Part shown: piece after piece, positions 1-44,069 of the stretch
Position numbering within the stretch: the first letter of the stretch is position 1
Layout of the letters: every line of letters starts with the position of its first letter
The notes under the pieces: model-generated
The model's input: only the letters and a program-made list of their open reading frames with translations
Told to the model about the DNA's origin: nothing
Database searches by the model: none
Translations under genes and position numbers: made by a program
Origin: Spirochaetaceae bacterium
Lineage (GTDB): Bacteria > Spirochaetota > Spirochaetia > DSM-27196 > SKKC01
DNA: 44,069 nt
Assembly: GCA_007694005.1 (NCBI GenBank)
Contig: RECN01000054.1
Span: 1 to 44,069, forward strand
Direction: 5' to 3'

Positions 1-2
1 TT

Positions 3-212
3 GCTCAGGCGTTGAACGTCTCCCGGCAATCAGTAAACGAACTCATTCGTGAGCGCCGATCCGTGAGCCCTGAGATGGCGTTGCGACTTTCAAGGCTATT
101 TGGCAATTCCGCTGAGTTCTGGCTGAACGCGCAGCGCGCTGTGGATCTGTGGGATACGGAGCAGACAGCCGGTGCCGACATACAACGCGTTACGCCTCTG
201 CGTATCGCGTAA
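3..212 (+). CDS. higA: HigA-type antitoxin, N-terminus cut by window edge
   Basis: The frame is already open at the first full codon (base 3) and ends at 212, so only the last ~69 residues are visible. They contain an XRE-type helix-turn-helix (around NVSRQSVNELIRERRSVS) followed by the HigA signature MALRLSRLFGNSAEFWLN. HigA proteins neutralise the HigB mRNA-cleaving toxin and repress their own operon; in this family the toxin gene normally precedes the antitoxin, so a higB would lie just outside the window. The tail after the WLN motif (roughly the last 20 residues) looks ordinary for the family. Family call is firm; whether the module is intact cannot be seen. It is followed by decayed toxin-antitoxin genes. 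Confidence 0.85.
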   Translation, partial: AQALNVSRQSVNELIRERRSVSPEMALRLSRLFGNSAEFWLNAQRAVDLWDTEQTAGADIQRVTPLRIA

Positions 213-425
213 CAAGCAGTACTCGAGCCGGCTCCTTAGTATTCAAGATCATTATCCGCCATGTTCGCGTCCTACGGCGTCGCCACCATCCACTCATGAA
301 CTTCCGGTATCCCGTGCGTTCGTGAAGGCTGAGTGGAGTCACGTTGTCGATCAATCCGTCTGGCGATGGTTCTGAGACTGCAGGATATTCGACATTACAG
401 AAAGCTGATCGAAAGGCGTGCATCA
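213..425. other. Gap without recognisable gene
   Basis: About 210 bases between the HigA end and the first antitoxin relic. Short open frames exist on both strands, but none has a ribosome-binding site or recognisable family features. It is probably decayed DNA like the stretch that follows. Confidence 0.5.
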
Positions 426-554
426 GTGACCACAACGATTGACACAATTCTTGAGGAGATCCGGGCTTAGTATCTGACAGCTGTTGAAGATCAGAAACAG
501 GGAAAAATCAGGTCCGGTTCGGTAGATGACTTGTTTGGTGCAATTGACTCGTGA
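426..554 (+). pseudogene. Relic of a small antitoxin gene upstream of a RelE relic
   Basis: From a GTG at 426 the frame reads MTTTIDTILEEIRA, hits a TAG at 468-470, and then continues to a TGA at 552-554 with a tail reading RSGSVDDLFGAIDS. The TGA overlaps the GTG that starts the RelE-like relic, the usual coupling of antitoxin and toxin genes. I infer from size (about 42 codons), position and coupling that this was the antitoxin, inactivated by the nonsense codon. The family itself is not clear to me, and upstream sequence may have been lost as well. Confidence 0.45.
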
Positions 555-778
555 TCCGCCTGTAGTGGTCAAACCGCTTTGAGATATCCTTAAAGAAATG
601 GATTTCCAAGCACCCGGAAAGCCGGGAAGTTATCAGGCGTAAACTGGATCTGTTTAGCGCCGATCCGTATGCGTCTGTGTTAAAGAACCACAAACTTTCC
701 GGTACGCTCAGGGGCCTCAGGGCTATTTCAGTAAGCTATGACTGTCGGATTGTCTTCGCTGTTATCGATGACGGTTAA
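551..778 (+). pseudogene. Relic of a RelE/YafQ-type mRNA interferase toxin
   Basis: Starting at GTG 551 the frame reads four codons, a TAG at 563-565, then a clear RelE-superfamily toxin core: SLKKWISKHPESREVIRRK, then LKNHKLSGTLRGLRAISVSY and DCRIVFAVIDDG. It ends at a TAA (776-778) where the family would normally continue for roughly ten residues. Intact relatives are 85-95 residues and cut mRNA on the ribosome. The early nonsense codon and the truncated end make this a pseudogene. The stop overlaps the stop of the opposing ParE relic (775-777), so the two remnants were joined by a deletion or rearrangement at about 778-795. Confidence 0.75.
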
Positions 779-909
779 ATTCGCGGAGATTCCATCTCAT
801 TAAAATCCGTGTTCAAGAAGTATTCGCCAAGCCCTACATCAATCTGTTCGTAGAATTGATAAACATCAAGAAGATCTTCCTCGGCCTCACCGAGTATCTC
901 GATATTCAT
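775..909 (-). pseudogene. Truncated ParE-type plasmid-stabilisation toxin
   Basis: On the minus strand an ATG at 909 opens a frame whose first ~40 residues (MNIEILGEAEEDLLDVYQFY, then EQIDVGLGEYFLNTDFNE) match the start of ParE/RelE-superfamily plasmid-stabilisation toxins, which inhibit DNA gyrase or cleave mRNA. The frame then leaves the family pattern and stops after 44 residues, whereas intact members have 90-100. The ATG overlaps the stop of the upstream antitoxin relic (ATGA), the normal arrangement of such modules. More than half of the toxin, including the catalytic C-terminal half, is gone. Confidence 0.7.
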
Positions 910-1109
910 CTATCAGCGTTTTTCCGAATGCGATGTTTCGCTTCACTCCACGGAGTATAGGTAGTCGTGCCGTTCGCCACTCGAATCTCACGCGCTTCGA
1001 TTACATCCTGGTGCCATCGAGGTGAGGGAACCGTATAATCCCCCCATTTGTAGTCATCGCCACAGGTTGTAGGTCACGCAGCAGAGAGTTACACCTTCTT
1101 CGTGGGCAT
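906..1109 (-). pseudogene. Relic of an addiction-module antitoxin paired with ParE
   Basis: From ATG 1109 on the minus strand one frame runs 68 codons to a TGA at 908-906, but it is broken by TAA at codon 7 and TGA at codon 12. The C-terminal half reads VPSPRWHQDVIEAREIRVAN and then TPWSEAKHRIRK, the pattern of the short addiction-module (unstable antitoxin) family encoded directly upstream of parE. The frame is otherwise preserved from start to stop, so decay is by point mutation, in contrast with its partner toxin, which has lost its 3' half. The family name is recalled from its general pattern. Confidence 0.55.
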
Positions 1110-1179
1110 CCCGTTTCCGGGCTATTTTCCCGCGGGATTACATAACAACAGACTTGTCCCTGTTAACGCTACGTTTTGG

Positions 1180-1207
1180 TTTACGTTGTGCCTTTGATGA
1201 GTATAAT
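1180..1207 (+). promoter_or_regulatory. Predicted sigma-70 promoter for the hsd operon
   Basis: A perfect TATAAT (1202-1207) lies 16 bases after TTTACG (1180-1185). Transcription would begin near 1214, about 95 bases before the likely hsdM start. The match is by eye only. The rest of 1110-1268 shows no gene. Confidence 0.55.
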
Positions 1208-1307
1208 ACGGGGTAATCTTTTTCAGGATACATGAGAGAACGGCGGATAAGGCCTTACATGCTATTCTGTGCGTACCACAACTTCGGGTGAGGAGCTCAT
1301 CAACACT

Positions 1308-2810
1308 ATGATAACAGGCGAAATCAAATCCAGGGTCGACAGCATCTGGAATACGATGTGGTCCGGCGGTGTTTCCAATCCCTTGTCAGTTATAGAGCAG
1401 CTGACCTATTTGCTTTTCATCAAACGCCTCGATGAGTTACATACGCTGAAAGAACTGAAAGCGGCTAGAACCGGTAAGCCGATCGAAGAGCCGGTATTCA
1501 AGCCGGATCAGAATCACCTGCGCTGGTCCCGCTTCAAAGAAACTGCTCCTGAAACCATGTTCGCGACGGTTCGCGACGAGGTCTTTCCGTTCATTAAGGG
1601 GTTAGGGCGAAACGGCAACGGCGGTGACGGTGACCCGGATGATTCCACCTATACCAACCACATGAAAGACGCGATCTTCATGATGCCCGCTCCCCGGGTT
1701 CTGGCCAGTGTGGTCGATCAGCTTGACACCATAGAAATGGTTGATACCGACACCAAGGGTGATCTCTATGAGTACATGCTCGGGAAGATTGCCAGTGCTG
1801 GGCAGAACGGACAGTTCCGTACACCACGTCACATCATCAAGCTGATGGTAGAGATGACCGCCCCGACACCGAAGGACGTGATCTGTGACCCTGCATGCGG
1901 AACGGCAGGATTTCTGATTGCGGCATCCGAGTATCTCGTGACGCACCATAGTCACGACATCTATAAAGATGAGCACTCTCGCCGTCGGTTCAACGAGGGT
2001 ACCTTTCACGGCTACGATTTTGACAGTACGATGCTACGAATCGGCAGTATGAACATGCTGCTGCACGGGGTAGAGAACCCTGACATCGCCTACCGGGATT
2101 CTCTTGCCCAGACTGATGATGATGAGGCGGAGAAATACACACTTATTCTCGCAAATCCACCCTTCGCCGGGAGCCTGGACTATGAGTCAACGGCCAAGGA
2201 TTTACAGCAAATCGTAAAGACCAAGAAGACCGAGCTCCTGTTTATGGCACTGTTTCTGCGTCTGTTGCAGAACGGTGGGCGCGCTGCAGTCATTGTCCCG
2301 GATGGAGTCCTCTTTGGCTCAAGTAACGCTCACAAAAGCCTGCGCAAGATGCTGGTAGAAGACCAGAAGCTCGACGCAGTTATTTCAATGCCATCAGGAG
2401 TTTTCAAGCCCTACGCCGGGGTATCGACGGCCATTCTCTTCTTTACCAAGACAAGCTCAGGCGGTACTGATTCGGTCTGGTTCTACGATATGCAGTCGGA
2501 TGGTTTCTCGCTCGACGACAAGCGCAGCCCTCAACCGGATAAAAGTGACCTGCCTGACATTCTGACCCGCTGGCAGGATCTCCGTGCTGGTGGTACCGCG
2601 GAGGCTGAACGCGAACGCACCGCCAGGAGCTTTCTGGTAACTAAGGATGAGATCGCCGGAAACGACTACGACCTGTCCATTAACCGTTATAAAGAAGTGG
2701 AGTACGAGGAAGTAGAGTACGACCCGCCCAGGGTGATCCTGGAAAGGCTCGCGACGCTTGAAGCCGAGATTGCTGAGGGACGCAAAGAGCTTGAGAGGTT
2801 GTTGGGGTGA
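1308..2810 (+). CDS. hsdM: Type I restriction-modification DNA methyltransferase subunit
   Basis: This is the N6-adenine methyltransferase subunit of a type I system; with HsdS it methylates the recognition site and with HsdR it forms the restriction complex. An N-terminal HsdM helical domain (IDSLW-like, here RVDSIWNTMWSGGVSNPL and IEQLTYLLFIKRLDE) precedes the Rossmann methylase domain, with the AdoMet motif DPACGTAGFLIAAS near residue 193 and the catalytic motif NPPF near residue 282. Length is 501 residues, normal for the family. I place the start at ATG 1308 because the family begins at this point and a GGTGAGGAG-like site lies upstream; a GTG at 1269 would add 13 atypical residues. The stop overlaps the GTG of the next gene by four bases. 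Confidence 0.95.
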   Translation: MITGEIKSRVDSIWNTMWSGGVSNPLSVIEQLTYLLFIKRLDELHTLKELKAARTGKPIEEPVFKPDQNHLRWSRFKETAPETMFATVRDEVFPFIKGLGRNGNGGDGDPDDSTYTNHMKDAIFMMPAPRVLASVVDQLDTIEMVDTDTKGDLYEYMLGKIASAGQNGQFRTPRHIIKLMVEMTAPTPKDVICDPACGTAGFLIAASEYLVTHHSHDIYKDEHSRRRFNEGTFHGYDFDSTMLRIGSMNMLLHGVENPDIAYRDSLAQTDDDEAEKYTLILANPPFAGSLDYESTAKDLQQIVKTKKTELLFMALFLRLLQNGGRAAVIVPDGVLFGSSNAHKSLRKMLVEDQKLDAVISMPSGVFKPYAGVSTAILFFTKTSSGGTDSVWFYDMQSDGFSLDDKRSPQPDKSDLPDILTRWQDLRAGGTAEAERERTARSFLVTKDEIAGNDYDLSINRYKEVEYEEVEYDPPRVILERLATLEAEIAEGRKELERLLG

Positions 2811-3826
2811 ACGAGCTGCAAAAACCGTCGGACGATGCATTTTTCGGCTCTGTTCGTGAAATCCTTGCTGAGGCTCGGCGCAAGACCGCCACGAGCATTA
2901 ATTTATTTATGGTTGAGGCATACTGGCGCGTTGGCCAGCAGATTGTGGAGCAGGAGCAGTCCGGTGTGGCTCGCGCTGGCTATGGGCAGGAACTGATCAA
3001 GGAGCTTTCCCGGCGGTTGGGAGACGAGTTCGGCAAGGGGTTCTCGGTATCAAACCTCAAGAATTTCCGGCAGTTCTACCTCACCTTTCCGGACTTGCAG
3101 AAAGGCTACACACTGCGTAGCGAATTGGGCTGGTCACACTACCGGCTTATCATGCGGGTAGAAGATGCAGACGCTCGCAGCTACTACCTGAACGAGGCTG
3201 CCGAGCAGGGCTGGACTACCCGGCAGCTTGAACGGAATATCCGCAGTGGGTGGCACCAGCGCCTGCTCAAGGCACCGGAGAACACCGCCGCGGCCGGGCC
3301 GGTATCACCCCAAGCGATCCTGAAGGATCCCTATGTGCTGGAGTTCCTGGGACTGCCGGAGAACCGGAGCACCAGGGAGCGGCAGCTGGAAGCGGCGCTC
3401 ATAGATAACCTGCAGGAATTCCTGCTTGAACTTGGCAAGGGCTTTTCCTTTGTTGCCCGGCAGTTCCGCCTGAGTTCAGAGACCGCACACTTCTACATCG
3501 ACCTGGTGTTCTACAACTACCTGCTCAAATGCTTTGTGCTCATAGATCTCAAGATGGAGAAACTCACGCATCAGGACATTGGGCAGATGGACATGTACGT
3601 CCGCATGTTTGACGATCTCAAGCGCGGCCCCGACGACAACCCCACCCTGGGAATCATCCTCTGCGCAGACAAGGATGAGACGATAGTGCGTTACTCCGTC
3701 CTCAACGACAACGCCAACCTCTTTGCCGCCAAATATCTCAGCGTGCTTCCCAGCGAGGAACAACTTGCCCGCGAGCTGGATGCCCGGCATGTGCTGGATG
3801 TTCCGGGAGATGGGGGTGGGGAGTGA
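2807..3826 (+). CDS. DUF1016 (YhcG-type) PD-(D/E)XK nuclease-like protein embedded in the hsd operon
   Basis: A 339-residue protein with the two-part layout of the DUF1016/YhcG family: an N-terminal helical region (around FMVEAYWRVGQQIVEQEQSG, then LSRRLGDEFGKGFSVSNLKN) and a C-terminal PD-(D/E)XK nuclease fold with FYIDLVFYN (Asp near residue 231) and CFVLIDLKMEKLTHQDIGQM (catalytic D-x-K-like triad near 245-247). It starts at GTG 2807, overlapping the hsdM stop, and its own stop overlaps the hsdS start, so it is translated as part of the restriction operon. Members of this family are often found inside type I loci. Its exact role is not established; accessory nuclease or defence effector is my inference. 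Confidence 0.85.
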   Translation: MNELQKPSDDAFFGSVREILAEARRKTATSINLFMVEAYWRVGQQIVEQEQSGVARAGYGQELIKELSRRLGDEFGKGFSVSNLKNFRQFYLTFPDLQKGYTLRSELGWSHYRLIMRVEDADARSYYLNEAAEQGWTTRQLERNIRSGWHQRLLKAPENTAAAGPVSPQAILKDPYVLEFLGLPENRSTRERQLEAALIDNLQEFLLELGKGFSFVARQFRLSSETAHFYIDLVFYNYLLKCFVLIDLKMEKLTHQDIGQMDMYVRMFDDLKRGPDDNPTLGIILCADKDETIVRYSVLNDNANLFAAKYLSVLPSEEQLARELDARHVLDVPGDGGGE

Positions 3827-5004
3827 GGTGGGAAAGAGTCTCACTGGGTGATGTAGTAACCTTTCGCGGCGGTGGAACACCAAGAAAAGACGTCCCGGAG
3901 TACTGGGGGCCCGATGTTCCATGGGCGACAGTAAAGGACTTCAAGAGTCTGACCATTTCTACCACTGCGGATTCAATCTCCGAGATCGGGTTGGCCTCGA
4001 GCGCTGCCAACCTCATTCCGGCGGGTCATGTGATTATCCCCACCCGCATGGCCCTCGGAAAAGCAGCCATAAACGCGATTGATCTTGCTATCAACCAAGA
4101 TCTGAGGGCACTCATTCCGCGGGTAGAAGTGGATCCTGTTTACCTTCTTCACTCGATACTCGGCTTGGCTAAGATAATTGAGCGCCACGGTTCGGGAGCC
4201 ACGGTGAAGGGTATCACGCAAGACAAATTAGCTGCACTGCAAATCCCCCTCCCACCCCTCGAGGAGCAGAAGCGGATCGCGGCCATCCTGAACGCGGCGG
4301 ACGCCCTGCGGGCCAAGCGCCGGCAGACCCTCGCCGAGCTCGACACCCTGCTCCAATCCACCTTCCTCGACATGTTCGGCGATCCGGTGACCAATCCGAA
4401 GGGGTGGGAGGTAAAGGCTCTCAAGGATGGAGTTGAGTCTTTCGAAGGCGGGCGAAACTTGATGCCCATTGAACGGGAAAGACGAGATCGAATAAGAGTT
4501 TTGAAAGTGAGCGCAGTTACTAGTGGCGAATATCGTCCAGACGAGAGCAAACCATTTTCCCAAAATGAACCGATTCAAGAGAGCCACATGGTGAGAAATG
4601 GCGACTTGCTCATTAGCCGAGCTAACACCGCCGATCTTGTTGGTGCGGTTGTCTATGTATGGAATACAGAAGGGCGGGAGATGCTACCCGACAAGCTCTG
4701 GCGATTCGTGTTGTCGGACCCTCGGATCATCGAGCCCTTATTCCTTCTTCACGTTGCTCGCTCTGACTATTTCCGAAGGCAACTCATCCAACGCGCTACG
4801 GGCACGAGTGGTTCGATGAAGAATATCGGAAAGACAAAGATGCTGAGTATTCAGGTTCCTTTCCCCCCCCTCTCCCTCCAACGTCACTTCGCCACCATCG
4901 TCGAGTCTGTAGAACAACAAAAAGCCCGTTTACGCGCCCATCTAACCGAACTCGATACCCTCTTCGCCTCGCTGCAGTCCCGGGCCTTCAAGGGAGAACT
5001 GTGA
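3823..5004 (+). CDS. hsdS: Type I restriction-modification specificity subunit
   Basis: The DNA-recognition subunit that gives the HsdM/HsdR complex its target. Two target-recognition domains alternate with conserved helical spacers. TRD1 covers about residues 1-140 (WERVSLGDVVTFRGGGTPRK) and is followed by spacer 1 (IPLPPLEEQKRIAAILNAAD, then TLAELDTLLQSTFLDMFGDP). TRD2 covers about residues 195-340 (with NGDLLISRANTADLVGA) and is followed by spacer 2 (VPFPPLSLQRHFATIVESVE, then LTELDTLFASLQSRAFKGEL). At 393 residues it is complete. TRD2 (about 4430-4850) is visibly more AT-rich than the GC-rich spacer before it, as expected if TRDs are exchanged horizontally. It starts at GTG 3823 inside the previous stop and ends in the overlap with the next gene. 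Confidence 0.93.
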   Translation: MRWERVSLGDVVTFRGGGTPRKDVPEYWGPDVPWATVKDFKSLTISTTADSISEIGLASSAANLIPAGHVIIPTRMALGKAAINAIDLAINQDLRALIPRVEVDPVYLLHSILGLAKIIERHGSGATVKGITQDKLAALQIPLPPLEEQKRIAAILNAADALRAKRRQTLAELDTLLQSTFLDMFGDPVTNPKGWEVKALKDGVESFEGGRNLMPIERERRDRIRVLKVSAVTSGEYRPDESKPFSQNEPIQESHMVRNGDLLISRANTADLVGAVVYVWNTEGREMLPDKLWRFVLSDPRIIEPLFLLHVARSDYFRRQLIQRATGTSGSMKNIGKTKMLSIQVPFPPLSLQRHFATIVESVEQQKARLRAHLTELDTLFASLQSRAFKGEL

Positions 5005-6032
5005 GTATGGCGAAAGATCTGACGGTTTCGCAGGTTGATCGGCAGAATATCCTCAACAATCCGTATGCGCTGGACGAGATTCGCAAAGGCATAGGAGTGA
5101 GCGGCATCATCTTTAAAGGCCGACCAATTCTGCTCAAGGAGCAAGTGGCGGAGTTTTTTGAGGTCAGCGAGCGTACCATTGAGAACTACGTGAGCCGTTT
5201 TGAGTCGGAATTGGCTGAAAACGGTTACGCCGTACTGAAGGGTAAATATTTGCAGGAGCTGAAGTTAGTTATAGCTCAGCTTGATGTTCCCGAAACAGTT
5301 TTCGGTAACATCAAAAGGACGCCGCAGTTATCGATTTTCGACTACAGAGCCTTCCTCAATCTGGCAATGCTTATCACGGAAAGCGAAAAAGCCCGGGTAT
5401 TACGCCAGGTTATTCTTGATATCGCAATTGACACCATTAACCGGAAGACCGGTGGCGGAACGAAATATATCAATCAACGGGAGGAAGAGTTCCTCGCTTC
5501 CTGGTTTGAAGAAGAGAACTATCGCAAACAGTTCACCGATGCCTTAAAGAATCACGTGGATATGGGGAATGCGAAATACGCCATTTATACAAACCGCATC
5601 TATGTCAGCATCTTCAAGGAAGACGCGCAGGAGTACCGTCGGATTCTGAAACTCCACGAGAAAGATACGGTACGAGATACCTTCTATTCCGAGATACTGG
5701 ACCTCGTAGCGGCATATGAAGTCGGAATGGCCGAAATTATCACCAGGAAGGCCGAAAGTCTGGGGCGAAAGCTCACCGCTCATGAACTGGATTCTCTTTT
5801 TCTGGAGTTTGAGCAGAAGGCCCATTGGAAGCCTTTGGTACAGAAGGCTCGGATGAAAATGGCGAGCCGGGATATGGCTTTTAGAGATGCTCTCCATCTT
5901 CAGCTGCAAGAGTACATCGCCCCCATCAATCCGGATGAGTTTGAACGTTTTCTGGGAGAGAAGAGCAAAGAGCTTCATGAACGACTTGAAGAGGCGAAAG
6001 AGGTCATGAAGCGATTGAAAGAGAGGGATTGA
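5001..6032 (+). CDS. RhuM-like DNA-binding protein, probable partner of the Doc toxin
   Basis: A 343-residue soluble protein. The N-terminus (residues ~30-75, ILLKEQVAEFFEVSERTIEN) looks like a winged/helix-turn-helix DNA-binding unit, followed by a long helical region with ISIFDYRAFLNLAML-like and YAIYTNRIYVSIF segments and a Lys/Glu-rich C-terminal helix. This is the pattern of RhuM-family proteins found within type I restriction loci beside Fic/Doc toxins. The start is GTG 5001 or ATG 5007; AGGGAG at 4990-4995 fits the GTG spacing better. Its stop (TGA 6030-6032) shares a base with the doc ATG, so the two are coupled. By position I infer an antitoxin or repressor role; the sequence does not show this directly. 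Confidence 0.65.
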   Translation: MSMAKDLTVSQVDRQNILNNPYALDEIRKGIGVSGIIFKGRPILLKEQVAEFFEVSERTIENYVSRFESELAENGYAVLKGKYLQELKLVIAQLDVPETVFGNIKRTPQLSIFDYRAFLNLAMLITESEKARVLRQVILDIAIDTINRKTGGGTKYINQREEEFLASWFEEENYRKQFTDALKNHVDMGNAKYAIYTNRIYVSIFKEDAQEYRRILKLHEKDTVRDTFYSEILDLVAAYEVGMAEIITRKAESLGRKLTAHELDSLFLEFEQKAHWKPLVQKARMKMASRDMAFRDALHLQLQEYIAPINPDEFERFLGEKSKELHERLEEAKEVMKRLKERD

Positions 6033-6481
6033 TGAAGCACATCTATCTCTCTCTGGAACAGGCGAAAGAGATTCACGAAAAGACCATCGAAGTCTCAGGA
6101 GGCGGAACGCTTGGTGTTCTGGACGGAGGGCGGTTGGATAGCGTTTTACAGCACATTCAGAATGACGATTACTATCCTATCTTTCTGGATAAGATCACCC
6201 ATCTGTTCTTCGCCACAAACAAGTTCCACACGTTTCAGGACGGAAATAAGCGAATCGCCATAACGCTGTCGGCTCAGTTCCTGCTACTGAACGGTTACAT
6301 GTACTGCTCAAGTCGTTTTATTCGCGAAATGGAAAATATCTCCTATCATCTTGCCGCCGGAAGAATCGATCGGGATTTGCTGCGCCGAGTGATAGAGTCG
6401 GTGATCAACGAAACAATCGATACTGATGAGGAACTGAAGCTGGATATCTTCCATGCGATCAAGGACGACAGCCATGAGTAA
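6032..6481 (+). CDS. doc: Death-on-curing (Doc) family toxin, Fic fold
   Basis: A 149-residue Fic-fold protein with the Doc catalytic loop FHTFQDGNKRIAITLSAQF (HxFxDGNKR) near residues 67-85, preceded by GGRLDSVLQHIQND, which matches the family's substrate-flap region. In phage P1, Doc phosphorylates EF-Tu and stops translation; all motif residues needed for that chemistry are present here. The start is ATG 6032, overlapping the rhuM-like stop, with GAGAGG upstream. The stop overlaps hsdR by eight bases. Placing a toxin between hsdS and hsdR ties its dosage to the restriction operon; an abortive response when restriction fails or the locus is lost is my inference. Confidence 0.9.
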   Translation: MKHIYLSLEQAKEIHEKTIEVSGGGTLGVLDGGRLDSVLQHIQNDDYYPIFLDKITHLFFATNKFHTFQDGNKRIAITLSAQFLLLNGYMYCSSRFIREMENISYHLAAGRIDRDLLRRVIESVINETIDTDEELKLDIFHAIKDDSHE

Positions 6482-9400
6482 TTTTGCCTTCCTGCCGAAT
6501 GAGTTCAGTGACATTGCTGAGTCTGCTCAGAAGGCAGAAGGGCACGTTGTGGGTGACCCGAGAGCGTCCTGCTTCCATGCCCGCTTTACCCTTGAGGCTA
6601 TTGTCCACTGGCTCTACCGGCATGATACTTCGCTCCGCATGCCCTACGACGACAGACTGGGAGCGCTCATTCATGAACCGAGCTTTCAGAACCTCCTACC
6701 AGAGTCGGTATTTCAGAAGACCCGGGTCATTCAGAAGGTCGGAAACCAGGCTGTCCATACCACCCGTCCCATACGCGAGTACGACGCCAGGCAGGTGGTC
6801 AAAGAGCTACACCACATCTGCTATTGGCTCGTACGGACATACACGCCTGAAGCACCCCGGGATGGGGCTTCGTGGCAGGACACTCGGGTACCACAGCCTC
6901 TGACCCCCGGGGACGTTGTTCCGCGCAGGAAGCTTGAAACGCTTGAGGCGGATCTTGCTGAACGCAACCGTGCTGCGCTTAAAGAACAACAGCAGCGAGA
7001 TGAGCTTGATGCGGAGCTGCGCGAACTGCGGACGCAGCTGACACTCCTGCGCTCACAAGCAGAAGCTGCTCCTGACCCCCATGATTACACCGAGGCAGAA
7101 ACCCGCAAATACCTTATCGATGTGGAGCTGCGCCGTGCCGGCTGGCCTCTGGATCAGGACCGTGATCGTGAATACAAGGTCACCGGCATGCCGAACAACC
7201 AGGGTGTGGGCTATGTCGATTACGTCCTGTGGGGAGACGACGGGAAGCCTCTGGCGGTTGTTGAGGCAAAGAAGACGACAGGTGACCCGGCGGTCGGTAC
7301 GCAGCAGGCGAAGCTCTACGCTGACTGCCTGGAGCAGATGCACGGACAGCGTCCGCTCATCTTTACCACCAACGGATACCGTACCTGGTTCTGGGACGAC
7401 CTTTCCTATCCGTCGCGGAAGGTGGCCGGGTTCTACAAGAAAGATGAGCTGCAGCGGCTTATCGTGCGTCGAGCCCAGCAGAAAAAGCTCGACGTTTCAG
7501 AGGTGAGCGACACCATTGTTGAGCGCTACTATCAGAAGCGAGCGATCGGCAGCATCTTCTCCCAGTTCACGCAGGCCCGACGTAAAGCGCTTCTTGTCAT
7601 GGCGACTGGTACCGGTAAGACCCGGACCGCCATTGCGTTGGTCGATGTGCTGCAGCGCGCCGGGTGGATCAAGCGAGCACTCTTTCTTGCAGACCGGCTG
7701 TCGCTGGTCAACCAGACGGTCGGAGCCTTTAAGGCGCATCTTCCGCAAGCGAGTCCTGTGAACCTCGTCACCGACAAGAATGCACAGGGGCGGGTGTATG
7801 TGTGCACCTATCCGACCATGCTTAACCTCATTGATCAGACCGAAGGTGAAAGCGCCCGGTTTGGGGTTGGACATTTTGATCTGGTTATCATTGATGAAGC
7901 CCACCGATCGGTCTACCAGAAGTATGGGGCTATCTTTCGCTACTTTGACTCGCTGCTTGTGGGACTCACGGCCACCCCGCGAGAAGAGGTCGACCGGAAC
8001 ACCTACGATCTGTTTGAGCTTGAACCCGGTGTGCCGACCGACGCGTATGAACTTGAAACCGCCGTAGCCGACGGGTTTCTGGTCCCACCGCGGGTGGAGC
8101 AGGTAGAGCTGAAATATCCGCGTGAGGGAATAAAGTACGATGATCTAAGCGACGAGGAAAAAGAGCAATGGGAGAGCCTCGACTGGGGAGACGATGCATC
8201 GGCGCAGGGCGTTCCCTCGCAGGTAAACGCAACCGCGATCAATAACTGGCTCTTCAATACAGACACCGTAGATAAAGTGCTTCAGCATCTCATGAAGTAC
8301 GGCCACACAGTCGATGGGGGAGACCGCCTTGGAAAAACCATCATCTTCGCCCGCAATCATGATCATGCTGCCTTTATTGAGGAACGCTTCAATTATCACT
8401 ATCCCCATTTTCACGGGCACTTCGCTCGCGTCATAGATACCTATGCGAAGTATCCGCAGAGCCTGATTGATGATTTCTCGCTGAAGGATAAGGCCCCCCA
8501 CATCGCCATTTCGGTGGACATGCTTGATACCGGTGTTGATATACCCGAAGTGGTAAACCTTGTCTTCTTCAAACCTGTCTATTCGCGCATCAAGTTCTGG
8601 CAGATGATCGGCCGAGGAACACGTTTGTGCGAAAATCTTTTCGGCCCGGATCAGGACAAAGAAGACTTCCGTGTTTTTGACTTTTGCTTCAACTTCGACT
8701 TTTTCCGTGAGAACCCGAAAGGGATAGAAGCAGGTGGAGGGATTCCCCTCGGGGCTCGGCTATTCCAGGCCAAGGTAGAGTTGCTCGGGCACCTGCAGAA
8801 AGCACCGTCGCATGATCCGGATTCTGAGCTCCGCGATGCGCTTCGACAAGGTCTACACGAGCACGTAAAGGGCATGAACCGAAAGAACTTTCTGGTGCGT
8901 CTACAGCTTGAAACCGTGGAGCGTTTCCAGAACCCACAGGCCTGGGAGAACCTCAGTGCCGGCGACCGGGAGGTGCTCACCCGTGAAATCGCATCGCTTC
9001 CGACCGAGCAGCCGAAGGACGCAGTCGAGGCGCGATTGTTTGATCTGACTGCACTACGCATGCAGCTTGCGTTAGCAGAACAGGATGCGGAGCTCCTGGA
9101 GCGACAACGCAGGCGGGTGGTGGAAATAGCCATGATGCTCGAGGAAAAGTCGAGTGTGCCAGCGGTGAAGGCTCAGCTGAGCTATCTCGCCGCATTACAG
9201 GAACCTGGATTCTGGGAAGGCATAAGCATCGCGACGCTTGAGGATATGAGGCTACGCCTTCGAGGCCTCGTGCACCTGTTGGATAAGAGCAAACGCACCA
9301 TTGTCTACACTGACTTCAAGGATGAAGTTCTCAGTGTTCGTGAAGACGCGTCATTCCTCATGCCAAAGATGACCGGCGCTCAGTACGAGAAGAAAGTGAA

Positions 9401-9866
9401 AAACTATCTGCGAGACCACCTAGACCATCTGGTTATTCATCGGCTTCGCAGTAATCTTCCCCTCACCGAGACCGACCTTGTAGGTCTTGAGCAGACGCTC
9501 GCCGAAATCGGTGATGAAGACGGCGAAACACTCCTTGGAAACCTTCTTGAGCGAAGCGGCGCGCCATCGCTTGCATGGTTCGTGAAGAGTCTTGTCGGGA
9601 TGGACCGCGGAGCGGCTCAAGAAGCCTTTTCGAAATTTCTTAACGACCGTAGCCTCACGGCGTCTCAGATCCGTTTCGTCGAGATGGTTATCGAGCAGCT
9701 CACCTCACGGGGCGTTATGGAACCGGAGGCCTTATACGAGCCGCCGTTCTCGAGTTTACACAGCGGGGGCCCAGACGCCTTGTTTGCCGGCAAGGATGCG
9801 GTGGTTGAGGAGATCTTCCAGACACTACAGGGCATGCATGAAGATCTACGATCGCAGTCCGGATAA
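6474..9866 (+). CDS. hsdR: Type I restriction endonuclease subunit (ATP-dependent translocase)
   Basis: The motor and nuclease of the type I complex, 1130 residues from ATG 6474 (chosen because MSNFAFLPNEF starts a DUF4145-like N-terminal domain and lies just before the doc stop). Domains in order: DUF4145-like (1-140), coiled coil (about 150-205), an EcoKI/EcoEI-type PD-(D/E)XK nuclease with VDYVLWGDDG and VVEAKK (about 245-270), SF2 helicase with Walker A MATGTGKTRTA near 376, DEAH box (VIIDEAHRSVY) near 473, GLTATPREEVD, helicase motif VI region QMIGRGTRL, and a C-terminal EcoEI-like domain. All core motifs are intact, so the enzyme looks active. It is the last gene of the operon. Confidence 0.95.
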   Translation: MSNFAFLPNEFSDIAESAQKAEGHVVGDPRASCFHARFTLEAIVHWLYRHDTSLRMPYDDRLGALIHEPSFQNLLPESVFQKTRVIQKVGNQAVHTTRPIREYDARQVVKELHHICYWLVRTYTPEAPRDGASWQDTRVPQPLTPGDVVPRRKLETLEADLAERNRAALKEQQQRDELDAELRELRTQLTLLRSQAEAAPDPHDYTEAETRKYLIDVELRRAGWPLDQDRDREYKVTGMPNNQGVGYVDYVLWGDDGKPLAVVEAKKTTGDPAVGTQQAKLYADCLEQMHGQRPLIFTTNGYRTWFWDDLSYPSRKVAGFYKKDELQRLIVRRAQQKKLDVSEVSDTIVERYYQKRAIGSIFSQFTQARRKALLVMATGTGKTRTAIALVDVLQRAGWIKRALFLADRLSLVNQTVGAFKAHLPQASPVNLVTDKNAQGRVYVCTYPTMLNLIDQTEGESARFGVGHFDLVIIDEAHRSVYQKYGAIFRYFDSLLVGLTATPREEVDRNTYDLFELEPGVPTDAYELETAVADGFLVPPRVEQVELKYPREGIKYDDLSDEEKEQWESLDWGDDASAQGVPSQVNATAINNWLFNTDTVDKVLQHLMKYGHTVDGGDRLGKTIIFARNHDHAAFIEERFNYHYPHFHGHFARVIDTYAKYPQSLIDDFSLKDKAPHIAISVDMLDTGVDIPEVVNLVFFKPVYSRIKFWQMIGRGTRLCENLFGPDQDKEDFRVFDFCFNFDFFRENPKGIEAGGGIPLGARLFQAKVELLGHLQKAPSHDPDSELRDALRQGLHEHVKGMNRKNFLVRLQLETVERFQNPQAWENLSAGDREVLTREIASLPTEQPKDAVEARLFDLTALRMQLALAEQDAELLERQRRRVVEIAMMLEEKSSVPAVKAQLSYLAALQEPGFWEGISIATLEDMRLRLRGLVHLLDKSKRTIVYTDFKDEVLSVREDASFLMPKMTGAQYEKKVKNYLRDHLDHLVIHRLRSNLPLTETDLVGLEQTLAEIGDEDGETLLGNLLERSGAPSLAWFVKSLVGMDRGAAQEAFSKFLNDRSLTASQIRFVEMVIEQLTSRGVMEPEALYEPPFSSLHSGGPDALFAGKDAVVEEIFQTLQGMHEDLRSQSG

Positions 9867-10125
9867 GGAAAAGGATACGGCTACCGCGCAATGCAGCAAG
9901 CATCGTCTGGTATATTCTGCTTTCACGACCCGAGGCCATGTTATATACGGAGCGATCTGTGATTTGCACTCTGTTCCCGAAGCCCGGGCACTGCGGAGCA
10001 TGCGTTCGACCTGTTCGAATACTGGAAGGAGCGGAACCTCAGGAAGGCGTTTCTGCCGAAAAAGCAGAGGGGAGTACAGCGGAGGTAGTTTCGCCACCAT
10101 GAACACTCGAGTTGAGCGCCTCAAT
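9867..10125. other. Gap after hsdR with a short coding relic
   Basis: No complete gene is visible. In the + frame ending at TAG 10086-10088 about 29 codons read like a protein C-terminus (FDLFEYWKERNLRKAFLPKK), without a start or ribosome-binding site, so it is probably a leftover of a deleted gene whose family I do not recognise. The stretch separates the restriction locus from the tRNA-Gly terminator. Confidence 0.4.
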
Positions 10126-10152
10126 GAAAAAGCCCGCCAGGAGGCGGGCTTA
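10126..10152 (-). terminator. Rho-independent terminator after tRNA-Gly
   Basis: On the minus strand the sequence AAGCCCGCC-TCCT-GGCGGGCTT forms a 9-bp GC-rich stem with a 4-base loop, followed by five T. It lies seven bases beyond the tRNA-Gly 3' end. Confidence 0.9.
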
Positions 10153-10158
10153 TCTAAG

Positions 10159-10230
10159 AGCGACCGATCAGAATCGAACTGACATCTCCAGCTTGGAAGG
10201 CTGGGGTAATAACCATTATACGACGGTCGC
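10159..10230 (-). tRNA. tRNA-Gly (anticodon TCC)
   Basis: The minus strand folds into a full cloverleaf: acceptor GCGACCG/CGGTCGC, anticodon stem CCAGC/GCTGG around loop CTTCCAA (anticodon TCC), and T arm TCAG-TTCGATT-CTGA. Length is 72 bases including discriminator U; CCA is not encoded. The 3' end faces the restriction locus, the orientation used by islands that integrate at tRNA genes. It lies about 90 bases downstream of the PLP-enzyme gene on the same strand. Confidence 0.95.
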
Positions 10231-10321
10231 GTCGGGAAGAATGTTGTACCAGACGCAGGGGCTGTTCGTCAACTATATCCGGCGGGCTTGTGATGTCTTG
10301 CGACTGAGACCCCTCCAAGGA

Positions 10322-11488
10322 TCAACCCAGCCGCAGGGCCTCTTCGATGTCTTCGAGCAGGTCGTCGATGTGTTCAAGGCCGACGCTCATGCGAATAAGG
10401 GAATCGGGGGTGTTCGATGTCGGGCCTTCGACGCTGCGGCGGTGCTCCCAGGTGCTTTCCACGCCTCCGAGACTGGTGGCGGGCTGCACGAGTCGTGATC
10501 CGGCCACAACACGCAGGGCGGCGTCGCGGCCGCCTGTTACGTCAAACGAGAGCATGCCGCCGTAGCCTGACATCTGTTCGGTGGCGATGCTGTGTCCGGG
10601 GTGGGTCTTGAGGCCCGGGTAATGAACAGCAGTAACGCGCGATGATTCCTGCAGAAAGCGGGCGACGCGCATGGCGTTGTCGTTGTGGCCGCGCATCCGG
10701 TAGGGCAGGGTCTTGATGCTTCGCACGAGCATGTGGCAGTCGCCCGGAGAGGGAACCGCCCCTCCAAGCTGCTGAATCTGTCGTATCCTCGGGAATATCG
10801 GGGCGTGTTCCCGGGCGACAATGGCTCCGGCGAGGATGTCGCTGTGTCCGCCGAGGTACTTGGTCGCCGAGTGCATTACCAGATCTGCTCCGGCAAGGAG
10901 CGGGCGCTGGTTCATGGGGCTCGCCCAGGTGTTGTCCACACATACGGTGCAGTCGAGGACATTTTTACGCGCGGCTCTGTCGGCGATCGCACTGATCGCG
11001 GTAATATCGGTCATGTGCAGCATGGGGTTGGACGGGGTTTCTATCCAGACCAGAGAAATCCCTCTCGAGCAGGCTCGTTCGACGTCCGCCTCGGATCGCA
11101 TGTCCACGGTCACGATTTCCAGTCCCCACCGCGCCGCTATCTGTAACAGGTAGCTTCGGGTTCCGTGATAGAGGTCCTCGGGTATGAGAACGCGGTTGCC
11201 CGGCTCGAGTGCCTGGAATACTGCCGCCGAGGCTGCCATGCCGGATCCGAATGCCGCACAGGAGTGTCCCGCTTCCAGCTGTGCGAGCACGCGTTCAAAG
11301 TCCCGTCTGTTGGGGTTGTCCACGCGTGTGTACTCGAAATCCGTGTCGGTATGTTCGTAGTTGTGCCGGAACACGGTGCTTCTGACTTCCGGGGCTACAA
11401 GGGGCGCGCCTGCTTCCTGTCCACGGCGGTCGCTTCCGTGTATCGCGATCGTTTCGGGGTGCAGCTTCGGTTCCGGTCGTTCGGGCAT
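10322..11488 (-). CDS. Cystathionine gamma-synthase/lyase family PLP enzyme
   Basis: A fold-type I PLP enzyme of the Cys/Met metabolism family, 388 residues, normal length. Recognisable features are YTRVDNPNRRDFERVLAQLE near residue 53, FGSGMAASAAVFQAL, the WIETPSNPML motif, CVDNTWASP, and the PLP-binding lysine in MHSATKYLGGHSDILAGA near residue 211. Members make or cleave cystathionine, or form methionine or H2S; which reaction applies here cannot be told from sequence alone. The start is ATG 11488 with a good GGAGAAAA site seven bases upstream. It is transcribed alone, divergent from the M20 hydrolase gene, with tRNA-Gly downstream. C-terminal STWEHRRSVEG is the usual substrate-carboxylate-binding segment. 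Confidence 0.88.
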   Translation of the reverse strand: MPERPEPKLHPETIAIHGSDRRGQEAGAPLVAPEVRSTVFRHNYEHTDTDFEYTRVDNPNRRDFERVLAQLEAGHSCAAFGSGMAASAAVFQALEPGNRVLIPEDLYHGTRSYLLQIAARWGLEIVTVDMRSEADVERACSRGISLVWIETPSNPMLHMTDITAISAIADRAARKNVLDCTVCVDNTWASPMNQRPLLAGADLVMHSATKYLGGHSDILAGAIVAREHAPIFPRIRQIQQLGGAVPSPGDCHMLVRSIKTLPYRMRGHNDNAMRVARFLQESSRVTAVHYPGLKTHPGHSIATEQMSGYGGMLSFDVTGGRDAALRVVAGSRLVQPATSLGGVESTWEHRRSVEGPTSNTPDSLIRMSVGLEHIDDLLEDIEEALRLG

Positions 11489-11624
11489 GGTCTTTTCTCC
11501 AGGTCGGGTCTGTGTCCGGTAATGTACTCATTTTCGTGCCGGTCTGTCGCATGGGGCTGCCGTGTTGACCGCTTTCATTTGACCGATGAGCGATCCCGCG
11601 GTAGCTTGATGGGGGTCATCGGTC

Positions 11625-12731
11625 GTGTCTGAACAGGATAAGAATGCAATGCAGCAGGAACTTCTCATGCTCGTTCGCGAGGCGGTGGCCGCGTACAGCC
11701 CGACCTATCACGAAGGGCCGGCTGCTGCGGTGTTTGAGCGTGCGGCGCGTGCGCGCGGGCTTCGTGTCGTGCACCAGGAGGTGGACGCCGGACGCCACAA
11801 CCTCATCATCACCCTGGGTCCTGAACCACCTCAACTGCTGTTCGTCGGGCACATGGATACGGTTGCCGGAAGCGGGCAGGTCAGAACCAGTATAGATGAT
11901 GGCTGTATGTACGGGCTCGGGACCTGCGACATGAAGGGGGCCTGTGCGGCGATGCTGCTCGCGCTCGCATCGATACAGCGGGACGTCAAAGAAACGGACG
12001 CCGGCATCGCGCTCGCGCTTGTCGTGGGTGAAGAAGAGTACGGCGACGGTGTTGAGGTGCTGTGCCGGGAGTATGCGATCCCCGACCTGGTCATAATCGG
12101 TGAGCCGTCTTCACTTCATCCCTGTCTGTCGCATCGTGGCTACTACGAGGCGCGTCTCGGGTTTGAAGGGGTCAAGGCTCATTCGGCGGTCCCTCAGGCG
12201 GGGGTAAACGCGATTGACGCGATCATGCAGTGGGCTGCCGGCATTCGCGCGCACAGTTCGGACCTGCCCGGGCTTGAGGTGGTGGTCAGACACATCTCCG
12301 GCGGGACCAATCAGTTCGTCGTTCCCGAGCGCTGCGAGTGCGTCATCGACTTTCATATGCCGCCGGATATGTCGGTACGCGAGGTGGACGGGCTTATCGA
12401 CCAGGCGAAACCGGAGGGCTACGAGGCAAGACGATTTCGTCACGGACGGGACTACGCGACACAGGGCTATCGCGTTGACCCGGACCGCCCGGAGATCCCC
12501 GTGCTCAAGGCTGCCTTCGATCGCACCGGGCTTGCGTGGAATCCTGCGGTATTTCCCTCACATTCCGACGCGGCGGTACTTGCGAAACATGCCCGTGCGG
12601 CGATAGTCTGCGGACCCGGGGCACTTGTACACGCGCACGCTCCGGATGAACACGTGCCGGTGGATGAGCTTGTGTCGTCCTACCATCTGTACCGGGAAAT
12701 CGGGCTTGGGGTCATCGGGCGTCTACCATGA
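11625..12731 (+). CDS. M20-family metallohydrolase (ArgE/DapE/LysK-like)
   Basis: A 368-residue zinc-dependent amidohydrolase. The metal-binding pattern of the M20 family is complete: LLFVGHMDTVAGSG (His and Asp near residues 77-79), GLGTCDMKGACAAM (Asp), VGEEEYGDG (catalytic Glu and ligand Glu), IIGEPSS, and the C-terminal His in GALVHAHAPDEH. A dimerisation domain lies between (about 175-285). Relatives remove acyl or amino-acyl groups in arginine or lysine biosynthesis, or act as peptidases; the substrate is undecided. It starts at GTG 11625 with a GGGGG tract nine bases upstream. It is followed after 15 bases by the PUR-domain gene and divergent from the PLP enzyme. Confidence 0.82.
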   Translation: MSEQDKNAMQQELLMLVREAVAAYSPTYHEGPAAAVFERAARARGLRVVHQEVDAGRHNLIITLGPEPPQLLFVGHMDTVAGSGQVRTSIDDGCMYGLGTCDMKGACAAMLLALASIQRDVKETDAGIALALVVGEEEYGDGVEVLCREYAIPDLVIIGEPSSLHPCLSHRGYYEARLGFEGVKAHSAVPQAGVNAIDAIMQWAAGIRAHSSDLPGLEVVVRHISGGTNQFVVPERCECVIDFHMPPDMSVREVDGLIDQAKPEGYEARRFRHGRDYATQGYRVDPDRPEIPVLKAAFDRTGLAWNPAVFPSHSDAAVLAKHARAAIVCGPGALVHAHAPDEHVPVDELVSSYHLYREIGLGVIGRLP

Positions 12732-12746
12732 AAAAGGACTAAAACT

Positions 12747-13208
12747 ATGGGTCTTCGAGGCGAGTTATTTTCAACCCGGGTTGCCCGGGAAAATCGCACC
12801 TATTTCTTCAACGTCAAGGAAAACCGCCTCGGTGAGATGTTTCTCACCGTCGTGGAGAGCAAGCACAGCTCCGACGGCACCTTCGAGCGCCATCAGGTCA
12901 TGGTCTTTCAGGAAGATTTTCCGGATTTCGCCGAGGCCATGGAAAAAGTCATCGGTTTCATGAAGAAGGAGCGCTACAAGCGCGCAACGGGCCGCGACAG
13001 TCGCAGCCGCGACGACGACCGCGACCGGGATTCCGGGCACAACCGCGACCGGGATGATCGCCCCCGCAGGGAACATCACGCTCGTAGCGACGACAGGGCG
13101 CCTGCCGACGATCATCCCAAGGCTTCCGACACGGCCCCTCAGGAAGAGCGGGTAAAAAAAACGGGTAAGGTACACACGGTAAAGCAGCGTCCCCGAACCA
13201 AAGACTGA
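12747..13208 (+). CDS. PUR-domain (DUF3276/BpuR-like) nucleic-acid-binding protein
   Basis: The first ~80 residues form a PUR-alpha-like unit (LRGELFSTRVARENRTYFFN, then KENRLGEMFLTVVESKHSSD, then VMVFQEDFPDFAEAMEKVI), the single-stranded DNA/RNA-binding fold known in spirochaetes as BpuR of Borrelia. The remaining ~70 residues are a low-complexity tail rich in Arg, Asp and His, ending in a basic segment (VKKTGKVHTVKQRPRTKD), which is unlike the minimal Borrelia protein and may add RNA affinity. AAGGA precedes ATG 12747. It overlaps nothing and meets rnhB tail to tail. In Borrelia (from memory) the PUR, RNase HII and SMC genes are also near neighbours. Confidence 0.85.
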   Translation: MGLRGELFSTRVARENRTYFFNVKENRLGEMFLTVVESKHSSDGTFERHQVMVFQEDFPDFAEAMEKVIGFMKKERYKRATGRDSRSRDDDRDRDSGHNRDRDDRPRREHHARSDDRAPADDHPKASDTAPQEERVKKTGKVHTVKQRPRTKD

Positions 13209-13222
13209 GGCCGCATGAGCCC

Positions 13223-13245
13223 GTTCAGGACCGGGCTTCCTGAAC
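13223..13245. terminator. Inverted repeat between convergent PUR and rnhB genes
   Basis: GTTCAGGA and TCCTGAAC form a perfect 8-bp stem with a 7-base loop, overlapping the rnhB stop codon. It lacks a T run on either strand, so it is only a possible bidirectional end point. Confidence 0.35.
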
Positions 13246-13899
13246 AACGCCGCGAAAACTCACTCTGTGTATGGCAGACGGTCCGTGCTCGGCGAGTCGG
13301 GCCTTGTGCAGCGCGGTCGGATAGCCCTTGTGCACCTCAAAGCCGTAGCGATCGTCCTGTATCGCGTATTCGCACATCCACGCATCCCGCGCGGTCTTCG
13401 CAAGGATACTCGCAGCCATAATGGATGGCACGTATCCGTCCCCTTTGATTACCGCGTACACCGCAGCACCAGGCACGACCGGGCAGCGGTTTCCGTCGAC
13501 AAACACCGCAGGCGGTACGACGCCGAGCGCCTCGCAGGCACGGCTCATCGCGAGCATCGCCGCCTGCAGTATGTTTACGCGGTCTATCTCCTCAGGCCAG
13601 CTCCAGCCTGTCCCCCAGGCGACGGCGTGCTCGCGAATCAGGACCGCGAGGTCCTCCCGGGCGCGGGGGGTGAGTTTTTTGCTGTCCGCGAGCGTGGTGA
13701 TAAGTTTCCTCGTGCGACCGTCCGGCTCCTCAGGAAGCAGCACGGCCGCCGCGGTCACCGGGCCGGCCAATGGCCCCCGGCCAGCCTCGTCGACCCCGCA
13801 GTGCATGGCCGCGCACATCGTTTCGGGCAAATCGGGGCCGCGCAGTACCGTACCCGGCGGGAGGGACGCAGAATATGGGGTCGGAGCAGGTGTTTCCAT
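13225..13899 (-). CDS. rnhB: Ribonuclease HII
   Basis: Removes RNA from RNA-DNA hybrids, including single ribonucleotides in DNA. The catalytic set is present: [15 protein letters not shown] (Asp-Glu) near residue 34, [15 protein letters not shown], the central acidic residue in PAVFVDGN, and [17 protein letters not shown] with the final Asp, then [14 protein letters not shown]. The protein is 224 residues if it starts at ATG 13899; the first ~30 residues are not conserved, so ATG 13815 ([13 protein letters not shown]) is an alternative start. It is convergent with the PUR gene and divergent from the acyl-chain cluster. Confidence 0.93.
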
Positions 13900-13953
13900 C
13901 TCAGCGACGATACTACCGCCGACATCTCCGGTGTGAAAACACCCGCAGGGAGG

Positions 13954-13982
13954 TTGACAATTCGGTCCATGACCGACTAACT
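13954..13982 (+). promoter_or_regulatory. Possible promoter of the acyl-chain cluster
   Basis: A perfect TTGACA (13954-13959) is followed after 17 bases by a poor -10 (CTAACT, 13977-13982). Transcription would start almost exactly at the ATG, matching the absence of a Shine-Dalgarno site. The weak -10 keeps confidence low. Confidence 0.35.
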
Positions 13983-13989
13983 AAAACGT

Positions 13990-14943
13990 ATGGATACCAC
14001 GCGTTTCTCGCCCGATCAATGGGCACTTATACTCGGCGGTTCAAGCGGATTCGGTCTCGCTACCGCGAAGAAGCTCGCCGCAGCCGGTCTTTCGGTCTGC
14101 GCCGTTCACCGTGACCGCAAGGGGGCCATGGCCCGCATCGAGCCCGAGTTTCAGTCGATACGGGACAGTCTGCAGCAGGATGCCGAGTTTATCGCACTCA
14201 ACCTCGACGCCCTGAGCCCTGAAGGCATTACCTCGACGCTTGAGGCGCTCAAACCTGCGGCGCATGGCCGTGTGCGGGTGCTCATGCACTCAATCGCGTT
14301 CGGGAATCTTAAACCCATCGCGCCGGTGCGGACCGAGTCGGCCACACAGCACGCGTCTCTTCTCGACCGGCTCGCGTCGGATCTCGGTGCCGACCGGGAC
14401 ACCCTGCAGGACAGGCTTGAGGCGCTCCTTCAGGAGGGCTACGACGCGGTGTCTGCGCTTGTGCCGCCGAAGTACGGCGAGAACCTTATTGACGACGAAG
14501 ACATGGCCCGCACGATCTACAGCATGGGAACGAGCCTGCTGACCTGGGTGCAGCGGCTGCACGCTGAGGGTATGTTCGCCTCCGACGCGAGGGTCTTCGG
14601 AATGACGAGCGAAGGCAACGATATCGCCTGGCGCGGTTACGCGGCGGTCTCAGCGGCGAAGACCGCACTCGAGTCTGTGTCGCGATCTATTGCCGTCGAG
14701 TACGCGCCCTACGGCATACGCTCCAACATCATACAGGCCGGGGTTACCGATACACCGGCGCTGAACGCGATTCCCGGGAGTGCGGCCATGAAGGCCACCG
14801 CGCGCATGCGCAATCCCTTCAAACGCCTGACCGTTCCCGAGGATGTGGCAAACGTGATCATGCTCCTGAGCCAGGACGAAGGGGCCTGGGTCAACGGAAG
14901 TCTCATCCGGGTGGATGGGGGTGAGCACATTGCCTCAGCATAG
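13990..14943 (+). CDS. FabI/FabL-like enoyl-ACP reductase (SDR superfamily)
   Basis: An NAD(P)-binding Rossmann protein of 317 residues opening the acyl-chain cluster. The dinucleotide loop is GGSSGFGLATAKKLA (residue ~16), followed by LMHSIAFGN, a FabI-like hallmark, and the catalytic pair spaced as Tyr-x6-Lys in GYAAVSAAKTALE (about residues 217-224). That spacing separates enoyl-ACP reductases from ordinary SDRs (Tyr-x3-Lys). It ends with WVNGSLIRVDGG, the usual C-terminus. Between SIAF and the Tyr there are roughly 100 residues, clearly longer than in FabI, including a helical stretch near residues 118-165. It probably reduces enoyl-ACP, but ketoreductase activity is not excluded. No Shine-Dalgarno site precedes ATG 13990. 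Confidence 0.75.
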   Translation: MDTTRFSPDQWALILGGSSGFGLATAKKLAAAGLSVCAVHRDRKGAMARIEPEFQSIRDSLQQDAEFIALNLDALSPEGITSTLEALKPAAHGRVRVLMHSIAFGNLKPIAPVRTESATQHASLLDRLASDLGADRDTLQDRLEALLQEGYDAVSALVPPKYGENLIDDEDMARTIYSMGTSLLTWVQRLHAEGMFASDARVFGMTSEGNDIAWRGYAAVSAAKTALESVSRSIAVEYAPYGIRSNIIQAGVTDTPALNAIPGSAAMKATARMRNPFKRLTVPEDVANVIMLLSQDEGAWVNGSLIRVDGGEHIASA

Positions 14944-15961
14944 TCTGTATATCCACGGGGTCGGTCATTTTCACCCCGACACGGTCATAGACAACCGCTT
15001 TCTCGAAGATCTTGATATCGGCACGAGCGACAGCTGGATAATAGAACGGGTCGGCATTCACACGCGTCGGTCGGTGCTTCCGGCAGATTATATACGCGAC
15101 ACGCGCAACGCCGATCCCCGGGCCGCAGACGAAGCTTCCGAGTACACGAACGCCGAATGTGGTGCCCACGCGGCGCGGCTTGCGCTGAAACGGGCCGGTA
15201 TCACCGCAGAACAGATCGGCATGATAGTCGCGGGGGGCTGCTCACCACAGCACAGCATTCCTGCCGAAGCCTGCATAATCGGGGACGAGCTCGGCATTAC
15301 CGCTCCCTGCTTCGATCTGACCTCGGCCTGCTCGAGTTTTGCGACTGATCTGCACGTTCTTATGAACATGTACCCCGAGGCGCTTCCGGAGTACATACTT
15401 GTCGTAAACGTCGAGAACACGACGCGGACGGTGAACTACAACGACCGGAACACGGCGGTTCTCTGGGGAGACGGCGCTGCTGCCGCGGTCGTGTCGAAGA
15501 AGCACCAGGGGCCGATTGTCGCACGGCAGGGTTTTATGCATTCCGACCCGAGCGGCTGGGACAAGGTTGTCATCCCTGCCGGGGGGCACTTCAGGCAGAA
15601 CGGACCGGCAGTGCAGGGTTTTGCGATCAGGAAGACCGGCGAATGCCTCAAGGAGCTCGGCGAAAGCCTTGGGACGGAGGATTACTGGTTCATAGGACAT
15701 CAGGCGAATCTGCTGATGCTCCAGTCGGTCGCCTCGCGGGCGGGGGTGGCTCCGGAGCGGCACCTGTACAACGTCGACCGCTACGGGAACTGCGGAGCCG
15801 CCGGTGCTCCCGGTGTACTGTCGCAGAACTGGGAACGCTTCAGGAGCGGGGAGCGCATCGCAATCGCCGTCGTCGGGTCGGGTCTGACCTGGTCGGCCCT
15901 CGCGCTGGAAGTACGCGCTGATCTTCCGCCCGATGAAGGGACACACGGACACAACACATGA
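14915..15961 (+). CDS. Beta-ketoacyl-ACP synthase III-like (FabH family)
   Basis: A thiolase-fold condensing enzyme that would prime chain synthesis by joining an acyl-CoA starter to malonyl-ACP. The FabH triad is complete: Cys in LTSACSSFATDL (about residue 138), His in FIGHQANLLML (about 262) and Asn in YGNCGAAGAPGVL (about 292). At 348 residues it is about 30 longer than typical FabH. Start is uncertain: ATG 14915, GTG 14921 or TTG 14930 are in frame, all within the end of the reductase gene; the GGGGGTGAG tract at 14916-14924 would best serve TTG 14930. The stop overlaps the next ATG (ATGA). The starter-unit preference cannot be read from sequence. Confidence 0.87.
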   Translation: MGVSTLPQHSLYIHGVGHFHPDTVIDNRFLEDLDIGTSDSWIIERVGIHTRRSVLPADYIRDTRNADPRAADEASEYTNAECGAHAARLALKRAGITAEQIGMIVAGGCSPQHSIPAEACIIGDELGITAPCFDLTSACSSFATDLHVLMNMYPEALPEYILVVNVENTTRTVNYNDRNTAVLWGDGAAAAVVSKKHQGPIVARQGFMHSDPSGWDKVVIPAGGHFRQNGPAVQGFAIRKTGECLKELGESLGTEDYWFIGHQANLLMLQSVASRAGVAPERHLYNVDRYGNCGAAGAPGVLSQNWERFRSGERIAIAVVGSGLTWSALALEVRADLPPDEGTHGHNT

Positions 15962-16542
15962 AATACGCCGAATATCTGCAGAAAACCTCGCTGAACAAGG
16001 AAGAGATCATGGCTCTCGCGTGGGGGACGCTGGTCGAAGATCCTCCGCCGGGCGGACTTGCGAGCCTTCCGGCGCCGCCCATGCTCATGCTCGACCGGGT
16101 CACCGAAATCGAGCACACGGGAAACCGGGGACGCATAGTCGCCGAACAGGACGTGCACCTCGACGCGTGGTTCTTTCAGTGCCACTTTCGAAACGACCCG
16201 GTTCAACCGGGCTGTCTTGGCGTCGACGCGGTCTGGCAGCTCATAGGGCTGTACGCCGGGCTTAGAGGCGCCGAGGGCTACGGACGCGCCCTCGGGATCA
16301 AGGAAATCGAGTTTCAGGGGCAGATTCGCCCTCATAACAGCGTTGTGCGCTACGAGGTATCCATACGGCGCTACGCCGAACTTCCCGCTTCAGGCAGCGC
16401 AGTGGCGCTCGGAAACGCGGAGGTCAGTGTCGACGGCGAGCTCATCTATCTCATGAAAGACGCCAAAGTCGGCATATTCAAGGGTATTCAGTACGCCGAC
16501 TACCCGCACCACAGTCCCCAGTCCAAGGGAGGGAAGATGTAG
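15958..16542 (+). CDS. FabA-type 3-hydroxyacyl-ACP dehydratase/isomerase
   Basis: A hot-dog-fold dehydratase of 194 residues. It carries the FabA hallmark WFFQCHFRNDPVQPGCLGVD, AVWQLIGLYAGLRG, with catalytic His near residue 75 and Asp near 89 (FabZ has Glu at that position). FabA enzymes dehydrate 3-hydroxyacyl-ACP and can also isomerise trans-2 to cis-3-enoyl-ACP, the branch point of anaerobic unsaturated fatty acid synthesis. GRALGIKEIEFQGQIRP agrees with the family. It starts at ATG 15958 overlapping the KAS III stop. Having a FabA and a FabZ side by side in one operon is notable. Confidence 0.88.
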   Translation: MKYAEYLQKTSLNKEEIMALAWGTLVEDPPPGGLASLPAPPMLMLDRVTEIEHTGNRGRIVAEQDVHLDAWFFQCHFRNDPVQPGCLGVDAVWQLIGLYAGLRGAEGYGRALGIKEIEFQGQIRPHNSVVRYEVSIRRYAELPASGSAVALGNAEVSVDGELIYLMKDAKVGIFKGIQYADYPHHSPQSKGGKM

Positions 16543-16543
16543 C

Positions 16544-17011
16544 ATGGGTGTTCAATTAAGTCCGTCCGAACTTCTTGCGCTGCTTCCGCAGCAGAAACCG
16601 TTTCGTTACGTCGATGAAATTCTCGAGGTCAACGAGAAGATGATCCGCGGACGCTATACCTTCCGCGAAGACGAATATTTCTATCAGGGACACTTTCCCG
16701 GGAATCCCATAACGCCGGGAGTGATACTGCTCGAAAGCATGTGTCAGGTCGGTGTTGTCTGCCTTGGAATCTATCTGGTCGGTCTCGAGCTGCCGCCTGA
16801 GGAGCACAAAAACTGGCTGACGCTGTTTTCCGATGCCGAAGTCGAGTTCAGCCGCAGTGTCCTCCCCGGAGAAACCGTCGAGATTGTCGGGGAGCTCCAG
16901 TTCTGGCGCCGACGCAAGCTGAAAGCGAAAGTCACCATGACAAACGAGAAGGGTGAGGTTGTGGCAAGCACGACCGCATCCGGAATAGGAGTCAGGAATG
17001 ACGCAGAATAG
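16544..17011 (+). CDS. FabZ-type 3-hydroxyacyl-ACP dehydratase
   Basis: A 155-residue hot-dog-fold dehydratase. FYQGHFPGNPITPGVILLES contains the catalytic His (about residue 50) and Glu (about 63) typical of FabZ, and LLPQQKPFRYVDEILEV at the N-terminus matches the family start. It would dehydrate 3-hydroxyacyl-ACP without isomerisation. It begins at ATG 16544, one base after the FabA-like stop, with AAGGGAGGG upstream, and overlaps the following KAS gene by 14 bases. The stretch VEFSRSVLPGETVEIVGELQ is FabZ-like but without the usual KVKFRRPV wording, so it is a diverged paralogue, not the housekeeping copy. Confidence 0.87.
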   Translation: MGVQLSPSELLALLPQQKPFRYVDEILEVNEKMIRGRYTFREDEYFYQGHFPGNPITPGVILLESMCQVGVVCLGIYLVGLELPPEEHKNWLTLFSDAEVEFSRSVLPGETVEIVGELQFWRRRKLKAKVTMTNEKGEVVASTTASGIGVRNDAE

Positions 17012-18290
17012 AACTGCTTCCGAACGTGTTGTGATAACCGGAATGGGCATCGTCGCACCGAACGCCATCGGACTCGACGCCTACGAGTCGGCGCTTCGAG
17101 ACGGGGTCTCCGGTATCCGCTTTATTCCGAGATTGCAGGAGCTGAACTTCGGCTGTCAGGTCGCCGGGGTGCCGCAGGGAGTTGAATCGCTGCAGCACGA
17201 GTACTTTTCCGAGGATCTCCTGCGCGCCATGAACAGTTCGATGGTCTACGCGGGGATCGCGGCTATAGACTGCTGGCGGGATGCCGATCTGCCTGATTTT
17301 GATGGTGATGAAGACCACGTAGACTGGGACACCGGGGCCATCATAGGCACGGGAATCGGCGGGGCCGATACGCTCGGCGAACAGCTTGTTCCCAAGGTCG
17401 ACGCGGGAAAGACGAAGCGGCTTGGCAGCACGATGGTCGAACAGACCATGGCGAGTGCGGTGAGTGCGCGGGTCGGAGGCATCCTCGGGCTCGGCGGACA
17501 GGTTACGACCAATTCCTCGGCGTGTACCACCGGTACCGAGGCGCTGATCATGGCATACGAGCGCATTCGCTCCGGTCGGGTCAAACGCATGCTCGCCGGG
17601 GGAGCCGAAGGCAGCAGTCACTACATCTGGGCCGGGTTCGACGGTATGCGTGTGCTCGGCAGAAACTTCAACGATACGCCCGAGAAGGCATCGCGTCCGA
17701 TGAGCGCAACGACGAGCGGCTTTATCCCGGGTTCGGGGTCGGGAATACTCATGCTCGAGTCGCTTGAAAGCGCTCTTGACCGGGGTGCCCATATCTACGC
17801 GGAAATACTCGGCGGCGACATAAACAGCGGCGGACAGCGCGGTTCCGGGAGCATGACCGCTCCGAATCCGGTCGGCGTGCGGCGCTGCATCCGCGGCGCG
17901 GTCGAGGCGAGCGGTATAGAGCCGGGCGAAATCGACGTGGTAAACGGTCACCTGACCGGAACCATGGCCGATCCGCTCGAGGTGGAGAACTGGCGTGCCG
18001 CACTCGATACGAAGCCGACCGGAATTCCCCTTATCAACGGGACAAAATCGCTCATAGGCCACGCGCTCGGTGCGGCGGGCGGTCTCGAATGTGTTGCCGC
18101 GGTCCTGCAGCTCGACCGGGGCTTCATACACGGTTCGGTGAACTGTGAGGATCTGCACCCGAAACTCGAAGCCTTTGAGAGCCGCATTGTACGGGAAACC
18201 CGCGAAAGCGATGCCCGCGTGCTCGCCAAAGCAAGTTTCGGTTTTGGCGACGTAAACGCGTGCGTAATCTTTCGCGCTCATGTAGAATAG
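16998..18290 (+). CDS. Beta-ketoacyl-ACP synthase I/II-like elongation enzyme
   Basis: A FabB/FabF-family condensing enzyme of 430 residues. The nucleophilic Cys sits in SSACTTGTEALIMA (about residue 175), the first His in VVNGHLTGTMADPLE (about 317; the usual THGT is changed to NGHLTGT) and the second His in LIGHALGAAGGLECVAAVLQ (about 354), giving the Cys-His-His triad needed for decarboxylative condensation. Because Cys is retained it is not a chain-length factor. The unusual wording around the first His suggests a specialised subfamily. It starts at ATG 16998 within the fabZ-like gene, preceded by AGGA. With the KAS III it supplies priming and elongation for the same carrier protein. Confidence 0.87.
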   Translation: MTQNRTASERVVITGMGIVAPNAIGLDAYESALRDGVSGIRFIPRLQELNFGCQVAGVPQGVESLQHEYFSEDLLRAMNSSMVYAGIAAIDCWRDADLPDFDGDEDHVDWDTGAIIGTGIGGADTLGEQLVPKVDAGKTKRLGSTMVEQTMASAVSARVGGILGLGGQVTTNSSACTTGTEALIMAYERIRSGRVKRMLAGGAEGSSHYIWAGFDGMRVLGRNFNDTPEKASRPMSATTSGFIPGSGSGILMLESLESALDRGAHIYAEILGGDINSGGQRGSGSMTAPNPVGVRRCIRGAVEASGIEPGEIDVVNGHLTGTMADPLEVENWRAALDTKPTGIPLINGTKSLIGHALGAAGGLECVAAVLQLDRGFIHGSVNCEDLHPKLEAFESRIVRETRESDARVLAKASFGFGDVNACVIFRAHVE

Positions 18291-18323
18291 AGGAAACTGT
18301 AAAAACAACCATACGGAGGAACT

Positions 18324-18572
18324 ATGGACAGGACAGAAGTATACAACAAAGTGGTCGAGATTATCGGACCATTCGCCAAGGACCCGGAAGCGCTTTCAAA
18401 GGCAGACGAGAAGACGAACATTCTCACGGACCTGAAAGTGAACTCAGCCCGACTTGTCGACATCATTCTCGATTTCGAGGACAAGTTCGACATTGAAATC
18501 GACGACGATGCGGCCGACCAGATCATGACGCTCGGTGACGCGGTAGACAAAATCGTCGAAATAAAGGGATAG
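18324..18572 (+). CDS. Dedicated acyl carrier protein
   Basis: An acidic, helical 82-residue carrier protein. The phosphopantetheine attachment Ser is in LKVNSARLVDIILDFEDKFD (about residue 40); the common D-S-L is replaced by N-S-A, while the downstream helix (DFEDKFDIEIDDD) is typical. This change separates it from the housekeeping AcpP at 32470, which has G-A-D-S-L. A strong GGAGGA site lies four bases before ATG 18324, the best in the cluster, consistent with a carrier protein being needed in excess. It lies 33 bases after the KAS gene and 17 before the acyltransferase. Confidence 0.9.
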   Translation: MDRTEVYNKVVEIIGPFAKDPEALSKADEKTNILTDLKVNSARLVDIILDFEDKFDIEIDDDAADQIMTLGDAVDKIVEIKG

Positions 18573-18589
18573 GAACCGGGCAGATCGGC

Positions 18590-19417
18590 ATGGATGATAC
18601 CAGCGAGACAGCGCACCTGACGAAACGATCTCAACGCAAAGCGGTGCGTGCACTGCTGAGTCCGAAAGACCGCGTTGGATTGCGCATTCAGGCGCTGCTT
18701 GCGCGTATCTTCCTGCCGGTCCTCTATCCTATCTATCTCGTTCTCCTGCGTTTTGGCCTCGGGTATCGCGTTCGAGGCCATAGGCAGACGCTTGCACGTA
18801 TTCGTTCCGAGCTGAGGCATCGCAGGGACCCGCTGCTTATCTGTCCGAATCACCTGACAATGATCGACTCGATTATTCTCCTGTGGATTCTGACACCGTG
18901 GTGGAGAACGTTCTGGGATCTGCGCCTGTTTGCGTGGAATACACCCGAGAAACGAAACTTCGCCCACGTTCCTGTTCTGCGTTTTTTCGCGTATATAGGC
19001 CGGTGCATCGAAATAATCCGGCAGGCGCCACGGGAAGAAACGCAGAAGCTGCTCGCCAGGCTCAAGGCGCTTCTTGTGCACGGGCAGAGCGTAATGATTT
19101 TTCCGGAAGGGAAACGAAGCCGATCGGGGCGCGTTGACACCGAGGGTTTTGCCTACGGAGTCGGGAAGATTATCGATGATCTCCGTCTCATTGGCGCCTC
19201 GCCCCGCGTGCTGTGCATATACCTTCGCGGTCGGCGACAGACCGGTCACAGTGTAATGCCGAAGCGGGGAGAATCGTTTTACCTCGACTATGCGCTGATT
19301 GAGCCGCAGACCGAATACCGGGGAATGCGCGCTCATCGCGATATTTCGACCACGATCGTACAGAAACTCGCCGAACTCGAAGGAACATACTTTGCGTCTT
19401 CCGACATTTCTCGGTAA
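18590..19417 (+). CDS. PlsC-type acyltransferase
   Basis: A 275-residue acyltransferase of the glycerolphosphate-acyltransferase superfamily, probably membrane-associated through the hydrophobic stretch LLARIFLPVLYPIYLVLLRF (about residues 34-53). The HX4D catalytic motif appears as CPNHLTMIDSIIL (about residue 88), and the substrate-binding FPEG motif as MIFPEGKRSRSG (about 170). These enzymes move acyl groups from ACP or CoA to a hydroxyl, such as lysophosphatidic acid. As the only transferase in the cluster it probably off-loads the chain made on the dedicated carrier; the acceptor is unknown. Its end overlaps the phosphopantetheinyl transferase gene by 26 bases. Confidence 0.85.
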   Translation: MDDTSETAHLTKRSQRKAVRALLSPKDRVGLRIQALLARIFLPVLYPIYLVLLRFGLGYRVRGHRQTLARIRSELRHRRDPLLICPNHLTMIDSIILLWILTPWWRTFWDLRLFAWNTPEKRNFAHVPVLRFFAYIGRCIEIIRQAPREETQKLLARLKALLVHGQSVMIFPEGKRSRSGRVDTEGFAYGVGKIIDDLRLIGASPRVLCIYLRGRRQTGHSVMPKRGESFYLDYALIEPQTEYRGMRAHRDISTTIVQKLAELEGTYFASSDISR

Positions 19418-20252
19418 CGATATCGTACACTGGAGCGGGCCGGATGCCCGGGAGAAGCGCCCGGAGTCGGCGCACTCGAAGCGCTTTCTCGACCGCATCC
19501 TCGATTCCGGCGAACACACGCAGCACGATCGCCTCATGTCCCTGTGTGACGGCCTCGACCTGACCGCAGCTCACAATCGCGACGAGGCAGCCCTGTGGAG
19601 CAGGGCGCTCTGGGCGCTCTGGGCGGCCAAGGAAGCGACCTATAAGGCAGCAGTCAAGGCTGTGCCGGGTTTAGGCTTTTCGCCGCGTTCCATCGTCGTA
19701 ACGGTCGACCCGGAACCGTACGAAACGGGTGCGTCCGGCCTCGTACACAGCTACGCGGACCTGCAGGTCGGGGAGGCCCGGCCGCTCGCTCGCGGACGCG
19801 CCGTTATCGGCCGGCAATGGTACGACATCGTCTGGGAGGCCTGCGGCGAGTTTGTGCACACCGTCAGTGTCGGGCCCTTTAATCTGAGTGGGAACCTTCC
19901 CTTCGACGCGAAGGAAATTGCGAGCCTGTGGGACGGAATTGTACACGCTTCGGCGCTGCACGATACGATACTCTGCGGGATCGCAGGCGCTTCGCAGAGC
20001 ATTCGAAATGCGACCGAACGCGCCTCATCTGCCGTTCGCCGACTCGCCTGCAATCTCGCGAGAACGGTGCCAGGTCTGCACCTCGCGGCGCTCGAAGTCC
20101 GCCGCGCCACCGGTACGGGGACGCGCAACGGAGCTCCCGTGCTGTTCGACCAGGGCCACCGGAAAGCCCTGTATGACATTGATCTGAGCCTGAGCCATGA
20201 TGGCCCCTGGTCGGCGGCTGCCGTCCTGAATCGGAGTCCGGTCCGCCCTTGA
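19392..20252 (+). CDS. Enlarged AcpS-like 4'-phosphopantetheinyl transferase
   Basis: Probably loads the phosphopantetheine arm onto the cluster's carrier protein. The order of motifs is that of AcpS: FLGNDIVHWSGPDA at residue ~6 (Asp ligand), LWALWAAKEATYKAAVK near 71-85 (Lys-Glu), then near the C-terminus GAPVLFD and DIDLSLSHDGPWSAAAVL. AcpS has ~125 residues; this has 286, the excess being about 130 residues between the KEA region and the GAP motif, without recognisable features. I start at TTG 19392 because AAGGA lies eight bases upstream and the first conserved motif follows at once; an in-frame TTG at 19299 has no such support. It overlaps the acyltransferase gene. Confidence 0.75.
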   Translation: MRLPTFLGNDIVHWSGPDAREKRPESAHSKRFLDRILDSGEHTQHDRLMSLCDGLDLTAAHNRDEAALWSRALWALWAAKEATYKAAVKAVPGLGFSPRSIVVTVDPEPYETGASGLVHSYADLQVGEARPLARGRAVIGRQWYDIVWEACGEFVHTVSVGPFNLSGNLPFDAKEIASLWDGIVHASALHDTILCGIAGASQSIRNATERASSAVRRLACNLARTVPGLHLAALEVRRATGTGTRNGAPVLFDQGHRKALYDIDLSLSHDGPWSAAAVLNRSPVRP

Positions 20253-20306
20253 TTGACCAGCCGGTATCCCCTTGTTACAGTCTCTGCCTCAGAGCCTGGA
20301 GTCAAC

Positions 20307-23105
20307 GTGTTCCTGAAAAGTATAGAATTATTCGGATTTAAGAGTTTCGCAGACCGAAGCCGCCTCGAGTTTGCAGACGGCGTGAGCGCCCTGCTTGGGC
20401 CCAACGGCTGCGGAAAGAGCAATATAGTAGACGCCATAAAGTGGGTTCTCGGCGAGCAGGCGACCAAAAGTCTCCGCGCCGAACGCATGGAAGACGTGAT
20501 TTTTAACGGGACCGAGGACCGCAAAGCGTTAAACGTGGCGGAAGTAACCCTGACGCTTTCAAATGATGAGGGCGTTCTTCCCGTCGATATGCCGGAAATC
20601 AGCGTCAGACGCCGGCTCTTCCGCAGTGGCGACAGCGAGTACTACATCAACAATACCCCGGTTAAACTCAGGGAGCTGCGGGAGCTCTTTTACGATACAG
20701 GCATAGGAAAGAGCGCGTACTCCATTATGGAGCAGGGGAAGATCGACCAGGTGCTCTCGAACAAGCCCGAAGAGCGACGCCATATCTTCGAGGAAGCGGC
20801 GACAATAACCAAGTACCGCTTCAAGGGCCAGGAGGCCGAGCGCAAGCTTCAGCGCACCGAAGAAAACATGAAGCAGGTCGAAAGCATCCTCGGTGAAGTC
20901 CACCGCAGCTACAACGCGCTCGAAAAACAGGCTGCGAAGACGGAGAAGTTCCGACAGCTGCGTGACCGTATCTTCGAACTCGAAGTCGACCGTGAACTTC
21001 TGCGTCTCTCGAAGCTGCTCGACGACCGTGACTCCCGCGAGCAGCGCCTCAAGGATACCGTCGGTCGGCGCGACGAGGTCAAAACGAAGATAGATTCCGC
21101 AAACGAGCGGGTGGAAAAGAACCTCGACCTCGTCAATACCATGGAAGCCCAACTCGTAGAGAAGCAGAAGAAGCTCTACGGCCTTGAAATCGAGAAGGGG
21201 AACCTTCTTGAGCAGCTCGGGATGCTCGCGGAGCGTCGCGATGATCTTCAGGAGTCAATCAAGGCGGATGAGGCGAGGCAGAAGACGCTCAGTGACCGCA
21301 TTGCGACCGCTGAGGCGGATATCAGCTCGAATCAGAAGGAAATCGATACGCTGACGGTTCGCGCCGAGGACATAGGCGGAAACATCACGCAGTTCCGCGA
21401 GCGCATCGACGCGGCAGAGCAGCGCATCAAGGCAAACGATGAGGCGATAGCCACGCATCTTACGCGTATCGACGCGCTCGACACGGAGACCGACACCCTG
21501 CAGGACGAGCTGAGGGATCTGACCGACCGCATCGTTCGCGAACTCGATACCCGTCTGAAAGAGTCGGGCTATCGCAGTCAGGACCGCAGTTCGCTCGACG
21601 AAGAGCTTAACACCGCGCTCGCAGAGTTCAGACGCTCACTTTCGACGCAGGCCGACCGCGCCTCGGATGTTCTCGCCGGCGGGACTGATTCGGCAGCACG
21701 TCTGCGAACGATCCTTCAGGAGGTTGCCTCCGGCCTGTCGACGACGCGCGAAGGTTTTGAGGGGCTTGTCGGGGTTATCGACCGCTTCCGGGCGACCATA
21801 CCATCGTTTCTCGATGAGTTCCTCGCACCCGAAGGGACGCTGACGCGCAAGCGATCCATCGACGACCGCATGGCCGAAATCCGTCTCGATATTCGCAGCC
21901 GTCGGGCCGAGATCGAAGGCCTGCAGGCTCAGAACCGGGAGCTGTCGGGGAAAATCAGCGAGTACCGGCATACCTTAGAAGAGCTCCGGGTAAACCGGGT
22001 ACAGGTACAGACACAGATTACCTCGCATCAGGAAAGCAAGGCACGCATCGAGCGGGAACTTTCCGAGGCGAGACACGCGCTTGAAGAGAACCGAAACGGG
22101 ATTGCGCGGAAGCAGGAACGTCTTTCCGAACTCGCCTCGCGGCTGACCGAGCTCCAGGATAACCGCAAAAAAATCGAGACTCAGGAGACGTCCCTGAGCG
22201 CCGAACTCGAGAAACTCGAAGCCGAAATCTCGAAGAAGAACAGCGATCTCATACAGCGGGAACACTCGGTCAAGGGTATGATGAGTGAACTCGCGCGCCT
22301 GCAGGCCCAGGTCGAGAAGGTGCAGATTCAGCACGCCGAGAGCGTGACCGAAATCCGGAGTATCTACGACAACTTCCGTGACCGCCACAGCCGCGAGTTA
22401 TCCGAGTTCGAGTCCCGTGCCTTTGAAATCAAGCGTGATGCGCGTGACGTCCGGGATGAACTTGCCTCAGTGCGGGAGGAGCAGCGTGCCCTCGGGACGG
22501 TGAACCTCATGGCTCCGGAAGAGTTCGCGGAGGTAAAGACACGCTACGAGTTCTTGAGCGGCCAGCTCGATGACCTCAAGAAAGCCCGGGAAGACCTGTT
22601 GCGCGTCACCGAAGAGATCCGCAACGAGAGCGCGGAACTCTTTATGAACACCTTCGAGAAGATCAAGCGGAACTTCCATTCCATGTTCCGCAGGCTCTTC
22701 GGCGGTGGCCGGGCGGAACTCAGACTCAGCGATCCGGAAGACGTGCTTGCCTCGGGTATAGACATTCTCGCGCAGCCGCCCGGGAAGAAACTCGAAAACA
22801 TCGCGCTGCTTTCCGGTGGCGAACGGAGTCTTACCGCCGTCGCGCTTCTTTTTGCGACGTATATGGTCAAGCCTTCGCCCTTCTGTCTGCTCGACGAAAT
22901 CGATGCAGCGCTCGACGAGAACAATGTCGGGCGCTTTGTAAGCATGCTGACCGAGTTTGGCCGCCAGAGCCAGTTCATCATCATCACCCATAACAAGAAG
23001 ACCGTTGCCAGCGCATCTACCCTGCTTGGAGTGACTATGGAGGAAAGCGGGGTGAGCAAGGCGGTCGCGATACGGCTTGACCGAAATGCCCCGAATACTG
23101 AATAG
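20307..23105 (+). CDS. smc: Chromosome partition protein SMC, short form with unusual middle
   Basis: The ATPase of bacterial condensin. Head motifs are complete: Walker A LLGPNGCGKSNIVDAIKWVL (about residue 30), signature LLSGGERSLTAVALLFA (about 834), Walker B SPFCLLDEIDAALDENN (about 860) and a D-loop. Long coiled coils (about 165-420 and 540-760) connect them. The protein has 932 residues versus ~1180 in typical SMC, and the centre (about 405-535) shows no glycine-rich SMC hinge; instead there is a helical segment around SGYRSQDRSSLDEELNTALA. Shorter SMC proteins are known in spirochaetes (Borrelia P115). GTG 20307 is chosen because GGAG lies six bases upstream and SMC begins VFLKSIELFGFKSFAD. 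It follows the lipid cluster with no terminator visible. Confidence 0.92.
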   Translation: MFLKSIELFGFKSFADRSRLEFADGVSALLGPNGCGKSNIVDAIKWVLGEQATKSLRAERMEDVIFNGTEDRKALNVAEVTLTLSNDEGVLPVDMPEISVRRRLFRSGDSEYYINNTPVKLRELRELFYDTGIGKSAYSIMEQGKIDQVLSNKPEERRHIFEEAATITKYRFKGQEAERKLQRTEENMKQVESILGEVHRSYNALEKQAAKTEKFRQLRDRIFELEVDRELLRLSKLLDDRDSREQRLKDTVGRRDEVKTKIDSANERVEKNLDLVNTMEAQLVEKQKKLYGLEIEKGNLLEQLGMLAERRDDLQESIKADEARQKTLSDRIATAEADISSNQKEIDTLTVRAEDIGGNITQFRERIDAAEQRIKANDEAIATHLTRIDALDTETDTLQDELRDLTDRIVRELDTRLKESGYRSQDRSSLDEELNTALAEFRRSLSTQADRASDVLAGGTDSAARLRTILQEVASGLSTTREGFEGLVGVIDRFRATIPSFLDEFLAPEGTLTRKRSIDDRMAEIRLDIRSRRAEIEGLQAQNRELSGKISEYRHTLEELRVNRVQVQTQITSHQESKARIERELSEARHALEENRNGIARKQERLSELASRLTELQDNRKKIETQETSLSAELEKLEAEISKKNSDLIQREHSVKGMMSELARLQAQVEKVQIQHAESVTEIRSIYDNFRDRHSRELSEFESRAFEIKRDARDVRDELASVREEQRALGTVNLMAPEEFAEVKTRYEFLSGQLDDLKKAREDLLRVTEEIRNESAELFMNTFEKIKRNFHSMFRRLFGGGRAELRLSDPEDVLASGIDILAQPPGKKLENIALLSGGERSLTAVALLFATYMVKPSPFCLLDEIDAALDENNVGRFVSMLTEFGRQSQFIIITHNKKTVASASTLLGVTMEESGVSKAVAIRLDRNAPNTE

Positions 23106-23502
23106 CCTGAAGAATCTGATCTCATCAACCGGTGGGCAGATGCGCGTGCCGGACCGGAAGACGGTTATACTGTTCGCCGCCGGTGCCGGGCTGCTGCTGC
23201 TCGGTGGAATCGTCTTCGCGCTGATTCTGCACACGGGAAGACCTCCCGCGCGTGGTGCCTCGGAGCTGCCTTCGGGTGCGATGGACCTGGTCCGCCCGAT
23301 ACGGGCATCCGACGTCATAGTGCCGCCGCTCGGGCTTGGACGCCCCGCAGGTGATTTTTACCTCTACAGCGAACCGGACGTGCCCTGGCCGGCGGACAGG
23401 GTCGAGGCGCTCTGGATTGATACCGACGGGATTTCTGCCGATATACTAAGGGACATGAACGAGGCACTGCTTCGGGAGATGCTGGGCGTTCCGCCTCCCT
23501 GA
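23086..23502 (+). CDS. Single-pass membrane protein of unknown function
   Basis: A 138-residue protein starting at ATG 23086 inside the end of smc, so it is translationally coupled. One strong membrane segment lies at about residues 23-46 (VILFAAGAGLLLLGGIVFAL), preceded by basic residues, so the ~90-residue remainder is probably periplasmic. That part contains DFYLYSEPDVPWPADRVEAL and LWIDTDGISADILRDMNEAL, without a family I recognise. The Pro/Arg-rich stretch after the membrane segment looks like a linker. Coupling to smc suggests a conserved gene pair, but no function can be assigned. Confidence 0.7.
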   Translation: MPRILNSLKNLISSTGGQMRVPDRKTVILFAAGAGLLLLGGIVFALILHTGRPPARGASELPSGAMDLVRPIRASDVIVPPLGLGRPAGDFYLYSEPDVPWPADRVEALWIDTDGISADILRDMNEALLREMLGVPPP

Positions 23503-23542
23503 CCGGTTCCTTTTGTCGCATGTTGTCATGTAGGGAGGGTAT

Positions 23543-24892
23543 ATGACACACCGTCGACGGATTTCTGGCCTGCTGTTTGTGCTTCTGCTCGCTTCCTGTG
23601 CGAGCGTGCCCGAACAGCCCGGGGAAAACGAGACCATCGCTACCGATGCTCCTGCGCTGCCGCTGCTTGAAGTGGAGCGCAGCAGCGAAACGCTTGAAAT
23701 CGCTTCGCCGGTCGACGCGGTCTCTGGCGATTCGCCCGAGGATATTGAGCCTCTTCGGCCTGCAGCGGATTCACTGCCGGCGGTCGCGTCGCGCTCAGCA
23801 CCTCTTGCCGTGTACACACCCGAAAACCCTCTCGCTGACGCACTCGCCCGACCTGCAGGGCCGGAGATGGCGCCTGCATTTGCCTACGACGAGCCTGCCC
23901 TGCCTGAATTGCCTGCATTGGCGGCCGCTGAATCCGGGGCGGCGCCGGAGACGGCACGCGACGCGGCGCCCGAAACATCGCTTTCGGTGCCGACTGTGGT
24001 GGCGACTGAAACGCCACGGGAGGCGCAACTGCTGTCGCCCCCCGGAGTTGCCGCTCCAACGCCTCCTGCGGATACCCCGGCGGCCCCGTCCGAACCGGCG
24101 GCGCAGCAGGCAGCCCCGGCGAGCCCACCGGAACCGGCGCCAACGCCAGCGCAGCAGACAGCCGATGCGCAGCCGACACCTCCGGAGAGTCCTCAGTCAC
24201 AGCCCGCGGAGACAGACGGGCAGGAGATACACGAGCGTATCGACGTGCAGGTGGCTCAGAGCTTCACCATAGAGCTTTCCGGTGAGAACTGGCTGTTTCT
24301 GCCGCAGAACGAAGCACCGGTACGCCTGCAGTCCCGAGACCGTATCGACGGAACGACGGTGTTCCGCTTCCTGCCGGATTCGGACGCACCGTTTACCCTC
24401 GAGCTGCAGCAGCAGAACCTCGCCAGCGGAGACGTGCGCGTCCACCGCGTAGAAGTCTCACCGGTGGCAGACATTACTGACCCGCAGGACGCGGATGCCC
24501 GGGTTGCGCAGACTGAAACCGGCGACGATGAACCCGATGAAGCCGAGGTCGACGCCGAGGCTCCTGCCGACGCGGAAGACGAAACCGAATACCGGGTTCT
24601 TACATCACAGGAAATGCTTCAGACCGCACGCGAGATGCGCACACAACGGCGCTTCGAGGAAGCATTCGAGCTTCTCGGACGCTGGTTTGACCTCTACGCG
24701 GGGTCGCCAGGCGGCGATCTGGCGCATTTTCTGACGGGAATGATACTCGTGGAGTCGGAGACGTTGCGAAACGTTCGGAACGGCATGTCGCATCTCGCGG
24801 TTGTCCGCGACGAATACCCCCGCAGCACGCTGTTTCGTGAAGCTGACGCTGAGTATCGCAGGCTGCAGCGGCATTTCGTGCACGTGCGGTAG
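23543..24892 (+). CDS. Pro/Ala-rich lipoprotein with C-terminal TPR-like domain
   Basis: A 449-residue predicted lipoprotein. The signal sequence (HRRRISGLLFVLLLASC) ends in lipobox LAS-Cys, with lipidation at Cys19. Residues ~20-230 are low-complexity, rich in Pro, Ala, Glu and Thr, probably an extended periplasmic spacer. A beta-rich stretch follows (about 235-310, with FTIELSGENWLFLPQN), then an acidic linker, and a C-terminal helical repeat resembling tetratricopeptide or YbgF-like proteins (AREMRTQRRFEEAFELLGRW, then EYPRSTLFREADAEYRRLQR). The layout suggests a cell-envelope scaffold or adaptor. A GGGAGG site precedes ATG 23543. Similar low-complexity spacers evolve quickly, so homology search should rely on the last 150 residues. 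Confidence 0.75.
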   Translation: MTHRRRISGLLFVLLLASCASVPEQPGENETIATDAPALPLLEVERSSETLEIASPVDAVSGDSPEDIEPLRPAADSLPAVASRSAPLAVYTPENPLADALARPAGPEMAPAFAYDEPALPELPALAAAESGAAPETARDAAPETSLSVPTVVATETPREAQLLSPPGVAAPTPPADTPAAPSEPAAQQAAPASPPEPAPTPAQQTADAQPTPPESPQSQPAETDGQEIHERIDVQVAQSFTIELSGENWLFLPQNEAPVRLQSRDRIDGTTVFRFLPDSDAPFTLELQQQNLASGDVRVHRVEVSPVADITDPQDADARVAQTETGDDEPDEAEVDAEAPADAEDETEYRVLTSQEMLQTAREMRTQRRFEEAFELLGRWFDLYAGSPGGDLAHFLTGMILVESETLRNVRNGMSHLAVVRDEYPRSTLFREADAEYRRLQRHFVHVR

Positions 24893-25000
24893 ACGCATCA
24901 CCGTATCACCACGGTCGCGGACAGCTATGCCCCGAGTTGACAGGCCCCCGGCTTCTCAAGTATACCCATCAATACCCCTCTACAAGAGAAACCGATACCT

Positions 25001-26338
25001 ATGCTTGAGCGCATTTCTTCAAAACTTGGTGATGTCGTCCGCAGCCTGCAGGGCAAGTCACACTTAACAGAAAAAAACATACAGGACGCGGTCGCGGAGA
25101 TAAAGATAGCGCTGCTAGAAGCAGACGTGAATCTTCGTGTCGTTCGACGCTTCGTGAACCGCACCATACAGGACGCGACCGGCGAAGCGGTTCTGCGGTC
25201 GGTATCTCCGGCACAGCAGTTCGTGAAGGTCGTTCACGATCGCATGGTCTCGCTGCTCGGCGACGAGCGGCAGGATCTGCAGCTCAAAGGCCCCGATACC
25301 GTCAGCGTCATCCTCATGGTCGGCCTTCAGGGATCCGGTAAGACGACGACCGCCTCAAAGCTTGCGTACCGGCTGAAAGCAGAGGGCCGACGCCCCATGC
25401 TCATTGCCGCCGACCTCGTGAGGCCTGCGGCCGTGGATCAGCTTACCGTGCTCGGTGAGGGGATAGGCGTTCCGGTATTCAGCGTCGCCGGGGCGGATAA
25501 CCCGGTAAAGGTCGTCAAGGCAGGCCTCAAGCAGGCAAAGATCGATCAGATCAATACGGTCATTGTCGATACATCCGGCCGTCTGCAGGTCGACGAACAG
25601 CTCATGAAAGAGCTCGCGACGATCCGTGACACCTGCGATCCGGTTGAGACGCTGCTCGTCGCAGACGCAATGACCGGTCAGAACGCAGTCGACATCGCGA
25701 AAGCATTTGAGGAACAGATAGGCCTGAGCGGGATCATCCTCAGCAAGTTCGACTCCGATACCCGGGGTGGAGCGGCTCTGAGCCTCAAGACCATCACGGG
25801 GAAGCCGGTCAAGTTCATTGGTGTCGGTGAAAAACCCGAAGACCTCGATGCATTCGTACCCGACCGCATGGCCTCACGTATCCTCGGAATGGGTGACGTG
25901 GTTGGTCTCGTCGAGAAGGCTCAGGAGCATTTCGACGAAGCCGAGGCGCTCGAGCTCCAGCAGAAGATGTCCCAGGCGACCATGACCCTTGACGATTATC
26001 TCGATCAGATTCGCAAGGTGCGCAAAATTGGAAGCATGAAGTCGCTGCTCGACATGATGCCCGGAATGGCAGGAAAGGTTGATGAGGATCAGCTCGACGA
26101 ATCGCAGCTGAAGTACGAGGAAGCGATCCTGCTTTCGATGACGCCGGTGGAGCGCCAGAATCATCGCATCATAGGACCCCCAAGACGGAAACGGATCGCG
26201 CGCGGGAGTGGAACGAGCGTCTTCCAGGTCAACAAGCTCATCAAGAACTTTGACAAAATGCGGTCCATGATGAAGAAAGTCTCGAAAAACAAGAAGTTAC
26301 AGGCACGGATGATGCAGCAATTCGGCGGAATGGGTTGA
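25001..26338 (+). CDS. ffh: Signal recognition particle GTPase Ffh
   Basis: SRP54 homologue that, with the 4.5S RNA, delivers nascent membrane proteins to FtsY. Domains: N-domain (1-90), G-domain with P-loop GLQGSGKTTTASKLAYRLK (about residue 107), DLVRPAAVDQL, DTSGRLQVDEQLM (usually DTAGR; Ala to Ser here), LSKFDSDTRGGAALS and GVGEKPEDLDAF, then the methionine-rich M-domain (about 300-445, with KSLLDMMPGMAGK and MMKKVSKNKKLQARMMQQFG). Length 445 is standard. The start is ATG 25001. It heads the conserved ffh-rpsP-khpA-rimM-trmD-rplS order common in bacteria. Confidence 0.97.
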   Translation: MLERISSKLGDVVRSLQGKSHLTEKNIQDAVAEIKIALLEADVNLRVVRRFVNRTIQDATGEAVLRSVSPAQQFVKVVHDRMVSLLGDERQDLQLKGPDTVSVILMVGLQGSGKTTTASKLAYRLKAEGRRPMLIAADLVRPAAVDQLTVLGEGIGVPVFSVAGADNPVKVVKAGLKQAKIDQINTVIVDTSGRLQVDEQLMKELATIRDTCDPVETLLVADAMTGQNAVDIAKAFEEQIGLSGIILSKFDSDTRGGAALSLKTITGKPVKFIGVGEKPEDLDAFVPDRMASRILGMGDVVGLVEKAQEHFDEAEALELQQKMSQATMTLDDYLDQIRKVRKIGSMKSLLDMMPGMAGKVDEDQLDESQLKYEEAILLSMTPVERQNHRIIGPPRRKRIARGSGTSVFQVNKLIKNFDKMRSMMKKVSKNKKLQARMMQQFGGMG

Positions 26339-26423
26339 TTAAACCTTCGTTCATGCCAATAATCACAGGTTATCATATTTTATTCTGAAACTGAGTAATC
26401 AACGAACAGGAGAACACAAGAAC

Positions 26424-26675
26424 GTGAGTGTACGTATCAGACTGAAACGATTTGGAACAAAGAAGCGACCGTTTTTTCGCATCGTCGTCATGGACTCCCG
26501 CAGCGCCCGGGACGGGAAAGCCCTCGACGAGGTCGGCCTGTACCATCCGATCGAAGTTGAAGAAAAGCAGCTTCGTGTGGAAGAAGACAAGGTGCGTTCA
26601 TGGCTCGACAAGGGAGCAGTCCCCAGCGATACGGTCAAGACACTGCTGAACAGGATGAACATTCATCGAAAGTAG
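26424..26675 (+). CDS. rpsP: 30S ribosomal protein S16
   Basis: An 83-residue ribosomal protein that assembles early on 16S rRNA. MSVRIRLKRFGTKKRPFFRI and VVMDSRSARDGKALDEVGLY are the family signature, complete to the C-terminus. It starts at GTG 26424; GGAG lies 12 bases upstream, rather far, but the start is fixed by the conserved N-terminus. The 85 bases upstream are AT-rich (around 26371-26376, TATCAT) and may hold a promoter. Confidence 0.97.
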   Translation: MSVRIRLKRFGTKKRPFFRIVVMDSRSARDGKALDEVGLYHPIEVEEKQLRVEEDKVRSWLDKGAVPSDTVKTLLNRMNIHRK

Positions 26676-26709
26676 GCAGGGAGAGTTTGCGAACGCCTGG
26701 CTTGCCGCG

Positions 26710-26738
26710 TTGACAGCCGATTGCCGGAACAATAGAAA
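26710..26738 (+). promoter_or_regulatory. Predicted sigma-70 promoter ahead of khpA
   Basis: Perfect TTGACA (26710-26715), 17-base spacer, TAGAAA (26733-26738, four of six). It lies between rpsP and khpA, so khpA-rimM-trmD-rplS could be expressed separately from ffh-rpsP. Confidence 0.45.
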
Positions 26739-26749
26739 GGAATGCAGCC

Positions 26750-26983
26750 GTGGAAAAAGAACTCGTAAGCTATGTAGCCAAGTCTCTTGTCGACAATCCC
26801 GATGGAGTAGAAGTTAACGTCATTGAAGGCGAAAAATCCACCATTATAGAGCTCCGCGTCGCTGAAGGTGACGTGGGCAAGGTAATCGGAAAGCAGGGGC
26901 GGATCGCGAAGGCGCTACGGACCATACTCAGCGCGGCTTCAACCAAGTCCGGCAAGCGGGTAGTACTCGAGATCCTCGACTAG
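26750..26983 (+). CDS. khpA: KH-domain RNA-binding protein KhpA
   Basis: A 77-residue single KH-domain protein (YlqC in Bacillus). [20 protein letters not shown] begins the family pattern, and [20 protein letters not shown] holds the GxxG RNA-binding loop. KhpA binds RNA with its partner KhpB and influences cell-division gene expression in Firmicutes. GTG 26750 is preceded by AAAGGA. Position between rpsP and rimM is the conserved one. Confidence 0.95.
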
Positions 26984-26991
26984 TCGGACCT

Positions 26992-27501
26992 ATGAAGCTT
27001 CTCACCATTGGTCTTGTCAGGACTGTGCATGGAGTTCGTGGTGCGTTAAAAGTCCGGAGTACCAGCGGAGAGTTTGATCACTTCAAGGCTCTGCAGTCGG
27101 TCCGGCTTGCAAAAAAAGGAATGGATGACGCAAACGCACAGGCGTTTGAGGTCGTTTCCGTTGCTGGTTCGGCGCACGCGATTATCCTGAAGCTTCAGGG
27201 GATCGATACGCCGGAGGCTGCCGCGATCTGGCGTGGTGCACGGGTGCTCGCCGAACGTCAGCAGGCGGCACGCTGTGGCGACGGTGAGTATTACATCGCC
27301 GATCTTGAAGGCTGTGAGCTCGTGTTCAACGACGAGGCGGTGGCAACGGTTGAGAGCGTGTGGGATAGCGGGGCATCGGATATGCTTGAGGTCCGAACCA
27401 GCGGTGGAATGCGGAACGTACCGTTTCGCAAAGAGTTCATTGGAACGGTGGATGTTGAGCGTCGGCGTATCGAGCTTCTTGAAGACTGGATACTCGAATG
27501 A
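26992..27501 (+). CDS. rimM: 16S rRNA processing protein RimM
   Basis: Ribosome maturation factor that binds S19 and helps fold the 30S head. LLTIGLVRTVHGVRGALKVR at the N-terminus is the RimM beta-barrel signature, and the C-terminal PRC-barrel half contains YYIADLEGCELVFND and RNVPFRKEFIGTVDVERRRI. Length is 169 residues, as expected. The stop overlaps the trmD ATG (ATGA), so the two are coupled. Confidence 0.95.
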   Translation: MKLLTIGLVRTVHGVRGALKVRSTSGEFDHFKALQSVRLAKKGMDDANAQAFEVVSVAGSAHAIILKLQGIDTPEAAAIWRGARVLAERQQAARCGDGEYYIADLEGCELVFNDEAVATVESVWDSGASDMLEVRTSGGMRNVPFRKEFIGTVDVERRRIELLEDWILE

Positions 27502-28187
27502 ACTGCACGGTTCTGACGCTGTTTCCTGAGATCATCGAGGGCTACGTACGCAGCTCGATCATGGCGAAGGCCATAGACCGTGGTGTGGTGACCGTCGACG
27601 CGGTAAACATTCGCGACTATGCTCTGGACAAACATCGAAGCTGCGATGACGCTCCATACGGTGGCGGCGCCGGTATGGTCATGATGCCCGGTCCGATCGC
27701 AGCGGCTCTCGATGCAGTTGAAAGTTCGGGTGCGCGTACGATATACGTGAGCCCTTCGGGGAGTCCGTTTACCCAGGCGAAAGCACGGGAGCTGGCTCGC
27801 GAAGAACGACTTGTGATATTGTGTGGCCGGTACGAAGGCGTCGACCAGCGGATCATAGATTCGCACGTAGACGAGGAAATATCGGTCGGAGATTATGTTT
27901 TGAGCTCCGGCGAGGTTGCCGCGCTGGTGCTAATTGATGCAGTATACCGTCTGGTGGATGGTGTTATCAGTGGTGACTCGCTGATAGAGGAAAGCCACGA
28001 AGACGGACTTCTGGAATACCCGCATTACACGAGACCGGAAGTATTCCAGGGACGTGGTGTTCCGGACGTACTGCTCAGTGGGCATCATGCACGGATACGG
28101 GAGTGGCGCATGCAGAAGCAGATAGAGAAAACTGCACGTATGCGTCCTGATTTGTACGAACAGTACATGCAGAAACAGAAAGAATAG
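27498..28187 (+). CDS. trmD: tRNA (guanine-37-N1)-methyltransferase
   Basis: A SPOUT-family enzyme that methylates G37 next to the anticodon and prevents +1 frameshifting. The knotted AdoMet site is seen in [18 protein letters not shown] (about residue 53), [20 protein letters not shown] (about 110) and [20 protein letters not shown]. At 229 residues it is complete. It starts inside the rimM stop; rplS follows after 17 bases. Confidence 0.97.
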
Positions 28188-28204
28188 AAGAGCAGGGGAT
28201 TTCC

Positions 28205-28579
28205 ATGGATATTATCAAGGCAATTGAAGCGGAGCAGACCGCGCGTCTGAATCAGATCGAAGAGAACTTTCGCATCGGGGACACCGTCAAGGTGCACTTT
28301 ACGATCGTCGAAGGTAAGACGGAGCGTATCCAGGTCTACGAAGGGCTTGTTATTGCAAAGAACAAGTCAGGCGTGAACAGGACCTTTACCGTACGGAAGA
28401 TTTCCTACGGTGTCGGCGTAGAGCGTGTGTTTCCGCTGCATTCCCCGCGGATTGCCAAGGTGGAAGTTTCTCGTCGCGGTTGTGTTCGACGTGCAAAACT
28501 GTACTACATCCGTGGACGAGTCGGTAAAGCTGCTAAAGTACCCGAGCTCGTGCGGAAAAAGTCCGCCACAAAAAAATAG
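28205..28579 (+). CDS. rplS: 50S ribosomal protein L19
   Basis: A 124-residue large-subunit protein at the 30S-50S interface. [20 protein letters not shown], then [20 protein letters not shown], then [20 protein letters not shown] and [19 protein letters not shown] cover the whole family. GCAGGGGA precedes ATG 28205. It is last of the translation block before the flagellar genes. Confidence 0.97.
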
Positions 28580-28590
28580 GATCGTCTTAT

Positions 28591-28616
28591 GCGGGATGCC
28601 CGAAACGGCGTCCCGC
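28591..28616 (+). terminator. Stable hairpin after rplS
   Basis: GCGGGATGCC and GGCGTCCCGC form a 10-bp stem (one G-U pair) with a 6-base loop, just after the L19 stop. No T run follows, so it may be an mRNA 3'-end or processing structure rather than a simple terminator. Confidence 0.5.
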
Positions 28617-28628
28617 GCTGCGTGAACC

Positions 28629-29603
28629 ATGGACTTACCTGGTCCCAACAGTCGTCTTGCAGCACTCTACTCATTTCCAAAAATCCTGTATGAAGGACAA
28701 CGTCTCAAGATCACGGTTCTCCCCCCGGGGGTGGACGGTCACGCCCGTGTTGGTGTCGCCGGGGTCGTCGTTCGAGCGGACGTGCCGCCGAGCTACCCGG
28801 TGGGAAGCAAACTCACTGCGATTGTAAGCGGTGTGGACCCGGCGGGGCGCATAAGTCTCGAGATCGTCTCGGATCCTCCGTCGGAAGCGGCCGTGCGGCC
28901 TCCGGCGTTTCAACCGACCGATGAGCTGCTCGTGTCGGCGCTCGTTCGCTCCGGTCTGGCAGTGTCCGAACTCAATCTGCAGACCCTGCGCTCGGGTTCA
29001 GGTACGGACAAAGACAGACCCTTCGCCGCGAGACTGCTTGCGATCATGCTCGGCAAGGGTATTCCGCACGAACGCACGAGCGAGTTTCGCGCGAACCTCG
29101 AATCCGACATCGACGATCGTCGTCGGGAAGAGTCCGGTTCACACGACGCACACGGTCTCACCGATCTCATTCACGACCGTGTTACCCGCTACGAGGAACA
29201 CCCCTCGGATCTCCATCTGTTTAATCATCTGAAAGACAAAAACGGCGGAAGCTGGGTCAGAATTCCGCTCGGTTCGTTCGACCTCGAAACGGAGTTGAAT
29301 GCCGAACTCAGGCTGCGATTTGCGGAAACCGGCTCTGAACCCGCAGACGCAGTCCTTGAGGTGCGCTCGCAACAGCGGACGTGGACAATACACTGGCCGG
29401 TAAGCGGCGACGGGAAGCTTCGTATGTACGTGGATGACCCAGATTCGCTTGATCCTGCCGATACGACGTTCAGATCCCTGTATTCGGAACTTGAGGCACT
29501 CGGTCTGTCAGTGTCACGCGGGCTCGGATCACGGGCATCGACAGACGGCTTTTCAGATGAAGCGGCAACGACTATACTTCCCCACATAGATACGACTGCA
29601 TGA
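28629..29603 (+). CDS. Putative FliK-like flagellar hook-length protein
   Basis: A 324-residue soluble protein with no motif I recognise with certainty. The second half contains GGSWVRIPLGSFDLETELNA, then ELRLRFAETGSEP and LEVRSQQRTWTIHWPVSG, a beta-rich pattern resembling the C-terminal substrate-switch domain of FliK-type proteins. Context supports this: it is directly coupled (ATGA) to an FlhB C-terminal-domain homologue, and Bacillus has a comparable ylqG-ylqH pair after trmD-rplS. The N-terminal half (KITVLPPGVDGHARVGVAGV, beta-rich) resembles an OB-like or SAF-like region but is not assigned. FliK-like function is inference. Confidence 0.5.
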   Translation: MDLPGPNSRLAALYSFPKILYEGQRLKITVLPPGVDGHARVGVAGVVVRADVPPSYPVGSKLTAIVSGVDPAGRISLEIVSDPPSEAAVRPPAFQPTDELLVSALVRSGLAVSELNLQTLRSGSGTDKDRPFAARLLAIMLGKGIPHERTSEFRANLESDIDDRRREESGSHDAHGLTDLIHDRVTRYEEHPSDLHLFNHLKDKNGGSWVRIPLGSFDLETELNAELRLRFAETGSEPADAVLEVRSQQRTWTIHWPVSGDGKLRMYVDDPDSLDPADTTFRSLYSELEALGLSVSRGLGSRASTDGFSDEAATTILPHIDTTA

Positions 29604-29857
29604 AGAAAGCTCTGGGATTGCGCTATACATCAGATCTTCCGGCACCTTTCGTACACGTGAAAGCGTCCGGAAGAGCCGCGGAACGACTGGTCGAACTCGC
29701 TCGAGCTCGTGGCGTTCCGGTAAGAGAGGACTCCGAGCTCACGAATGTTCTCTTTGCGGTCGATGTTGATACCATGATTCCCGAGTCCGTTTACGAGGTA
29801 GTGGCGAAACTTCTCGTGTTTGTTGGGGCTGTGGACGCAAAGGGCAGGAAAAAATGA
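29600..29857 (+). CDS. FlhB C-terminal-domain homologue (FhlB/YlqH-like)
   Basis: An 85-residue protein equal to the cytoplasmic C-terminal domain of the flagellar export switch protein FlhB, without membrane helices. KKALGLRYTSDLPAPFVHVK resembles the segment after the FlhB NPTH site, and RGVPVREDSELTNVLFAVDV followed by MIPESVYEVVAKLLVFVGAV is the FlhB-C ending. The NPTH self-cleavage site itself is absent, so the protein corresponds to the already cleaved part. Such stand-alone domains can support FlhB switching in other bacteria. It starts inside the preceding stop and its own stop overlaps the HD-GYP gene. Confidence 0.85.
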   Translation: MKKALGLRYTSDLPAPFVHVKASGRAAERLVELARARGVPVREDSELTNVLFAVDVDTMIPESVYEVVAKLLVFVGAVDAKGRKK

Positions 29858-30996
29858 ATCACTACGCCGTCGATGATCTTACAGCGGGGATGGTCTTTGA
29901 CGCTCCGGTATATGTTGACGATGAGACGCTGTTTGTGCCGGAGAATGTCGAGATACGCGAACAGGACCTGAAGCGTCTTCGCAGCTGGAAAGTAGAGTCG
30001 GTCATGAGTGACGGCTCCCCGAAAAATGCCGAAGAGCGGAAGCATGACTTCCTGAACGCAGTTTTCGCCTCTGCGGAGTATAAAAAGGTCCTTTCCTTTT
30101 ACGGAAGCCTCCGCGACAGGGTAAAAGCGCTGCACGTACAGGTGCAGAATCACGAGCGCATCGATCCGGTCGAAATCGACGGCATCGTCGACGGACTCGT
30201 CGGCGAACTGCGCGAACGGCGTGACGAGCTCATTCAGTACATTTTATACGGGCTGCACGGTGAAAGCGGGTTTGAAGAAAACGCCATCAACTCGGCCGTG
30301 CTTTCTGTGCTCATGGGGCAGAGTGTCGGGATTGCGCAGCACAAGATTACCGAGCTTGCCACCGCGGCGCTGCTGCACGACATCGGTATGCTCAGACTCC
30401 CGGACAGTATCATCAAGAAAGAAGGTAAGCTCACGGGAACAGAGTTGCAGCAGATAAAGACTCATCCCGTACACAGTTACAAGATCATCACCCGGGAGCT
30501 TCGCTACGCGGACACCGTTGGTCAGGCGGCGTTGCAGCACCAGGAACGCTGGGACGGAGAAGGCTACCCTAAGGGACTCGCCGGTGAGCGCATCGTGCTT
30601 CCTGCGCGTATCATAGCGGTTGCAGACGCCTTTGAGGCGATGGTTTCCAAGCGTCCCTACCGTGACTCCATGATCGGCTACCGGGCTATGCGGACCATAC
30701 TCGGTGATAACGGCCGGCGCTTTGATCCTGAGGTCCTCAAGGTCTTTATTCGTACGATGGGTATTTACCCGCTTGGCAGCATTGTGCTGCTGAACAACGC
30801 GGCAGTCGGACGTGTCGTGGTGGTGAACCCGAAGTCTCCGCTGCGACCGGCGGTCAAGATCATGATAGACGAGACCGGAGCGGAGCTGCCCAACGACAGC
30901 GGCGATATCATAGATCTGAGCACCGAAAAGCGACTGTTCATCGCGCAGGCCGTAGATCCGAAAGAGATCGGTAAAGGCACCACCCCGAGCGAATGA
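29854..30996 (+). CDS. HD-GYP cyclic-di-GMP phosphodiesterase
   Basis: A 380-residue cytosolic enzyme that probably hydrolyses c-di-GMP. The N-terminal ~130 residues form a DUF3391-like region (LTAGMVFDAPVYVDDETLFV). The HD-GYP domain follows with LLHDIGMLRLPDSIIKKEGK (HD near residue 172), HPVHSYKIITRELRY, and the GYP signature HQERWDGEGYPKGLAGERIV, with VADAFEAMVSKRPYR. All metal-binding positions look intact. A C-terminal tail of ~60 residues (SIVLLNNAAVGRVVVVNPKS) is PilZ-unlike. Coupling to flagellar export genes on one side and yraN on the other suggests a role in motility control. Confidence 0.92.
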   Translation: MNHYAVDDLTAGMVFDAPVYVDDETLFVPENVEIREQDLKRLRSWKVESVMSDGSPKNAEERKHDFLNAVFASAEYKKVLSFYGSLRDRVKALHVQVQNHERIDPVEIDGIVDGLVGELRERRDELIQYILYGLHGESGFEENAINSAVLSVLMGQSVGIAQHKITELATAALLHDIGMLRLPDSIIKKEGKLTGTELQQIKTHPVHSYKIITRELRYADTVGQAALQHQERWDGEGYPKGLAGERIVLPARIIAVADAFEAMVSKRPYRDSMIGYRAMRTILGDNGRRFDPEVLKVFIRTMGIYPLGSIVLLNNAAVGRVVVVNPKSPLRPAVKIMIDETGAELPNDSGDIIDLSTEKRLFIAQAVDPKEIGKGTTPSE

Positions 30997-31361
30997 CATC
31001 AACCTGGGAGCGGGGTCAGTCCGGTGAAAAACAGGCTTCAGCCTTTCTGACAGGCAAGGGGCACATTATCATCGCGACGAACTTCAGATTATCCATAGGT
31101 GAGGTCGATATAATAAGTGAAAGAGACCGGATTCTACACTTCTGCGAAGTGAAGACCTGGAGAACGGTTCCCATAGAAGGCCTCGAACAGTCTGTTTCTC
31201 GCCGAAAACGGCAGCGGATTCAGTCGTGTGCTTCGGAGTTTCTTCGGCGTTCTCCCGAATTCGACGGTTTTGGGATCGTGTTTGATGTACTGTTTGTGGA
31301 TAGTGGAAGCGGTGAAATCACCCACATCGAAAACGCATGGACGACATCCGATGTCTGGTAG
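30993..31361 (+). CDS. YraN (UPF0102) family endonuclease-like protein
   Basis: A 122-residue protein with the restriction-endonuclease-like fold of YraN. GQSGEKQASAFLTGKGHIII opens the family pattern; the catalytic Asp lies in SIGEVDIISERDRILHF and the E-x-K in FCEVKTWRT. YraN proteins are often near rnhB, rplS and trmD genes and their function is unclear. It starts at ATG 30993 within the HD-GYP stop. Confidence 0.9.
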   Translation: MTSTWERGQSGEKQASAFLTGKGHIIIATNFRLSIGEVDIISERDRILHFCEVKTWRTVPIEGLEQSVSRRKRQRIQSCASEFLRRSPEFDGFGIVFDVLFVDSGSGEITHIENAWTTSDVW

Positions 31362-31370
31362 AGGTTAGGA

Positions 31371-31580
31371 ATGCCACGGCTTGCGAGAAATACGGACTAC
31401 AAAAGGCTCCGGCACCTGAAAGAGTGCATAGGAGATGAAGGCTACATCTCGAGGGCCGTCGGAATAATCGCAACCGATCTTTCAATCAGGCTCGTGCAGC
31501 GAGACGAGGTAGATTCCGTTTCCGAAGTCGAAAACGAGGAGCCCGGCGACGGCAAATCCAGGACTTTCCACGGCGAATAG
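31371..31580 (+). CDS. Small protein of unknown function
   Basis: A 69-residue protein. MPRLARNTDYKRLRHLKECI suggests a basic amphipathic helix, followed by SRAVGIIATDLSIRLVQRDE and an acidic C-terminus. No family is recognised. It lies nine bases after yraN and 22 before coaD, with AGGTTAGGA upstream of ATG 31371, so it is probably expressed with them. The coding case is fair but rests on context. Confidence 0.6.
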   Translation: MPRLARNTDYKRLRHLKECIGDEGYISRAVGIIATDLSIRLVQRDEVDSVSEVENEEPGDGKSRTFHGE

Positions 31581-31602
31581 GATCGGTCTACACTGCTGAA
31601 TC

Positions 31603-32085
31603 ATGCTTACGGTACTTTTTCCGGGTAGTTTCGATCCGCCTACAAACGGACACCTGAACATCATCCACCGCATTTCCGGTATCTACGACAAGGTATACGT
31701 CGTAGTCGCGGACAACGCCGCCAAGTCGTATACATTCGATGCGAAAGAACGTCTCGAGATGGCCGAAGAACTCGTGGAACCCTACGAAAACGTCGAGGCG
31801 CGCCTCTGGTCAGGGCTTATCGTGCGCTTCGCCGAAGACGTAGGCGCACGCCTGATGGTGCGCGGCGTTCGTGCGCTCGCTGACTTCAACTACGAGTTTG
31901 AGCTTTCGATGGTAAACCGCGGCTTGAGTCCGATCGTGGAAACCATTTTCATTCCGACCGATCCGCAGTACTTTGTTCTCCGGAGTTCTGCGATAAAAGA
32001 GCTCGCCCGACTCGGGGGTGATATCACCACCATGGTCCCGCCGAATGTCGCAAAGAGGCTGCAGAGAAAAATGGCCGGTTCTTGA
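31603..32085 (+). CDS. coaD: Phosphopantetheine adenylyltransferase
   Basis: Makes dephospho-CoA from 4'-phosphopantetheine and ATP, the penultimate step of CoA synthesis. The nucleotidyltransferase T/HxGH motif is in FPGSFDPPTNGHLNIIHR (residue ~6-23); RGVRALADFNYEFELSMVNR and FVLRSSAIKELARLGGDI with the ISSS-like (here LRSS) site complete the family. 160 residues, normal. It also indirectly supplies the arm donor for both carrier proteins in this window. Confidence 0.96.
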   Translation: MLTVLFPGSFDPPTNGHLNIIHRISGIYDKVYVVVADNAAKSYTFDAKERLEMAEELVEPYENVEARLWSGLIVRFAEDVGARLMVRGVRALADFNYEFELSMVNRGLSPIVETIFIPTDPQYFVLRSSAIKELARLGGDITTMVPPNVAKRLQRKMAGS

Positions 32086-32110
32086 CAGCCTTGCAGGCAT
32101 CGGATAGCTT
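32082..32110 (+). promoter_or_regulatory. Predicted promoter for rpmF-acpP-rnc
   Basis: Perfect TTGACA (32082-32087, overlapping the coaD stop), 17-base spacer and TAGCTT (32105-32110). Transcription would start about 45 bases before rpmF. Confidence 0.5.
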
Positions 32111-32160
32111 TTGGGGTCTGATTATTTACCCACTGAACGAAAAGAAGGAAACGTTTCAAC

Positions 32161-32349
32161 ATGGCAGTACCAAAGAATAAAGCTTCGAAAGCACGAACAC
32201 GCAGAAAGCATTCGATTAACAGTAAGCTTCACGTACCGAATCTGGTCACATGCTCCAATTGCGGAGCCATGAAACTTCCGCATCGGGTTTGCCCGAAGTG
32301 CGGTCATTACAAGGGCCGGCTGGTAATGGAGCCGCAGGATCTCGACTAA
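32161..32349 (+). CDS. rpmF: 50S ribosomal protein L32
   Basis: A 62-residue ribosomal protein. MAVPKNKASKARTRRKHSIN is the family start, and CSNCGAMKLPHRVCPKCGHY provides a four-Cys zinc ribbon, so this is the zinc-binding (C+) form. Strong AAGGAA upstream of ATG 32161. Its position before acpP is common in bacteria, where L32 and lipid genes are co-transcribed. Confidence 0.97.
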   Translation: MAVPKNKASKARTRRKHSINSKLHVPNLVTCSNCGAMKLPHRVCPKCGHYKGRLVMEPQDLD

Positions 32350-32359
32350 CATGTAACAG

Positions 32360-32387
32360 CCATTCAGTAACATACGTTTCTGAATGG
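32360..32387 (+). promoter_or_regulatory. Hairpin 1 in the acpP leader
   Basis: CCATTCAG and CTGAATGG form a perfect 8-bp stem with a 12-base loop, directly after the rpmF stop. It is not followed by a T run, so termination is unlikely to be its main role. Confidence 0.5.
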
Positions 32388-32407
32388 TATAAGCGATGAA
32401 TGTGGAT

Positions 32408-32430
32408 TGCCCATCCGTACGCGATGGGCA
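32408..32430 (+). promoter_or_regulatory. Hairpin 2 in the acpP leader
   Basis: TGCCCATC and GATGGGCA form a perfect 8-bp stem with a 7-base loop (CGTACGC), 40 bases upstream of the acpP start. The two hairpins fill most of the 120-base rpmF-acpP gap. Confidence 0.5.
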
Positions 32431-32469
32431 GAAATACGAGAAAACCGACAATACCGAGGAGGGTAGGAT

Positions 32470-32709
32470 ATGGATGAACAACTTTTTGAGAAGATGAAAA
32501 AACTGATCGCGGACAAGCTTGAAATTGACGAGAGCAAGATTAGCGTGGATTCGTCGTTTCGACAGGATCTCGGCGCTGACAGTCTCGACACCTACGAGCT
32601 TGTGTACGCAATTGAGGAAGAGCTTGGCATTACGATCCCGGACGAAAAAGCAAATGAGTTCGAGACCGTAAAGGATGCGCTCGATTACATCCAGAGCCAG
32701 TCGAAGTAG
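32470..32709 (+). CDS. acpP: Housekeeping acyl carrier protein
   Basis: A 79-residue carrier protein with canonical attachment site FRQDLGADSLDTYELVYAIE (Ser near residue 38) and the acidic recognition helix EEELGITIPDEKANEFETVK. It carries growing chains in fatty acid synthesis and is distinct from the second carrier at 18324 (N-S-A site). A GAGGAGGG site precedes ATG 32470. Followed by rnc after 12 bases. Confidence 0.96.
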   Translation: MDEQLFEKMKKLIADKLEIDESKISVDSSFRQDLGADSLDTYELVYAIEEELGITIPDEKANEFETVKDALDYIQSQSK

Positions 32710-32721
32710 CTCGCGATTACC

Positions 32722-33522
32722 GTGCGATTCCAAAAACATCGCGCGCTTCGCACTCCTCCGGTCGAGGCCGACCGGAGGAAAGAGCTGCAACTTTTCGAGA
32801 AACACGCATCGATAAAGTTCAAGAAGCAGGAGCTTCTTAATCTTGCGTTTTCTCACCGGTCATTCGCCAACGAGAACGCCTTAGATATTGGGAACAACGA
32901 GAAGCTTGAGTTTCTCGGTGACTCAGTTCTTGGCCTTGTCGTCGCCGAGTACCTTTTCCTGCAGTTTCCCGAAAAGCTTGAAGGCGATCTGGCGCGTATT
33001 AAATCATTTGTAGTCAGCGAAGACAGCCTCGCAGACATTGCTCGCGACCTGAGGGTGGATAATTACATTCTTATCGGGAAGGGCGAGGAGTATTCGGGCG
33101 GTCGAACCAAGAAAGCGCTTCTCGCTGACTGTCTGGAAGCCATCATCGGAGCGTATTTCATCGATTCCGGATGGAAGGCCTCCCAGCGGTTCATCCTGCG
33201 AATGCTCGTTCCCGAGATCGACAAGGTCGTCGAAAACCGCCATCGGAAAGACTATAAGACTCTTTTGCAGGAACTCGTGCAGAAGCGCTTCAGAAGCTAC
33301 CCCAAGTACAATCTACAGAAACGGACCGGCCCCGATCACGACAAGACCTTCTGGATGGACGTCCGTATCGGAGAACAGACCTACGGGCCCGGAAAAGGGA
33401 AGAACAAGAAGGAAGCCGAACAGGCGGCCGCCGCTCTTGCCTACGAGGCGATCGAACCGTCTGAATCCGCCGACAGCCGTCCTGCGAGATCATCGGCTCG
33501 TCGTCCCTCGACGAAATCGTAA
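32722..33522 (+). CDS. rnc: Ribonuclease III
   Basis: Cleaves double-stranded RNA, including rRNA precursors. The endonuclease domain has the signature NEKLEFLGDSVLGLVVAEYL (about residue 60) and the second acidic site DCLEAIIGAYFIDSG (about 135); the dsRNA-binding domain covers about 175-250 (DYKTLLQELVQKRFRSYPKY, then GKGKNKKEAEQAAAALAYEA). 266 residues with a short variable tail. It starts at GTG 32722. The acpP-rnc order is widespread. It ends convergent with the CCA-adding enzyme gene with only eight bases between the stops. Confidence 0.95.
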   Translation: MRFQKHRALRTPPVEADRRKELQLFEKHASIKFKKQELLNLAFSHRSFANENALDIGNNEKLEFLGDSVLGLVVAEYLFLQFPEKLEGDLARIKSFVVSEDSLADIARDLRVDNYILIGKGEEYSGGRTKKALLADCLEAIIGAYFIDSGWKASQRFILRMLVPEIDKVVENRHRKDYKTLLQELVQKRFRSYPKYNLQKRTGPDHDKTFWMDVRIGEQTYGPGKGKNKKEAEQAAAALAYEAIEPSESADSRPARSSARRPSTKS

Positions 33523-33530
33523 AACCGGTA

Positions 33531-34796
33531 TCAGACTATCGTTCGTGCCTTATCGACGAGCTGTTCGTACGAGTTCCGGTTCGGATCGTCAATGACAAAC
33601 GCAAGCAGTTCTTTCAGGATAACGCCGACAACCGGCCCAGGGCTCAGGTTCAGCTCGTGCATGAGTGCCCTTCCGTCGACTGCCAGTTCTCGAACCGTGA
33701 GCGGTGGACGCTCGGCAAGAACCTCACGCAGACGCCGTTCCATGCGCTCCGACAATCCGCCGGACGCATCGGCCCGAATCGCAGCTGAAAAACAGGAGAT
33801 CTCCTGAACCATCCCCGGCCCGCACCGCGACAGGAGCAGCCTGATGTCCCGATTCGTCTGCAGTTGACTGTCGCTCACGGGACCGGTTTCGAGTAAGGTT
33901 GTCAGAACACCGCGGTCGTGATTACTCAGTTTGAGCCGGTCGGCTATTCTCGCCGCCTCGCTGACGCCCCTGCCCTCGCTGCACAGGGCTATCAGAGCCG
34001 CGAGGCGAACGAGCGGGAGATCTGGTGGGATCAGGTCCAGATGACGGGTGCGCTCCGACGCTGCATAGCGGATCGTCTGTGCCGAATCGTCCTCGTAGAA
34101 CACATGCCCGATCAGTCCTGTTTCGTCCAGGATGGACACCACCTGCGCCGCAGAGCGCGCTGAGAGGCTCTTCAGCAGCTCGTCACGGACGCGTTCGGCA
34201 CTGACCCCCCGCAGGGCATCACGGGCTGTCTGCATCGCCTGACGCGTCTCCTCGTCGATACGGAAATCGAGTCGTGCGGAGAAGCGTACTGCACGGAGAA
34301 GGCGAAGGCCGTCTTCGCGGAAACGTTCCGACGGTGAGCCTACGGTACGCAGCAGCCGCTTTTGCAGGTCTTCGAGTCCGTTGAACGGATCGATGAAGGC
34401 ACCGGTGTGAAGATCGAGAGCCATGGCGTTTATGGTGAAGTCCCTTCGTGCGAGATCATCTTCCAGGGAGACACCGAACTCGACAGCATCGGGATGTCTT
34501 CCGTCACTGTAACCCGCTTCCGCCCGGAAGGTCGTTACTTCAATCTGATGCCCGGCATAGAGGACGGTGACCGTCCCGTGCTGCAGGCCGGTCGGTATCG
34601 TTTTTCTGAACAGACCCTGGACGTCGGTGGGGTGTGCGTCTGTTGCGATATCGAAATCCTGGACGTCGAACCCGAGCACCGCATCGCGGATGCTCCCGCC
34701 GACGAGCAGACATCGGTATCCGTGCGCCGCAAAACGCTTTGCAAAACTGTGGAGAAAGTCAGGAACAGTAGAAAGAGTGGGTTTGCGGTGCATCAT
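33531..34796 (-). CDS. CCA-adding enzyme / poly(A) polymerase family
   Basis: A class II nucleotidyltransferase of 421 residues that probably adds or repairs tRNA 3' CCA; this fits with the tRNA genes here lacking encoded CCA. The nucleotidyltransferase head shows CLLVGGSIRDAVLG, DFDIATDAHPTDV with the catalytic D-x-D, GTVTVLYAGHQIEVTTFR, and RRDFTINAMALDL. RFREDGLRLLRAVRFSARLD is the RNA-binding hinge. The start is ATG 34796 (MMHRK): the frame is open much further but the extra part is antisense to the flagellin gene and has no family features. No good Shine-Dalgarno is visible because the flaB terminator lies just upstream. Confidence 0.9.
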   Translation of the reverse strand: MMHRKPTLSTVPDFLHSFAKRFAAHGYRCLLVGGSIRDAVLGFDVQDFDIATDAHPTDVQGLFRKTIPTGLQHGTVTVLYAGHQIEVTTFRAEAGYSDGRHPDAVEFGVSLEDDLARRDFTINAMALDLHTGAFIDPFNGLEDLQKRLLRTVGSPSERFREDGLRLLRAVRFSARLDFRIDEETRQAMQTARDALRGVSAERVRDELLKSLSARSAAQVVSILDETGLIGHVFYEDDSAQTIRYAASERTRHLDLIPPDLPLVRLAALIALCSEGRGVSEAARIADRLKLSNHDRGVLTTLLETGPVSDSQLQTNRDIRLLLSRCGPGMVQEISCFSAAIRADASGGLSERMERRLREVLAERPPLTVRELAVDGRALMHELNLSPGPVVGVILKELLAFVIDDPNRNSYEQLVDKARTIV

Positions 34797-34803
34797 AGCA
34801 GCA

Positions 34804-34836
34804 TAAAAAAAAAGCACCCCCTGAAAAAGGGGGTGC
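34804..34836 (-). terminator. Rho-independent terminator of flaB
   Basis: On the minus strand GCACCCCC and GGGGGTGC form an 8-bp stem, followed by nine T. It lies about 50 bases beyond the flagellin stop and just ahead of the CCA-enzyme start. Confidence 0.93.
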
Positions 34837-34884
34837 GATCGGGAATCGACTTCCGGCCGGAGGTCGCTCTCCCGGCCACCTCCA

Positions 34885-35757
34885 TTACTGGAGAAGGCCG
34901 AGTACGTTCTGTGGCGCCATGTTTGCCTGGGCAAGCATTGCAGTGGAGGCCTGGACAAGAATCTGGTTCTTGACGAAGTCGACCATCTCTGCGGCCATGT
35001 CGGTATCGCGAATTCGGCTTTCGGAAGCAGCAAGATTCTCTGCTCCGACGTCGAGTCCCTGTCGGGTGAAGTCCAGACGATTCTGGTACGCACCCAGGTC
35101 CGCGCGCTGCTTGCTTACCTCAGTAAGCGCATCGTCAATCGTGCCAATCGCCGCATTTGCACTGTCAGGACTTGACAGTGTAATGAACGTGGCCGAGTGC
35201 GGTGGTCCATTCAGCCCCTGCAGACCAAGACCCTGGGCAGTCATCGTTCCGATGTGTACCCGTACGCGCTGGTCCATGTTGGCACCGATGTGGAACCACA
35301 TGCTTGCAGTGACATCATTCTCACCGGTTTCAGCGGCAAACCGACCGGTCATCAGCGTAAGGCCGTTAAACTGGGCATGGCTGGCTACGCGGTTGATCTC
35401 ATTGACCAACTGGCTCACCTCGACCTGAATCTGCATTCGGTCTTCGTTGGTGTAGATGCCGTTGGAAGCCTGGACCGCAAGCTCTCTGAGACGTTGCAGG
35501 ATATCCTGTGTTGTCTGCAGATAACCTTCGGTTGTCTGTATGAGTGAGATACCGTCGGCAGCGTTCATCTCGGCCCGGTTAAGACCTCGAATCTGCGACC
35601 GCATTTTCTCACTGACAGCAAGCCCCGACGCATCATCGCCTGCGCGGTTGATGCGCATGCCAGATGACAGCCGTTCAATGTTCTGATTCTGCGCCATATC
35701 ATTGTACTTGAGCTGGCGGTGACCAAACATTGCGCTGGTGTTGTGATTGATAATCAT
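34885..35757 (-). CDS. flaB: Flagellin FlaB, periplasmic flagellar filament core
   Basis: A 290-residue core flagellin. The N-terminal region [20 protein letters not shown], then [20 protein letters not shown] and [20 protein letters not shown] is the conserved D0/D1 helix of spirochaete Fla[20 protein letters not shown] follows. The C-terminus, from [20 protein letters not shown] to [17 protein letters not shown], is the matching helix. There is no signal peptide; FlaB is exported by the flagellar type III system into the periplasm. An excellent AAGGAGG site precedes ATG 35757, and a strong terminator follows, so this is a single-gene, highly expressed unit. The variable centre is short, as usual in spirochaetes. 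Confidence 0.97.
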
Positions 35758-35809
35758 TCAATCCTCCTTGACTGAACTTCTCTTCAGCCGAACATCCATG
35801 TCCGGGGGC

Positions 35810-35825
35810 TGATTCGACCGAATCA
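35810..35825. promoter_or_regulatory. Inverted repeat in the flaB upstream region
   Basis: TGATTCG-AC-CGAATCA is a perfect 7-bp inverted repeat with a 2-base centre, about 50 bases before the flaB start. It has the size of a dimeric regulator site; no matching regulator is identified. A shorter CTGAA/TTCAG repeat (35772-35787) lies next to the flaB ribosome-binding site. Confidence 0.4.
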
Positions 35826-35997
35826 ACCCACAGTTTTTTTGACCACAACTACGTTGCGGCTGACCGGTGGTTGCGACGGTGTTTGGGACAAAGGCTGGCA
35901 CCGGTTGGGCCATCCTTCCATCGTCACGGTCGGTCTCTTACAAGTTTCGGGTGTTTACATTTGCTTCTTGAGCGCTTTTCGAGCACCATGGACTGGT

Positions 35998-36630
35998 ATG
36001 AACGCAATGCTCTTTATCGGTGGCGGAAGAGCCCCCAGGCAGATAATCGAACGATTCATTACTGCATCCGCGTTAATTGCTGCAGCCGACTCAGGCTACG
36101 ACAGTGCCCTCGTGGCCGGGTACTCGCCGAGTCTTCTCGTGGGCGATATGGACAGCATTTCCGAGGCGGGTGGCGGCCGCGGACGTGAAGGCCTTGAGAT
36201 TCTGGAGTTCGACGCTGATAAGGATCACACCGATACAGAGCTCCTTTTTCGCATCGTAAAGGAACGCGGGGCCGGGTTTACCGTTCTTGCCGGTGGCGGC
36301 AGTGCCGGGCGAATGGATCATGAACTCGGGATACTCGCGATGTTTGAACGTGAGGAACACCCCGATGTCTGGATCAACGACCGGGCTGAGATCCACTGTA
36401 TTGATCACGCGGTCCACGAGTATCGCGTAGAGCTCGGGCAGACGGTATCGGTGTTTCCCGTTGGTCGTGGTCCGTGGCACATAACGAGCAGGGGGCTGAA
36501 ATGGCCACTGGATGAGGTACGCTGGTCGCGCGAAGTTGCTGGTGTCAGTAACCTCGCGGTTTTAACCGATATATCGGTAACGGTTCACCACGGGCGACTG
36601 CTGATAGTGTATCCCTACAGCGTTTCCTGA
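35998..36630 (+). CDS. Thiamine pyrophosphokinase
   Basis: Converts thiamine to thiamine diphosphate. The family features are LLVGDMDSIS (about residue 45), FDADKDHTDTELLFRIVKER with D-x-T-D (about 72), and AGGGSAGRMDHELGILAMF (about 100), then the C-terminal beta domain with VSVFPVGRG and SREVAGVSNLAVLTD. 210 residues from ATG 35998 is typical; an upstream extension is open but without family likeness or ribosome-binding site, so I exclude it. ATG 36007 is an alternative start. Divergent from flaB across a 240-base gap that holds the inverted repeat. Confidence 0.85.
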   Translation: MNAMLFIGGGRAPRQIIERFITASALIAAADSGYDSALVAGYSPSLLVGDMDSISEAGGGRGREGLEILEFDADKDHTDTELLFRIVKERGAGFTVLAGGGSAGRMDHELGILAMFEREEHPDVWINDRAEIHCIDHAVHEYRVELGQTVSVFPVGRGPWHITSRGLKWPLDEVRWSREVAGVSNLAVLTDISVTVHHGRLLIVYPYSVS

Positions 36631-36657
36631 GTAATAATTATCCGGTAGAGGTTTTAC

Positions 36658-38418
36658 ATGGCGATTGTCGGACGAGAAACAGGGAAGGCCCTGACGATGG
36701 ACGAGGATAAGATTCTGACTCGTACCATCCGTGACAGTCTGAGTCTCGATGCAACTAAGGACGATCATCTCTTCCACGCAACCTTTGATGCCTCACAACG
36801 GCGGCAGTTCGTCGAACGGGCGCTTGAAACCATGGACAGAAGGGAGCGCGCCCGCTTTCGTTTATTCCGTCTCAAGGCCGGTAAAGACGCGATCACCGCG
36901 TATGAGCCATTCAGGCTTCTGTTGTGTCGCGAGCGCATCTGCAGCTCCCATGAAGCATTGGCTGAGTACGACGGGACATCTCTTCCCGGTAAGAGCGGCG
37001 AACTCTTTGCCCCGCTCATACAGGCTGTCGCGGCAATCAAACCGTTTTTCAGTCGCTTGTGGGAAACCCAGCGCATGATGACGTCATCGGTACACTACGT
37101 GCTTGTAGCCCGGACGAACAACCTGAAAGCTGGCCTGTCGGAATTTATGAGCCAGCGCGAGATGCAGGAGCTGTATCTGCAGGAACAGAGCAAGGCGAAG
37201 ATACGAGACATAGTCCTGCAGAGGTTCGAGACGCATATAGGCGAAATCGACGTTGATCAGATAGACCGGCTCGAAGCGGGTCTGAAACCGTTTTATTATC
37301 TGTATGCTATCACGAGCATGGATTTCGCGAATTTATGTGATAAATACGGCATGGACACACACGGGCAGATTACGGGCGCCCTCAGACGCGTTCCGGTGGC
37401 GGCCATCGTAGGAGAGCTCGAAGAGATGTTTTACGCGCTTTACCTTGTCAGTAAACTGCCGGACGATGCGAAAATACACGACGAGATCGTTGAGTATGCG
37501 TACAGCCCGCGTGCTGTTTCCGACGACGCGGCGAATGGTGAGGAAAAAGCCGTTGATGTCGATTCAGTTCGACGGGCAATTCAGACGGTCCTCGTGCGGG
37601 CGCACGAGCTAACCCGGGTGATTCCTCTCGCTGACATTATACGGGTGCATCACGAAGACCCGTTTTACAAGTTGCAGGTCTATGTCCCCCATATCCGGCT
37701 TTTGCCCTTCTACCGTGCCCACCTGAAACGAACCATACTGGAAGATCTCGACAGACGTTTTGGCGACGTTCGCATGGGGGTTATCGGCTACGTCATAAAC
37801 GAGCTCTTTAATGGACAGCTGTACGAGCTCAAGTACTACGGAGCGTGGACGAACCCGAAAGAGCTGAAAGTAGGGCTGCCACCGTTTCAGTATCAGATGG
37901 CGATGCAATGTCTGTTATCCTATCTGTCCGGCCACTACCGTTACCGCCTCCAGGAAGAGATACGGATCGTCTCAAAGATTCTGCCTGCCCGCAGGCGCGA
38001 CGATCAGGGTAAGCTCATACAGCACTCAGCAGCACTTGAGGACGTTGGTGAGCAGATCAAGGAGTTTGACGTCGGTTTCAGTCTCGAACGGCCAGACGGG
38101 CAGTACCTGTACCGAACGAGACAGTTACTCGAGAAGGACTTGAGCCAGCAGAAAGCGTTCAGAACCTTCCAGGCTCAGAAACATCGTGAAGTCCGTGTCA
38201 TGATACATACGGCTCTTGAGCATCTTGAGGCTATAGAACAGGTGCTTCGCGAGGTCGGAAAACTCAAGTCCACAAACCTGGAGGATCGCTACCGGAACTT
38301 CGACCCATGGTCTCCCCGGCCGATCAGCCTTGAAGACATGATAGAGGTGGAAACCCGTCGGTTAAGGATGCTGCGCGGGCTTCTGAATGAAGCAATAGCA
38401 CTGGACGAAGGCTATTGA
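36658..38418 (+). CDS. Large conserved protein of unknown function (spirochaete type)
   Basis: A 586-residue soluble, helix-rich protein without signal peptide or membrane segment. Distinctive pieces are AEYDGTSLPGKSGELFAPLI, RLWETQRMMTSSVHYVLVAR, then PFYKLQVYVPHIRLLPFYRA, YELKYYGAWTNPKELKVGLP and RNFDPWSPRPISLEDMIEVE. I recall similar uncharacterised proteins in Treponema and relatives (possibly the DUF5312 family), but I cannot confirm that here. AGAGG precedes ATG 36658; it lies 27 bases after the thiamine pyrophosphokinase gene, so the two may be co-transcribed. No catalytic motif is visible. Confidence 0.8.
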   Translation: MAIVGRETGKALTMDEDKILTRTIRDSLSLDATKDDHLFHATFDASQRRQFVERALETMDRRERARFRLFRLKAGKDAITAYEPFRLLLCRERICSSHEALAEYDGTSLPGKSGELFAPLIQAVAAIKPFFSRLWETQRMMTSSVHYVLVARTNNLKAGLSEFMSQREMQELYLQEQSKAKIRDIVLQRFETHIGEIDVDQIDRLEAGLKPFYYLYAITSMDFANLCDKYGMDTHGQITGALRRVPVAAIVGELEEMFYALYLVSKLPDDAKIHDEIVEYAYSPRAVSDDAANGEEKAVDVDSVRRAIQTVLVRAHELTRVIPLADIIRVHHEDPFYKLQVYVPHIRLLPFYRAHLKRTILEDLDRRFGDVRMGVIGYVINELFNGQLYELKYYGAWTNPKELKVGLPPFQYQMAMQCLLSYLSGHYRYRLQEEIRIVSKILPARRRDDQGKLIQHSAALEDVGEQIKEFDVGFSLERPDGQYLYRTRQLLEKDLSQQKAFRTFQAQKHREVRVMIHTALEHLEAIEQVLREVGKLKSTNLEDRYRNFDPWSPRPISLEDMIEVETRRLRMLRGLLNEAIALDEGY

Positions 38419-38435
38419 GATACGTTTTAGTGCGT

Positions 38436-38457
38436 GCCCGTCGCGGGGTTTACGGGC
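38436..38457 (+). terminator. Weak hairpin between convergent genes
   Basis: GCCCGT and ACGGGC form a 6-bp stem with a 10-base loop, followed by TTT. It overlaps the stop of the opposing gene, so it is a modest candidate for the end of the 586-aa protein's transcript. Confidence 0.35.
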
Positions 38458-39283
38458 TTTCCATGAGCAGATCGGGCACGAGCTCCTGTATGCGCAAGGG
38501 ATCTATCCCCAGTTCGAAATACTCAAGCAGGACCGGAAACTCCGTAAGGAGTTCGCCGTAGGATCGCAGCGCCTGCTGCATCTGTTCGCTGCGGTCACGC
38601 CGCAGCGCCCGCTCCTGCGCCAGCGACGCAACCGCATCCCGGTCGGCTTCCGCGAGCGCGAGATACAGCGATCGTGCTTCGGCGTATAGCGCGAAATCAG
38701 GTACCTCCACGCTCCGAAGGGTGACTGTGGCTATATCAAGACCCGGAAACCGCGTCGTGAGGTGCTCAAGCAGGGCGTCGGACAGGACTCCCGGAGGCAG
38801 AACGGGTTCATTCTCGATTATCTGTCGGGTAATGAATCCCTGTGCCTCGGATATGATCCGCTCTGAGAGCTCATCGTGAAAGTCATCGATAGTATCCGGA
38901 CGCAAACCGTTTTCCTGACTCAGTAAGGGAAGCTCGTCGGGACGGATACGGAAATTCACGCGCCCGCTGATCCGATAGGAGAAATCCGGCCGGTCCTCGA
39001 GTATGGTACGGTATACCTCGCCTGACGGCAGGGTCCCTTCCACCGAAATCTCCAGAGACTGCGACTCGATATGATAGATATAGAGGGACATGTTCGTCGG
39101 AAGCAGGCGCTCCCACCGCCACTGAAATGTGCCGGGTTCTACGACCTCGTCTTCCCACCCTGAGGTTCGGGAGAAGACCACCGCGTGACCATCATCAGGT
39201 ATAAGGAACTGTATCCAACCGAAGTAAAAGGCCACCGAAGCTGCAATGAGCAGCAGTATCAGGCTGATCAGGAATTTCTTCAT
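38450..39283 (-). CDS. Membrane-anchored, possibly SPFH/prohibitin-like protein
   Basis: A 277-residue protein with one N-terminal membrane anchor (KKFLISLILLLIAASVAFYF) and a large periplasmic part. Residues ~30-200 resemble the SPFH/band-7 fold in outline: VVFSRTSGWEDEVVEPGTFQ, SYRISGRVNFRIRPDELPLL, FHDELSERIISEAQGFITRQ and FPGLDIATVTLRSVEVPDFA, the last matching the segment before the helical region of prohibitin-type proteins. A helical C-terminus with many Glu and Arg follows (VASLAQERALRRDRSEQMQQ). I place the start at ATG 39283 because the anchor follows directly. The SPFH assignment is by pattern and is not certain. Divergent from a small membrane protein gene. Confidence 0.6.
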   Translation of the reverse strand: MKKFLISLILLLIAASVAFYFGWIQFLIPDDGHAVVFSRTSGWEDEVVEPGTFQWRWERLLPTNMSLYIYHIESQSLEISVEGTLPSGEVYRTILEDRPDFSYRISGRVNFRIRPDELPLLSQENGLRPDTIDDFHDELSERIISEAQGFITRQIIENEPVLPPGVLSDALLEHLTTRFPGLDIATVTLRSVEVPDFALYAEARSLYLALAEADRDAVASLAQERALRRDRSEQMQQALRSYGELLTEFPVLLEYFELGIDPLRIQELVPDLLMESP

Positions 39284-39352
39284 ACGCGAGGTCCGTCTCC
39301 CTGAGAAGGATTGTAGGATGACCACCGGTCAGGTGCAAGGGTATGTTTTAGG

Positions 39353-39361
39353 TGCTATACT
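39353..39361 (+). promoter_or_regulatory. Extended -10 promoter element
   Basis: TGC-TATACT is a good extended -10. A transcript would start about five bases before ATG 39373. No clear -35 is seen. Confidence 0.45.
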
Positions 39362-39372
39362 TGGAAAAAGCT

Positions 39373-39762
39373 ATGAGTCGGGAAGTTGAACCAGATATCC
39401 ACACGCCAGCCCGCAAACCCGCCGGTTCCCTTGACCGGGCACTTTTCAGGATCATGCGCATGCTCGAGAGCGCAAGTCTCTTCCTTGTCAGTTTCTCGCT
39501 GTCGGTCGGCGCTCTGTACATCATTGGTAACTTTCAGAGTTTTCTGGATCGCAGTCAGTTCATGCTCCTGCTGGTGCTCAGAGGCAGCAGTTTCCTGAGT
39601 GTACTGGTCACCGCATACTATCTCGCGTTCCTGGTGATGTGGATGTTTCGCAGACGTATTTTCGTTCTCCCCCGAATCGTGTACGCGACGACATCCATCG
39701 TTCTGCTGCTCATGATTCTTTTCGGGGCCGCATACCTCGATTCGGTGTTTGGCGGAGCATAG
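39373..39762 (+). CDS. Small integral membrane protein of unknown function
   Basis: A 129-residue protein from ATG 39373 with three probable membrane segments: SLFLVSFSLSVGALYIIGNF, SFLSVLVTAYYLAFLVMWMF and YATTSIVLLLMILFGAAYL. The first ~30 residues are hydrophilic and probably cytoplasmic. No family is recognised. It ends three bases before the methionine aminopeptidase start and is probably co-transcribed with it. An alternative GTG start at 39352 would place the start within the promoter-like element, so it is disfavoured. Confidence 0.7.
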   Translation: MSREVEPDIHTPARKPAGSLDRALFRIMRMLESASLFLVSFSLSVGALYIIGNFQSFLDRSQFMLLLVLRGSSFLSVLVTAYYLAFLVMWMFRRRIFVLPRIVYATTSIVLLLMILFGAAYLDSVFGGA

Positions 39763-39765
39763 GCA

Positions 39766-40530
39766 TTGAAACACCACGCAGAGGAACTCTCGGGCACACT
39801 GTACTCGCGTAGAGACCTGTACGCTATTCGCGCTACGTCATCCCGTCTTTCGACGGTTCTGTCGCAGTTGATCCGGGCAGTACGACCCGGGGTCAGCGGT
39901 GTCGATCTCAACGCCTACGCACTTCATCTTCTGCGGGAACACGGCCTGGAAAGCGCTCTTCGCGGCTATCAGGGATTTCCCGGCGTCGTCGCGATCAGCC
40001 CGGATTCCACGGCCGCGCACGGCATCCCGGATGACAGCGCCCTGAACGAAGGCTCCATCGTGAGCCTCGATATGGGCGTCCGTCGCAATGGCTGGCACGC
40101 CGACGCGGCTCTGACGGTGCCGGTAGGGACGATTTCGCGAGGCCGCGCCGAACTCATCCGCGCCGCTCACGCCTGTTGCCGGGCTGGCATACGCGTTATC
40201 CGCGCCGGTTGTGACGTCGCGGAGATAGGTGCTGCCGTACGCGCCGAAGCAGCGCGTCGCGGGGTTACGCTTGTGAGCGTGTGCGGCGGACACGGGGTGG
40301 GGCGTTCGCTGCACGAACCGCCGCATTACCGATACGATGACATGCCGCACGGTCTGGTTCTCAGGCGGGGTAACGTGATCACCGTGGAGCCGGTGATCAC
40401 GGGTGGCCCGGACGAACTCATGATCGCGGCTGACGGCCACTCGATGATCACCATGAGCGGTCGGGATTGTGCACAGTTTGAGTACACCGTCTACGTGGAC
40501 GAGAACGGTCCTGTCGTACTCACCGAATAG
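39766..40530 (+). CDS. map: Methionine aminopeptidase, type I
   Basis: Removes the N-terminal methionine from new proteins. The five metal ligands are present: VSLDMGVRRNGWHADAALTV (two Asp), GGHGVGRSLHEPPHY (His), NVITVEPVITGG (Glu) and CAQFEYTVYV (Glu). The substrate-contact His is in STAAHGIPDDS. 254 residues, normal for type I. It starts at TTG 39766; GGAGC lies six bases upstream. The N-terminus has no zinc-finger extension. Confidence 0.93.
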   Translation: MKHHAEELSGTLYSRRDLYAIRATSSRLSTVLSQLIRAVRPGVSGVDLNAYALHLLREHGLESALRGYQGFPGVVAISPDSTAAHGIPDDSALNEGSIVSLDMGVRRNGWHADAALTVPVGTISRGRAELIRAAHACCRAGIRVIRAGCDVAEIGAAVRAEAARRGVTLVSVCGGHGVGRSLHEPPHYRYDDMPHGLVLRRGNVITVEPVITGGPDELMIAADGHSMITMSGRDCAQFEYTVYVDENGPVVLTE

Positions 40531-40571
40531 CGCCAGGGCAGCGTACACGCCTGACCTGCGATACCGGGCGA

Positions 40572-40598
40572 TTGACTTTCGTGCCATGATTTTATAGT
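40572..40598 (+). promoter_or_regulatory. Predicted promoter of the tRNA-Thr gene
   Basis: TTGACT (40572-40577), a short 15-base spacer and TATAGT (40593-40598). Transcription would start about 20 bases before the tRNA. The spacer is shorter than usual. Confidence 0.5.
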
Positions 40599-40624
40599 GT
40601 CAGGACCGTTTTCCGATAGATGTT

Positions 40625-40698
40625 GCCACCTTAGCTCAGCTGGCCAGAGCACGTGACTTGTAATCTCGGGGTCGCCGGTTCGAATCCGGCAGGTGGCT
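40625..40698 (+). tRNA. tRNA-Thr (anticodon TGT)
   Basis: Cloverleaf with acceptor GCCACCT/AGGTGGC, D stem GCTC/GAGC, anticodon loop CTTGTAA (TGT) and T arm GCCGG-TTCGAAT-CCGGC. The anticodon stem (CGTGA/TCTCG) has one T-T mismatch. Discriminator T, CCA not encoded. 74 bases. Confidence 0.93.
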
Positions 40699-40828
40699 TC
40701 TTGACAGCCGAGTACCGGTGGTGCTACCGTCGGACGCGTTCGCGGGAGAACGTGTCAGAACGTATTTCTCCCGGTACGAAATCGATTCGTTCGAAAGACC
40801 AATCGTATATAAGTAGGAAGTTTATGAC

Positions 40829-40911
40829 GGGGCGATGCCCGAGCGGCCAAAGGGAGCAGACTGTAAATCTGCCGGCGTACGCCTTCGAAGGTTCGAATCC
40901 TTCTCGCCCCA
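40829..40911 (+). tRNA. tRNA-Tyr (anticodon GTA)
   Basis: Class II tRNA with acceptor GGGGCGA/TCGCCCC, anticodon stem CAGA/TCTG around CTGTAAA (GTA), a long variable arm and T arm AAGG-TTCGAAT-CCTT. Discriminator A; CCA not encoded. 83 bases. The 130 bases between it and tRNA-Thr contain a TTGACA (40701-40706) but no gene. Confidence 0.95.
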
Positions 40912-40932
40912 TACTTTTCCAGGGCAGCATGC

Positions 40933-41367
40933 ATGCCTGATTGGGAACCACACGGCCTACGCTTCACCTGCACCCGCTGTTCCAACTGCTGCCGACACGA
41001 ATCCGGATATGTTTTTCTTTCGGAAGAGGACATATCACGGTTTTCCGAAGGACTTTCGCTCGACCGGCGTTCGTTTCTTGATGCATACTGCAAACAGGTC
41101 GACCTCGGTCTCGTGCGTCGTATCAGTCTGAAAGAGCAGGAGAACTTCGATTGCATTTTCTTTATCGATGGCCGCTGCAGTGTGTATCCGATTCGCCCGC
41201 TCCAATGCCGGAGCTATCCGTTCTGGCCCTCCGTCGTCGCGTCCAGGGAGTCCTGGGACGCGGAAGCGTCTCATTGTCCCGGTATCAACATCGGACGGAG
41301 ACACTCGAACGAGACAGTGCTCGACTGGCTGATCAGACGAAGAGAGGAACCTCTCGTCGAGGAATGA
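40933..41367 (+). CDS. YkgJ-family cysteine-cluster protein
   Basis: A 144-residue protein with the cysteine pattern of the YkgJ family, which binds zinc or an Fe-S cluster: FTCTRCSNCCRHESGYVFLS (four Cys) near residue 12, then FFIDGRCSVYPIRPLQCRSY with CxxY-PxxC near 78, PFWP and SHCPGI. The function of the family is unknown. ATG 40933 has weak upstream signals. It lies 22 bases before a GTG-starting metallo-beta-lactamase gene, so they may form an operon. Confidence 0.88.
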   Translation: MPDWEPHGLRFTCTRCSNCCRHESGYVFLSEEDISRFSEGLSLDRRSFLDAYCKQVDLGLVRRISLKEQENFDCIFFIDGRCSVYPIRPLQCRSYPFWPSVVASRESWDAEASHCPGINIGRRHSNETVLDWLIRRREEPLVEE

Positions 41368-41389
41368 GCACAAATCTGCGGAGGCGTAC

Positions 41390-42337
41390 GTGACCTTCAA
41401 GTTCTGGGGGGTGCGTGGTTCGATCCCGACACCACTGACGAATGATCGTCTGAAACGCAAGATATCGGCGATAGTACAGAGGATACGCCCGCGTGATCTG
41501 GAAAGCCCGTCCGCCCGTGAAGCGTTCATGGCGGATCTTCCGGACTGGCTTTTTGGAACACCCGGAGGAAACACGACCTGTCTCGAAGTGATTCTGTCCG
41601 ACGGCACGCACGTGCTTTTTGATGCGGGAAGTGGACTTCGGGAGCTTTCGACCGCAAGACTGCAGAGCGATACCGGCCCGAACGCTTATCATCTGTTTTT
41701 CACCCATTTCCACTATGATCACCTCCAGGGGCTTCCTTTTTTTGCTCCGGCGTATATACCCGGCTATACGGTCAGGTTTTACAGTCCCGTCTCGGGGTTC
41801 GAAGATATTGTCAGGAATCAGATGCGCCACCCGTATTTCCCGGTGACCATGGACGGCTTCATGAAAAGTGATCTCTCTTTTCACGAACTTCCGACCTCCG
41901 GCGTCATCCATATCGGTACCGCGGTGATCAGATGGCGGCGGGTAAATCACCCCGGTGGAGCGTATGCCTACCGCATAGAGGACAACGGGCGCGTGCTGGT
42001 GTTCGCCCCCGACGTGGAGCTCTCGGACAAGGAGTTCGAGCGCAATGAGTCCAATCGGAGTTTTTTCGGTTCCGTGCATTCCATGGTTCTCGACGCCCAG
42101 TACACGCTCGGTGAAGCCATAGAAAAGTACGACTGGGGTCACTCGAGCTACAGCCTCGATGTCGATTTTGCCGGAGGGTGGCGGGTTCGAAAACTCTATC
42201 TGTTCCACCATGAGCCTCTATACGAGGACAGGAAGCTGTACAGGAATCTTCAGGCGGCGCGCTGGTACGCAGCACGCAGCGGACACGAGTCGCTTGAAGT
42301 GCATATGGCGGTCGAAGGGTCGGTTCATCGGGTATAA
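41390..42337 (+). CDS. Metallo-beta-lactamase-fold hydrolase
   Basis: A 315-residue protein of the MBL superfamily, resembling the branch with RNase Z- or PhnP-like phosphodiesterases. TFKFWGVRGSIPTP at the N-terminus and GGNTTCLEVILSDGTHVLFD, DAGSGLRELS, then the metal motif FFTHFHYDHLQGLPFFAP (HxHxDH near residue 107) are typical. Later histidines and Asp (VNHPGGAYAYRIED; FAPDVELSD; YDWGHSSYSLDVDFA; HHEPLYED) can complete the metal site. Substrate unknown. It starts at GTG 41390, between YkgJ and the last two genes. Confidence 0.87.
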   Translation: MTFKFWGVRGSIPTPLTNDRLKRKISAIVQRIRPRDLESPSAREAFMADLPDWLFGTPGGNTTCLEVILSDGTHVLFDAGSGLRELSTARLQSDTGPNAYHLFFTHFHYDHLQGLPFFAPAYIPGYTVRFYSPVSGFEDIVRNQMRHPYFPVTMDGFMKSDLSFHELPTSGVIHIGTAVIRWRRVNHPGGAYAYRIEDNGRVLVFAPDVELSDKEFERNESNRSFFGSVHSMVLDAQYTLGEAIEKYDWGHSSYSLDVDFAGGWRVRKLYLFHHEPLYEDRKLYRNLQAARWYAARSGHESLEVHMAVEGSVHRV

Positions 42338-42366
42338 ACGTGTATCCGGTCGATCGTACTGTCATG

Positions 42367-42375
42367 TGCTACAAT
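42367..42375 (+). promoter_or_regulatory. Extended -10 promoter element
   Basis: TGC-TACAAT is a good extended -10 ending 13 bases before ATG 42389. No convincing -35 is present. Confidence 0.45.
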
Positions 42376-42388
42376 TAAACCAGCGAAA

Positions 42389-42595
42389 ATGAGTCGTTCA
42401 GTAACCATACATGGTAACCAGGTGATATCTCTGTTCGTTTTATTACGGAAAAACGAAGAACGACTCGATCAGTCATGTCGGGTGCTGCTTCGATCAATCG
42501 AACAGAATTTGCAACAGGAACTATCAATTGAAGAACTTGAACAGATCGAACAACGGATACTTGACCCGGAGAACGGTGATTACACTCGGCCATAA
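42389..42595 (+). CDS. Small protein of unknown function
   Basis: A 68-residue protein, mostly helical: VISLFVLLRKNEERLDQSCR and LLRSIEQNLQQELSIEELEQ. The first ~20 residues are moderately hydrophobic but not a clear membrane segment. There is no Shine-Dalgarno site; an extended -10 lies 13 bases upstream. Its end overlaps the following secreted-protein start by 20 bases, supporting a true coding unit. No family recognised. Confidence 0.55.
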   Translation: MSRSVTIHGNQVISLFVLLRKNEERLDQSCRVLLRSIEQNLQQELSIEELEQIEQRILDPENGDYTRP

Positions 42596-44069
42596 GATAC
42601 GTGTGCCGGCGATTCTGCTTATGCTCGTCTGCAGCGTCGGTGTGGTCTACGGCCAGCGGTCGATCGACCCATCGGGCGAGCAGATACCTTTTCTGCGCTC
42701 CACAGCACTGGTGGCCGGTGAAGGTTCGGTGACGCAAACGGATAATCCCGACTTGACGGTTCTTAACCCGGCTTCAGTCGGAGCCTTGCAGCGCACCGTA
42801 CTCAGTCTTTCCTACACAGGCCTGACCGGTTTTGGTCGCAACGGACAGGGATGGGACGGCCACGCGGGAAGTATCATGGCGTCACAGCCGACGCGATACG
42901 GTGTTTTCAGCGGTGGTATCGGGGTAATCACCTCAGGGCTTGCGGACTTTGATGTGGGTTCTGGGCTTATGCTGTCCTTCGGCTACTCGCGTGACGTATG
43001 GGATGATCTTCTCGTGGGAGCCGGCATAACAACCGACTTTGGCGGCCATGGCGACGGTCTCGCCTTCGGCGCAGGCCTGGATGTCGGGTTTATTCACAGC
43101 CCGCTTACGCTGTTTGGTATCGAGGGGGCTCGATGGGGAGGCTCGCTTCGGCGTATGGGCTACCCGTACCGGCCTGTAGCGGGAGTTACCGGTTTACCGG
43201 CGTCTCTTACCCCACAGCTGGGACTTATGCTCCCACTCGTCAGCGACGGTAACGTGACGCTCGACCTGTACACCGATATTTCAAGCCCCGGATTTCGTGA
43301 CGGCAGGCTTTCGGTTGCGGCTGATCTCGGACTGTTTGACCGTGTATCCGTACAGACGGGAATCGGATTCAGTGTACGAGAGCTCATCGACGGGGATCTG
43401 CCTGTGCAGTCGCTGATCCCTTCAATCGGTATAAACGCACGGTTTACCGCCGGTCTCCCGGGCTCGTCGGATCGCGAAGGTTCGCTGATCGCAGAACAGG
43501 GTTGGGACCGGAACGAGTTTGCGGTGCGGAGCGCCGCACGCCCTCTGTACGGTGCAGTCTGGGGCGTGTCGACAGGAGTTACGGCTTCCCTCGGCGTCGC
43601 GGATAATAATCCTCCGGTCATCATCGTCGATTACGGCGATCGGCAGTACATCAGCCCGAATAACTCCGGCGTACAGGACGACATCGTCGTGCCGGTTGAG
43701 ATCTACGACGAGGAACGTTTTCTACAGGGCTACCGCTTCGTCATAGAGGACGAACAGGGGCGTGTTGTCAGAGAGTTTTCTGCCCGGACACCGCGACCCG
43801 AAGAGCGGAGCAGCGCAGTGTTCTTTGAACGGCTCACCAGAATTGATACCGGGATCACCGTTCCGGAGAGTTTTCGCTGGAACGGGCGGTCCGACGGTGG
43901 ATCGGTCGTGCCGGACGGAATATACGAGTTCTATGTCGAGGCCTGGGACGATAACGACAACAGGGCCGTCTCGGACCGTTTTGAGGTCGTCGTCGACCTG
44001 ACTCCGCCATCCGCAGACGTTTCAACCCCGTTTGGCGGTGACCGTGTATTCTCACCGGATGGTGACGGC
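42576..44069 (+). CDS. Secreted, probably outer-membrane protein with FlgD/CHU_C-like repeats, C-terminus outside window
   Basis: From GTG 42576 an open frame of 498 codons reaches the window end. A GGAG site lies five bases upstream. The N-terminus has a signal peptide (RVPAILLMLVCSVGVVYGQ, cleavage after G or Q). Residues ~30-330 are Gly-rich with alternating hydrophobicity, as in an outer-membrane barrel (LNPASVGALQRTVLSLSYTG, then SGGIGVITSGLADFDVGSGL), similar in outline to PorV/FadL-like proteins. Then come Ig-like domains with VPDGIYEFYVEAWDDNDNRA and DLTPPSADVSTPFGGDRVFS, PDGDG, the repeat-junction motif of FlgD/CHU_C-type domains. The rest and any C-terminal anchor are not visible. 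Function unknown; an envelope or adhesion role is inference. Confidence 0.75.
   Translation, partial: MITLGHKIRVPAILLMLVCSVGVVYGQRSIDPSGEQIPFLRSTALVAGEGSVTQTDNPDLTVLNPASVGALQRTVLSLSYTGLTGFGRNGQGWDGHAGSIMASQPTRYGVFSGGIGVITSGLADFDVGSGLMLSFGYSRDVWDDLLVGAGITTDFGGHGDGLAFGAGLDVGFIHSPLTLFGIEGARWGGSLRRMGYPYRPVAGVTGLPASLTPQLGLMLPLVSDGNVTLDLYTDISSPGFRDGRLSVAADLGLFDRVSVQTGIGFSVRELIDGDLPVQSLIPSIGINARFTAGLPGSSDREGSLIAEQGWDRNEFAVRSAARPLYGAVWGVSTGVTASLGVADNNPPVIIVDYGDRQYISPNNSGVQDDIVVPVEIYDEERFLQGYRFVIEDEQGRVVREFSARTPRPEERSSAVFFERLTRIDTGITVPESFRWNGRSDGGSVVPDGIYEFYVEAWDDNDNRAVSDRFEVVVDLTPPSADVSTPFGGDRVFSPDGDG

Follow-up and report, generated by a model that had tools for sequence, protein, structure and literature searches.

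A FabA-Containing Fatty Acid Synthesis Operon with a Distinct Elongating KAS and a Private Carrier in a Spirochaete

Eight genes of a Spirochaetaceae bacterium probably encode a type II fatty acid synthase (FAS-II) that is partly self-sufficient. From its sequence, it is predicted to supply membrane glycerolipids with acyl chains that are cis-unsaturated, and probably with saturated ones as well, by an oxygen-independent route. The genes, their order and motifs, their distribution and the separateness of the set from the housekeeping pathway are all observed, and they are described here together with the readings that compete for them.

Organization of the Operon

The window, that is, the whole stretch of 44,069 nucleotides that was analysed, had been described in a sequence-only reading as holding eight close-packed acyl-chain genes with their own carrier and PPTase, and this is borne out by coordinates, gene junctions and the Pfam and NCBIfam profiles by which the eight proteins were assigned to families. 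All eight ORFs were confirmed where they had been placed (13990-20252), tightly packed on the + strand; the housekeeping acpP lies outside the operon.

13990..14943, + strand: enoyl-ACP-reductase-like SDR, 317 aa; GGSSGFG nucleotide site, Y-x6-K; PF13561
14915..15961, + strand: KAS III (FabH-like), 348 aa; PF08545/PF08541
15958..16542, + strand: FabA-class dehydratase/isomerase, 194 aa; NF003509
16544..17011, + strand: FabZ-class dehydratase, 155 aa; PF07977
16998..18290, + strand: elongating KAS, 430 aa, in a clade of its own; NGHLTGT, FGFGDVN
18324..18572, + strand: private ACP, 82 aa; PF00550; attachment site VNSARLVD
18590..19417, + strand: PlsC-type acyltransferase, 275 aa; PF01553
19392..20252, + strand: 4'-phosphopantetheinyl transferase, probably 286 aa from TTG 19392; PF01648
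32470..32709, + strand: housekeeping acpP, between an rpmF-like gene and rnc; GADSLD site (alignment with E. coli AcpP)

Given junctions of -29, -4, +1, -14, +33, +17 and -26 bases, in order, the genes look like a single operon; promoter and terminator scans were not informative when compared with shuffles. Catalytic residues are kept in the KAS (Cys-His-His), KAS III (Cys-His-Asn), FabA (His, Asp), FabZ (His, Glu), the enoyl reductase (Y-x6-K), the ACP (Ser) and PlsC (HxxxxD and FPEG).

The operon is additional to housekeeping FAS, as had been proposed from the separate acpP. Indeed, the same genome has FabH (contig C165), FabG and FabF (C166), a further KAS (C200), FabZ (C191), FabI (C42) and AcpS (C158), so that the operon is not its only FabA/FabF/FabI set. 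A search for a FabK-type reductase elsewhere in the genome gave just a fragmentary match of 22 bits, FabI being present instead. FabD and FabG are missing from the window operon, and since the operons of other spirochaetes add both, their absence is read as secondary loss; the earlier suggestion that these two activities are borrowed is supported by their retention within the operons of relatives.

Enzymes of the Line

The SDR scores 131 bits with PF13561 and 102 bits with NCBIfam FabL, the latter under the cut-off, and its Y-x6-K and glycine motif are invariant among relatives. By sequence, no relative of solved structure was found at E < 1e-18; in the AlphaFold2 model (pLDDT 87), the top TM (target) of 0.88 is with B. 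subtilis FabL (3oid), and FabI is also close. The reductase had been called enlarged; the larger size is real, but many relatives share it, and a single optional insertion of ~40 residues after SIAFGNLKPI accounts for it. The KAS III scores 204 bits with PRK09352 and its Cys-His-Asn triad is conserved, while the FabZ-class dehydratase (PF07977 61 bits, FabZ 74 bits) has both GHFPGNP and the catalytic Glu.

With 205 bits for NF003509 (cut-off 124 bits), the dehydratase/isomerase belongs to the FabA class. Its best PDB match is E. coli FabA, it carries the QCHFRNDPVQPGCLGVD motif and the genome encodes no other protein of the FabA class (single copy); active-site residues, on the other hand, do not reveal isomerase activity (PMC2700279). 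In the FabA tree, a long branch (100/100) sets the operon FabAs apart from the three FabAs of proteobacteria, the deeper order being unresolved.

The PlsC-type acyltransferase (PF01553, 51 bits) has HLTMID and FPEG motifs. The terminal transferase (PF01648, 30 bits) has GND, KEA and SHDG motifs, and PPTases are the top PDB fold matches of its AlphaFold2 model (pLDDT 83). It probably starts at TTG 19392, which is preceded by the Shine-Dalgarno sequence GAAGGA, and not at 19299 as first noted, which makes it less enlarged than had been claimed.

A Distinct Elongating KAS with a Matched Carrier

The operon KAS falls far short of both equivalog cut-offs, with 280 bits for FabF (cut-off 494) and 245 bits for FabB (cut-off 630), and it is split from the sampled FabB and FabF with 100/100 support. 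Its identification as FabB (KAS I) is ruled out by score, by its place outside the FabB clade and by different gating residues, and as FabF (KAS II) by score, by GFGD instead of GFGG and by Gly265 instead of Asp265. In the published gating model, Asp265 coordinates the GFGG loop (PMC7138838). The pair of exchanges Asp265Gly and Gly402Asp in the gating loops is present in 51/51 operon KAS and in 0/19 other KAS, and loop 2 has a four-residue insertion. The first-His motif is GHLT(A/G)T, shortened by a one-residue deletion; the alteration, which had been pointed out in the window protein, is real and invariant in relatives. In a search for plasmid carriage, the best ten places shown had only ordinary KAS, at <36% identity.

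The same holds for the altered attachment site that had been noticed in the carrier. The private ACP (PF00550, 23.5 bits) has VNSARLVD where ADSLDxxE would be expected, and N-S-(A/S)-x-L-V-D replaces DSLxxxE in all 47 of 47 operon ACPs. Judging from the sequences, these altered motifs of the KAS and the ACP mark the clade and do not point to an exotic product of this organism. The chances appear about even that this is a third elongating-KAS class, whose gating carboxylate would have moved from loop 2 (Asp265Gly) to loop 1 (Gly402Asp) and which would be matched to an NS(A/S)xLVD carrier with its own PPTase. On this reading, the FAS-II so formed would be orthogonal, would take the place of FabB in unsaturated fatty acid (UFA) synthesis that depends on FabA in lineages other than the classical FabA/FabB ones, and would be the only FAS of several spirochaete lineages.

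Distribution and Association with FabA

The search for the eight-gene order across Spirochaetes and other phyla that had been proposed earlier shows that it recurs, patchily, in Spirochaeta, Gemmatimonadota, Bdellovibrionota, Burkholderiales and Lysobacterales. Within the source order, the KAS is found only in the source genome and in G130, probably Spirochaeta africana, among seven sampled genomes; G130 has the same eight genes in the same order. In flavobacterial relatives, the enoyl reductase, FabZ, KAS, ACP and PPTase are joined to a type III PKS, a methyltransferase and a FAD monooxygenase.

Among 393 Spirochaetota genomes, with FabA scored by NF003509, 17 are FabA-positive and all 17 also carry the operon-type KAS (21 KAS-positive). 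The probability of this overlap by chance is ~1e-26 with genomes treated as independent and ~1e-16 by genus (13 within 16 of 168), although the genomes are not independent and block horizontal transfer of the operon contributes to the association. Linkage does not account for it, as FabA lies on another contig than the KAS in three genomes (G075, G133 and G202). Conversely, FabA is outside the operon core, since four KAS-positive genomes (G017, G095, G125 and G193) and most Syntrophaceae and flavobacterial variants are without it.

Eight spirochaete genomes, which are 91-100% complete, have no KAS other than that of the operon, and in six of these the only FabZ also comes from it. Thus, the operon can make bulk membrane acyl chains. 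Genomes without FabA are included among those in which the operon is the sole FAS, as judged by KAS copies.

Published lipid data (PMC4511686, available in part) list 16:1c9, as dimethyl acetal, and 18:1c11 for Spirochaeta africana, and report Salinispira pacifica as being without 18:1c11. The genome of S. pacifica (G203) has neither the operon KAS nor FabA; it has a desaturase, a further difference from G130, and no Pfam fatty-acid desaturase was found in the source genome or G130. This species-level correlation is only partly usable, because the same data list 18:1c11 for Spirochaeta asiatica and S. dissipatitropha; as the relatives in the source order other than G130 have no FabA, another route to 18:1c11, or its uptake from the medium, exists.

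Relation to Known Systems

The operon CBU_0034-CBU_0038 of Coxiella burnetii and its Spirochaeta africana counterpart have been proposed to serve UFA synthesis, and the Coxiella operon to have moved from a spirochaete or a deltaproteobacterium (PMC5423948). FabH, FabA, FabZ, KAS and ACP stand in the same relative order there as in the window, Coxiella being compared by its published gene order. The portion of PMC5423948 that was available names the KAS FabB and describes no matched KAS/ACP signatures, reductase, PlsC or PPTase. A similar operon and the UFA proposal are therefore already published. What is new, relative to that portion, is a third type of KAS together with the carrier matched to it, the strict association with FabA and the role as sole FAS.

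The cis product that FabA makes in E. coli is taken up by FabB for elongation; as of 2009, FabA/FabB had been recorded in no bacteria other than alpha- and gamma-proteobacteria (PMC2700279). The operon resembles that pathway in having a FabA-class protein above the curated cut-off with an elongating KAS partner, the two occurring jointly in 17/17 spirochaete genomes; it differs in its KAS, with Gly265, Asp402 and GHLT(A/G)T, and in its dedicated ACP and PPTase. Enterococcus faecalis FabN/FabO are likewise duplicated FAS-II enzymes in which a dehydratase-isomerase has a partner KAS outside Proteobacteria (PMC2700279), but they are a FabZ-like protein (FabN) and a homologue of FabF (FabO), whereas the operon dehydratase is of the true FabA class. 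Aryl polyene clusters also bring together a type II KAS, ACP, dehydratase and reductase. The operon differs from them by the presence of FabA and an enoyl reductase and, as the sequence-only reading had correctly stated, by the absence of an adenylation enzyme, a glycosyltransferase and an exporter from the eight genes.

Proposed Function and Alternatives

We infer each catalytic step and the product as follows. The linked PPTase would load the private ACP, and KAS III would start the chains. The FabZ- and FabA-type dehydratases would act on 3-hydroxyacyl-ACP, FabA isomerising the trans-2 intermediate to cis-3, and the operon KAS would elongate the cis intermediate, a role held by FabB in E. 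coli. The SDR would be the enoyl reductase of the line, and PlsC would move the chain to lysophospholipid or glycerol phosphate. For malonyl transfer and ketoreduction, the line would draw on housekeeping FabD and FabG, genes for which other operon carriers keep in place, and the rearranged KAS gate with the matched carrier motif may separate the line from housekeeping FAS.

The specialised product that had been favoured at first is no longer the first choice. A line for an unusual lipid (branched, hydroxylated, very long chain or bound to a sugar lipid), kept apart by the matched KAS and ACP, would agree with the private ACP, PPTase and acyltransferase typical of dedicated lines, with the full housekeeping set in operon carriers of the source order, and with the flavobacterial coupling, by which the module can feed special products. 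However, no tailoring gene, exporter or glycosyltransferase was found in the operons of the window or of close relatives, FabA co-occurrence points to simple unsaturation, and the operon KAS stands alone in the eight near-complete genomes. Since FabA tracks the KAS in the phylum and several distant spirochaetes have no other KAS, it is simpler to assume that the product is ordinary unsaturated membrane chains; an exotic lipid need not be invoked and, although possible, is regarded as unlikely.

The patchiness across phyla, with the KAS in 2/7 sampled genomes of the source order, and the sole-FAS role elsewhere, genomes without FabA included, would also fit a redundant general second FAS-II acquired by horizontal transfer, which would make mainly saturated chains or act as a stress backup with FabA as a dehydratase only. 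This reading, which seems rather improbable, leaves unexplained both the constant company of FabA and KAS, even when unlinked, and the side-by-side retention of FabA and FabZ. That the operon is simply the housekeeping FAS does apply, by KAS copies, to relatives such as G062, G085, G090 and G141, whereas for this organism the genome searches showing separate FAS-II genes rule it out unless those genes are non-functional, which leaves it a very slim chance.

Significance

FabA has so far been treated as inseparable from FabB. If true, a FabA line that uses another KAS and a carrier of its own would explain membrane unsaturation in some anaerobic spirochaetes. It would also allow a natural test of the features by which a KAS becomes a partner for FabA, and would provide an orthogonal FAS-II for lipid engineering. 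In particular, the way in which Asp and Gly are swapped between the two gating loops offers a direct test of the gating model of PMC7138838.

An additional operon beside the housekeeping set

The eight close-packed genes that the sequence-only reading placed at 13990-20252 were confirmed as open reading frames, with junctions of -29, -4, +1, -14, +33, +17 and -26 bases. Profile searches identify an enoyl-reductase-like SDR, KAS III, FabA, FabZ, an elongating ketoacyl synthase (KAS), an ACP, a PlsC-type acyltransferase and a phosphopantetheinyl transferase (PPTase), and catalytic residues are present in every enzyme examined. In particular, the reductase carries Y-x6-K, a motif shared with FabI and FabL. 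The highest TM-score of its model is against B. subtilis FabL, although SDR folds separate enoyl and keto reductases poorly. The transferase model best matches PPTases, with modest TM-scores, and its gene probably starts at TTG 19392, not at 19299 as proposed. An SMC-type ATPase gene directly follows the operon (20253-23105, starting more probably at GTG 20307 than at TTG 20253). Upstream, translations inspected by eye resemble a type I restriction-modification locus (1269-9866), with HsdM-, HsdS- and large HsdR-like frames interspersed with DUF1016/YhcG-like, RhuM-like and Fic/death-on-curing-like ones.

Fatty acid synthesis genes outside the operon in this 3.9 Mb genome (96% complete)
Contig C165: FabH
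Contig C166: FabG and FabF
Contig C200: additional KAS
Contig C191: FabZ
Contig C42: FabI
Contig C158: AcpS
32470-32709 of the window: acpP, with an ordinary DSL site

The operon is therefore additional to housekeeping synthesis, as first read, and is not the genome's only FabA/FabF/FabI set, though its FabA is the only FabA-class protein. Two MaoC-like hydratase frames adjoin the housekeeping FabI (L120, C42); elsewhere in this genome, a type III PKS-like gene is followed by a methyltransferase-like gene (L129, C35).

A distinctive KAS and its carrier

In a tree with E. coli and proteobacterial FabB and FabF and the genome's own two other KAS, all operon KAS fall into a single group that is separated 100/100 from the other sequences included; they would represent a 'third class' relative to this limited sample of KAS types. 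FabF position 265 (loop 2) is Gly in 51/51 operon KAS and Asp in 19/19 others, while position 402 (loop 1) is Asp in the same 51 and Gly in the 19. Since these positions coordinate the two gating loops of FabF (PMC7138838), the gating carboxylate appears, on alignment, to have moved to the other loop. Loop 2 also carries extra residues in all 51, and the first His motif has lost one residue, reading GHLT(A/G)T (GHFTGT in locus L148). The attachment site of all 47 operon ACPs is N-S-(A/S)-x-L-V-D, against D-S-L-D-x-x-E in the housekeeping ACP. The motifs called 'altered' are thus real; they are not peculiar to this organism, being invariant or nearly so in relatives, and are defining features of a co-inherited KAS/ACP pair.

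Distribution and gene order

A scan of reference genomes delimits a narrow KAS family (45-74% identity) in Spirochaetota, Burkholderiales, Lysobacterales, Gemmatimonadota, Bdellovibrionota, Syntrophaceae/Smithellaceae and Bacteroidota. The window's gene order is retained in most of the first five groups; locus L013 has its PPTase at the opposite end. Other spirochaetes have a fuller operon, FabD-ENR-(KAS III)-FabA-FabG-FabZ-KAS-ACP-PlsC-PPTase (ENR, enoyl reductase), and FabG lies within loci L011, L131 and L132. Thus FabD and FabG are ordinary members absent from the operon of the window's lineage, which presumably borrows the malonyl transferase and ketoreductase activities, as had been supposed.

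Syntrophaceae have a variant that includes FabD and FabG together with a carboxylase-like protein and an acyl-CoA dehydrogenase, and that mostly has no FabA. Loci of this Syntrophaceae/Smithella variant (L020-L031, e.g. L023:4072-15182) encode FabD, an HMGL/PYC_OADA carboxylase-like protein, acyl-CoA dehydrogenase, KAS III, FabG, FabZ, KAS, ACP, PlsC, PPTase, an FMN reductase-like protein and a further SDR; here the dehydrogenase may substitute for enoyl reductase. In flavobacteria (L034:5538-12068, L039:4997-12078), the genes for ENR, FabZ, KAS, ACP and PPTase are combined with those for a type III PKS, a methyltransferase and an FAD monooxygenase, an arrangement that suggests a dedicated synthase of starter units for an alkyl-aromatic or quinone product.

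Unsaturated fatty acids as the likely product

An operon of this kind is already known, since a 2017 report describes Coxiella burnetii CBU_0034-0038 (ACP, FabB, FabZ, FabA, FabH) as horizontally acquired and matching the Spirochaeta africana arrangement; it proposes that the operon makes unsaturated fatty acids and records reduced growth upon disruption of two genes (PMC5423948). In the open literature, no description was found of a separate KAS class whose gating residues are exchanged and whose carrier is matched to it, of its strict association with FabA, or of the operon as sole fatty acid synthase.

The operon KAS occurs in 21 of 393 Spirochaetota genomes and FabA in 17, all among those 21; such an overlap would arise by chance with a probability of about 1e-26 when genomes are counted and 1e-16 when genera are, though the genomes are related to one another and the genes frequently travel as a unit. 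Three genomes have FabA on a different contig from the KAS. In E. coli the cis product of FabA is elongated by FabB, and in 2009 the two enzymes were known only from alpha- and gamma-proteobacteria (PMC2700279); here the natural candidate to stand in for FabB is the operon KAS.

Lipid data point the same way, suggestively. The closest complete relative (G130, probably S. africana) has the same operon, and S. africana is reported to contain 16:1c9, as dimethyl acetal, and 18:1c11 (PMC4511686), the positional isomers that a FabA pathway would be expected to give. In Salinispira pacifica (G203), a genome scan found neither operon KAS nor FabA, and 18:1c11 is reported as absent (PMC4511686); genome searches found no desaturase in the window's genome or G130. 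The correspondence is no more than suggestive: 18:1c11 occurs in S. asiatica and S. dissipatitropha as well (PMC4511686), and Salinispira, unlike the other two genomes, has a desaturase.

Six genomes (G062, G085, G090, G110, G133, G141) have no KAS other than that of the operon, and G017 and G095 have just two, both within the operon as a tandem pair; the only FabZ also lies there in G062, G085, G090, G141, G017 and G095. It follows that the operon can serve for bulk fatty acid synthesis, and the presence of PlsC is consistent with chains being passed to membrane glycerolipids. The tandem copies (L147 in G095, L148 in G017) are divergent, in genomes without other KAS or FabA, and perhaps reflect division of labour or pairing as a heterodimer.

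The specialised product favoured by the sequence-only reading, an exotic lipid, is given a lower probability. This is an additional FAS-II operon with an unusual KAS/ACP pair, most likely serving oxygen-independent unsaturated fatty acid synthesis.
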